Shown: positions 1-37,047 of the stretch, one piece after another
Layout: every line of letters starts with the position of its first letter
Position numbering within the stretch: the stretch's first letter is position 1
Assembly: GCF_024158605.1 (NCBI RefSeq)
Contig: NZ_JAMZGM010000034.1
Location: forward strand, 1 to 37,047
Reading direction: 5' to 3'
Origin: Sebaldella sp. S0638
GTDB taxonomy: Bacteria > Fusobacteriota > Fusobacteriia > Fusobacteriales > Leptotrichiaceae
Length of the DNA: 37,047 bases
Translations under genes and position numbers: made by a program
The notes under the pieces: generated by a model
Database searches by the model: none
Told to the model about the DNA's origin: nothing
What the model saw: the letters and a program-made list of their open reading frames with translations, nothing else

Positions 1-459
1 TATGATCTGGTAAATAAATATGTATCTCCATACTTAAAAGAAATGGAAGTAGATCATGAAGTAATAATACAAAGTGAAAGGTTTTCTAAGTTACCGGATG
101 AAATAAACAGAATAAGTACAAAAGATGATATTATTGTATCATTTCACTTAAATTCTGTGGATTACAATGAAGGAAACGGAGTAGAAGTATTTTATTATCC
201 TACGAGCTCAAAAGGTAAGGAGTTAGCCAAATTAATGCTAGATGCTAACCTATGTATAACCAAATTAAAAAACAGAGGAATAAAGCCAAATATGAGTGGA
301 GCGAGAGGACATGCATTATTCCAAAAAACAAAAGCAACGGCAGTATTAATAGAAAGTGGATTTATATCAAATGACAGGGATATAGCCACGCTTAATGCTG
401 TACAGGAACAACTGGGGAAAAGTTATGCCCAGGCAATAGCAGAATATATAAAGGGCTAG
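1..459 (+). CDS. N-acetylmuramoyl-L-alanine amidase (Amidase_3), prophage endolysin, 5' end outside window
   Basis: The reading frame is open from base 1, so the gene begins left of the window; an ATG at 43 is internal. The product cleaves the amide bond between MurNAc and the stem peptide. The visible part holds the C-terminal half of an Amidase_3 fold: SFHLNS with a zinc-ligand histidine, GVEVFYYP, and VLIESGFISN with the catalytic glutamate. The N-terminal zinc ligands lie outside. It is followed by a small membrane protein and a holin, the usual order of a phage lysis cassette, so I read it as a prophage endolysin and not a housekeeping amidase. Family assignment is firm; the prophage role is inferred from context. 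Confidence 0.9.
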   Translation, partial: YDLVNKYVSPYLKEMEVDHEVIIQSERFSKLPDEINRISTKDDIIVSFHLNSVDYNEGNGVEVFYYPTSSKGKELAKLMLDANLCITKLKNRGIKPNMSGARGHALFQKTKATAVLIESGFISNDRDIATLNAVQEQLGKSYAQAIAEYIKG

Positions 460-475
460 AAAGCAAGAAAATAAA

Positions 476-507
476 GGGTGTCCTTAAAATGATGATTAAG
501 GCCATCC
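476..507 (+). other. intercistronic hairpin after the endolysin gene
   Basis: CCTTAA (482-487) pairs with TTAAGG (496-501) around an 8-nt loop, with weaker pairing of flanking G and C bases. No T-run follows, so it is more likely an mRNA-processing or stability hairpin than a strong terminator. Confidence 0.35.
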
Positions 508-537
508 TCTAAAAATATAAAGAAAGAGGTATCAAAA

Positions 538-1035
538 ATGAAAATATATATAATATTGGCAGTAGTAATAGCAGTAGCAGGAATATATTTCCTGTACAAG
601 AAAAAGAAATTAAAAGACATTACTGAATATCTGGTAAAAATGTTAGATATCAAAGGTGGTAAGCTATTAAATAAGGTAAAACTGGCAGTCCTTCTGAATA
701 CTTTAAGAGCATGGGTATTAAGCAGTACAAGAAATAAAGTCTGGAAATTTATAATAGAATTATTCTGGCCGGAAATAGATTTACTGGAAGTAGCAAAAGA
801 AGTAGTAGTTACAAATAATAAGGACAGTGTAATAAACAGCATACCAGATGTAATAGTATCAAAAACAGTGGATAATATACTTAATAATACTAAATATACA
901 ACAAAGGATTTCAATACTTCAACAAACCTTAAGATAACAGAAAAGGACAGGGGATATCTAGAAGGATATATAGAAGGGCAGATAAATAAGTTAGAAGAAG
1001 CCAGAGTAGGAATAAAAACGGGGATAAAGTGGTAG
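538..1035 (+). CDS. small prophage membrane protein of unknown function
   Basis: 165 residues. I do not recognise the family. Residues 4-20 form one hydrophobic membrane segment followed by a basic KKKKLK patch, which predicts an N-in or signal-anchor topology with a soluble C-terminal part. The rest is mixed charged helix without a motif I can name. AGAGGT upstream of the ATG serves as ribosome-binding site. It sits between endolysin and holin, so it may be an accessory lysis protein (a second holin, antiholin or spanin-like protein), but nothing in the sequence decides this. Confidence 0.75.
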   Translation: MKIYIILAVVIAVAGIYFLYKKKKLKDITEYLVKMLDIKGGKLLNKVKLAVLLNTLRAWVLSSTRNKVWKFIIELFWPEIDLLEVAKEVVVTNNKDSVINSIPDVIVSKTVDNILNNTKYTTKDFNTSTNLKITEKDRGYLEGYIEGQINKLEEARVGIKTGIKW

Positions 1036-1048
1036 AAAGGAGCAGGAG

Positions 1049-1459
1049 ATGAGCAAATTGGATTTGACAATAATAACAACAGGAGTACTGGCAATATTTA
1101 CATATCTGTTCGGAGCCTTTGATATATTAATACAGGGGGCTTTTATGTTCATTGTATTGGATTTTACAACTGGACTGGTAAAAGCATGGCATAACGGAGT
1201 CGTAAGTAGTAGCAGAAGTAGGAAAGGCATACTAAAGAAAACCATGTTTTTATCAATGATATTAATAGGTCATTGGCTAGATAAAGCGAGTTTGATATCT
1301 GATAATGGAATGAGTTTTAGAACGCTGGTATTGGTGTTTATAATAGCAAATGAGGGAATATCAATATTGGAAAATATTTCAGAAATGGGAGTACCGATAC
1401 CGGAGTTTTTGAGAAAAGTATTTGAGAGATTAAATAAGGAAGATGAAGAACCTGATTAA
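1049..1459 (+). CDS. phage holin of the Phage_holin_4 (TcdE/UtxA) type
   Basis: 136 residues, close to the usual length. The protein has three to four hydrophobic segments. The conserved family core DFTTGLVKAW is followed by a basic, serine-rich turn (SSSRSRKGILKK) and then a membrane segment with GHWLDK. Holins of this family make the membrane lesions that release endolysin. AGGAG precedes the ATG. The gene starts 13 bases after the preceding stop and ends the lysis cassette; a terminator follows at 1596. Confidence 0.88.
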   Translation: MSKLDLTIITTGVLAIFTYLFGAFDILIQGAFMFIVLDFTTGLVKAWHNGVVSSSRSRKGILKKTMFLSMILIGHWLDKASLISDNGMSFRTLVLVFIIANEGISILENISEMGVPIPEFLRKVFERLNKEDEEPD

Positions 1460-1547
1460 TTATTGGGTTCTTTTTAAGAAGACTTGCTTTGCGCATACAA
1501 GTTAAAGACAAAAATAATAAAAGTATTATACGATAAAATAATTTTAT

Positions 1548-1618
1548 AGAGAAGTGTGAAGAAGAAAGTAGCATGTGTGTAATCACTTCTCTTAGAAGAG
1601 CCTTTAAAGGCTCTTTTA
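1548..1618 (+). terminator. two-hairpin 3' region with intrinsic terminator after the holin
   Basis: AAGAGCC (1596-1602) pairs perfectly with GGCTCTT (1609-1615) and runs into TTTT. Just upstream AGAGAAGTG (1548-1556) pairs with CACTTCTCT (1584-1592) over a 27-nt loop. The first is a standard intrinsic terminator for the lysis operon. The second could be part of a stable 3' UTR or small RNA. Confidence 0.8.
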
Positions 1619-1621
1619 ATA

Positions 1622-1719
1622 TAAAAAGACCTCCCAATTAAAGGGAGGTCAGCCAAAAAACGTGGAGACGTTCTTAAATGACAGTTAGCTATTTATCTAT
1701 TTTCAATTCATATACCTTC
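1622..1719 (-). ncRNA. candidate small RNA A (minus strand), paralogue of candidate B
   Basis: On the minus strand TTGACT (1754-1749) and TAAAAT (1731-1726) are separated by exactly 17 bases, with TGG before the -10 box. About 100 nt downstream a perfect GC-rich stem, GACCTCCC with GGGAGGTC (1650-1628), is followed by TTTTTAT. The RNA contains an AACGT-CTCC-ACGTT hairpin that exposes CUCC, a sequence complementary to ribosome-binding sites. The ATGs inside open only trivial frames, so it is probably non-coding. Start site is estimated from the -10 box. Confidence 0.6.
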
Positions 1720-1771
1720 TATAATATTTTACCATACAAACTACAAAAAGTCAAGAATTAAATTCATATAT

Positions 1772-1850
1772 AATAAAACCTCCCAATTAGGGAGGTATCT
1801 CAAGGAGTTAAAATATAAAACTGTTTCACTACTTGTTATTTATCTCATGC
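1772..1850 (-). ncRNA. candidate small RNA B (minus strand), paralogue of candidate A
   Basis: It has the same layout as the RNA 130 bases to its left. TTGACT lies at 1885-1880, a TAAAAA/AAAAAT -10 box at 1863-1857 (spacer 16-17), and a terminator stem ACCTCCC with GGGAGGT at 1796-1778 followed by TTTTATTATATA. Promoter, an AGATAAATA box near the 5' end, and terminator are conserved between copies, while the middle has diverged. An unpaired CUCC lies before the terminator. Confidence 0.55.
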
Positions 1851-1885
1851 CAATATATTTTTACCATACAAATTAAAAAAGTCAA

Positions 1886-2150
1886 TAGTTTTTATTCAAT
1901 ATTTGACGAATAAAAAAAAATGAGGTAATATCATATTGCAAAGAGACTAGGGGGAGCTTTCTTTTGTAGACATTTTGAATAAAGGTTTTTTTTATTTGTA
2001 ATAAACGTAAATAAATTTATAGGAAAAGGCAAAAAGAAATCATGGGTAATTATTGGAATTATAATTGTCTTTATAAATTGAAAATAGTTAGAATTTGTAC
2101 AGAATATAGTAGAATTATAATGCTCTGAGGAGTTTTATATTACTTTTTAA
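1886..2150. other. gene-poor spacer
   Basis: Very AT-rich. I see no convincing gene. One frame (about 1986-2068) encodes a basic stretch followed by a hydrophobic run (KSWVIIGIIIVFIN), but has no start codon, so it could be the remnant of a small membrane peptide. Confidence 0.4.
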
Positions 2151-2179
2151 TTGACTAAGGACATAAAATTTCATATAAT
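2151..2179 (+). promoter_or_regulatory. sigma70-type promoter of the restriction-modification gene
   Basis: TTGACT (2151-2156) and TATAAT (2174-2179) with a 17-base spacer. Transcription would start near 2186, giving a leader of about 85 nt before the ATG at 2271. Confidence 0.75.
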
Positions 2180-2270
2180 TAATCAATGGTTAGTATAGAT
2201 TTTTAAAGATATTATACGCAAAAGCCCAGTATTCTTAAGGGTGCTGAACTTAATTTTATGGAGGTATCCT

Positions 2271-5102
2271 ATGTTGAAAGTAATAGAGAGGGATGTGGAA
2301 ACGACAATAGATTATCAATTGAAAAATTTAAATTGGAAAGATCTTAGAACTGATCCTGAAAGAAATGTATTTAAGCAACAAGCTAAAACAGAGGAACAAA
2401 ATAAAAAATTAGGAAGTTTAAAGCCTGATTATGTATTATATAAATCAAATAGCAATCAACCTTTAATAGTAATAGAAGCAAAACGGCCAGGAGAGAATAT
2501 AAATAATGCAATTATTCAAGGTAAAAAATATGCAGATATAATTGAGGCACCCATAGTTATAGCAACAGATGGTGTGTTTACAAAAACACTATATAAGGAC
2601 GAAATGAAGCCATTAATTATTAATAATGAGGAAGTTGATGAGCTAATAAGAGAAATAACTGCATTGAAATTTTTAAATGAGGGATCATATGAAGTAAGTA
2701 CGCTTGATAAGAAAGTGATTCAATCCCGTTCAGAACTAATAAATATATTCAAACAATCGAATGATTATTTAAGAAGTGAGGGTTTGACTGCGGGAGTGGA
2801 GAGATTTAGTGAGTTCTCAAACATTCTGTTCTTAAAACTTATAAGTGAGTTAGAAGATATTAAAGATGAACTAAATAGTGTTTATGAGCAAAGTATTATT
2901 GAAAGAGAATACAGATGGAATTTTTTTAAAAATAAAAAAGGAATAGAATTATTAGACTATGTGAATAATATCGTTTTAAAAAAATTTCAAGATAAATATG
3001 ATAAAACTATATTTCAACCATTGTTAATAAAAAATCCATATACTTTAGAAAGAATAGTTGGACGATTGGATGATCTTCAGTTAACCGATATTAATTCAGA
3101 TGTAAAAGGTGATGCGTTTGAGTATTTTTTGCGTTCCTATAACTCTGGGAGCAAGGATTTAGGTGAATATTTTACACCCAGACATGTTATAAAAACTATG
3201 GTTAAATTATTAAGCCCCCGGTTAGGTGAAACTGTTTATGACCCATTCTGTGGAACAGGTGGGATGCTAATAGAAAGCTTTAAGCATATTAGAAATTCTA
3301 TTCCTCAAAACATAAAAGCGATTAATTTATTAAGAAAGGATACAATTTTTGGGAATGAAATAACTAATACTGCAAGAATAACTAAAATGAATATGATTTT
3401 AATGGGAGATGGGCATAGTAATATACAAAGAAGAGATAGTTTAGCCAATCCTGTTGAAAGTAAACATGATATAGTTATTACAAATATTCCTTTTGCCCAA
3501 ACAACAGAATACGGTCATCTATATGATGTTCCAACGAATCAAGGCAATAGTATATGCGTACAACATGCTTTGAAGGCCTTAAAAAATACTGAGAATTCTA
3601 GGGCAGCCTTAGTAGTACCAGATGGTTTTTTATATGATAGGAAATACATGAAGACCAGAAAGTTTATAATGGACAGGCACCAATTAAAGAGTGTAATCTC
3701 TTTACCAGCAGGTACTTTTAAACCCTATACCGATGTTAAAACAAGCATACTTTTATTTAAAGGTTCCAAAAATCAAGACAAAAAAATATGGCATTTTGCA
3801 GTAAAAAATGATGGATACACTTTTAATTCAAAAAGAGAAAAAAAAATAGGTGTCAATGATTTAGATATTTTGATATCAGAAAGAAATAATAATAATGTTG
3901 ATGAAAAAATTGAGTTCGGTTTCAACTTGTTGGATTTAAAAGATGTAAAAAGTAATGATTATCGATTACTAATAAATGATTACATTTCATATAAGATCGA
4001 AAGTAATCATAGAATTGAGAGTTTAGGAAATTTGATATTTGAAAAGAAAGAAAAAGTTAAATCTTTAGATATGGATATATGGACTGTAAGTAATACAGAG
4101 GGGTTTGTGAAACAAGAAGAAGTATTTTCTGAAAGGGTGGCTTCTAAGAATATTAGTAACTATAAAATAGTTGGAGAATCTGAATTTGCATATAATCCTT
4201 CAAGAATAAATGTGGGCTCAATTGCTTTAAATGAGAGTAATAATTTAGGATGCGTTAGTCCCATGTATGTTGTTTTTGCATGTGATAATAAAAAACTTTA
4301 TCCAGCATATTTGAAGCATATATTAAAACATGAAAAACTAAAGAAAATAATCCTTGAAAAAGCATATGGTAGTGTTAGAGATACTTTGAAATTTTCTGAC
4401 CTATGCGAAATAGAAATTCCGTTACCCTCGATTCAGGAACAAAAAATGATCGTATCAGAAATTAATAATTGTGCTCAAATTATAGATGCCTCGGTTTCTA
4501 TTGTGAAAAATTATAAACCATTTTTAGAAATAAAACCTGATTGGGAAATATACAAATTAGATGAAATATGTGATTTTGAATATGGTTATACTGATACATC
4601 AAATACAGACGGTAATGTGAGATATATTAGAATAACTGATATTGATTTTGACGGAACTCTTAAAAAAGAAGAGTCTAAGTATATAAGAAGCAATAATAAA
4701 AATGAAAAATTTAAATTGACACAGAATGATTTACTTGTGGCAAGAATTGGAGCTACTTATGGGAAGACTTTACTTTTTGATTCAAATGAAGCTGCTGTTT
4801 TTGCATCATACTTAATTCGCTTAAAATTAAATAAAAAAGTTTTGCCCAAATATTATTTTTATTTCTCTTTAAGTGATTATTATTGGGAACAAGTCAGATT
4901 GCTTGTTACAGGTGGGGCACAGCCACAGCTTAATGCAAACAGACTGAGTTTATTGAAAATTCCAGTTCCTACTTTGAAAGAGCAACAAAAGATAATTGAT
5001 CAAATTGATAAAGAGAGACATCTTGTAGAAGCATCTAAAGAAATAATAGAAATTTTTACTCAAAAGATTCATGGTAAAATCAATAGACTTTTTGAAAGCT
5101 AG
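2271..5102 (+). CDS. single-chain restriction-modification enzyme (type IIG/BcgI-like: nuclease + N6-adenine methylase + two recognition domains)
   Basis: 943 residues from the ATG at 2271, which has GGAGG seven bases upstream; a GTG at 2241 is in frame but has no ribosome-binding site. Domains in order: an HSDR_N-like PD-(D/E)XK nuclease (PDY with D53, then E69-A-K71); an HsdM helical domain (about 140-280); an N6-methylase with the SAM motif DPFCGTGG (324-331) and catalytic motif NIPF (405-408) in place of the usual NPPF/Y; two Methylase_S target-recognition halves (about 580-730 and 757-900), each ending in an EQ-rich helix. No helicase or translocase is present, so cutting would be close to the site, unlike true type I enzymes. 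It has its own promoter and terminator and stands alone between prophage-type genes, suggesting a transferred defence gene. Confidence 0.9.
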   Translation: MLKVIERDVETTIDYQLKNLNWKDLRTDPERNVFKQQAKTEEQNKKLGSLKPDYVLYKSNSNQPLIVIEAKRPGENINNAIIQGKKYADIIEAPIVIATDGVFTKTLYKDEMKPLIINNEEVDELIREITALKFLNEGSYEVSTLDKKVIQSRSELINIFKQSNDYLRSEGLTAGVERFSEFSNILFLKLISELEDIKDELNSVYEQSIIEREYRWNFFKNKKGIELLDYVNNIVLKKFQDKYDKTIFQPLLIKNPYTLERIVGRLDDLQLTDINSDVKGDAFEYFLRSYNSGSKDLGEYFTPRHVIKTMVKLLSPRLGETVYDPFCGTGGMLIESFKHIRNSIPQNIKAINLLRKDTIFGNEITNTARITKMNMILMGDGHSNIQRRDSLANPVESKHDIVITNIPFAQTTEYGHLYDVPTNQGNSICVQHALKALKNTENSRAALVVPDGFLYDRKYMKTRKFIMDRHQLKSVISLPAGTFKPYTDVKTSILLFKGSKNQDKKIWHFAVKNDGYTFNSKREKKIGVNDLDILISERNNNNVDEKIEFGFNLLDLKDVKSNDYRLLINDYISYKIESNHRIESLGNLIFEKKEKVKSLDMDIWTVSNTEGFVKQEEVFSERVASKNISNYKIVGESEFAYNPSRINVGSIALNESNNLGCVSPMYVVFACDNKKLYPAYLKHILKHEKLKKIILEKAYGSVRDTLKFSDLCEIEIPLPSIQEQKMIVSEINNCAQIIDASVSIVKNYKPFLEIKPDWEIYKLDEICDFEYGYTDTSNTDGNVRYIRITDIDFDGTLKKEESKYIRSNNKNEKFKLTQNDLLVARIGATYGKTLLFDSNEAAVFASYLIRLKLNKKVLPKYYFYFSLSDYYWEQVRLLVTGGAQPQLNANRLSLLKIPVPTLKEQQKIIDQIDKERHLVEASKEIIEIFTQKIHGKINRLFES

Positions 5103-5109
5103 CCAATTT

Positions 5110-5134
5110 AAGCACTCTACACGGGTGCTTTTTA
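5110..5134 (+). terminator. terminator of the restriction-modification gene
   Basis: AGCAC (5111-5115) pairs with GTGCT (5125-5129) and is followed by a T-rich run. The stem is short but well placed, eight bases after the stop. Confidence 0.6.
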
Positions 5135-5153
5135 TTATATTGAAATTTAGGGC

Positions 5154-5203
5154 TTGACATTATAACTTTTTGTGATATAATTGTATTACTAAAACAAATA
5201 CAA
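5154..5203 (+). promoter_or_regulatory. promoter with downstream inverted repeat (probable operator)
   Basis: TTGACA (5154-5159), 16-base spacer, TATAAT (5176-5181). Directly after the -10 box TTGTATT (5181-5187) and AATACAA (5197-5203) form an inverted repeat with centres 16 bases apart. This suits binding by the ribbon-helix-helix protein encoded just downstream (autoregulation, inferred). Confidence 0.65.
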
Positions 5204-5227
5204 AACGAAATATAGGAAGGAGGAATC

Positions 5228-5668
5228 ATGAGCGAAAATATATCAGATAATGATCAGAAGACAAGTTTAAAATCTTTTCGATTGAAGGAAAAAACGATTG
5301 AAAACATTTTAGAACTTACGAAAGTTTTTAAACTGACTCAAGCAGAAGTTATTGATAAAAGTGTAGATTTTTTTTATGGGCGGTATGATCAATTAGAAAA
5401 GATAAGTAAGACTTTACATGAAGAGGATTCAGTTACTTTGTATAACACTACAGATTATAATATGTATACAGAGTTTTATATTTTCAAAGACGAAAATGCT
5501 AAAAAGAATGGGTATACTTACAGTTGCCATTTTAAAATAAATGATCTGAAACCAATACATCTGTATATACGAAAAATTTCAGATTTATACGATTTAGGAC
5601 TAAATAAAGATTTTAATATGGCTAAAAAAAATGTAAAATTTAATTTTCCAATATCGGAAGAAAAATAA
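5228..5668 (+). CDS. ribbon-helix-helix-type DNA-binding protein with an extra C-terminal domain
   Basis: 146 residues, strong GGAGG upstream of the ATG. Residues about 14-50 (KSFRLKEKTIENILELTKVF and following) have the pattern of a ribbon-helix-helix: a short beta strand of alternating residues, then two helices. The remaining 95 residues, rich in tyrosine and beta-prone sequence, match nothing I know. It is first in an RHH / antisense RNA / antirepressor unit and is preceded by a likely operator, so a self-regulating repressor is the natural reading. The 3' end carries the T-run of the opposing RNA terminator. The fold assignment is moderate. Confidence 0.7.
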   Translation: MSENISDNDQKTSLKSFRLKEKTIENILELTKVFKLTQAEVIDKSVDFFYGRYDQLEKISKTLHEEDSVTLYNTTDYNMYTEFYIFKDENAKKNGYTYSCHFKINDLKPIHLYIRKISDLYDLGLNKDFNMAKKNVKFNFPISEEK

Positions 5669-5724
5669 AAAGTCGGTTCTCGTAAAACCGACTTCAATTG
5701 GAGATATAATATACCTCACACATC
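5664..5724 (-). ncRNA. candidate antisense RNA C upstream of the first antirepressor gene
   Basis: On the minus strand TTGATT (5759-5754), exactly 17 bases, TATAAT (5736-5731). About 60 nt on, the stem AGTCGGTT with AACCGACT (5693-5671, 7-nt loop) is followed by TTTTATTTTT that lies over the end of the RHH gene. The promoter and 5' end lie within an imperfect inverted repeat (5697-5744: TTGGAG-TATAATATA-CTC arms). The RNA is complementary to the 3' end and 5' leader region between the RHH and antirepressor genes. Its size and position match the sar RNA of phage P22. Confidence 0.65.
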
Positions 5725-5775
5725 GAGTATATTATACTCCAAAATTTGAAAAAAATCAAACTTGGAGGTAAAATT

Positions 5776-6276
5776 ATGAAAATCGTAAAAAAAGAAGTGA
5801 AATTTAACAGTGATAAAGTATTGGCTGTTATGAAAGATGGGAAACTGTATGTTGGAGTAAGTAATATTTGTTTAAATTTAGGAATGTCACAGGATATGAA
5901 GCGTAGACAAGTTAAAAATATTCAAAGTGATATTGTACTTAGGAAAGGGTGTGTCAAATTTGACACAGGGGTATTTGATAAGTATAATCAGGCATTAGCG
6001 ATAGAACTTGACTATTTACCGTTATGGTTGGCAAAGATTAGAATCACACCCAATATGATTGATGAAAAAAAAGAGTTGGCAAAAAAGCTCGTAGATTACC
6101 AACTCCATGCCAAAGATGTCCTTGCAGCAGCTTTTCTGGATAAACCTAAGCAATTATCACTACCGAAACCAAAAGAACATAAAATAATAAAGAAATACTA
6201 TAATGGTGTACCTGTTATGGGGACAGTGGATTTAGCATTTCTTACAGATAGAGGCTTGATAGTTCTGTATAATTAA
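5776..6276 (+). CDS. phage antirepressor, P22_AR_N type, short or truncated
   Basis: 166 residues from the ATG at 5776 with GGAGG seven bases upstream; an in-frame ATG at 5746 lacks a ribosome-binding site. Residues about 5-115 match the P22 antirepressor N-terminal domain (LDYLPLWLAKI.IT and neighbouring signature). Then comes a linker, QLSLPKPKEHKIIKKYYNGV, nearly identical to one in the antirepressor at 6599, after which only 20 residues remain before the stop. The homologous domain in the other protein runs on for 200 residues, so this gene probably lost its C-terminal effector domain or exchanged it by recombination at the linker. Antirepressors bind and inactivate phage repressors. Confidence 0.8.
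   Translation: MKIVKKEVKFNSDKVLAVMKDGKLYVGVSNICLNLGMSQDMKRRQVKNIQSDIVLRKGCVKFDTGVFDKYNQALAIELDYLPLWLAKIRITPNMIDEKKELAKKLVDYQLHAKDVLAAAFLDKPKQLSLPKPKEHKIIKKYYNGVPVMGTVDLAFLTDRGLIVLYN
6145..6220 (+). repeat. linker-coding repeat, copy 1 (copy 2 at 6923-6998)
   Basis: The DNA for the shared antirepressor linker is almost identical in the two genes, with 32 bases exactly equal (6166-6197 and 6944-6975). The flanking domains are unrelated, as expected for a recombination seam between modular phage proteins. Confidence 0.85.
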
Positions 6277-6285
6277 AAATAATTC

Positions 6286-6315
6286 TTGACACGACATGTA
6301 GATGTGGTGTATATT
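6286..6315 (+). promoter_or_regulatory. promoter with 22-bp operator palindrome in its spacer
   Basis: TTGACA (6286-6291), 18-base spacer, TATATT (6310-6315). The 22 bases 6289-6310 form an interrupted palindrome (ACAC.ACAT.TA.ATGT.GTGT, 9 of 11 pairs). A repressor bound there would cover the space between -35 and -10, where phage P22 Arc binds its own promoter. Confidence 0.7.
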
Positions 6316-6340
6316 AATTATGTAGTTAGGAGGTGTGAGC

Positions 6341-6481
6341 TTGGAAATGAAAAGGACTCAAATATACCTACCCGAAGAGCAAGTAAAAGAGCTGAAATAT
6401 ATAGCTATAGAAGAAGAAACTAATGTAAGCGAAATAATTAGAAGGCTGGTAGATGAATATTTGAGTAAACGAAAAAAATAG
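6341..6481 (+). CDS. Arc/CopG-like ribbon-helix-helix repressor, 46 residues
   Basis: A small gene reading (M)EMKRTQIYLPEEQ and ending LSKRKK. The TTG at 6341 is seven bases from AGGAGG; the ATG at 6347 is 13 bases away, so TTG is the likelier start. TQIYLPEEQ is a classic ribbon-helix-helix beta strand, followed by helix A (VKELKYIAIEEE), the turn TNVSE and helix B (IIRRLVDEYL). P22 Arc is of similar size (53 residues). The palindrome in the promoter just upstream suggests autorepression. The coding end contributes AAAAAAA, which on the other strand is the T-run of the antisense RNA terminator. Confidence 0.88.
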   Translation: MEMKRTQIYLPEEQVKELKYIAIEEETNVSEIIRRLVDEYLSKRKK

Positions 6482-6538
6482 CCTTTACAGTGGTGTGTAA
6501 AGGCTATATGTGAGGTATTGTTATAATACCTAACCAAC
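6472..6538 (-). ncRNA. candidate antisense RNA D between the RHH and antirepressor genes (sar-like)
   Basis: On the minus strand TTGATT (6573-6568), exactly 17 bases, TATAAT (6550-6545). The transcript, about 67 nt, ends at an 11-bp perfect stem TAGCCTTTACA with TGTAAAGGCTA (6506-6479, 6-nt loop) followed by seven T. P22 sar RNA (about 68 nt) is placed the same way between arc and ant. A further stem, GGTATT with AATACC, lies in the 5' half. On the plus strand the same hairpin has no T-run, so it should not stop the RHH-antirepressor mRNA. Confidence 0.7.
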
Positions 6539-6598
6539 AATTGTATTATAACAAATATCCTCTGAAAAATCAATTTCATAAAAATCGGAGGAATTAAA

Positions 6599-7588
6599 AT
6601 GGAAAAATTTGAAATATTTAATAATGAAAAATTGGGAAAAGTAAGAACAGTTACAATTAACAATGAAATCTGGTTTGTATTGACTGATATCTGTAAAATT
6701 TTAGGAATAAAAAATATTACTCAAATGGCCAGTAGATTAGACGAAGATGAACGGTCTATGTTTAACATAGGTCGTCAGGGGAAAGCCAATATAATCAATG
6801 AAAGTGGTTTGTATAAAGTACTTTTCAGAAGTGACAAACCAGAAGCAAAAGAATTTTCAAACTGGATCACGAAAGAAGTTATACCAAGCATCAGAAAAAC
6901 TGGAAAGTATGATATTAATCAACCAAAACAACTAACATTACCAAAACCAAAAGAACATAAAATAATAAAGAAATATTATAATGGTGTGCCTGTGATGAGT
7001 ATGAGGGATTTAGCGTATCTTGTAGGATGCTCCCTTTATACTGTACACCATTATGCCGGAGAAAATAAAGTTCTGATAAACGGTCACAAGATGGTAAATT
7101 TTAAAAAAGAAAACCCTAATTTACCGAAAACACTAGCCAATATGGTGATTCTCTACAGGGAAGAGGTAATAAGTATTATAAGAAGAACAGGTACACTTGG
7201 GAGATTACAAAATCAAATATCAGCTTATTTTGACAACATTACACCTGAGGTATCAGACGAGGGGACAGAACACCCCATTGCAGACCAAAATATGAAAGCA
7301 GAAAAGCTTCTGCAGGTTCTCCCACATATTACAGAAGAAGGTTTGAAAAATCATGTGGTCACAGAAGTGATTCGACTTATAGATAATAAGATACTGGAAG
7401 AATACAAAAATGGGAGCCTTGGTATGAGATTTATAGATAGTAGTGAGAAGATAATTGAAATGCATGAGTTTAATAATTTCAAAATGACTTTAGTGAAAAC
7501 TGATAAACCTATAGAAGAATTCATTAGTCCAAACTATACAGTGTCAAATGTACAGGGTAATAAATTAATTGTTGAAAAAATTAAGTGA
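6599..7588 (+). CDS. phage antirepressor with Bro-N domain
   Basis: 329 residues, GGAGG upstream. Residues about 1-105 are a Bro-N domain (EIWFVLTDICKILGI, then ESGLYKVLFRSDKPEAKEFSNWI and TKEVIPSIRKTGKY, both clear signatures). The linker at 107-130 is shared with the preceding antirepressor. The C-terminal 200 residues start with a helix-turn-helix-like stretch (MRDLAYLVGCSLYTVHHY) and are otherwise unknown to me. It forms a unit with the Arc-like gene at 6341 and the antisense RNA between them. Likely role: inactivation of a prophage repressor or other regulation of lysogeny. Confidence 0.88.
   Translation: MEKFEIFNNEKLGKVRTVTINNEIWFVLTDICKILGIKNITQMASRLDEDERSMFNIGRQGKANIINESGLYKVLFRSDKPEAKEFSNWITKEVIPSIRKTGKYDINQPKQLTLPKPKEHKIIKKYYNGVPVMSMRDLAYLVGCSLYTVHHYAGENKVLINGHKMVNFKKENPNLPKTLANMVILYREEVISIIRRTGTLGRLQNQISAYFDNITPEVSDEGTEHPIADQNMKAEKLLQVLPHITEEGLKNHVVTEVIRLIDNKILEEYKNGSLGMRFIDSSEKIIEMHEFNNFKMTLVKTDKPIEEFISPNYTVSNVQGNKLIVEKIK
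6923..6998 (+). repeat. linker-coding repeat, copy 2 (copy 1 at 6145-6220)
   Basis: Second copy of the DNA coding for the antirepressor linker. It continues into a longer C-terminal domain here than in copy 1. Confidence 0.85.
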
Positions 7589-7601
7589 TTTAAAGTATAA
7601 T
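7572..7601 (+). promoter_or_regulatory. promoter of the lysozyme-inhibitor gene
   Basis: TTGAAA (7572-7577), 18-base spacer, TATAAT (7596-7601). Transcription would begin near 7608, leaving a leader of only about 13 nt before the ATG at 7621 and no room for a usual ribosome-binding site. Confidence 0.55.
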
Positions 7602-7604
7602 GAG

Positions 7605-7636
7605 TTAGACCAGTTATAAAATGTCAAGGAAAAAAA
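7605..7636 (+). repeat. 32-bp direct repeat, copy 1 (copy 2 at 36974)
   Basis: The sequence starting TTAGACCAGTTATAAAATGT and ending in GGAAAAAAA is identical to 36974-37005; the next 10 bases share 8. It begins just after the -10 box and supplies the ATG and first five codons of the lysozyme-inhibitor gene. It may be a mobile-element terminus or a translocated gene start. Confidence 0.85.
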
Positions 7637-7947
7637 TAATAATTTTAGCAATGTTTCTTGTCTTATTAGTTGACTGCAGTAATGTTTATCAAGCAGAGAA
7701 GAAGCCTAGAAAAGTAAATTATACATGCCCTTATGACTCAGCTTTAACGATTGAGTATAGCGCAGATGGGAAAACTGCTATATTGAGAGATCAGCAGGAT
7801 GAGACATTTGATTTCAAAAGAAAGGTTTCAGCAAGTGGTGCTTATTATGAAAGTGACAACGGAGTTAACTTCCATGAAAAAGCAGGAAAGCTTCTTATAG
7901 AATTTGTAAAAGATAATACTGTTGAGTGTAAAGAATATAAAAAATAA
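7621..7947 (+). CDS. MliC-type lysozyme inhibitor, putative lipoprotein
   Basis: 108 residues. After a hydrophobic signal segment the mature part has the MliC pattern: YTCPYDSALTIEYSADG, then the SASGAYYES motif that in this family plugs the active site of c-type lysozyme, and a C-terminal cysteine (VECKEY) that can pair with the one in YTC. The signal ends in LVDCSN; aspartate before the cysteine is unusual for a lipobox, so lipidation is uncertain. The ATG has no ribosome-binding site and lies in a dispersed repeat. An AAGGA sequence lies just inside the gene, hinting that the original start was slightly downstream. It would protect the cell wall from host or phage lysozyme. Confidence 0.8.
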   Translation: MSRKKIIILAMFLVLLVDCSNVYQAEKKPRKVNYTCPYDSALTIEYSADGKTAILRDQQDETFDFKRKVSASGAYYESDNGVNFHEKAGKLLIEFVKDNTVECKEYKK

Positions 7948-7970
7948 GACCGGATTTTTCCGGTCTTTTA
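7946..7970. terminator. bidirectional-looking terminator
   Basis: AAGACCGG (7946-7953) pairs with CCGGTCTT (7960-7967) and is followed by TTTA; the opposite strand also runs into T-rich sequence. Confidence 0.85.
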
Positions 7971-8228
7971 AAATACTCGGAATTATATCGCACAATTTCA
8001 ACATCTGACATACAGCAGACAAAAGTATGTTCTAGGCTATGAAAATAGTTAGAACACAATTATTTCTTAAATAATGTATTAGAATATCCTTATAAAAACA
8101 GCTTTGGGAACAATAAAATACAATAAGAAATCGGAAAACGCATGTTTGTTAAAAAAAACTAATAAAAAAGAAAGGTAAAATATTTAATTATCTAAATAAA
8201 ATTCAAAATGGATTGATAATCAAAATTA
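7971..8228. other. intergenic spacer between accessory and core genes
   Basis: AT-rich and without a credible gene. GTTCTA (8029-8034) with TAGAAC (8050-8055) is a small inverted repeat. This is the boundary where phage-type genes give way to housekeeping genes, but I see no tRNA or clear attachment site. Confidence 0.4.
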
Positions 8229-8237
8229 TGATATAAT
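8229..8237 (+). promoter_or_regulatory. extended -10 promoter of the walJ-like operon
   Basis: TGATATAAT: TATAAT at 8232-8237 with the TG of an extended -10 element. The -35 region is poor (TGGATT at 17 bases). Leader of about 27 nt. Confidence 0.55.
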
Positions 8238-8270
8238 GAAAGTAAATTATTTTTTTTGTGAGGAAATAGA

Positions 8271-9041
8271 ATGAAATTTTCAGTATTAGGGAGCAGCAGC
8301 AGCGGCAATTCCAGTTATATAGAGATGGGTAATAAAAGATTTTTAATTGATGCAGGTTTCAGCGGAAAGAGGACAATAGAAAAACTGGAATCAATAGACA
8401 GAGATATAAGTGATATTAACGGCATACTGATAACACATGAACACAGCGACCATGTGCAGGGACTGGGGGTACTCAGCAGAAAACACGACATACCGATATA
8501 TATTTCCAGACAAAGTTATTACAGTATAAAAGAAAAGATAGGGAAAATAGAGGATAAAAATCTTAATTTTATAGAACAGGACTTGATATTCGGGGAATGT
8601 TTCGTAAAGAGCTTTGATGTAATGCATGATGCAGAGAGATGTCTGGGGTTTTCATTTGAATATAACAGTAAAAAACTTACTTATGCAAGTGATATAGGAT
8701 TTGCAGATAAAGTAGTAAAAGAGAATTTTAAGAACAGCGATGTTATTGTTCTTGAAAGTAACTATGACCTTAATATGCTTATGAACGGCCCGTATCACTG
8801 GAATCTGAAAAACAGGGTGAAAAGTAAAAACGGCCATTTATCAAACGGGGAAGCAGCGAAATTAATTACAGAAGTAGCAACAAGCAGACTGAAAAAAGTA
8901 TATCTGCTTCATATAAGCGGTGATAACAATACTCCCGAACTGGCGTATAATACAGTAAAGGAGCTTTTAGACAGGGAAAGAATCAATGTGGAGCTGGAAG
9001 TGGTAACTGAGAAAGCAACAATTATATATGAGGTATTATGA
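8271..9041 (+). CDS. metallo-beta-lactamase-fold hydrolase, WalJ/YycJ family
   Basis: 256 residues. The start MKFSVLGSSSSGNSSYI and the motif THEHSDH (H56, H58, D60, H61 as metal ligands) are typical of the WalJ/YycJ branch, which carries a predicted nuclease or phosphodiesterase active site; in Firmicutes it sits beside the WalRK cell-wall regulators and has been linked to DNA replication and repair. The second ligand set is visible near HLSNGEAAKL and LLHISGDNN. Here no WalRK neighbours are present; the next gene, a uracil-DNA-glycosylase-like protein, overlaps by four bases and suggests a DNA-maintenance operon. Confidence 0.9.
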   Translation: MKFSVLGSSSSGNSSYIEMGNKRFLIDAGFSGKRTIEKLESIDRDISDINGILITHEHSDHVQGLGVLSRKHDIPIYISRQSYYSIKEKIGKIEDKNLNFIEQDLIFGECFVKSFDVMHDAERCLGFSFEYNSKKLTYASDIGFADKVVKENFKNSDVIVLESNYDLNMLMNGPYHWNLKNRVKSKNGHLSNGEAAKLITEVATSRLKKVYLLHISGDNNTPELAYNTVKELLDRERINVELEVVTEKATIIYEVL

Positions 9042-9595
9042 TGAATATTTGGGATGAACTGGAAATGGAAATAAATATATGCCACAAATGCCCCCTTGAA
9101 AAAGTGAGAAGCAATCCAATACTGGGAAAAGGGGACAAAACAAGCAAAGTAATGTTTATTTTGGATCAGATAAGTGAACAGGAAGATAACAGGGGAATAC
9201 TTTTGATAGATAAAAAAGGGGAGTATTTTTTGAAATTTCTTGAGTTTTCAAAATTTGAGACTGATAAGGTATATATGACAAATCTTTTTAAATGTACTGC
9301 CAGAGGGGAACTTGCCGAAAAGAGGATAATAAAGGCATGTGAAGAATATCTGCTCGCACAGATAGCGCTTGTGAATCCCCAGATTATAGTAACAGTAGGT
9401 GAACTGGTAACAAGGCAGTTTATAAAAGAAGATTTTAATGATATGAGAGACATTGTAGGAAAGGAATTTCCTTACGCAGGGGGGATAAGAATACTTCCTG
9501 TTTATGATTTGCTGTATTTATTCAAAGCTACTGACAAGGAAAAATGGCAGCTGGTAAAAATACTGGAAAAGCTGAATAAAATACTGGAATCTTAA
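9038..9595 (+). CDS. uracil-DNA glycosylase superfamily (type 4-like) Fe-S protein with altered active-site motifs
   Basis: 185 residues, start overlapping the previous stop (ATG at 9038 or 9041). Four cysteines spaced as in [4Fe-4S] family-4 UDGs: C15 and C18 (ICHKCPL), C86 and C101. The fold pattern VMFILDQ...ED, YMTNLFKC and NPQIIVTVGE follows family 4. But the catalytic GEAPGxxED is LDQISEQED, and the C-terminal HP(S/A) motif is replaced by PVYDLLYLF. Either the substrate differs or it is a non-catalytic relative. Translationally coupled to the WalJ-like gene. Confidence 0.82.
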   Translation: MMNIWDELEMEINICHKCPLEKVRSNPILGKGDKTSKVMFILDQISEQEDNRGILLIDKKGEYFLKFLEFSKFETDKVYMTNLFKCTARGELAEKRIIKACEEYLLAQIALVNPQIIVTVGELVTRQFIKEDFNDMRDIVGKEFPYAGGIRILPVYDLLYLFKATDKEKWQLVKILEKLNKILES

Positions 9596-9694
9596 AGTGA
9601 AAAATTACAATAAAATTGATCAAATAAGGTAAAGAAAACCGGAAGTATCGCATAAAAGCATAATGATCCGGAAAACCAGAAGGAGAAGAAATAA

Positions 9695-10795
9695 ATGATA
9701 GGAATAGGAATAGTAGGACTTCCTAATGTAGGAAAGTCTACTTTATTTAATGCAATTACAAAAACACAAAATGCCGAGGCGGCAAATTATCCGTTTGCAA
9801 CAATAGAACCAAATATAGGAATGGTAAGTGTACCTGACACAAGACTGGATGAACTGGCAAAGATAATAAACCCGCAGAGAACAATGGGAGCAACTGTAGA
9901 ATTCATAGATATAGCAGGACTTGTAAAAGGAGCTTCAAAAGGTGAAGGACTTGGAAACCAGTTTCTGACAAATATCAGAAATACTGCTGCAATATGTCAG
10001 GTAGTAAGATGTTTTGATGATCCCAATATAGTACACGTAGAAGGTTCTGTAGATCCCATAAGAGATATAGAAACTATAAATGCAGAACTTATTTTTGCTG
10101 ATTTAGACACAGTAGAAAGAGCTATGCAGAAAAATATAAAACTGGCAAGAGGCGGGAATACAGAGGCAAAATCGCTGGTAGCTGTTTTAGAAAAATGTAA
10201 AAAAGAACTTGAAGAATTTAAACTGCTGAAAAATTTTGAATTTGACGAAAATGAAGAAGAACTTCTAAAAACATATCAGCTCCTTACAAAAAAGCCTATG
10301 ATGTTCGCAGCCAATGTATCAGAAGAAGATTTGGCAAAAGGGACTAATGAATATGTAGAAATAGTAAGAGAATTCTCAAAGCAGTATGACAGCGAAGTAG
10401 TAGTTTTTTCAGCTAAAGTGGAAGCAGAACTTATAGAAATAGAAGACGAAGAAGAAAGACAGGAATTCATAGACGAACTGGGAATAACAGAGCCAAGTCT
10501 TAACAGACTTATAAGAGCCGGGTTTAAGCTTCTTGGGCTTATAACGTACTTTACAGCAGGTGAAAAAGAGGTAAGGGCATGGACAGTAAGACAAGGAACA
10601 AATGCACAGAAGTCCGCGGGAGAGATACACACAGACATACAAAAAGGATTTATCCGAGCAGAAGTAGTAGCTTATGATAAGTTCATAGAGAATAACGGCT
10701 GGCAGGGTTCTAAGGAAAAAGGAGCGATGAGACTGGAAGGTAAGGAATACATAGTAAATGACGGAGACGTGATGTATTTCAGATTTAATGTTTAG
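9695..10795 (+). CDS. ychF: YchF, ribosome-associated ATPase of the Obg family
   Basis: 366 residues, the usual length. G1 motif GLPNVGKST (8-16), G3 DIAGLVKGAS, and NVSEED in place of the GTPase NKxD, which is why YchF prefers ATP. A coiled-coil insert (about 130-200) and C-terminal TGS domain ending VMYFRFNV complete the protein. It binds ribosomes and is involved in translation and oxidative-stress responses. AAGGAG precedes the ATG; an MscS-type gene follows after 20 bases. Identification is secure. Confidence 0.97.
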   Translation: MIGIGIVGLPNVGKSTLFNAITKTQNAEAANYPFATIEPNIGMVSVPDTRLDELAKIINPQRTMGATVEFIDIAGLVKGASKGEGLGNQFLTNIRNTAAICQVVRCFDDPNIVHVEGSVDPIRDIETINAELIFADLDTVERAMQKNIKLARGGNTEAKSLVAVLEKCKKELEEFKLLKNFEFDENEEELLKTYQLLTKKPMMFAANVSEEDLAKGTNEYVEIVREFSKQYDSEVVVFSAKVEAELIEIEDEEERQEFIDELGITEPSLNRLIRAGFKLLGLITYFTAGEKEVRAWTVRQGTNAQKSAGEIHTDIQKGFIRAEVVAYDKFIENNGWQGSKEKGAMRLEGKEYIVNDGDVMYFRFNV

Positions 10796-10815
10796 GATAA
10801 AAAGGAGAACAAAGA

Positions 10816-11658
10816 ATGAAATTTGATATTAAACAGCTCACACTGGATAATCTGATGAGAATTTTGGAAAAGCACGGTTTGAATATAATAGTGGCTCTGA
10901 CTGTGTATTATGTGGCAAGATACGGTAAAACATATATTGACAAAGCAGTTAACAAGTTTTTGGAAAAAAGCCGTATAGAGAGAAGCATATCAAGTTTTAT
11001 AAAATCAATTTATTCACTCATATATTATGTGATTTTATTTTATATAGTTATAGATATAGTAGGTATAGATCTTTCATCAATAACTACATTATTAGGAGCT
11101 TTGGGAATTGTTCTCGGTTTTGCCTTTAAGGAAACACTGGGGAATTTTTGCGGAGGATTGATGATTCTTGTATTTAAGCCTTTTAAAATAGGACATGTGG
11201 TGGAATACGGAAAATATACCGGTGAGATAATATCAATAGAATTATTTTATACAAGAATGAAAAATTTTCAAAATGAACTGATAATTATTCCAAATGGGAT
11301 AGTCACAAACAATGTAATTAGAAATTTATCAAAAAATAAAGTGAGAAGGCTCGATCTGACCTATGGTGTAGGCTACAAAAGCGATATACGCCAGGTGAAA
11401 AAAATATTGGATGAAATAATAGCCGGACATCCAAAAATTCTTAAAAGTCCGGAGCCTGTTGCAAGATTAGGTGAAATGGGTGATTCCGCATTAAAATTTG
11501 TTGTATATGTTTATGTAAAAAATGAAGATTATGGAATTGTAAAATATGATTTGAATGAGGGAATAAAAATAAAATTTGATGAAAATAATATAGAAATCCC
11601 ATTTCCGCAAATGGATATATATATCGGCAAGAAAGAGAGTGATGAGATTGGAAGTTAA
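10816..11658 (+). CDS. MscS-family mechanosensitive channel
   Basis: 280 residues. Three membrane segments at about 21-37, 62-83 and 88-125; the pore helix carries the family pattern GALGIVLGFAFKETLGNFCGG, and the beta domain follows with FKIGHVVEYG. The C-terminal alpha/beta cage ends EIPFPQMDIYIG, as in MscS relatives. It opens under membrane tension to release solutes. The next gene overlaps its end, so the two are cotranscribed with ychF. Confidence 0.93.
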   Translation: MKFDIKQLTLDNLMRILEKHGLNIIVALTVYYVARYGKTYIDKAVNKFLEKSRIERSISSFIKSIYSLIYYVILFYIVIDIVGIDLSSITTLLGALGIVLGFAFKETLGNFCGGLMILVFKPFKIGHVVEYGKYTGEIISIELFYTRMKNFQNELIIIPNGIVTNNVIRNLSKNKVRRLDLTYGVGYKSDIRQVKKILDEIIAGHPKILKSPEPVARLGEMGDSALKFVVYVYVKNEDYGIVKYDLNEGIKIKFDENNIEIPFPQMDIYIGKKESDEIGS

Positions 11659-12262
11659 GCTTTTTGTAAATATGGATACACAGGGAAACACTTATCTGGT
11701 TATAGATGATGAAAAAAACTGCTGTGTAATAGATCCCGGAAGTCTGAAAATGAAAAAAATAGTTGCATATATGAAAGAAAACGATCTTAATCTTACCGGA
11801 ATACTTCTTACACACGGTCATTATGACCATATAATAGGTGTTCCTGATATAATTGATTATAAAAAGGTTCCTGTTTACATAGGAGAGAAAGACATTGAGT
11901 TTTTATATGATTCTACATTATCATTGTCTTTATGGTATGATCTTGATTTTAGACTTTCCAAAAATGTGGAAGTAATAGGAGTTAATGAAGGAGATAAGGT
12001 ATGCGGGCTTGAAGTGATTGCCACTCCGGGGCATACTCAAGGCGGTGTATGTTATCTAAACAGAGAGGAGAAGTTTCTGTTTTCCGGAGATACTATTTTC
12101 AAAATGACATACGGAAGAACAGATTTTCCCAGCGGAAGTCTTTCGGCACTAAGAAAATCAATCAATAAAATAATGGAACTGGACGGAGATATAGTAGTTT
12201 ATCCCGGACACGGCGGAGAAACTGAAATAAAGGAAGAAAGAGTTTATCACGTTTTCAGTTAG
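11642..12262 (+). CDS. metallo-beta-lactamase-fold hydrolase, glyoxalase-II/YcbL-like
   Basis: 206 residues from ATG 11642 (a GTG lies three bases earlier). It has THGHYDH (H58, H60, D62, H63), TPGHTQGG, FSGDTIF and YPGHGGET, the ordered metal ligands of the glyoxalase II branch. The C-terminal substrate-binding domain of classical GloB is missing, so it fits the short YcbL type; thioester hydrolysis is likely but the substrate is unknown. Overlaps the channel gene by 17 bases. Confidence 0.9.
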   Translation: MRLEVKLFVNMDTQGNTYLVIDDEKNCCVIDPGSLKMKKIVAYMKENDLNLTGILLTHGHYDHIIGVPDIIDYKKVPVYIGEKDIEFLYDSTLSLSLWYDLDFRLSKNVEVIGVNEGDKVCGLEVIATPGHTQGGVCYLNREEKFLFSGDTIFKMTYGRTDFPSGSLSALRKSINKIMELDGDIVVYPGHGGETEIKEERVYHVFS

Positions 12263-12291
12263 GAAAATAAGAGTATAAATTATTAAAATAA

Positions 12292-12330
12292 AAAATGAGG
12301 GTACTTCTAAAAAGAAACCCTCATTTTATT
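12292..12330. terminator. bidirectional terminator between convergent genes
   Basis: AAAATGAGGG (12292-12301) pairs with CCCTCATTTT (12318-12327), with A-run before and T-run after, serving both the plus operon and the minus-strand gene at 12354. Confidence 0.85.
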
Positions 12331-12353
12331 TGTTAAAATATTTTTTGATTACA

Positions 12354-13088
12354 TTAAAATCCAAATTTGTAGTTTAGACCAAATAAAATAGAGAAATTAC
12401 CGCTTCCTCTTGTAAGCGGACTGTCTGATATTTCATTGGAATATTGGTTATATTCTCCTGAAAATATAAGTTCCACATTATCGGTAATATTGGAATATCC
12501 TTTAATACCTGTAGCTATTTTGTAAGAACTTCCCGGAACATACGGGTCAATATTAGTCAGTTTTGCTGCTTCACTGTCTGTAATTCCGAAATAATAGTTG
12601 GTATAGTTCTGACTGAAATACTGCATATTTATAAAAGGAGCCACAAGAGTATTTTTCCCCAGCGGGAGAGGCTGTGCGACCTCAAGTCCTGCAAGAGTCC
12701 CGTTACTTTTATTAAGTATGTCTGTGGAAACAAAACCAGTGAAAGTAACCTTAGTAGGACCTGCAAAATACCACCCTCTTAATCCAATATGAAGATCATC
12801 TTTCCTGTCATCCATATTTTTCAGATAGTCCTTAAAATCACCGGAATCATAACCTGTAAAAAGATTATACCTTCCGTAAACAGTAATTCTGAGATCTTCA
12901 TCCTTATATAAATGATAACCTGCTTCAAGGGGAGCAATAAAATAAAAGTTGTTATATTCCAAAGCTGCCGCAGGAAGAGGGTAAAACTGGTATTTATCTT
13001 CAAAATTGTAGATATCTTTTCTAAAAAATCCACCTAACCCTATTTTTAAATAGTTTTCTTTTGAGTATGCAAAAGCTGAAATAAACAC
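12354..13088 (-). CDS. outer-membrane beta-barrel protein whose start codon appears lost
   Basis: 244 residues as readable from an internal GTG. The protein has alternating amphipathic strands and ends YKFGF with a terminal phenylalanine, the usual signal for outer-membrane insertion. Family not recognised. The frame stays open upstream to 13109 and encodes KKVIIFLV, the missing front of a normal signal peptide, preceded at the right distance by GGAGG (13123-13119). Where ATG is expected, the minus strand reads TTTAG before AAAAAAG; restoring one T gives ATGAAAAAAG. So a one-base deletion seems to have removed the start. Starting at GTG would leave a stub signal peptide. Either recently inactivated, initiated unusually, or a sequence error. 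Confidence 0.75.
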   Translation of the reverse strand: MFISAFAYSKENYLKIGLGGFFRKDIYNFEDKYQFYPLPAAALEYNNFYFIAPLEAGYHLYKDEDLRITVYGRYNLFTGYDSGDFKDYLKNMDDRKDDLHIGLRGWYFAGPTKVTFTGFVSTDILNKSNGTLAGLEVAQPLPLGKNTLVAPFINMQYFSQNYTNYYFGITDSEAAKLTNIDPYVPGSSYKIATGIKGYSNITDNVELIFSGEYNQYSNEISDSPLTRGSGNFSILFGLNYKFGF

Positions 13089-13142
13089 AAGAAAAATAAT
13101 TACTTTTTTCTAAACAAACCTCCAAAAGTTTTTAATATGAAC

Positions 13143-13151
13143 ATTATACCA
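13143..13151 (-). promoter_or_regulatory. extended -10 promoter of the minus-strand barrel gene
   Basis: On the minus strand TGGTATAAT (TATAAT at 13148-13143). No good -35 box at 17 bases. Its preservation suggests the gene was active until recently. Confidence 0.55.
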
Positions 13152-13241
13152 TAAATTGACTGTTAAAAAACTGAAAGTTTTCTGAAATATAAAAAAAGTC
13201 AATAAAAATGTTTGTTTACTTTTAAAAAATATTTACAATTC

Positions 13242-13247
13242 TATAAT
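13242..13247 (+). promoter_or_regulatory. -10 box of a putative promoter for the tRNA-like RNA region
   Basis: TATAAT with weak upstream candidates (CTTTTA at 17 bases; TTTACT at 21). Transcription would begin near 13254, 18 nt before the first tRNA-like element. Confidence 0.45.
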
Positions 13248-13271
13248 AAAATGATATCCTAAATAGAATAT

Positions 13272-13430
13272 GGGATAATAGTTTAATGGGAAAACACCGA
13301 TAAAAAAACAGAGTATCATTATGTGAGGATCATGTCATTGTGATCCCGTGCTTGGAATATTATTCTTTGAGTATCTAAAATAATGAGAAAAGTTTTGGGA
13401 ATATTAGTTCGAATCTAATTTGTTCCACCA
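13272..13430 (+). ncRNA. tRNA-like RNA with complete acceptor, D and T arms and CCA, anticodon region replaced by ~90 nt
   Basis: Acceptor GGGATAA (13272-13278) pairs 7/7 with TTGTTCC (13420-13426), including a G3-U70 wobble. T8 and A9 follow. The D arm is GTTT/AAAC (13281-13295) with loop AATGGGA (A14, GG, A21 present). The T arm is ATTAG/CTAAT (13403-13419) with canonical loop TTCGAAT and G53-C61; then A73 and an encoded CCA. A 4-nt variable loop (13399-13402) and a partial anticodon stem (CCGA with TTGG) are in place, but about 90 nt separate the two stem strands, with a GGATCA/TGATCC hairpin (13327-13346) and an ATTATT/AATAAT pairing inside. Total 159 nt against 76 for a normal tRNA. Too short for a group I intron. 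Folded by hand. Confidence 0.7.
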
Positions 13431-13435
13431 TGTAA

Positions 13436-13501
13436 TTGGAAGATTTGGTTCAAATCCAAAACAGGATCTCGTATCCTGAAAGCTAATTGGTAAGCATCCA
13501 A
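13436..13501 (+). ncRNA. circularly permuted tRNA-like fold with ends at the anticodon loop
   Basis: In genomic order: anticodon-stem 3' strand TTGGA (13436-13440), T arm TTTGG/CCAAA (13444-13460) with loop TTCAAAT and G53-C61, acceptor 3' strand CAGGAT (13462-13467), 5-nt linker CTCGT, acceptor 5' strand ATCCTG (13473-13478), D arm GCT/AGC (13482-13495) with loop AATTGGTA, position 26 A, and anticodon-stem 5' strand TCCAA (13497-13501). TCCAA pairs 5/5 with TTGGA. Every arm of a tRNA is present with near-normal spacing, but the molecule is closed at the acceptor and open at the anticodon loop. Position 8 is A and not U. Bacterial YrlA-type Y RNAs also carry T- and D-arm mimics, but no Ro60 gene is nearby. 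Confidence 0.65.
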
Positions 13502-13512
13502 CTTATTTACGC

Positions 13513-13540
13513 GTTTGACTCGGGATTAAAAGTGCGAAAC
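13513..13540 (+). other. bulged hairpin between the tRNA-like elements
   Basis: GTTT (13513-13516) pairs with AAAC (13537-13540), and ACT with AGT (13518-13520 / 13531-13533), with bulged G residues. It contains TTGAC and CGAA, which recall the Ro60-binding helix of Y RNAs, though in reversed strand order; this resemblance is weak. Confidence 0.35.
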
Positions 13541-13542
13541 AG

Positions 13543-13559
13543 CCAATCTGTAAAATTGG
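13543..13559 (+). ncRNA. tRNA-Tyr-like anticodon stem-loop without a tRNA body
   Basis: CCAAT (13543-13547) and ATTGG (13555-13559) form a 5-bp stem around the 7-nt loop CTGTAAA, identical to the anticodon loop of bacterial tRNA-Tyr (anticodon GTA, U33 and A37 present). I find no D arm, T arm or acceptor arranged around it. Confidence 0.5.
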
Positions 13560-13608
13560 AAATGTTAAAAACAAAGTAGAAAAAAATAAGGTATTCAGGG
13601 AAAAGCCC

Positions 13609-13631
13609 GTATAAATGCCTGGCATTTATAC
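13609..13631. repeat. 23-bp perfect palindrome
   Basis: GTATAAATGCC, one T, GGCATTTATAC. In RNA it gives a 9-bp hairpin; no T-run follows, so it is not an intrinsic terminator. An outer pairing GGTAT (13590-13594) with ATACC (13659-13663) may enclose it. It could be an operator for the slipin gene or part of the structured RNA. Confidence 0.6.
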
Positions 13632-13710
13632 CGTTGTAAAAATTCTGTACTTCGGCAGATACCGCATTACGAATCTTTTTATCTAAATTATCCGTGTTTT
13701 ATAAGACTAT

Positions 13711-13843
13711 TTGCAGGCAACTAATGTAGATTTTCTATAAAATTACTGTTTTTTTACATATAAAGATAAGTAAAGCTTAAGCCGGATTCCATTTCTGCAG
13801 TGGAGTGGGAATTTCCCGAAAATACCTGTTAAAAAGGAGGAAT
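13711..13843 (+). promoter_or_regulatory. possible promoter and structured leader of the first slipin gene
   Basis: TTGCAG (13711-13716) and TATAAA (13736-13741) with a long 19-base spacer form a weak promoter. The leader has an ATTCC/GGAAT pairing and GGGAATTTCCC (13807-13817) shortly before AAGGAGG and the ATG. The gene could also be transcribed from the promoter of the RNA region. Confidence 0.35.
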
Positions 13844-13844
13844 A

Positions 13845-15344
13845 ATGAAGTATATAGTAAATGAGGGACAAAGAGCTTTGGTCTTTAAGGACGGAAAGCT
13901 CGTAGATTATTTGAAAGAAGGAATTTACAATAATTTTGGCTTTTTTAATAAAAATTTTGAAGTATATGAATGTGAAGGTTTGCTAAAGGCAAAAATAAAA
14001 CTTGATATTTTATTAAAAAATGAAAAACTGAAAGAAGAACTTGATGTAGTGGAAGTGGATGAACACGAACTTCTTTTATATTATAAGGATAATAAATTTT
14101 CAGGGGCTTATTATCAGGGAAAATATGCTTTCTGGAAAGTTCTGGGTGAAAATAGCTTTAGAAAGCTGGACTTAACACAATTATTTAAGATAGATACAAA
14201 ATTAAAAAATGTATTTTCACAATGGACACTGAGTTCATCATTTGATACAGTGGAAGTGGAAGACTACAATATGGCTCTTTATTATAGAAACGGCATATTT
14301 GAGGATGTATTTTTTGAGGGTGAATATGCAGTTTCCAAAAAATATTACAGAAACAGCTTTACAAAATTCGATTTGAGAACACCAATTGTATATAATAACA
14401 CAATGAAAAAGATGTTTGATAAAAATCCGGGACTTATAGATAGTTTTGATGTAAAGAAAGTAAAGGAAAAAGAACTTTTGATATGGTCTCAAAATGGTAT
14501 TTATAAAGGGAAATATCTTACAGGGGAATATTTATTCTGGAATAAGCTGGAAAAAAATGAATTTGATATTATAGATCTGAATATGGAAGGTGAAATTGAT
14601 AAAAAATATCACAATATTCTGGAAAGACTAGCAGGAGTGTATTCAAAATTTGATATAAAAGATTATGAAGCAGGTCTTTTGATAAAAAACAGCCAGTATG
14701 AAAAAACTTTGACGCCGGGAATTTATTATTTCTGGAACGGTACTGATAAAAAAGAGCTTATAAATGTGGATTTGCGTTTGAAACAGCTGGATTTACAGGG
14801 GCAGGAAATTCTAACAAAGGATAAGATCACGCTAAGGCTGAATTTTGTTACACAATACAGAATAACCGATCCTTTGAAGAATTACAAAAAGATAAATAAT
14901 CTTGAAAATCAAATTTATATACTTCTTCAGATTGTACTCAGAGAATATGTAGGAATGCAGAATCTGGAGCAGCTTTTGGAAAATAAAAATGAAATAGCGG
15001 AATTTGTTCTGAACAGAATAAAAAAAGAGGAAGAAAAATACGGGGTGGAATTCATAGAAGCAGGAATAAAAGATATAATTCTTCCGGGAGATATAAAAGA
15101 AATTCTCAATACAGTTCTTATTGCAGAAAAGAGTGCATTAGCAAACACTATAAAGAGACGGGAAGAAACAGCTTCTACAAGAAGTCTTCTGAATACCGCA
15201 AAGGTCATGGAAGAGAACAAAACTCTGTACAGACTGAAAGAAATGGAATATATAGAAAAGATAGTAGAGAAAATAGGAAATATAGAGATAAGCGGAAATG
15301 GAAATATATTGGAAGAACTGGGGAAAATATTTTCCAGAAAATAA
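13845..15344 (+). CDS. slipin/SPFH (band 7) family protein with five repeated N-terminal modules
   Basis: 499 residues, AAGGAGG upstream. The start MKYIVNEGQRALVFKDGKLV matches the front of slipin proteins. A module of about 45 residues, roughly DxYExGLLxxxGxYxxxLxxGxYxFWN...xxIDL, recurs at about 1-40, 67-110, 134-177, 200-245 and 269-310; ordinary slipins have one or two. The SPFH domain follows (about 310-430: LTKDKITLRLNFVTQYRITD, YILLQIVLREYVG, IKDIILPGDIKEI), then a coiled coil (AEKSALANTIKRREETASTR). No clear membrane anchor is visible. Such proteins form ring or scaffold oligomers. Slipin genes of this kind are found near RtcB RNA-repair genes in some bacteria; here the gene follows tRNA-like RNAs. 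Function unknown. A paralogue is at 26140. Confidence 0.85.
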   Translation: MKYIVNEGQRALVFKDGKLVDYLKEGIYNNFGFFNKNFEVYECEGLLKAKIKLDILLKNEKLKEELDVVEVDEHELLLYYKDNKFSGAYYQGKYAFWKVLGENSFRKLDLTQLFKIDTKLKNVFSQWTLSSSFDTVEVEDYNMALYYRNGIFEDVFFEGEYAVSKKYYRNSFTKFDLRTPIVYNNTMKKMFDKNPGLIDSFDVKKVKEKELLIWSQNGIYKGKYLTGEYLFWNKLEKNEFDIIDLNMEGEIDKKYHNILERLAGVYSKFDIKDYEAGLLIKNSQYEKTLTPGIYYFWNGTDKKELINVDLRLKQLDLQGQEILTKDKITLRLNFVTQYRITDPLKNYKKINNLENQIYILLQIVLREYVGMQNLEQLLENKNEIAEFVLNRIKKEEEKYGVEFIEAGIKDIILPGDIKEILNTVLIAEKSALANTIKRREETASTRSLLNTAKVMEENKTLYRLKEMEYIEKIVEKIGNIEISGNGNILEELGKIFSRK

Positions 15345-15351
15345 ATTTTTT

Positions 15352-15397
15352 AATGCTCCTGCAGACAGTAAAAATAGCAAAATGCAGGAGCATTTTT
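15352..15397 (+). terminator. terminator of the first slipin gene
   Basis: AATGCTCCTGCA (15352-15363) pairs perfectly with TGCAGGAGCATT (15383-15394) and runs into TTTTT. Confidence 0.9.
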
Positions 15398-15428
15398 CCT
15401 TTATTTTATAATAGTGCATTTCATATAA

Positions 15429-15536
15429 TTGACACTAATACGGTACTTTTAGTATAATAAACAATAAGAGGTTAACATATCTAAAAATTTATTTTCTTCA
15501 AAACGGAGATTTAAATATGTTAATATCTAAAATTTC
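15429..15536 (+). promoter_or_regulatory. promoter and repeat-containing leader of the TolC-HlyD operon
   Basis: TTGACA (15429-15434), 18-base spacer, TATAAT (15453-15458). Downstream TTAACATAT (15472-15480) and ATATGTTAA (15515-15523) form an inverted repeat. The pieces GTTAACATATCTAAAAATTT (15471-15490) and GTTAATATCTAAAATTT (15519-15536) also form a near direct repeat. This suggests a binding site for a regulator, not identified here. Confidence 0.65.
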
Positions 15537-15553
15537 CAACAGGAGGGTAAATA

Positions 15554-16939
15554 TTGAAAAATAAGATTATAGTTTTGCTGATCTTTACGGGCATTGTATC
15601 ATTTTCCAACAAAGCAAACACTTTGAGCCAGGATTATAAAAATATAATAGAGCAGGCTAAAAAAGATGCAAAGATTGATTATAAACTATTATACGGGTAT
15701 ACAAACAAGTGGTGGACAGGGTATAGTGACGAGACACTGAATAATTTTATAAGCAGTGCATTTACTGCAAGCACAAATGCTAAAACTATGCAGAAAAAAA
15801 TGACAGACATACAAAGCAGTTTTAACAGAACAAAGAAGGAAGAAAATACAGATAAACCCGAAAGAATTAGTAAAAAAAATAATGAAGTAAAGCTTGTTTC
15901 AGGTGATTTTTACGGGCCTGACAGTTTGAAAATACGTTTGATTTATCCAGGGGATCTGATAAACAGGCTGGATGCTATGACAACAAATAAAAATTCCGAG
16001 CTGGAAGTATTAGAGCTTGCGGCAAAGTGGGCTTCAAGCAGTGTTTCTATGCTTGCGGCAAAATTATACGGGTATTATATATATCTTGAGAATGAAGAAA
16101 GAAACATAAAAGAAAGACTTGATATTCTTGTAGAACTGGAAAAACTTGAGGAAATAAAATTAAGCCTGAAACGAGGCGACGGGGAAAGCCTTATAAATGT
16201 CCAGAGCCTGAAAACAGCACTGGAAAATCAGCTTACAGAAAATGCGGCAAATAGAAGAACAACTGAAAGAAGTATGGAAATTCTTCTTGGCGGAAATAAA
16301 CAGGGAGTAAAAAATATCACTGCAGGTATAAAGAGCAATCCTGATACAGAAATATACACAAAAATAAAAAGACCGGACAAAATAGCATCAGATAGTATAA
16401 AGGACAGAGTGGATGCAGGATTTTATTATATGATAATAAAAGCGGAAAAAGAAAGTCTTTATCCGTATACTGCATCAGGTTATGACAATTTCTGGATTAC
16501 AGGTGACGGTGAAAATATAACAGCATATGAACAAACAGCAAAAAGAGAAAAAATAACTGACAGTCTGTACTTTCAGAGATATGAGGAAAACAGCTATTTT
16601 GATCAGAAACCTGCAGCTGCATTGCTGAAATCAATGAAACAATATAATGATACAATAATAAATTCATATAATGAAGTAAACTCAGCTTTGGGAAATGCTA
16701 AATCAGCTTATTCAGACTTTGTAAATGATAATAAAATTTTTGAAGAGCAGAAAAATATTTTTGCAGATAAAAAAAATAAGCTGGATGCCGGAATGGTTTC
16801 AAAATACGATTATTATAACATTCAATATAATTATCTGACACAGGAACTTAATAATATACAACTTGGTTTTAAATCATTTATCAGTGAGGTAGATTTTATC
16901 TACAGTTTAGGAGGTCAGAATGGAACCAACAAAAAATAA
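15554..16939 (+). CDS. TolC-like outer-membrane efflux protein
   Basis: 461 residues, starting at TTG 15554 with AGGAGGG eight bases upstream. Signal peptide MKNKIIVLLIFTGIVSFS. The body has the helix-rich, lysine/glutamate/asparagine-rich composition and two similar halves expected of an outer-membrane efflux protein; the signatures NSYNEVNSALGNAKSAYSDF and KKNKLDAGMVSKYDYYNIQ (second-half helices before a hairpin) are the clearest. It would form the outer-membrane channel of a tripartite exporter. The HlyD-like adaptor gene overlaps its last 20 bases, but no inner-membrane pump gene is adjacent. Similarity is diverged, so family-level only. Confidence 0.82.
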   Translation: MKNKIIVLLIFTGIVSFSNKANTLSQDYKNIIEQAKKDAKIDYKLLYGYTNKWWTGYSDETLNNFISSAFTASTNAKTMQKKMTDIQSSFNRTKKEENTDKPERISKKNNEVKLVSGDFYGPDSLKIRLIYPGDLINRLDAMTTNKNSELEVLELAAKWASSSVSMLAAKLYGYYIYLENEERNIKERLDILVELEKLEEIKLSLKRGDGESLINVQSLKTALENQLTENAANRRTTERSMEILLGGNKQGVKNITAGIKSNPDTEIYTKIKRPDKIASDSIKDRVDAGFYYMIIKAEKESLYPYTASGYDNFWITGDGENITAYEQTAKREKITDSLYFQRYEENSYFDQKPAAALLKSMKQYNDTIINSYNEVNSALGNAKSAYSDFVNDNKIFEEQKNIFADKKNKLDAGMVSKYDYYNIQYNYLTQELNNIQLGFKSFISEVDFIYSLGGQNGTNKK

Positions 16940-18308
16940 AAAAAGTAATATAAACAGAGTAGAAATGGTATCAGAAGACAGAACAAAATATTTTGGGGAA
17001 ATTACTTCCCAGACAAAGCAAAACCGGATAGAACCGGAAAGTGAAAAAACAGATTTGAATATAAATGTTCCTAAAAATCTGAACACTCCTTTGACAATAA
17101 GTAAAAAAAATATAGATGAGTATCAACAGGGAAATCATCAGGAATATAAAGGGGATGCAAGAAAACTTCTGTTTGCAGTGCTGTTTCTTATTGCAGCCGG
17201 AGCAGCAGGGGGAGGAATTTATTATTTCAGAGACAAAATTTCTATAAAAATACCTAAAGCTGCCAAGGCAGAATCAAAAGAAATAAAAGGGCTTGTAAAC
17301 GGGGATTCCAAAACTGTTGTTTCACAAATTAACGGAAAAATAACAGAAATGAATTTGGGAAAAGGAACACCGGTGAAACAGGGAGAACTTCTAATAACAG
17401 TGGAAAATCCGGAATATAAAAATGAGCTTGATAAAGCGGAAAAAGAACTGAGAGCAGCATTGACAAGAAATGCCTATACTCAGGTAACAACAGAGGAAGT
17501 AAAGGCTGTACCCGTGACTACAAAGAAAACAGTAGCATCAGCCGGGAAAAAAACATATTCTAAGGAAATACTTATAGCCGAGGAAAAATTTAGAAACGAC
17601 AGGGAAGCATATAATGCCGGTCTGATAAGCAGAGTGGAATATGAACAAAGTCTTGCTGAAATTAACAGAGCCAGAGAAAGAGAGAAAAACGGGCCTTCGG
17701 CTGTTGTCACAGAAACAAAGGTAGTAAATACCAAAGTTGCCAATAAAAAGATGATTCCCGTAGAAAAAGAAAAGGTACTGGCAGCTCCAGAGGTAACAGC
17801 AGCAATAGAGAAATATAAAAAAGCTTTTATTAATTATGAAAGTACAAAAATATTTGCGGTGAATTCAGGAGTAACAACAGAATTATATGTAGCTCAGGGA
17901 CAGGAGATAACTCAGGGGCAGGAACTGTTTAAAACAGTTAATTCAAATTATCTTTATACAGATGTCATGATTCCTACTAAAGAACTGGGCAAGGCAGTAA
18001 AAGGCAGTATTGTGAAACTCATAAGCAGTGTGGATAACAAGGAATATGAAGGTGTAATAATAAATATAAAACCAATACCTGAAAAAGGGATAAATTCTGT
18101 AAGAATAGCGGTAAATAACAAAGGGAAAAAAACATTAATCGGTATAGGAAGCTATGTTGATGTAAAAATTACCAAGAAAACAGCCTCTCAGGATCTGCTT
18201 GCATCATTGGAAAACAGTCAGACAGAAAGTAAGAAGAATACTGCTGTTGCATCAGGAGAGGATGCTGAGAAAAAAGTTCAGGAGATAATAGGAGAAATTT
18301 TAAAATAA
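16920..18308 (+). CDS. HlyD-family periplasmic adaptor (membrane fusion protein)
   Basis: 462 residues, AGGAGG-like site inside the preceding gene. A cytoplasmic N-terminus of about 80 residues, one membrane helix (83-103, LFAVLFLIAAGAAGGGIYYF), then a lipoyl-like half domain (SQINGKITEMNLGKGTPVKQGELLITVEN, about 125-153), a charged helical hairpin (155-300), the returning half (NSGVTTELYVAQGQEITQGQELF) and a beta-barrel domain (TDVMIPTKELGKAVKGSIVKL). This is the adaptor order of type I secretion or MFS/ABC exporters. The unusually long N-terminal tail is low-complexity. With the TolC-like gene it would form two thirds of an exporter whose pump is encoded elsewhere. Confidence 0.88.
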   Translation: MEPTKNKKSNINRVEMVSEDRTKYFGEITSQTKQNRIEPESEKTDLNINVPKNLNTPLTISKKNIDEYQQGNHQEYKGDARKLLFAVLFLIAAGAAGGGIYYFRDKISIKIPKAAKAESKEIKGLVNGDSKTVVSQINGKITEMNLGKGTPVKQGELLITVENPEYKNELDKAEKELRAALTRNAYTQVTTEEVKAVPVTTKKTVASAGKKTYSKEILIAEEKFRNDREAYNAGLISRVEYEQSLAEINRAREREKNGPSAVVTETKVVNTKVANKKMIPVEKEKVLAAPEVTAAIEKYKKAFINYESTKIFAVNSGVTTELYVAQGQEITQGQELFKTVNSNYLYTDVMIPTKELGKAVKGSIVKLISSVDNKEYEGVIINIKPIPEKGINSVRIAVNNKGKKTLIGIGSYVDVKITKKTASQDLLASLENSQTESKKNTAVASGEDAEKKVQEIIGEILK

Positions 18309-18381
18309 TAAAAAAAATTATAAATAACAAAAATTTTTTATGAAATAATTCTAAAATAACCAGTTTATATTTTAAAAAATT

Positions 18382-18424
18382 AAGGATTGAATTTTGTATT
18401 GCATAGAATTCAATCCTTTTAATT
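18382..18424 (+). terminator. terminator of the TolC-HlyD operon
   Basis: AAGGATTGAATT (18382-18393) pairs with AATTCAATCCTT (18407-18418), followed by TTAATTTT. Confidence 0.88.
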
Positions 18425-18531
18425 TTAGTAATAAAGCGTAAAGATATAGTTTTTAAAATTGTAAATGTAACATTTTTGTATCATGTTTATTTAAGAAAAA
18501 TTATTAAAGAAATTTTTTTTCGTTAAATAGA

Positions 18532-18561
18532 TTGACAACATATAAACTAATTTGTTAGAAT
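18532..18561 (+). promoter_or_regulatory. promoter of the autotransporter gene
   Basis: TTGACA (18532-18537), 18-base spacer, TAGAAT (18556-18561). The start site near 18568 lies after an in-frame ATG at 18560, which rules that ATG out as the translation start. Confidence 0.7.
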
Positions 18562-18607
18562 GTGTAGACTAGAAAAAATTAAACGATCGGAAGGTAAAGA
18601 AAAAGAA

Positions 18608-21600
18608 ATGTTTTTGAAGAGAAAAAAAAGAACGGCAGCATTAGTGGCAATATTTCTGGCGTGTGGAATTATAACGAAAACAGAAGAAGTTAAAGATGAA
18701 TTTCTATTATTAGGGACATATTTTAGAAATTTTTCAAACAAATCTGAAAGCAGCCAAAAGAATAATAAAGAGACTGACAGTGGTGTTATACCTGACCCAG
18801 ATTCAGACCCAATTCCTGATCCAACTCCTGATCCTGACCCAACTCCGGTTTCAGACCCGTTTCCGGTGGTAAAAGAAGACAGTATAGTAAAGGCAGAGAA
18901 AAATAAAAGCGGAGAAATACTGAGATATTACGTTTCAGATGATATTAGTTCATTAAATCACGAAGCATTGTGGATGACAGACAAAAATACATTTGTATAT
19001 AATAATAAAATTCTTCATTCAGATTCAGATTACACAGTATTAGTGGAAAATGAGGCATATTTTGAAAATAATGGAACAATAACAGGGGAAAATGCAGGAG
19101 TAAAATTATCAGGAAATTCCCAAATGGTAAACAATTCTGTGATAGCAAATTCAGGTGATAAAGGTGTGGAAGTAACAGAAGGTTCATCATTTGTGAATAA
19201 CGGAACAATAAGAAACAGCAGAAATTATGGGATTTTAGTAAATGGAGCAAATTCAGAAGCTGTAAACGGTTTTTCCGGAATAATAGAAAATGGAGATATT
19301 AGTGATAAAAATACCGGACTTGCGGGAATATATGTAACAGAAGGCGGTACAGGAAGAAATGAAGGAACAGTAAAAAATACTTCTTATTACGGGATGTATA
19401 TAACAGGTACTGATTCCAGAGGAATAAATGAAAGCAGCGGAATTATCAGCAACGGAGCAGCAAGCGGATATGGATATTTTGGAATGTATGCTGATAATGC
19501 AGGAACTATAATAAACCGTGGTTTGATAATTAACTCTAATTGCAGAGGTATGTATGCCAAAGGAGTAGGAACCACAGCAATAAATGAAGAAAGCGGAATC
19601 ATAAGAAATGGGACAGCATCTACCGCTTATGTATATGACATAGCAGGTATGCAGGCAGTCTCAGGTGCTACAGCCATAAATAAGGGGAAAATTGAGACAA
19701 TAGGAATGTACGGAATGACATCGACATATGCCGGATCTCATGCTATTAATACCAGTACAGGTGTTATCGCAAATACAAAACTATATGGTATGTATTCAGA
19801 AGCTGGAGGAAAAGCTACTAATTACGGTGAAATAAGAAATGATCAGGATGGAATGTATGTAACCGGTACAGGGAGTACAGCCGTTAACGAATCTACAGGT
19901 ATTATAAAAAATACAGGTTATTATGGTATGCGTGCTATGAACGGAGGACATGCATCAAATAAAGGCATAATACAGAATACTTTTTCCAATGGAATGTATG
20001 TACAAGGGAAAGATTCGGTTATAGTCAATGAGAACGGCGGAGTTATACAAAATAACGGGAGTTCCGGGATGAGTGTAATGGATAAGGGAACAGCATATAA
20101 CTATGGAATAATAAGAAATACAGGCGACTCAGGAATGGATATATTCAGCGGAACAGGATATAATTACGGAACAATAGAAAATAAGGGTAATTACGGAATG
20201 AGTATCACAGGAAGTTCAACAGCGGTAAACAGCGGCACAATACATTTGATCGGTAACAATAAAACAGGAGTTTCTGTATCTTATTCAAATTTCATAAATG
20301 ATGGTACGATTATTCTTGAAGGAAACAATAATATAGGAATAAAAGCTGTAAAAAGTACAGTGAAATTAACCCCGAATTCTGTAATTACTCTGACTAACGG
20401 AACTGAAACAGATACAGTAACTGCTGAAAATACTGACTTTGCGTCAAAAGGTGCAGAAAATGTAAGTTCATTAGGGAAATTTTATTCTCTTGATTCCGAG
20501 TCAACTCTTATAAACAGCGGGTCCATTCTTGGCAAGACAGTAAATATATATGGCGGCGGAAAATTCGTACTGGATAGTAAAACAGGAAATATACAGGCAG
20601 ATAATCTGATTTTAGATAGTAATATGTATGTTAATTCACAGAGAACACTTGATTCTTCAAAAAACATTTATGAAATGAATAATCTCAATGTGGGAAATGT
20701 GACCGGAGACGGGAAAATCATATCAGAATCTAAAATATTTACAGTAAATGCAGATAAAACAAGCAGCGGATATAAAGTTACCCTGACAAGAAAGAATTTT
20801 CAGGATATTTTTTCAGGAGATCTGGGAAATGTACTGGAAGCTAACTATGAAGGGTCAGAAAATAATAAGACGAAAAACAGCGTGTATAACGCATTAAAAC
20901 AGATAAACAGCAGTGAAGCCCTGAAAACAGCCTCAGATGAACTGACGGCGAATGCATTGACGGGAAATCAGGTTTATCAGCAATATACACAAAATAAAAT
21001 GATAAATAACAGTTTGAATACAATGCTGATCAAAAGAAACGAAAATGTAAGCGGAACATATGTTAATATCTTTGGAAGCAATTCAAATATAAATGACCAC
21101 GATGGTATAAGCGGGTATAAAAGCGGAACATCTGGAATTCTCTTGGGGAGAATGGAAAAAATAGCTGAAAAAACTGCAATAGGAGGATTTCTCGGCTATA
21201 TAAATGCAGAATATAATTATAAAGACAGCGGCGATTCACAACAGATTTCCGATACATGGATTTTGTCAGGTGCAGTAGAACAGGAACTAACACCAAACTT
21301 AAAGTGGACATCAATAATAAGCTATAATACAAGTGATAATGATACTGAAAGAAAAGTAACATATGACGGCAGCAATACAGCTTTAACAGGAAACTTCCGT
21401 TCATGGTCGCTTGGAGGAAGCACTATGTTGGAATATGGACATAAAATTAATAACTATATCACATTAAAGCCGACAACTGGTATAATTCTTGACTACATAG
21501 AGCAAAGTGCATATAGTGAAGAAGGCGGAACCGGAGCAAGTGTGGAATCATATAACGGATTTTCTGTAAAAGCAGCAGCAGGAATCAGAGCAGATTTCAC

Positions 21601-21880
21601 AGCATATAACAGTAAAAACAATAAATTCATGATACAGCCAAAGATGCTTTATACATATGAAATGAGCAGCCCTTATGACAATAAACATGTAATAATGAGC
21701 GGATTTGACGGAAATATAGGGATGAATAGCAGAACAGCAGATAAAAATGATCTGAATCTCGGAATAGATTTACAGTATGTGTATAAAGATAATTTATCAT
21801 TATATGCAGGTTATGAAAGCGGAGTATTTTCAGATGACAGACTGGCAGCAGTAACAGCCGGATTTAAAATAATGTTTTAA
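18608..21880 (+). CDS. autotransporter adhesin-like protein (type V secretion)
   Basis: 1090 residues from ATG 18608, chosen because the promoter -10 box overlaps the earlier ATG and because MFLKRKKRTAALVAIFLA is a normal signal peptide. Domains: signal; a Pro-Asp linker (about 46-72, repeated PDP units); a long beta-helix passenger (about 110-640) of roughly 40-residue repeats with N.GTI.N and YGMYVTG/STAVNES motifs; a linker helix; an autotransporter beta-barrel (about 810-1090, from SGTYVNIFGSN) ending FKIMF with terminal Phe. The barrel inserts in the outer membrane and exposes the passenger. Fusobacteriota are rich in such proteins. No protease motif is visible, so a structural or adhesive role is likelier. 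Own promoter and terminator; repeats may vary by recombination. Confidence 0.92.
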   Translation: MFLKRKKRTAALVAIFLACGIITKTEEVKDEFLLLGTYFRNFSNKSESSQKNNKETDSGVIPDPDSDPIPDPTPDPDPTPVSDPFPVVKEDSIVKAEKNKSGEILRYYVSDDISSLNHEALWMTDKNTFVYNNKILHSDSDYTVLVENEAYFENNGTITGENAGVKLSGNSQMVNNSVIANSGDKGVEVTEGSSFVNNGTIRNSRNYGILVNGANSEAVNGFSGIIENGDISDKNTGLAGIYVTEGGTGRNEGTVKNTSYYGMYITGTDSRGINESSGIISNGAASGYGYFGMYADNAGTIINRGLIINSNCRGMYAKGVGTTAINEESGIIRNGTASTAYVYDIAGMQAVSGATAINKGKIETIGMYGMTSTYAGSHAINTSTGVIANTKLYGMYSEAGGKATNYGEIRNDQDGMYVTGTGSTAVNESTGIIKNTGYYGMRAMNGGHASNKGIIQNTFSNGMYVQGKDSVIVNENGGVIQNNGSSGMSVMDKGTAYNYGIIRNTGDSGMDIFSGTGYNYGTIENKGNYGMSITGSSTAVNSGTIHLIGNNKTGVSVSYSNFINDGTIILEGNNNIGIKAVKSTVKLTPNSVITLTNGTETDTVTAENTDFASKGAENVSSLGKFYSLDSESTLINSGSILGKTVNIYGGGKFVLDSKTGNIQADNLILDSNMYVNSQRTLDSSKNIYEMNNLNVGNVTGDGKIISESKIFTVNADKTSSGYKVTLTRKNFQDIFSGDLGNVLEANYEGSENNKTKNSVYNALKQINSSEALKTASDELTANALTGNQVYQQYTQNKMINNSLNTMLIKRNENVSGTYVNIFGSNSNINDHDGISGYKSGTSGILLGRMEKIAEKTAIGGFLGYINAEYNYKDSGDSQQISDTWILSGAVEQELTPNLKWTSIISYNTSDNDTERKVTYDGSNTALTGNFRSWSLGGSTMLEYGHKINNYITLKPTTGIILDYIEQSAYSEEGGTGASVESYNGFSVKAAAGIRADFTAYNSKNNKFMIQPKMLYTYEMSSPYDNKHVIMSGFDGNIGMNSRTADKNDLNLGIDLQYVYKDNLSLYAGYESGVFSDDRLAAVTAGFKIMF

Positions 21881-21888
21881 TATACAAT

Positions 21889-21933
21889 AAAACCATATCG
21901 AAATTGAAATAGAATTTTGGTATGGTTTTTTTT
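21889..21933 (+). terminator. terminator of the autotransporter gene
   Basis: AAAACCATA (21889-21897) pairs with TATGGTTTT (21921-21929) followed by a T-run. Confidence 0.85.
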
Positions 21934-21980
21934 AATATCTGAAAATAAAAAGGTTAGTATATCAGAGAATAGTGTAAAGT

Positions 21981-22008
21981 TTGACTTGAAGACTTATTAT
22001 GTTATAAT
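21981..22008 (+). promoter_or_regulatory. promoter of the immunity-type gene cluster
   Basis: TTGACT (21981-21986), 16-base spacer, TATAAT (22003-22008). Leader of about 27 nt before the ATG at 22041. Confidence 0.65.
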
Positions 22009-22040
22009 AATAGAAACAAAAAAAGTAAAGAGGGTATTTT

Positions 22041-23033
22041 ATGGAAAATAAAAATGAAGTTTTTTTCTATGATGAAAATGAAATAGACATTTTGGAAAAT
22101 CATATCGGAGAGTTTTTCGGGGAATTTTCCAATGTATTTCATGAAATGATTTCGCCTGATATTCATGTAGATATTGCAATAATACCGCCTGATGAAAAAA
22201 GAGATTTTTATACTCTTGTGACTATGGGAATGGGAGCATATATAATGAATGTTCCTGACGGGTTAAAAGGATACAGGCTGGAAAGAGCCGAATTAATGGT
22301 GACGCTTCCTTCTGACTGGGAAGTACAGAATACAGATGAAAAATGGTACTGGCCTGTAAGATGGCTGAAAATTCTTGCCAGATTTCCTCTGGAGGAGAAC
22401 ACATGGCTTGGCTGGGGACATACTATTCCGAATGGAGAACCTTTTGCTGAAAATACAGGGCTTTCAGGGATTTTACTTTTGAATCCTTATTCAGAAAATG
22501 AAAAAGCAGGAAGCCTATCTTTGCCAAATGGCGATATAGTGAACTTTTACCAGATGTTTCCGCTTTATAATGAGGAGATGGAATTCAAAAGGGAGAATAA
22601 TGCAGAGGTACTTTTAGATCTGTTTGGTGACGATTTCGACCATGTGGTGGATATAAACAGAGAAAATATAAAGGAATGGAAACCAATAAAAGATTTTTAT
22701 CTGAAAAAAGAAGAGATTAAAGATATTCTTCAATGGGAAGGTGCTGCCGGATGTTTTGCCACTGACAGAATAACAGTCAGCGGAGAAAAGGTAGGATATA
22801 TGTACAGGGAAATACCGGATTTTGACGGAGACAGCGTATGGCGTTTTACTGCCGGAGACGAAACGGATGAATATATGGAAAATCCTGATAATTCAGGAAT
22901 TTATCATCTGAATACAATAGCTAATTACGATACTGACATTATCCCTTTTTTGATGTCAGGGATAAATACAGCATTTATGAGGGATGAGAATGGAGAATTT
23001 CAGGAAGTAGAAAACTGGGAACCGGAAGAATAA
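22041..23033 (+). CDS. SUFU-domain protein fused to DUF2185, immunity-protein type
   Basis: 330 residues. Residues about 10-215 match bacterial SUFU-like domains (HVDIAIIPPDEKRDFYTLVTMGMGAY, ELMVTLPSDW, YWPVRWLKILARFP, TWLGWGHTIPNGEPF). Residues about 235-325 match DUF2185 (GCFATDRITVSGEKVGYMYRE, DSVWRFTAGDE, NTIANYDTDIIPFL). Both domains are known as immunity modules in polymorphic toxin systems and often occur as fused or stand-alone immunity proteins. It is cytoplasmic. No toxin gene lies next to it; the DUF4241 gene follows after 18 bases. Which toxin it blocks cannot be told. Confidence 0.88.
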   Translation: MENKNEVFFYDENEIDILENHIGEFFGEFSNVFHEMISPDIHVDIAIIPPDEKRDFYTLVTMGMGAYIMNVPDGLKGYRLERAELMVTLPSDWEVQNTDEKWYWPVRWLKILARFPLEENTWLGWGHTIPNGEPFAENTGLSGILLLNPYSENEKAGSLSLPNGDIVNFYQMFPLYNEEMEFKRENNAEVLLDLFGDDFDHVVDINRENIKEWKPIKDFYLKKEEIKDILQWEGAAGCFATDRITVSGEKVGYMYREIPDFDGDSVWRFTAGDETDEYMENPDNSGIYHLNTIANYDTDIIPFLMSGINTAFMRDENGEFQEVENWEPEE

Positions 23034-23051
23034 TAATGGAGGGAGAAAATT

Positions 23052-23786
23052 ATGAGACCAACAAATGAATGGATGGAAATATGGAAGAAAAAAAGAGAGG
23101 TTTTATCATGTCCAAATGATTTAAATGAATATTTTGAGCTGGATGAAATAGCCGGACAGAAGCTGGACAGACTTTCTTTCGGGAAAGTATCCTTGCCAAG
23201 CGGAGAAATTTTGGTAAGAGATCCTCTTGTGTATCTGAATAAAGATGAAGAGCCTTATTTTGAAAAAGTTCCCGCAGGAGAATTTGAAGCAGTAGGGGCA
23301 GTTATTTTATCAGAGGAAGACTGTGCAAGATATGCTGCTGTCAGAGTAAAGTTCAATGAAAATAAAGCTGTGAGATTCGGAGAAGCTCTATTGGGGCATG
23401 AAGATATAAGCGATCTTGAAGAAGGGGAGTATTTCGGTTTTAATGTAGATGCAGGATTGGGAACTATACTTGATAAAGAAACACTTATTGCTTTTGACGA
23501 ATTTTTTATGAACTGGCATGAGGAAAATCCAGAAGGAAATATCTATGATGATTATTTTGCAGATATTTTCAGCAAAAATTATAAAGAAAACCCTAAATAT
23601 CAGCGTGAGGGCGGAGACTGGATAAACTGGTGCGTACCTGGTACGAATCTTCATATGCCTGTATTTCAAAGCGGTTTCGGAGACGGAACTTATCCTGTTT
23701 ATTTCGGTTATGATGAAAATGATAAGATATGTTCTCTGGTAATACAATTTATAGATATAAAAATGGCTTTCGAAGATGAAGATTAA
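23052..23786 (+). CDS. DUF4241 protein, probable immunity protein
   Basis: 244 residues, GGAGGG upstream. It has the DUF4241 hallmarks: LPSGEILVRDPLVYL near 55-70, AAVRVKFN, FNVDAGLGTI, and the C-terminal GGDWINW, FQSGFGDGTYPVYFGYD and QFIDI. DUF4241 proteins are found with polymorphic toxins and other immunity genes, but the biochemical role is unknown. In the same operon as the SUFU-DUF2185 gene. Confidence 0.88.
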   Translation: MRPTNEWMEIWKKKREVLSCPNDLNEYFELDEIAGQKLDRLSFGKVSLPSGEILVRDPLVYLNKDEEPYFEKVPAGEFEAVGAVILSEEDCARYAAVRVKFNENKAVRFGEALLGHEDISDLEEGEYFGFNVDAGLGTILDKETLIAFDEFFMNWHEENPEGNIYDDYFADIFSKNYKENPKYQREGGDWINWCVPGTNLHMPVFQSGFGDGTYPVYFGYDENDKICSLVIQFIDIKMAFEDED

Positions 23787-23827
23787 GAAATAGGTATTAC
23801 TTATAAAAAATATAGAGGAGGAAAAAT

Positions 23828-24214
23828 ATGAAAAAGAAGTTATTTATTTTAGCAGGATTATTTATGTTTTTTCAGTTTGGATTTTCTCTGAGCTGCTTTT
23901 TTCCGCATTATAGTTTTGGGGAAAAGAAAGTGACATATATAGGTTTGGGTGAACAGGTGAATGTGGACAAAGCTGATATCGAGACTTTTAAGGATCTGGA
24001 CGGAGTATTTGGTGCAGATAAAAACTATATTTATTATCTGGGGAAACCGCTGAAAAACATAGACAGAAATACTTTTGAAGTTACGGGGTGATATATTCCT
24101 GTACCAAATGATCCTATATGGGGAATTGGATGCCAGACCTCGTATATTACAGAATTTAAAGATAAAAACGGGACGTATAAGCTTGAAGATATAAAAAAAT
24201 GGCAGGCTGAATGA
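23828..24214 (+). pseudogene. DKNYY-type secreted protein interrupted by an in-frame TGA
   Basis: The frame opens with a signal peptide (KKKLFILAGLFMFFQFGFSL) and holds DKNYY-family units (DKADIETFKDLDG, DKNYIYYLGKPLKNIDRNTFE). It stops at TGA 24089-24091, giving 87 residues. Past the stop the same frame continues for 40 sensible codons (YIPVPNDPIWGIG through KWQAE) to a TGA at 24212. One base change (for example TGG to TGA) explains this. The 5' fragment may still be made. It belongs to the immunity-type cluster by position. Confidence 0.7.
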
Positions 24215-24252
24215 TATAAATGCTAAAAAAAACAATAAAGAAGGAGCAAAAT

Positions 24253-24657
24253 ATGGATAATATAATAAATATACTAAAAAGTTGCCCTATGGTCTTTGCA
24301 GCAACAGCTGACGACGACAACAGACCAAATAACAGACCGGTTGCATTAGCAATGGAGGATAAAGGAACATTATTTTTTAGTACCTCCACAGAAACAAGTC
24401 TTTTCAGGGATTTGCAAAAAAATCCTTTTATATCTTTTACAACTATGATTGATCAACAATCATGGATACAGATAAATGCTGAAATAGCTTTTGTTGAGGA
24501 TATGGCAATTAAAGAAATGATAATTGCGAATAATCCGTTTTTGAATCAGCGTTTCCAAACTGCTGATAATCACATTTTTAAAATTTTCAAATTAACAGCC
24601 GGAACTGCAAAAATTTATGATCGTTCGGGAAATGCTCCCAGAATTATAAAATTTTAA
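24253..24657 (+). CDS. pyridoxamine 5'-phosphate oxidase-like flavin-binding protein
   Basis: 134 residues from ATG 24253, seven bases after AAGGAG; an earlier in-frame ATG at 24220 has no ribosome-binding site. The split-barrel pattern is clear: VFAATADDDNRPNNRPVALA, GTLFFSTSTETSLFRDLQKNP, FISFTTM and the late ELTAGTAKIYD-like strand. Small proteins of this group bind FMN or F420 and reduce or sequester various substrates; the substrate is unknown. Its 3' end converges on the CapA gene. Confidence 0.85.
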   Translation: MDNIINILKSCPMVFAATADDDNRPNNRPVALAMEDKGTLFFSTSTETSLFRDLQKNPFISFTTMIDQQSWIQINAEIAFVEDMAIKEMIIANNPFLNQRFQTADNHIFKIFKLTAGTAKIYDRSGNAPRIIKF

Positions 24658-24690
24658 ATATGTATCATAATTAATGGTAAATAAAAAGAA

Positions 24691-24730
24691 GCTGCATCAA
24701 GAAAAATAAATATTTCTGATGCAGCCTTTT
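24691..24730. terminator. bidirectional terminator
   Basis: GCTGCATCA (24691-24699) pairs with TGATGCAGC (24717-24725), with a T-run on the plus side and A-rich sequence before it, between convergent genes. Confidence 0.85.
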
Positions 24731-24767
24731 ATTATAAAATACTAAGTTTTAGACTTGACTGGTAAAA

Positions 24768-25877
24768 TCATTTCTTTTTAGTAATAATCCCGTCGCTTGA
24801 GAATGAAAGCGGCGTATCGGGAAAGTCACTCTCGGTCAGTTCAATAACCTTTTGAAGTGCTCTTTTTTTGGTATCAACTTTTGGTCCGCTTCCTTTTACC
24901 TGATATATAGATATGATTTCGCCTTCTGTAAAGTCTCCGTTTTCATCAAGTTTTATTTTGAAAAGAGGAGCAATTCCTTTTACACCAGTAAGGCTGAAAT
25001 TTCCGTAAGTGGCAAAATTCCCCGAACTGTAAGATATAAATTTGTTGTTATATAATTCTACCGCTCTTATAACATGCGGTCCGTGGCCAAAAACTATATC
25101 AGCACCCGCATCGACCATCTTATGGGCAAAATCGTATACATCTCCTCTGTTTTCCCCGAAAAACATCTCATTTCTTTTGGGAACATGCTGATATTCGTCG
25201 CCTTCAGCACCGCCGTGAAAAGAAACTATAACTATATCAGAATTTTCTCTCAGCTGTTTTACAATTTTTTCAGCATGTGGAATATCGTTTATACTTACAG
25301 TACCATTATTAGGTGCAAATGCAGCAAATCCATATTTAATACCGTCTTTTTCAAAAATAATAAATTCATCTGTTCCTGCGAGACCGGCATATTTAATTCC
25401 AAGATTATCAAGATTTTCTTTTGTTTTTGCTCTTCCTACAGGACCAAAGTCTCCGTTATGGTTATTCGCAATGCTTACAACATCGAATCCTGCATTTGCC
25501 AGGTATTGTCCAAAAGAAGAAGGTGTTCTGAAAACATAACACACAGACGGATTAGAGCAGCTTTTAGGATTTCCGCCGCTGTCAAAAAGGGTTCCTTCGA
25601 GATTTCCAAAAGTAATATCAGAATCTTTAAGATAAGTTTCTACATCTTTTAATATATTTGCATTTCCAGGCGGAAGGGAAGAATCAGAAGGATAATTGCT
25701 TCCGAGCATTATATCGCCTACAGCAGTAATGGTGATTATTTTCTTCTCTTTTACAGGTGCTTCTTCAGTTACATTATCAGATAAATTATTTTCGTTGTCT
25801 ATTTCAATAGGCTTCTCCTTTTTGCCGCATGAAAACAATAATACAATCAAAAATAAGGATATAAAAAATTTTCGCAT
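24768..25877 (-). CDS. CapA-family (PGA_cap metallophosphatase-like) lipoprotein
   Basis: 369 residues from ATG 25877, seven bases after AGGAG; a TTG two codons earlier is too close to that site. Signal MRKFFISLFLIVLLFSC is a good lipobox with C17. The CapA domain runs from TAVGDIMLGSN (about 50) through NLEGTLFD, SIANNHNGDFG, VSFHGGAEGDEY and GHGPHVIRAVE, the conserved metal-binding signatures of this calcineurin-like family. CapA proteins were first linked to poly-gamma-glutamate capsules, but many anchored relatives have no known substrate. No other capsule genes are near. Confidence 0.93.
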   Translation of the reverse strand: MRKFFISLFLIVLLFSCGKKEKPIEIDNENNLSDNVTEEAPVKEKKIITITAVGDIMLGSNYPSDSSLPPGNANILKDVETYLKDSDITFGNLEGTLFDSGGNPKSCSNPSVCYVFRTPSSFGQYLANAGFDVVSIANNHNGDFGPVGRAKTKENLDNLGIKYAGLAGTDEFIIFEKDGIKYGFAAFAPNNGTVSINDIPHAEKIVKQLRENSDIVIVSFHGGAEGDEYQHVPKRNEMFFGENRGDVYDFAHKMVDAGADIVFGHGPHVIRAVELYNNKFISYSSGNFATYGNFSLTGVKGIAPLFKIKLDENGDFTEGEIISIYQVKGSGPKVDTKKRALQKVIELTESDFPDTPLSFSSDGIITKKK

Positions 25878-25883
25878 TTTCAA

Positions 25884-26139
25884 ACTCCTTTTAAAGCTAT
25901 TTTTATATAGTATAACATATATATTATCAATTTAGATTAAATAATAAAAATTAAAATTTAAATATAAAATTAAAAAAATCGAAAAAAATGTAAAAGTCAA
26001 CAATTTTTTTGATAAATACATTAATTTAATTTACTTTTTACCTAAAAAATGCTATTATTTGGGGTGTTATATAATGATAAGAATAACTTAGGAGTTTCTG
26101 ATAGATAGGAAGAGGTATAAGGTAAGGAGGTATGATTGA
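25884..26139. other. divergent intergenic region
   Basis: About 260 bases, extremely AT-rich, between the minus-strand CapA gene and the plus-strand slipin paralogue. It must hold two promoters, but many A/T-rich hexamers fit and I cannot choose. No tRNA-like structure like that upstream of the first slipin gene is seen. Confidence 0.4.
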
Positions 26140-27792
26140 ATGAAATACATAATAGGTGAGGGAGAAAGGGTTCTGGTATTTAAAAACGAGAAACTGATAG
26201 AATACCTGAAAAGCGGAACTTATAAAATTTCCCGATTATCGAATAAAAAACATGAAAAATATATTTGCGAAGGTTTATTTGAAACAGAAAGAAATCTGGA
26301 TTTTCTCCTTCTTCAGAATGAAAGGCTCGCAGAAGAACTGCAGGTGTTGGAAGTTCATGAAGATGAGATATTAATATATTACAGAGACGGAATATTTCAG
26401 GGCGGTTTCTATGAAGGGAAATACGCATTCTGGAATGTCGTAGGGAGAAATTCATATGCTAAGCTGGATTTGAAAACAGCATTTGAGATGGATGAAAAGA
26501 TAAAAAATGTCTTTGCCAAGACAAAACTGGGTGAGATGTTTGACATAATAGAAATAGAGGATTATCATATAGCTCTTTATTTTAAAAGCGGAGTATATGA
26601 AAAAATACTGAAAAGCGGAACATATGCAGCTTCTAAAAAATATTTCAAGAATACTTTTCAGAAAATAGATTTAAGAGAAGTAATGATTTATGATGAGACA
26701 ATGGAAAAAATCTTTGATACAGAGCCGGAATTGATTCATGATTTTGACATAAAAAAAGTAAGGGAAAAAGAGCTTTTACTCTGGTATCAGGACGATCTTT
26801 TCAAAGGGAAGTGTCTTGCAGGAAGTTATCTTTTCTGGAATAAGCTGAAAGATAATTATTTTGAGATAATAGACCTGAATAACGGAATAGAGATAGATGA
26901 AAAATATCTGGATATTCTGGATAAGCTCGAAGGTGTATATACTAAATATGAAGTAAAGGATTATGAAGCCGGACTTCTTATTATAGACAATCAGTACAGA
27001 AAGACTCTTAAATCAGGGGTATATTGCTTTTGGAACGGACATCAGAAGATAGAAGTGTATCCTATAGACCTTAGAATAAAGCAGCTGGATATGCAGGGAG
27101 AGGAAATTCTGACTAAAGACAGAGTTATGCTGAAGTTTAATTTTATAGCACAATACAGAGTAGTGGATCCTATTACTAATTACAAAGAGATAAATAATAT
27201 AGAAAATCAGATATATATTCTTATTCAGATGATTTTGAGAGAGTATGTGGGAGTAAATTATCTTGAAGACCTTCTTGAGCATAGAGTAGAAATAGGAAAG
27301 TATGTTTTGGAAAAAGTGAAGAAGGAAGAAAGAAAGTACGGTATAGAGCTTCTGGATGCTGGGATAAAGGATATAAAACTGGCTGAAATGAACGGCGTAG
27401 GAAGTGTGGTATACAAAGAACCGGAACCGCTAAAAAAAGAAAAAGAACCTGATTTTTTCGTAAAAGAAGAAATTAAAGAAGAAAAAGAAGAAATCGTGGA
27501 AGAGGTAAAAGAGGAAGCCAGAGTAGATATCGAAGATATAATAAAAAAAGAGTCTGAATATATAGAAGAGCCGCTGGAAGCAGAAAAAGCCGAAGTGGCT
27601 GATGATGAGGCAATTACTGATGAAGCAGTTGCCGAAGAAGATGAAAAAACAGAAGAAGAGCCTGAGTTGGAACAAAAAGCAGCAGCAGAAGAAGTAGTAC
27701 AAGAAGAGGAAACGGAAAAATTTTCAGAAGAGAGTGCAAGTGCTATTTTGGAAGAACTTAGCAGAATTCTGGCAAAGAACAGTAAAAAATAA
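26140..27792 (+). CDS. slipin/SPFH paralogue with an acidic C-terminal tail
   Basis: 550 residues, AAGGAGG upstream. It aligns along residues 1-410 with the protein at 13845, including all five repeated modules and the SPFH domain (LTKDRVMLKFNFIAQYRVVDP, LIQMILREYVG). After the SPFH domain the coiled coil of the paralogue is replaced by a 120-residue tail dominated by glutamate and lysine. Both proteins nonetheless end alike (ILEELSRIL here, ILEELGKIF there). This suggests a conserved C-terminal contact with an exchanged spacer. The two may co-assemble. Function unknown. Confidence 0.85.
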   Translation: MKYIIGEGERVLVFKNEKLIEYLKSGTYKISRLSNKKHEKYICEGLFETERNLDFLLLQNERLAEELQVLEVHEDEILIYYRDGIFQGGFYEGKYAFWNVVGRNSYAKLDLKTAFEMDEKIKNVFAKTKLGEMFDIIEIEDYHIALYFKSGVYEKILKSGTYAASKKYFKNTFQKIDLREVMIYDETMEKIFDTEPELIHDFDIKKVREKELLLWYQDDLFKGKCLAGSYLFWNKLKDNYFEIIDLNNGIEIDEKYLDILDKLEGVYTKYEVKDYEAGLLIIDNQYRKTLKSGVYCFWNGHQKIEVYPIDLRIKQLDMQGEEILTKDRVMLKFNFIAQYRVVDPITNYKEINNIENQIYILIQMILREYVGVNYLEDLLEHRVEIGKYVLEKVKKEERKYGIELLDAGIKDIKLAEMNGVGSVVYKEPEPLKKEKEPDFFVKEEIKEEKEEIVEEVKEEARVDIEDIIKKESEYIEEPLEAEKAEVADDEAITDEAVAEEDEKTEEEPELEQKAAAEEVVQEEETEKFSEESASAILEELSRILAKNSKK

Positions 27793-27804
27793 TAGCATAT
27801 ACAG

Positions 27805-27836
27805 ATATCCCGTGATTTTTATTACGGGGTATTTTT
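27805..27836 (+). terminator. terminator of the slipin paralogue
   Basis: ATATCCCGT and ACGGGGTAT form a stem around a T-rich loop, followed by TTTTT. Confidence 0.8.
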
Positions 27837-27924
27837 GTGGAATTTTAGATACAGAAATTTATCCAAGGCTTTGAAAAAAAGATACTATAGTTTTGAGTAT
27901 AATCTTTATTTAAAAGCCGTAATA

Positions 27925-27933
27925 TGCTATAAT
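27925..27933 (+). promoter_or_regulatory. extended -10 promoter of the lipocalin-ftsH operon
   Basis: TGCTATAAT with TATAAT at 27928-27933; the -35 region (TTTATT at 17 bases) is poor. It may drive the whole run of genes to 34636. Confidence 0.55.
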
Positions 27934-27961
27934 ATTTAAAAAATGAAAAGGTGAAATTAAA

Positions 27962-28627
27962 ATGAAAAAATTATATATTGGTATTCTATGTTCATTTTTA
28001 TTATTTAATATAGTGTCTTATTCATCAGTGACTGATGTTATTAATAAAATTGATAATGCAGTGAATCCCAAACTGAGATTCGATGTGGATAAAGCTTCAG
28101 GTATATGGTATTTACTTTATGACAATGACATAAAAACGAAAAACCTGGAAAATATAACAATAAATCTGGTACAGGAAGGACAGGGATACAGTTATATTAC
28201 CAAAAGCTATAATCCCAAGAGAAATACATGGATAAAAGATGAAAAAAGAGCATGGGTACTGGAAGATAAAAAAAATATTTATTTTTATGTTAGAAAAAAC
28301 GGGCCGATAAATTATAAAAATAAGGTTCTGTATTATGATGATGATATGAAGTATCTTGTTATTTATTTTAAGAAAGAGAATATAATAAGAGTTTTGACAA
28401 GAAGTGAAACACCAAGCAGTCAGAAAGTAAATGAAATAATGGCTGAGATTAAAAAACAGGGTTATAGTATTTCAAGATTAAAAAGAATAAGCTACGATCC
28501 TCTGGTATATGACGAGAGTGAAGCAATAAAAGCTCAGGAAGAAAAGGAATTTTATGAAAGATTAAGCAGATTCGGAGAAAGCGGTACTATAGATTTTGAT
28601 GAAGCTGTAGAAATACCCAAAAATTAA
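27962..28627 (+). CDS. bacterial lipocalin (Blc-like), secreted
   Basis: 221 residues. After a signal peptide (KKLYIGILCSFLLFNIVSYS) the sequence follows the Blc lipocalin pattern: VDKASGIWYLLYDND (the GxW motif), LENITINLVQ, SYNPKRNTW, KRAWVLED, YLVIYFKKENIIRVLTRSETPSSQKVNEIM and KKQGYSISRLKRISYDP. A charged C-terminal extension of about 40 residues is unusual. No lipobox is seen, so it is probably periplasmic. Lipocalins of this type bind lipids or lysophospholipids. First gene of an envelope operon, 15 bases before mltG. Similarity is diverged but ordered along the whole domain. Confidence 0.78.
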   Translation: MKKLYIGILCSFLLFNIVSYSSVTDVINKIDNAVNPKLRFDVDKASGIWYLLYDNDIKTKNLENITINLVQEGQGYSYITKSYNPKRNTWIKDEKRAWVLEDKKNIYFYVRKNGPINYKNKVLYYDDDMKYLVIYFKKENIIRVLTRSETPSSQKVNEIMAEIKKQGYSISRLKRISYDPLVYDESEAIKAQEEKEFYERLSRFGESGTIDFDEAVEIPKN

Positions 28628-28642
28628 CATTAAAGGAGAATA

Positions 28643-29593
28643 ATGAAAAAAATTATAATATGTTTTAGCGCATTTATAGGTTTATTGATATTTTTATTTT
28701 TACTTTTTTTTATAACAATGCTTATGCCGGTAAAAGAATTTAACAATAAATATGTAGTCGTAAGAAAGGGTGAAAATTTTAACCAGATTTACAAGGATCT
28801 GGATATAAAGTATACCCTGACTGATAAGGTATACCTGAAAATTACAGGTAACGGATCAAAAGCAAGAGTCGGTTCCTATAAATTTAACGGGAAAGTAAGC
28901 AGACTGGAAATCATTAATAAAATAGTAAGCGGGAAAAGTGATGAGATAAGATTGACTATACCAGAAGGCTTTTCTAACAGACAGGTGTTCGAGAGAATAG
29001 AGAAACTAGGTCTCGGATCAAGAGAAAAATTAGAGCAGGCATTAAAGGAAGCGGACTTTCCTTATCCGCACCTTGATAATAACTATGAAGGATATTTTTA
29101 CCCGGAAACTTACTTCTTTTATGAAGGAACAAGCGAGAAGGAAGTAATAAATGCTATTTTGAAGGAATTCTTAAGAGTTTATCCTCCTGAAAAGTATCCG
29201 GATAAAAATGATTTTTATAATAAATTAAAGCTTGCATCAGTGGTAGAACTGGAAGTGTCTAAAAAAGAAGATAAAACCAAGGTAGCAGGAATATTCTTGA
29301 AAAGACTGGAGATCAATATGAGACTTGAGTCAGATGCAACCTTAAAGTATAAACTTGGCAGACAGGCATACAGAAAGGAACTTCTCTCTGATATGTCGCC
29401 GTATAACAGCTATAAGCACACAGGGCTTCCCCCTACACCAATATCAAATCCGTCGAAAGAAACTTTTGATGCGGTGGAAAATGCAGAAATTACAGGAGAT
29501 TTATTCTTTTTTACATATAAAGGAGAGACTTACTATTCAAAGACTCATGATGAGCATTTGAAGAAAAGAAAGGAGACTGGGCAGTTAAAATAA
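28643..29593 (+). CDS. mltG: MltG endolytic murein transglycosylase
   Basis: 316 residues. One N-terminal membrane helix (about 3-27), a LysM-like region (VVRKGENFNQIYKDL), then the MltG catalytic domain: TIPEGFSNRQV, NNYEGYFYPETYFF, LASVVELEVSKK with the expected catalytic glutamate, MRLESDATLKY and YNSYKHTGLPPTPISNPS. It cuts nascent glycan strands in the membrane-proximal periplasm and sets their length. Next to a SpoIID-like gene and tilS. Confidence 0.96.
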   Translation: MKKIIICFSAFIGLLIFLFLLFFITMLMPVKEFNNKYVVVRKGENFNQIYKDLDIKYTLTDKVYLKITGNGSKARVGSYKFNGKVSRLEIINKIVSGKSDEIRLTIPEGFSNRQVFERIEKLGLGSREKLEQALKEADFPYPHLDNNYEGYFYPETYFFYEGTSEKEVINAILKEFLRVYPPEKYPDKNDFYNKLKLASVVELEVSKKEDKTKVAGIFLKRLEINMRLESDATLKYKLGRQAYRKELLSDMSPYNSYKHTGLPPTPISNPSKETFDAVENAEITGDLFFFTYKGETYYSKTHDEHLKKRKETGQLK

Positions 29594-29594
29594 T

Positions 29595-30701
29595 ATGAAG
29601 CTGAAAATAATATTAACAGCTGTTTTCCTTATGATTCAAAGTATATTTTTTGCCAAAGAAATGAAAATTGCTATTTTAAGTAATTCAGGAAATCAGCTAT
29701 ATGTGAGGGCAAATAATGAAATAGAAGTTTTTTCCAACGGAGTGCTTCTTGATAAAAAAAGAGAAGTTAAGTTTTCTGCAGGAAAAAATTCAGTGACCTA
29801 TGAAGGGCAGTCATATAATGACATAGTTTTGAAACCTGAAGGAGCTGACTTTTTATATATAAGCAAGAGCGGGAAAAGTTTTGACGGTTATCGCGGGAAC
29901 TTTGACCTTATTATAGAGAACGGAAGAATAGTTCCGGTTAATCTTGTGGAGATGGATCAGTATCTTTACAGTGTAGTACCGTCGGAAATCGGTAAAAAGT
30001 TTCCTGATGAAGCTGTAAAAGCACAGATAGTAACTTCAAGAACATATTCTTATTATAATGCCAAGAATTCCAAATTCAAAAATTATGATATGGTAGATAA
30101 TGTGAATTCACAGGTATATAAAGGAATAGCAGCAGAAGATGTGAAGATTAACAGTCTCGTGGACAATACCAAAAACATAGTAATGACATACAAAGGCGAG
30201 CCGATTAATGCAATATTCCATGACGACAGCGGAGGATATACAGCTAATGTGGAAGATGTATGGGGCGGTGTTCCTGTGGAGTATCTGAAAGCAGTGGACG
30301 ATGCAGGGAACGTAATGGATTCACCGAGAAGATACTGGAGTTATACAATAACAAAAGACAGGCTGAGTAAAATATTCGGTGTTTATCCGGAAACAATAGA
30401 AGTGGAAAAAAAGGACAACAGAGTGAAACTGCTGCGTTTGAAAGGGAATGGAAGAACAGTGGAAGTAACAGGAAACGAATTTAGAAAAAGAGTAGGGTAC
30501 ACTAATATTTTCAGTACAGTGTTTGACTACAGCGAAAGCGGAAGTTCATTTGTGTTTAACGGAAACGGATCAGGACACGGAGTAGGGCTGGCCCAGTGGG
30601 GAGCTTATGCGCAGGCTGAGAAAAATAAAAAATATGACCAGATTTTAAAATATTATTTCACAGGAATAAAAATAGAGGAATATCGAGATGCTGGATTTTA
30701 G
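29595..30701 (+). CDS. SpoIID/LytB-domain protein
   Basis: 368 residues with a signal peptide. The SpoIID domain is clear: YLYSVVPSEIGKKFPDEAVK, AQIVTSRTYSYY, FHDDSGGYTANVEDVWG and the C-terminal GNGSGHGVGLAQWGAYAQA. SpoIID is a lytic transglycosylase acting on denuded glycan strands in spore formers; in non-sporulating bacteria the family remodels septal or side-wall peptidoglycan. It starts two bases after mltG, and its end overlaps tilS by 14 bases, so all are cotranscribed. Confidence 0.94.
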   Translation: MKLKIILTAVFLMIQSIFFAKEMKIAILSNSGNQLYVRANNEIEVFSNGVLLDKKREVKFSAGKNSVTYEGQSYNDIVLKPEGADFLYISKSGKSFDGYRGNFDLIIENGRIVPVNLVEMDQYLYSVVPSEIGKKFPDEAVKAQIVTSRTYSYYNAKNSKFKNYDMVDNVNSQVYKGIAAEDVKINSLVDNTKNIVMTYKGEPINAIFHDDSGGYTANVEDVWGGVPVEYLKAVDDAGNVMDSPRRYWSYTITKDRLSKIFGVYPETIEVEKKDNRVKLLRLKGNGRTVEVTGNEFRKRVGYTNIFSTVFDYSESGSSFVFNGNGSGHGVGLAQWGAYAQAEKNKKYDQILKYYFTGIKIEEYRDAGF

Positions 30702-32025
30702 GATAACCGACAGATTAAAAAAAACTATTGAAAAATATGATTTACTAAAAGAAAAAGATAAAGTATTAATAGCTTTTTCAGGAGGACCGGATTCGGTTTT
30801 TCTTTTTCACTGCATAAATTTTTTCAGGGAAAGTCTGAGTCTTAAACTGGAATTAGTGTATGTAAATCATAAACTTCGGGAAGAAGCAGAAGAAGATGTA
30901 AAATTCGTAAAAGAATTTGCAGAAAAATATAAGGTAAGGTATTATATAAGAGAAGCTGACATAAAGGAAACCGCTGCCAGAAAGAAAATTTCCGAAGAGG
31001 AAGCGGGCAGGGAAGAGAGATACAGAATATTTTTTGATATTATGAAAGAAAATAATATTGATAAAATAGCTACAGGACATAATCTTGATGATAATATCGA
31101 AACTTTTATATTCAGGCTTTTAAGGGGGACAGCTCTGAACGGGTTAAAAGGAATTCCCGTAAAAAGAGGAGCAATAATAAGACCTATATTAGAATTCAGA
31201 AAAGACTTTATTCTGGAAGTATTAGACAATACAGGTGAAGAATACAGGCTAGATTCTACGAATTTTGAAATAAAATATACCAGAAATAAAATCAGAAATT
31301 TGATTTTCCCTTTGTTTGGCGAGGTTAATCCTTTATTTAGGGAAAAGATATCAGGATTAATTGAAGAAATAAATAATCTTGAAGATATGGAAAAAAGCAG
31401 GGAAAAAGTCTTATGGCTTTCAGACCTGAAAAAAATGGATAAAACTTTGCAGAATAAAAGGATTTTTGATTTGATTTCCATGTATGACATAGATGTGAGC
31501 AGGGAAAAAATCAGACAGATAGGAGAATTGATAAATTCAAACGGAAATAAAGAAATAAATTTAGGAAATAGCTTTATACTTTACAAAAATTATGATAAAC
31601 TAGAGGTGATTTTTCAAAACGAATATATACCTCTTCCTGATGAACTTATCCTGGAAGAAGGAATAGTATCGGAATGGGGAGATTATTTACTTGAGGTAAC
31701 AAATAAAACTATAAAAGAGGGTGCCCGGGAAAAAGGAAAAGTGATTTTTCTCAGGGACAGTACAAAGATAAAAGTAAGAAGCAGAAAAGAGGGTGACAGA
31801 ATATACCTGAAAAACCTTGGGTATAAGAAGATAAAAAAGATTTTGATTGATGAAAAAATTGAAAAACGGGAAAGAGACAGAATTCCTATAATAGAATTAG
31901 ATAATGAAATAGCAGCAATAGGTGATATAAAAATATCAGGAAAATTGGAATTAACAGAAAATATTGAGAACAAAGCACAAATGAAATTAATTATTAGGAG
32001 GAAAAATGCAGAAGAACAAAAATAA
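30688..32025 (+). CDS. tilS: TilS, tRNA(Ile)-lysidine synthetase
   Basis: 445 residues. The PP-loop SGGPDS (31-36) binds ATP; YVNHKLREEAEED, ATGHNLDDNIETFIFRLLRGT and the TilS-specific NGLKGIPVKRGAIIRPIL follow. The C-terminal domain (IKVRSRKEGDRI) is complete. It makes lysidine at C34 of tRNA-Ile(CAU), turning it into an AUA decoder, and is essential in most bacteria. The tilS-ftsH order is also found in Firmicutes. The last codons hold the AGGAGG of the truncated ftsH copy. Confidence 0.96.
   Translation: MLDFRITDRLKKTIEKYDLLKEKDKVLIAFSGGPDSVFLFHCINFFRESLSLKLELVYVNHKLREEAEEDVKFVKEFAEKYKVRYYIREADIKETAARKKISEEEAGREERYRIFFDIMKENNIDKIATGHNLDDNIETFIFRLLRGTALNGLKGIPVKRGAIIRPILEFRKDFILEVLDNTGEEYRLDSTNFEIKYTRNKIRNLIFPLFGEVNPLFREKISGLIEEINNLEDMEKSREKVLWLSDLKKMDKTLQNKRIFDLISMYDIDVSREKIRQIGELINSNGNKEINLGNSFILYKNYDKLEVIFQNEYIPLPDELILEEGIVSEWGDYLLEVTNKTIKEGAREKGKVIFLRDSTKIKVRSRKEGDRIYLKNLGYKKIKKILIDEKIEKRERDRIPIIELDNEIAAIGDIKISGKLELTENIENKAQMKLIIRRKNAEEQK
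31978..32010 (+). repeat. 33-bp direct repeat, copy 1 (copy 2 at 32560-32592)
   Basis: The sequence around AATTATTAGGAGGAAAAATG is identical at both places. Here it is the end of tilS plus the ribosome-binding site and start of the short FtsH copy; the second copy lies before ftsH. It marks the edge of a tandem duplication. Confidence 0.92.
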
Positions 32026-32479
32026 AAAGTCTTCCTATAGTAAGCCATTGTTTGCAGGTGTAGTTATAATTATTCTGATATTGACTGTGATATTTATAAT
32101 ATCGAATCATGCGAATACTTCTGGAAATACTGAAAGAACTATATCATATGATGATTTCGTGAGTAAAATTGAAAGCGGTCAGACAAAAGAAGTAAAAGAA
32201 AAAGATGAGTTTATAATGACAGTTATAAAAGAAGACAACAGTGATGTTATCTACAAAGCAGAAAAAATTACTGACAGAGTAGGAGAAGACAGTAACTTAA
32301 TGGGAATCATTGAAACTCAAAATATAAACTTGCAAGTACAGCAGCCTAGAGGACCTAATTATTTTTGGCCTCTTGTATTTAACTTATTACCGTTTTTTAT
32401 ACTTTTGGGAATATTTATTGCGGGAATAACAGTCATTGTAATAATTGTTGTATGTTCATTAGATAGAAGTAGGAAATAA
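32006..32479 (+). CDS. truncated FtsH paralogue: N-terminal membrane and extracytoplasmic domain only
   Basis: 157 residues. Two membrane helices (about 16-34 and 119-150) flank the FtsH extracytoplasmic domain. It is closely similar to residues 40-170 of the full FtsH downstream (KITDRVGED..LMG, NIN.VQQP.GPNYFWPLVFN). After the second helix the frame ends in SLDRSRK with no AAA+ or protease domain. A duplication of the tilS end and ftsH start, later diverged, explains it. The frame and start site are intact, so it may be expressed and could join FtsH hexamers through the membrane domain; this is inference. Confidence 0.85.
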   Translation: MQKNKNKKSSYSKPLFAGVVIIILILTVIFIISNHANTSGNTERTISYDDFVSKIESGQTKEVKEKDEFIMTVIKEDNSDVIYKAEKITDRVGEDSNLMGIIETQNINLQVQQPRGPNYFWPLVFNLLPFFILLGIFIAGITVIVIIVVCSLDRSRK

Positions 32480-32559
32480 TTTTTTCAAATAAATAAAAAA
32501 TCAAAGGGAAGTGTCCCTGTGACTAAATTAAATAATGAAACAGGTGCAAAATAAAAATG

Positions 32560-32592
32560 CAAATGAAATTAATTATTAGGAGGAAAAATGCA
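32560..32592 (+). repeat. 33-bp direct repeat, copy 2
   Basis: Identical to 31978-32010; here it is non-coding relic of tilS plus the ribosome-binding site and start of ftsH. Confidence 0.92.
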
Positions 32593-34636
32593 AAATAATA
32601 ATGATAATAAAAAAGATGATATATCCAAAAGACTCGACGAGCTGAAAAAGCAAAGAAGAGAACAGAATAACAAAAATAATAATAATAACCAGAAGCCCCC
32701 CTATGGCAAGCTGCCGTTTATTCTGGGACTGGTGCTGCTTATTCTGGTTTTGACAACTGCTCCTAATCTTACTGATAAATTAAATACTTCAATGCAGAAT
32801 GTGAAAGAAATACAATATACGGAATTTATCAATAAAATCAAAGACGGACAGATAAAAGAAGTAGAAGAAAAAGATGATTTTATAACTACAAAATTAAAAG
32901 AAAATAATAAAGACGTAATTTATAAAGCAAGAAAAATTACTGACAGAGTAGGAGAAGATCCTAACTTAATGGGTGTAATAGAATCGAAAAATATTAACCT
33001 GAAAGTACAGCAGCCTACAGGGCCTAATTATTTCTGGCCTCTTGTGTTTAACTTTTTACCGTTTGTTATAATAATAGGTGCATTTGTTTATTTAAGCAAA
33101 AAGATGTCAAATGGTCAGGGAGGACCCGGTCAGATATTTAACTTCGGAAAAACAAAGGCAAATAAAAAAGAAAATATATCTAAAGTAAAATTTGACGATG
33201 TAGCAGGAGTGGATGAAGCTAAGGAAGAGTTGAAAGAAATAGTAGAATTCCTGAGAAATCCTGAAAAATTTACCAAAGCAGGTGCAAGAGTACCAAAAGG
33301 TGTATTGCTTCTGGGACGTCCGGGAACTGGTAAAACATTACTTGCCAAAGCAGTAGCCGGTGAGTCGGGAGCTTCGTTTTTCAGCATATCAGGTTCTGAA
33401 TTCGTAGAAATGTTCGTGGGGGTCGGAGCTTCAAGAGTAAGAGACTTATTTGAAAAGGCGAAAAAGAGCAGACCTGCAATTATATTTATAGATGAGATAG
33501 ATGCAGTAGGACGTAAAAGAGGAACAGGAAAACACGGCGGAAATGATGAAAGAGAACAGACTCTGAATCAGCTTCTTGTGGAAATGGACGGTTTCGAAAC
33601 TGATGAAAAGATCATAGTGGTAGCTGCGACAAACAGAGAAGATGTATTAGATCCGGCATTACTGAGAGCCGGAAGATTTGACAGAAGAATCAGCGTAGAT
33701 GCACCGGATGTAAAAGGAAGAATAGCTATCCTTGAAGTCCATGCAAAAAATAAAAAACTGGCAGATGATGTAAAATTAGAAGATATAGCAAAAATAACTC
33801 CGGGATTCGTAGGAGCAGACCTTGAAAATCTCTTGAATGAAGCAGCAATACTTGCAGCAAGAGACGGAAGAGATGTTATAAATATGGGAGACCTTGATGA
33901 AGCAGTAGATAAAATCGGAATGGGTCTGGGACAAAAATCTAAAATAATAAAGCCTGAAGAAAAAAGACTTCTTGCATATCATGAAGCAGGACATGCTCTG
34001 GTAACAGAACTTACGCCAAATGCTGATCCTGTGCATAAGGTTACTATAATACCAAGAGGAAGTGCCGGAGGATACATGATGCCTCTTCCTGAAGAAAAAC
34101 TAGTAACAGGAAGTAAGGAAATAATAGCAAGCATGAGAGTATCACTTGGAGGAAGAGCTTCTGAAGAACTCGTACTGGATGATGTAAGTACAGGAGCATA
34201 TTCGGATATAAAACATGTTACTAATCTTGCTAAAGCTTATGTAACAAAAGTAGGTATGAGTAAAGAACTCGGGCCTGTGAATCTGGAACCGTTAAATGAC
34301 GGGGAATTCATGTTCGGAAATGGAATGAGTGACGAGACAGCAAGAGAAATTGATATGGAAGTAAGAAATCTTATAAAAAGAGAGTATGACAATACTTTAA
34401 ATTTATTAAGAGAGAACAGAGAAAAATTAGATCAGGTAGCGGAATTGCTTTTGAAAAAAGAAACTATAACAGGAGCAGAAGTAAGAGCAATTATCACAGG
34501 AAAATCAGTGGATGAAATAGAAAAAGAAGAAAATGCCACTGACACTGTAACAAAGCTGAACGAAGAGGAAAATGAAATAGAGAAGGCAGCAGAAGAAGAT
34601 GGAAAAGGAGCTGCTACTCTGAGCGAAAATGTATAA
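32588..34636 (+). CDS. ftsH: FtsH, membrane AAA+ zinc metalloprotease
   Basis: 682 residues. Membrane helices at about 42-59 and 149-170 flank the extracytoplasmic domain. AAA+ domain: Walker A GRPGTGKT (243-250; most FtsH have GPPGTGKT), pore motif FVGVG, Walker B IIFIDEID (298-305), second region of homology DPALLRAGRFDRR (355-367). Zinc site HEAGH (465-469) and the downstream acidic ligand region (LDDVSTGAYSDIKHVTNLA). The C-terminal tail is acidic. FtsH degrades unstable membrane and regulatory proteins. An asparagine-rich N-terminal leader of 35 residues is longer than usual. Last gene of the operon. Confidence 0.97.
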   Translation: MQNNNDNKKDDISKRLDELKKQRREQNNKNNNNNQKPPYGKLPFILGLVLLILVLTTAPNLTDKLNTSMQNVKEIQYTEFINKIKDGQIKEVEEKDDFITTKLKENNKDVIYKARKITDRVGEDPNLMGVIESKNINLKVQQPTGPNYFWPLVFNFLPFVIIIGAFVYLSKKMSNGQGGPGQIFNFGKTKANKKENISKVKFDDVAGVDEAKEELKEIVEFLRNPEKFTKAGARVPKGVLLLGRPGTGKTLLAKAVAGESGASFFSISGSEFVEMFVGVGASRVRDLFEKAKKSRPAIIFIDEIDAVGRKRGTGKHGGNDEREQTLNQLLVEMDGFETDEKIIVVAATNREDVLDPALLRAGRFDRRISVDAPDVKGRIAILEVHAKNKKLADDVKLEDIAKITPGFVGADLENLLNEAAILAARDGRDVINMGDLDEAVDKIGMGLGQKSKIIKPEEKRLLAYHEAGHALVTELTPNADPVHKVTIIPRGSAGGYMMPLPEEKLVTGSKEIIASMRVSLGGRASEELVLDDVSTGAYSDIKHVTNLAKAYVTKVGMSKELGPVNLEPLNDGEFMFGNGMSDETAREIDMEVRNLIKREYDNTLNLLRENREKLDQVAELLLKKETITGAEVRAIITGKSVDEIEKEENATDTVTKLNEEENEIEKAAEEDGKGAATLSENV

Positions 34637-34648
34637 AAATAAGATAAA

Positions 34649-34688
34649 AGAGGCTGTATTGTATTTACCCAATACAGCCTCTGTTTTT
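34649..34688. terminator. strong terminator between ftsH and folC (convergent)
   Basis: AGAGGCTGTATTG (34649-34661) pairs perfectly with CAATACAGCCTCT (34670-34682) and is followed by GTTTTT. A-rich sequence on the other side may serve folC. Confidence 0.92.
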
Positions 34689-34701
34689 AGATACAGAATT
34701 A

Positions 34702-35949
34702 TTAAGTTTTAGTATTCCAAAAGTTCTTGAATTTTGAAATAAGGTAAAATGAACCGCATACAATAAGAACTTTTTTATTAAGAGAAAGAGCTGCTTTTGT
34801 GAGTTTATCAAGATCATCTTCAAAATAATAAGATGCCTTAAAATGATTTTCTTTTATGATGTTTTGCAGTTCTTCAGAAGATAAACCCCTGTGGTTTTCT
34901 TTCAATGAAGTACAAAAAATATCAGCAGAAAAATCCTCCACAAGAGGAAAAATCTCATTTATATTTTTGTCTTTTAAAACTGATATAATTACCGCAGTTT
35001 CCTCTTTAGCATAAAGTGAAAGAATATTATCTCTTAATACCTTTACTGAATCTGTATTATGTGCTGCATCAAGAATAATCAAAGGCTCTTTTGAGAAAAT
35101 CTCAAATCTTCCGGGCCATCTGACATCAGATAAAGCATCAGCAATAACTGAATCTTCGATATTAAGAATTTTTGCAGCTTCATAAACCAATAAAAAATTC
35201 CATCCCTGAAAAGTGCCGTACAGCGGAATTTTAAAAATACTGTTATTAACAGAAACTCTTGTCTGTAAATCAGTATTATCAAGTGAAATACCCACATCTT
35301 TATATTTGGTCATAACATCAATAAAATTGTCTGTTTTTTTCTTCACAGCCTCTGTAAGTTCATGATGATTCCCAGCAAAAATGCAAAGCTGTCCGTCATG
35401 TATTATGCCGGCTTTTTCAAAGGCAATTTCTTCAAGAGTGTTACCCAGTATAGCCGTATGATCAAAGCTTATATTCGTGATAACAGATAAGAAAGAATTA
35501 CCGGTATTAGTAGCGTCAAGACGACCGCCAAGCCCGCATTCTATAACTACGTAATCAGGTTTTACCTTATTAAAATAACAAAACATCATTATTGTGGTAA
35601 CTTCAAAAAAATTCAGATATATATTGTATTTTTCCGTAATTTCTTCGATTATATAAAAAAGTCCGGCTATTTCATGATCTGGAATCTCTTCCCTATTGTA
35701 AATAATTCTTTCGTTAAATCTGGTAATATGGGGAGAAGTAAATTTTCCCACACTAAAGCCGGCCTTTATAAGAACAGATTCCAGCATGGAAGCAACAGAG
35801 CCTTTTCCGTTTGTACCGGCAATATGTATTATTTTTAGATTTTTTTCGGGATTCCCGAGTTTTTCCAGAACGAAATTTATATTATCCAGATTTTTTTTCG
35901 GAACAGCCTTGAGTCCGAAAATTTTATTTAATATGCTATCAATACTCAT
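34702..35949 (-). CDS. folC: FolC, folylpolyglutamate / dihydrofolate synthase
   Basis: 415 residues, usual length. ATP loop GTNGKGS (45-51), SPHITRFNERI, the Mur-ligase-family central motif ECGLGGRLDATN, ITNISFDHTAILG and the late LDAAHNTDS. It adds glutamate to dihydropteroate and/or folates. It is a lone minus-strand gene between ftsH and pncA. Confidence 0.96.
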   Translation of the reverse strand: MSIDSILNKIFGLKAVPKKNLDNINFVLEKLGNPEKNLKIIHIAGTNGKGSVASMLESVLIKAGFSVGKFTSPHITRFNERIIYNREEIPDHEIAGLFYIIEEITEKYNIYLNFFEVTTIMMFCYFNKVKPDYVVIECGLGGRLDATNTGNSFLSVITNISFDHTAILGNTLEEIAFEKAGIIHDGQLCIFAGNHHELTEAVKKKTDNFIDVMTKYKDVGISLDNTDLQTRVSVNNSIFKIPLYGTFQGWNFLLVYEAAKILNIEDSVIADALSDVRWPGRFEIFSKEPLIILDAAHNTDSVKVLRDNILSLYAKEETAVIISVLKDKNINEIFPLVEDFSADIFCTSLKENHRGLSSEELQNIIKENHFKASYYFEDDLDKLTKAALSLNKKVLIVCGSFYLISKFKNFWNTKT

Positions 35950-36134
35950 TTTATCACCAAGAATAATTATACACGAAAAAATAAAATTTATAAAGCTAAA
36001 AAATGTCAGTTATTTCAATTGTAAACAATTATAAAAAAAAATTTAAAAATATGAAATCTAAATACTTTTCTAAAAATAAAATACATGGTAAACTATAATT
36101 GGGATGAAAAATAATTTTTTTGTGAGGTGACAGC
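35950..36134 (+). promoter_or_regulatory. divergent spacer with probable pncA promoter
   Basis: TATAAT at 36094-36099 is the likely -10 box for pncA; no good -35 box is seen at 17 bases. The folC promoter must also lie here but cannot be chosen in the AT-rich sequence. Confidence 0.4.
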
Positions 36135-36761
36135 ATGAAAAAAGCATTATTGTTAATTGATTTACAAAAAGATTTCTGCAGAGGAGGTGCTTTGGAAGTA
36201 AGGAACAGTGATGAAGTAATAGAAACAGCAAACAGGGCAATGAGGATATTCGCCAAAAACAGGAATCTGATTATTGCGACAAAGGACTGGCATCCGGCAG
36301 AGCACAAGAGTTTTGCGGTGAATTCTAATACGAATGCAGGTGAAACGGGTATGTTAAACGGACTTCCACAGGTATGGTGGCCTGTGCATTGCGTGGAAAA
36401 TACCCCGGGAGCTGAATTTCATGACAGATTGAACAGGAAAAACATAAGCAAAATTGTCTATAAGGGAAAAGATAAAGAAGTAGACAGTTACAGCGGCTTT
36501 TTTGATAACGGCAGAAAAAATAAAACAGATTTAAGTGCCTATCTTGTGGAGAACGGAATACAGGAATTGTATGTAATGGGGCTTGCCACAGATTACTGTG
36601 TGAAATATACAATTATGGATGCTTTGAAACTGGGGTATAAAGTCTGGCTTATAGAGGACGGCTGTAAGGGAGTAAACATTAATCCTGATGATAGTCTGAA
36701 AGCTGTTGAAGAAATGAAAAAGAACGGTGTATTGCTGATAAAGTCAATTAATCTAACATAA
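36135..36761 (+). CDS. pncA: PncA, nicotinamidase (isochorismatase family)
   Basis: 208 residues. Catalytic triad as in E. coli PncA: D9 (LIDLQKDF), K near 110 (VYKGKD), C155 (GLATDYCV). Metal ligands are visible in TKDWHPAEHKSF (D51, H53, H57) and WPVHC (H85). It converts nicotinamide to nicotinate in NAD salvage. GTGAGGTGA precedes the ATG. Confidence 0.95.
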   Translation: MKKALLLIDLQKDFCRGGALEVRNSDEVIETANRAMRIFAKNRNLIIATKDWHPAEHKSFAVNSNTNAGETGMLNGLPQVWWPVHCVENTPGAEFHDRLNRKNISKIVYKGKDKEVDSYSGFFDNGRKNKTDLSAYLVENGIQELYVMGLATDYCVKYTIMDALKLGYKVWLIEDGCKGVNINPDDSLKAVEEMKKNGVLLIKSINLT

Positions 36762-36973
36762 AATAATTGGAATTGATAAACAAATGTTTATGCAGGCTTT
36801 ATCTGATTAACAGCAGTACAAGTAAGAAAAAACATTTTATAAGAGAAAGAAAATAAATAATTAGAGAAAAATTTCTGGGAATTTAGTAAATTGTAAGAAA
36901 AATCGGGGGCTGTTCTTTTAAGGTATGTGCTATGTTTTTAAAAAATAAGAATATAAAGAAATATAACTTTAAA
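36762..36973. other. AT-rich spacer after pncA
   Basis: No gene or clear terminator seen. CAAATGTTTATG and similar short dyads are too weak to call. Confidence 0.4.
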
Positions 36974-37005
36974 TTAGACCAGTTATAAAATGTCAAGGAA
37001 AAAAA
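36974..37005 (+). repeat. 32-bp direct repeat, copy 2 (copy 1 at 7605)
   Basis: Identical to 7605-7636 and followed by 8 of 10 matching bases. Read from its ATG it encodes only 10 codons before a stop (MSRKKRRIFK). It could be the end of an insertion element that continues beyond the window, or a broken copy of the start of the lysozyme-inhibitor gene. Confidence 0.85.
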
Positions 37006-37047
37006 GAAGAATTTTTAAATAAAAAAATGAGTATCACAAAATAGACA

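Follow-up and report, generated by a model that had tools for sequence, protein, structure and literature searches.

The window analysed here (the whole stretch of 37,047 nt, one contig from a Fusobacteriota genome of 4.27 Mb) contains at positions 13436-13501 a real, conserved and covarying, circularly permuted tRNA-like domain, which forms part of a structured non-coding stretch. We hold the structure and the family identity, taken together, with high confidence. The best reading of the RNA, to which we give even chances, is that it mimics tRNA and serves a slipin-type RNA-repair system as scaffold and bait.

Locus and architecture of the permuted module

The module is located in ~750 bases without a listed reading frame of at least 80 amino acids, between a MipA-like gene and a slipin gene. 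The structured non-coding stretch 5' of slipin comprises ~13272-13840 (~570 nt). Its features and those of the adjacent genes are as follows (window coordinates).

12354-13088, minus strand: MipA-like outer-membrane gene
13272-13430, plus strand: tRNA-like fold 1, normal arm order, with an insert replacing the anticodon arm (Rfam tRNA, 34.6 bits)
13272-13278, plus strand: acceptor 5' strand of fold 1, followed by the D arm and a ~98-nt insert that replaces the anticodon arm
13403-13419, plus strand: T arm of fold 1
13420-13426, plus strand: acceptor 3' strand of fold 1, followed by A plus CCA (13427-13430)
13436-13501, plus strand: circularly permuted tRNA-like module with an open anticodon stem and with CTCGT closing the acceptor stem
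13436-13440, plus strand: anticodon-stem 3' strand TTGGA, 5/5 pairs with TCCAA (13497-13501); a spacer AGA separates it from the T arm
13444-13460, plus strand: T arm TTTGG-TTCAAAT-CCAAA, 5 bp, loop TTCAAAT
13462-13478, plus strand: closed acceptor stem CAGGAT-CTCGT-ATCCTG, 6 bp, preceded by a single A
13462-13478, minus strand: terminator-like site, formed by the acceptor hairpin and the T-rich sequence after it
13482-13495, plus strand: D arm GCT-AATTGGTA-AGC, 3 bp, with GG in the loop; AAA precedes and A follows
13497-13501, plus strand: anticodon-stem 5' strand TCCAA
13520-13526, plus strand: alternative-pairing strand UCGGGAU, 7/7 pairs with 13473-13479 (acceptor 5' strand plus one base) in the minimum free energy (MFE) structure of three longer stretches
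13543-13559, plus strand: anticodon-arm-like hairpin CCAAT-CTGTAAA-ATTGG, loop at 13548-13554
13609-13631, plus strand: perfect hairpin of 11 bp in the 3' part of the RNA
13657-13664, plus strand: AGATACCG, by eye the likely counterpart of the GGATACCG motif found 3' of the tRNA-like part in Clostridia loci
13845-15344, plus strand: slipin (SPFH/Band 7) gene, 499 aa, immediately 3' of the RNA (Pfam PF01145, Band_7, E 6.7e-29)

ARAGORN detected 0 tRNA or tmRNA genes in the window, ruling out a tmRNA or an ordinary tRNA gene as the identity of the RNA. A search of the whole window against Rfam at gathering scores returned no match. At the loci searched with Rfam 15, only pieces of these RNAs were reported, either as tRNA or as sub-threshold YrlA.

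Elsewhere in the window, a second slipin-type gene (26140-27792, 550 aa) shares 50% identity with the first over the alignment and has a different C-terminus. Inspection by eye of the stretches upstream of the paralogous slipin genes (window 26140 and locus L026) revealed no T arm and, for the window gene, no tRNA-like RNA. A SUFU and Imm33 protein followed by a DUF4241 protein (22041-23786) resemble polymorphic-toxin immunity genes and are located 3' of an autotransporter (18560-21880). Judged by eye from the translations, positions 43-7588 are prophage-like, with amidase- and holin-like frames and Bro-N-like antirepressors; a type I restriction-modification M/S-like protein (2241-5102) lies inside this stretch.

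Read 5' to 3', the module consists of the 3' strand of the anticodon stem, the T arm, the acceptor stem with its 5-nt loop, the D arm and the 5' strand of the anticodon stem. An earlier note on this DNA had proposed such a permuted order with 5/5 anticodon-stem pairs, and every helix that it drew was recovered to the base. When both strands of the window were scanned, a descriptor requiring all four helices in module order and a T loop TTCRANY matched at a single place, 13436-13501. In Markov-1 one-strand copies we obtained 1 match in 60, corresponding to ~0.03 expected per window, a value that understates chance because the four-helix descriptor was written after the module had been seen.

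The earlier note had also drawn a comparison with the permuted tRNA genes of algae and archaea, for which we found no support. A permuted tRNA gene that matures into a working tRNA, like those of red algae and of some archaea, would have its 3' half preceding its 5' half, as observed here. However, in 7/8 of the modules aligned below the acceptor halves are linked by only 4-5 nt without CCA (in the window by CTCGT, which lacks discriminator and CCA), and the flanks of the open anticodon ends in the relatives provide no consistent anticodon loop. Moreover, bacteria are not known to possess the splicing endonuclease. We regard this origin as next to impossible.

Computed folds

When the 66-mer was folded in isolation, the proposed structure reached -14.3 versus -14.4 for the MFE structure (within 0.1 kcal/mol). 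The sequence was only mildly more stable than its shuffled versions (z -1.47; 17/200 equally good). In longer stretches (13426-13565, 13272-13565 and 13265-13844), the MFE structure has 13473-13479 paired with 13520-13526 and the module is absent; its pairs are improbable in the computed folds of these stretches. Thus, a better alternative fold, which the earlier note had named as an argument against its proposal, is seen in part, in the computed energies of longer stretches, but not in the comparative evidence. The alternative pairing is also possible in the sister genome G090, with two one-sided changes and an unchanged downstream strand. The acceptor hairpin is changed on both sides between the window (CAGGAT/ATCCTG) and G090 (CGGAATG/CATTCCG). 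Since a computed fold alone is weak evidence, the case for the module rests on comparative evidence.

The alternative pairing could be the switch of a cis-acting leader, a 5' element of the slipin mRNA that senses the state or cleavage of tRNA in a T-box-like role. The location of the RNA just 5' of the slipin start would suit such a leader, as would the appearance of the pairing in the MFE structure of all three longer stretches and its possibility in G090. However, the one terminator-like site detected in 13100-13860 is on the minus strand, the pairing was examined in two sister genomes only, and a dedicated regulator, RtcR, adjoins the Citrobacter locus. We consider a leader function improbable.

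Conservation and covariation in slipin-linked relatives

In the same genus, G090 carries the RNA at full length 5' of slipin (82% identity), and G088 carries a rearranged RNA 5' of slipin, in which a T arm is twice combined with a closed hairpin and two arms are anticodon-like. Slipin of this type was detected in 5/98 Fusobacteriota genomes (E up to 1e-15). In the distant Fusobacteriota genome G052, a T arm with closed hairpin is located upstream of slipin, and G089 has a paralogue-type slipin only. Of the 22 genomes matched by the RNA in blastn, 19 belong to other genera; their matches (28-44 nt each) were judged to be chance. Relatives outside Fusobacteriota were located via slipin, so that their slipin linkage is no independent result. 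Slipin matches were found in 12 plasmid records, in 10/391 Clostridia genomes and in 11/392 genomes of one order, with one genome common to both sets. Among E. coli genomes, 1,621/5,426 contain at least 80% of the query consisting of upstream region and slipin. No slipin match was found in phage records queried with the G052 protein.

A set of 28 loci was assembled from 18 Clostridia, plasmid records H1 to H5, the E. coli chromosome H24, the window's genome (G000), G090, G088 and G052. Note that of the 20 Clostridia genomes with a slipin match, L076 and L078 were dropped, as the match begins within a longer reading frame. Of the 12 plasmid records, H9 and H7 (near copies) and H10 (different slipin) were left out, and H6, H8, H11 and H12 were not included.

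In 21/28 slipin upstream regions, the window included, a closed hairpin follows a T arm, compared to a mean of 0.12 and a maximum of 2 in 200 shuffled sets; the pattern was chosen after some of the loci had been read. This core is missing in E. coli O145, Burkholderia, Photobacterium, L069, L070, L072 and L074 (7/28). The E. coli O145 region has a T stem with mismatches, Burkholderia and Photobacterium have tRNA-like folds with conventional acceptor pairing, and L069, L070 and L072 have a T arm with no hairpin satisfying the rule. In the Photobacterium locus (L039, 3662-3799, upstream of slipin), two tRNA-like folds are arranged in tandem ~1 nt apart, without CCA between them; the permuted modules may have arisen from such an arrangement. 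In the L074 upstream region, the GCGGTG...TATGCC and GGATACCG motifs are kept by eye and a T arm is absent. Judging from L074, conservation may be stronger in the outer core of the RNA than in its tRNA-like part.

The open-anticodon module occurs in only 8/28 loci. We aligned these modules (alignment A4: G000, G090, G088, L060, L061, L062, L064 and L048), which represent four lineages, as L060-L064 are close relatives. MAFFT partly misaligns L048 and G088 in the acceptor stem; both rows were retained. In A4, 94.6% of 148 cells are paired, a percentage inflated by the choice of rows with a drawable open anticodon stem. The covariation score was 0.648, compared to 0.202 +/- 0.037 for shuffles (0/500 reached 0.648) and at most 0.179 for slid versions. 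The 20 further pair types observed were reached by 5/500 shuffles. Both-side changes occur in 14/19 pairs: 5/5 in the rotated anticodon stem, 5/5 in the closed acceptor stem, 3/5 in the T stem and 1/4 in the D stem. The four lineages have four versions of the anticodon stem: TTGGA/TCCAA, CCTTA/TAAGG, ATGAA/TTCAA (one mismatch) and ATGAT/ATCAT. Compensatory changes in homologues, the absence of which the earlier note would have counted against its fold, are therefore present, and its closed acceptor end and open anticodon end are supported by covariation.

The note had further suggested a search with a covariance model. Model R1 was built from five relatives, excluding the window and G090, and its best match in the window was 13436-13501 (16.4 bits, E 0.024, a rough value), with the runner-up at 8.5 bits. 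R1 also matches neighbouring ordinary tRNA genes and was therefore not used for a genome census. These R1 matches would fit a chance fold or the remnant of decayed tandem tRNA genes, as would the z-score of only -1.47 and the different MFE structure of longer stretches. However, tandem tRNA genes do not predict both-side changes in a closed acceptor hairpin and a rotated anticodon stem, and ~0.03 descriptor matches are expected per window (for a descriptor made after the fact). Chance or decay is thus an extremely unlikely explanation.

Further tRNA-like parts and anticodon loops

The earlier note covered only one part of the RNA, which also has fold 1 (13272-13430) and a tRNA-Tyr-like hairpin (13543-13559). 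In a search of the short stretch with laxer filters, the one credible match was Rfam tRNA at 13272-13427, with 34.6 bits (gathering score 29) and an anticodon arm containing a long insert; the whole-window search at gathering scores did not report this match. The acceptor, D and T stems of fold 1 stay paired in the window, G090 and G088. Both-side changes, all of them in G088, affect acceptor pair 7, D pair 2 and T pair 1. Fold 1 terminates in ACCA in all three Sebaldella-genus sequences.

The hairpin 13543-13559 is part of the MFE structure of 13265-13844 and is absent from that of the two shorter stretches. We compared its loop with a reference of 26 distinct tRNA sequences with 24 distinct loops, derived from 30/37 tRNA matches of the window's genome. 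Note that this list was applied to loci of all taxa. The window loop CTGTAAA is the exact loop of tRNA-Tyr(GUA) of the same genome. In the sister genome G090, the same stem carries CTGTCAC, the exact loop of tRNA-Asp(GUC), position 38 included. One arm of G088, CATGA-CTTTTAA-TCATG, shares all 17 nt with the tRNA-Lys arm from the window's genome, and the second anticodon-like arm of G088 has the loop TTGTCAC, one base off the Asp loop. Four related Clostridia have at the same place CTGTCAC (Asp; on a stem with one mismatch and thus outside the exact count), CAGTTAA (Asn, U33 changed), CGGTCAC (Asp, U33 changed) and CTTTTAA (Lys).

Across the 28 loci, 5-bp stems carry an exact tRNA anticodon loop in 9 cases (Tyr x1, Asp x2, Lys x2, Leu x3, Ser x1); the 200 shuffled sets had a mean of 0.2 and a maximum of 2. 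Related loci do not count as independent cases here, though the loops differ among them, and two Leu-CAA loops (L059 and L074) sit in uncertain positions. Loops with one mismatch numbered 19, compared to 2.8 in shuffles (maximum 9). An exact loop is present in 9/28 loci and absent in 19/28. In Subdoligranulum and Burkholderia, GAAA tetraloops are seen by eye at the expected place of the anticodon loop. The nucleases colicin E5 and PrrC target GUN and UUU, respectively, according to an excerpt of PMC6277466. A restriction of the anticodon loops to colicin E5 and PrrC targets was dropped when the wider count added Leu and Ser loops.

These data also bear on whether the RNA is purely a Y-RNA-like tether. 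In that case, protein docking would be the sole task of the tRNA-like domain, as proposed for YrlA, and the anticodon hairpins would be roleless leftovers of a tRNA ancestor. The topology shared with YrlA, the prevalence of the T arm and closed hairpin as the most widespread part (21/28 loci) and the RNAs of Subdoligranulum and Burkholderia, which are without an anticodon loop, are all consistent with a tether. Leftovers, however, would be expected to decay, yet 9 exact loops are found among the 28 loci, and between relatives the loops change as whole blocks. We view a pure tether as possible, though on balance unlikely.

RNA-repair genes near related RNAs

Slipins are membrane scaffolds. Related RNAs are located 5' of slipin genes in Fusobacteriota, Clostridia and Proteobacteria, with RtcB, RlaP or RtcR beside some of them. 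The Subdoligranulum operon has the order RNA, slipin, RtcB, RlaP, and a protein encoded upstream matches the WCX regulator domain only weakly, below the cut-off. The order in E. coli is RNA, slipin, RlaP. In Citrobacter, RNA and slipin are followed by a nucleotidyltransferase (by annotation only), and a divergent rtcR precedes the RNA. The E. coli and Citrobacter loci are both found between a DUF3811 gene and lysC, together with other genes. The TGGCACGC sites 5' of the RNA in Enterobacteria and Burkholderia resemble sigma-54 promoters. In the window's genome, RtcB matches are on contigs C8 and C40 and one RlaP match is on C1, all apart from the slipin contig; neither RtcB nor RlaP was found in the same operon as the window slipin.

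RtcR binds 5' tRNA halves with a cyclic phosphate end (excerpt of PMC7790460), and RlaP is predicted to replace lost nucleotides ahead of ligation (excerpt of PMC7824862). The same excerpt terms ROT/TROVE proteins an RNA-repair platform with a tRNA-like partner. That the module might mimic tRNA towards repair or damage-sensing proteins, as suggested in the earlier note, would fit with the genes found beside such RNAs elsewhere (RtcB, RlaP, RtcR). The open anticodon stem likewise fits the picture of a nicked tRNA, yet the chain simply runs on into the rest of the RNA.

Proposed role of the RNA

We propose that the RNA is made together with slipin upon tRNA damage and is displayed as a mimic of tRNA on the membrane slipin scaffold, slipin taking the place that Ro60 holds for Y RNAs. 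The elbow, consisting of the T and D loops on a closed, unchargeable acceptor stem, may dock tRNA-binding repair proteins such as RtcB or RlaP. This docking is modelled on YrlA, which is thought to act in this manner with Ro60. As the acceptor ends of the module are joined, the RNA would be neither charged nor used in translation. The anticodon hairpins may be bait for anticodon nucleases or, alternatively, reporters of nuclease attack. For the scaffold role we see the chances as about balanced; the bait role is more tentative, with the odds somewhat against it.

The scaffold and bait reading draws on the independent R1 match, the covariation, the T arm-closed hairpins in 21/28 loci and the 9 exact loops. 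It is further based on the Tyr-to-Asp swap in the sister genome, including position 38, and on the 17-nt identity to the Lys arm, as well as on the company of slipin with RtcB, RlaP or rtcR elsewhere, the presence of RtcB and RlaP in the window's own genome and the binding of tRNA halves by RtcR. It is weakened by the location of RtcB and RlaP on contigs other than that of slipin in this genome, by the longer-stretch MFE structures without the module, by the occurrence of the open-anticodon form in only 8/28 loci, from four lineages, and by the use of slipin to locate the relatives outside Fusobacteriota. It is also weakened by Leu and Ser loops, which fall outside the commonly known nuclease targets, by the 19/28 loci without an exact loop and by the GAAA tetraloops.

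A more far-reaching and doubtful version would be that the host, through its slipin RNA-repair operons, makes an array of uncharged tRNA look-alikes displayed at the membrane, with the anticodon hairpins as exchangeable nuclease baits. At one fixed site in a conserved RNA, the loop would be taken over from a genuine tRNA and exchanged (Tyr, Asp, Asn-like, Lys, Leu, Ser) in step with changes of the attacking nucleases. With anticodon loops that switch between relatives, the role of tRNA mimics in RNA repair becomes testable: does the loop carried by the RNA decide which nuclease is resisted or sensed? For finding such RNAs, the T arm and closed acceptor hairpin provide a marker.

Comparison with known systems

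The earlier note had recommended a comparison with Y RNAs, which turned out to be the right lead. The T arm, closed acceptor hairpin, D arm and an anticodon stem that is open and continued outward are found in the tRNA-like domain of YrlA (Rfam RF02553) as in the module, both in the structure line of the Rfam model and in an excerpt of PMC8394870. In contrast to YrlA, the window RNA is linked to slipin, not Ro60, and forms part of a ~570-nt stretch with further tRNA-like parts. In addition, the module is internal, and a Y RNA end stem was not recognised by eye in its flanks.

A genuine YrlA Y RNA would have the identical domain topology, and the G088 module matches Rfam YrlA at positions 23-87 only, with 37.2 bits. 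However, this is below the gathering score of 69, and ordinary tandem tRNA genes score similarly. Sub-threshold YrlA matches (E up to 0.01) occur in 96/98 Fusobacteriota genomes, with 0 above the cut-off; of six that were checked, 4 were on ordinary tRNA genes and 2 (G000 contig C7 and G090) on units that are Y RNA-like by eye. As such matches fall on ordinary tandem tRNA genes, the YrlA score, including the 37.2 bits in G088, is no evidence. The window gives no match to the YrlA model at E up to 5, its genome contains 0 TROVE (PF05731) genes, and the Y RNA-like units of the same genome are elsewhere. Filing the RNA under YrlA was rejected on the basis of the Rfam score and the absence of a Ro60 gene, with no end stem recognised by eye; a genuine YrlA is very unlikely.

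The Y RNA-like units on G000 contig C7 (L113, Rfam match 62702-62816) and in G090 (L111) are arranged in tandem by eye and have end stems with TAACAGCA/TTACAGCA; two have a T-arm-like part and one is without it. The G000 units are located 3' of a 383-aa DUF2828/DUF7788 gene, away from the slipin locus. They probably represent a distinct Ro-type Y RNA locus of this genome, despite the absence of a PF05731 TROVE gene.

In 2016, Burroughs and Aravind reportedly described RNA-repair systems in which an SPFH/Band-7 module comes with a novel tRNA-like molecule. The Subdoligranulum operon, in which a Band 7 gene, the tRNA-like RNA, RtcB and RlaP are combined, resembles this module, and the RNA family was probably already noted by these authors. 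In the other literature covered, on tRNA-like RNAs, slipin, RNA repair and anticodon-nuclease decoys, no description of the RNA was seen.

In the rsr-yrlBA-rtcBA operon of Salmonella, whose RtcR senses tRNA halves, a tRNA mimic is likewise made inside an RNA-repair operon (excerpt of PMC7790460). The protein there is of the Ro60 type, whereas it is slipin here, and the RNA is different. Phage tRNAs that evade anticodon nucleases are a further example of tRNA copies directed against tRNA-cleaving systems (excerpts of PMC12409363, PMC10264068 and PMC11555353). In contrast to phage tRNAs, the RNAs described here are host-encoded, uncharged, permuted mimics with swapped loops.

New, as far as the literature covered goes, are the covarying rotated order in a slipin-linked RNA and the switching anticodon loops. 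The YrlA-type permuted tRNA fold, known from Ro60 RNAs, is now also seen in an RNA linked to slipin, and permuted tRNA-like RNAs can carry genuine, switching anticodon loops.
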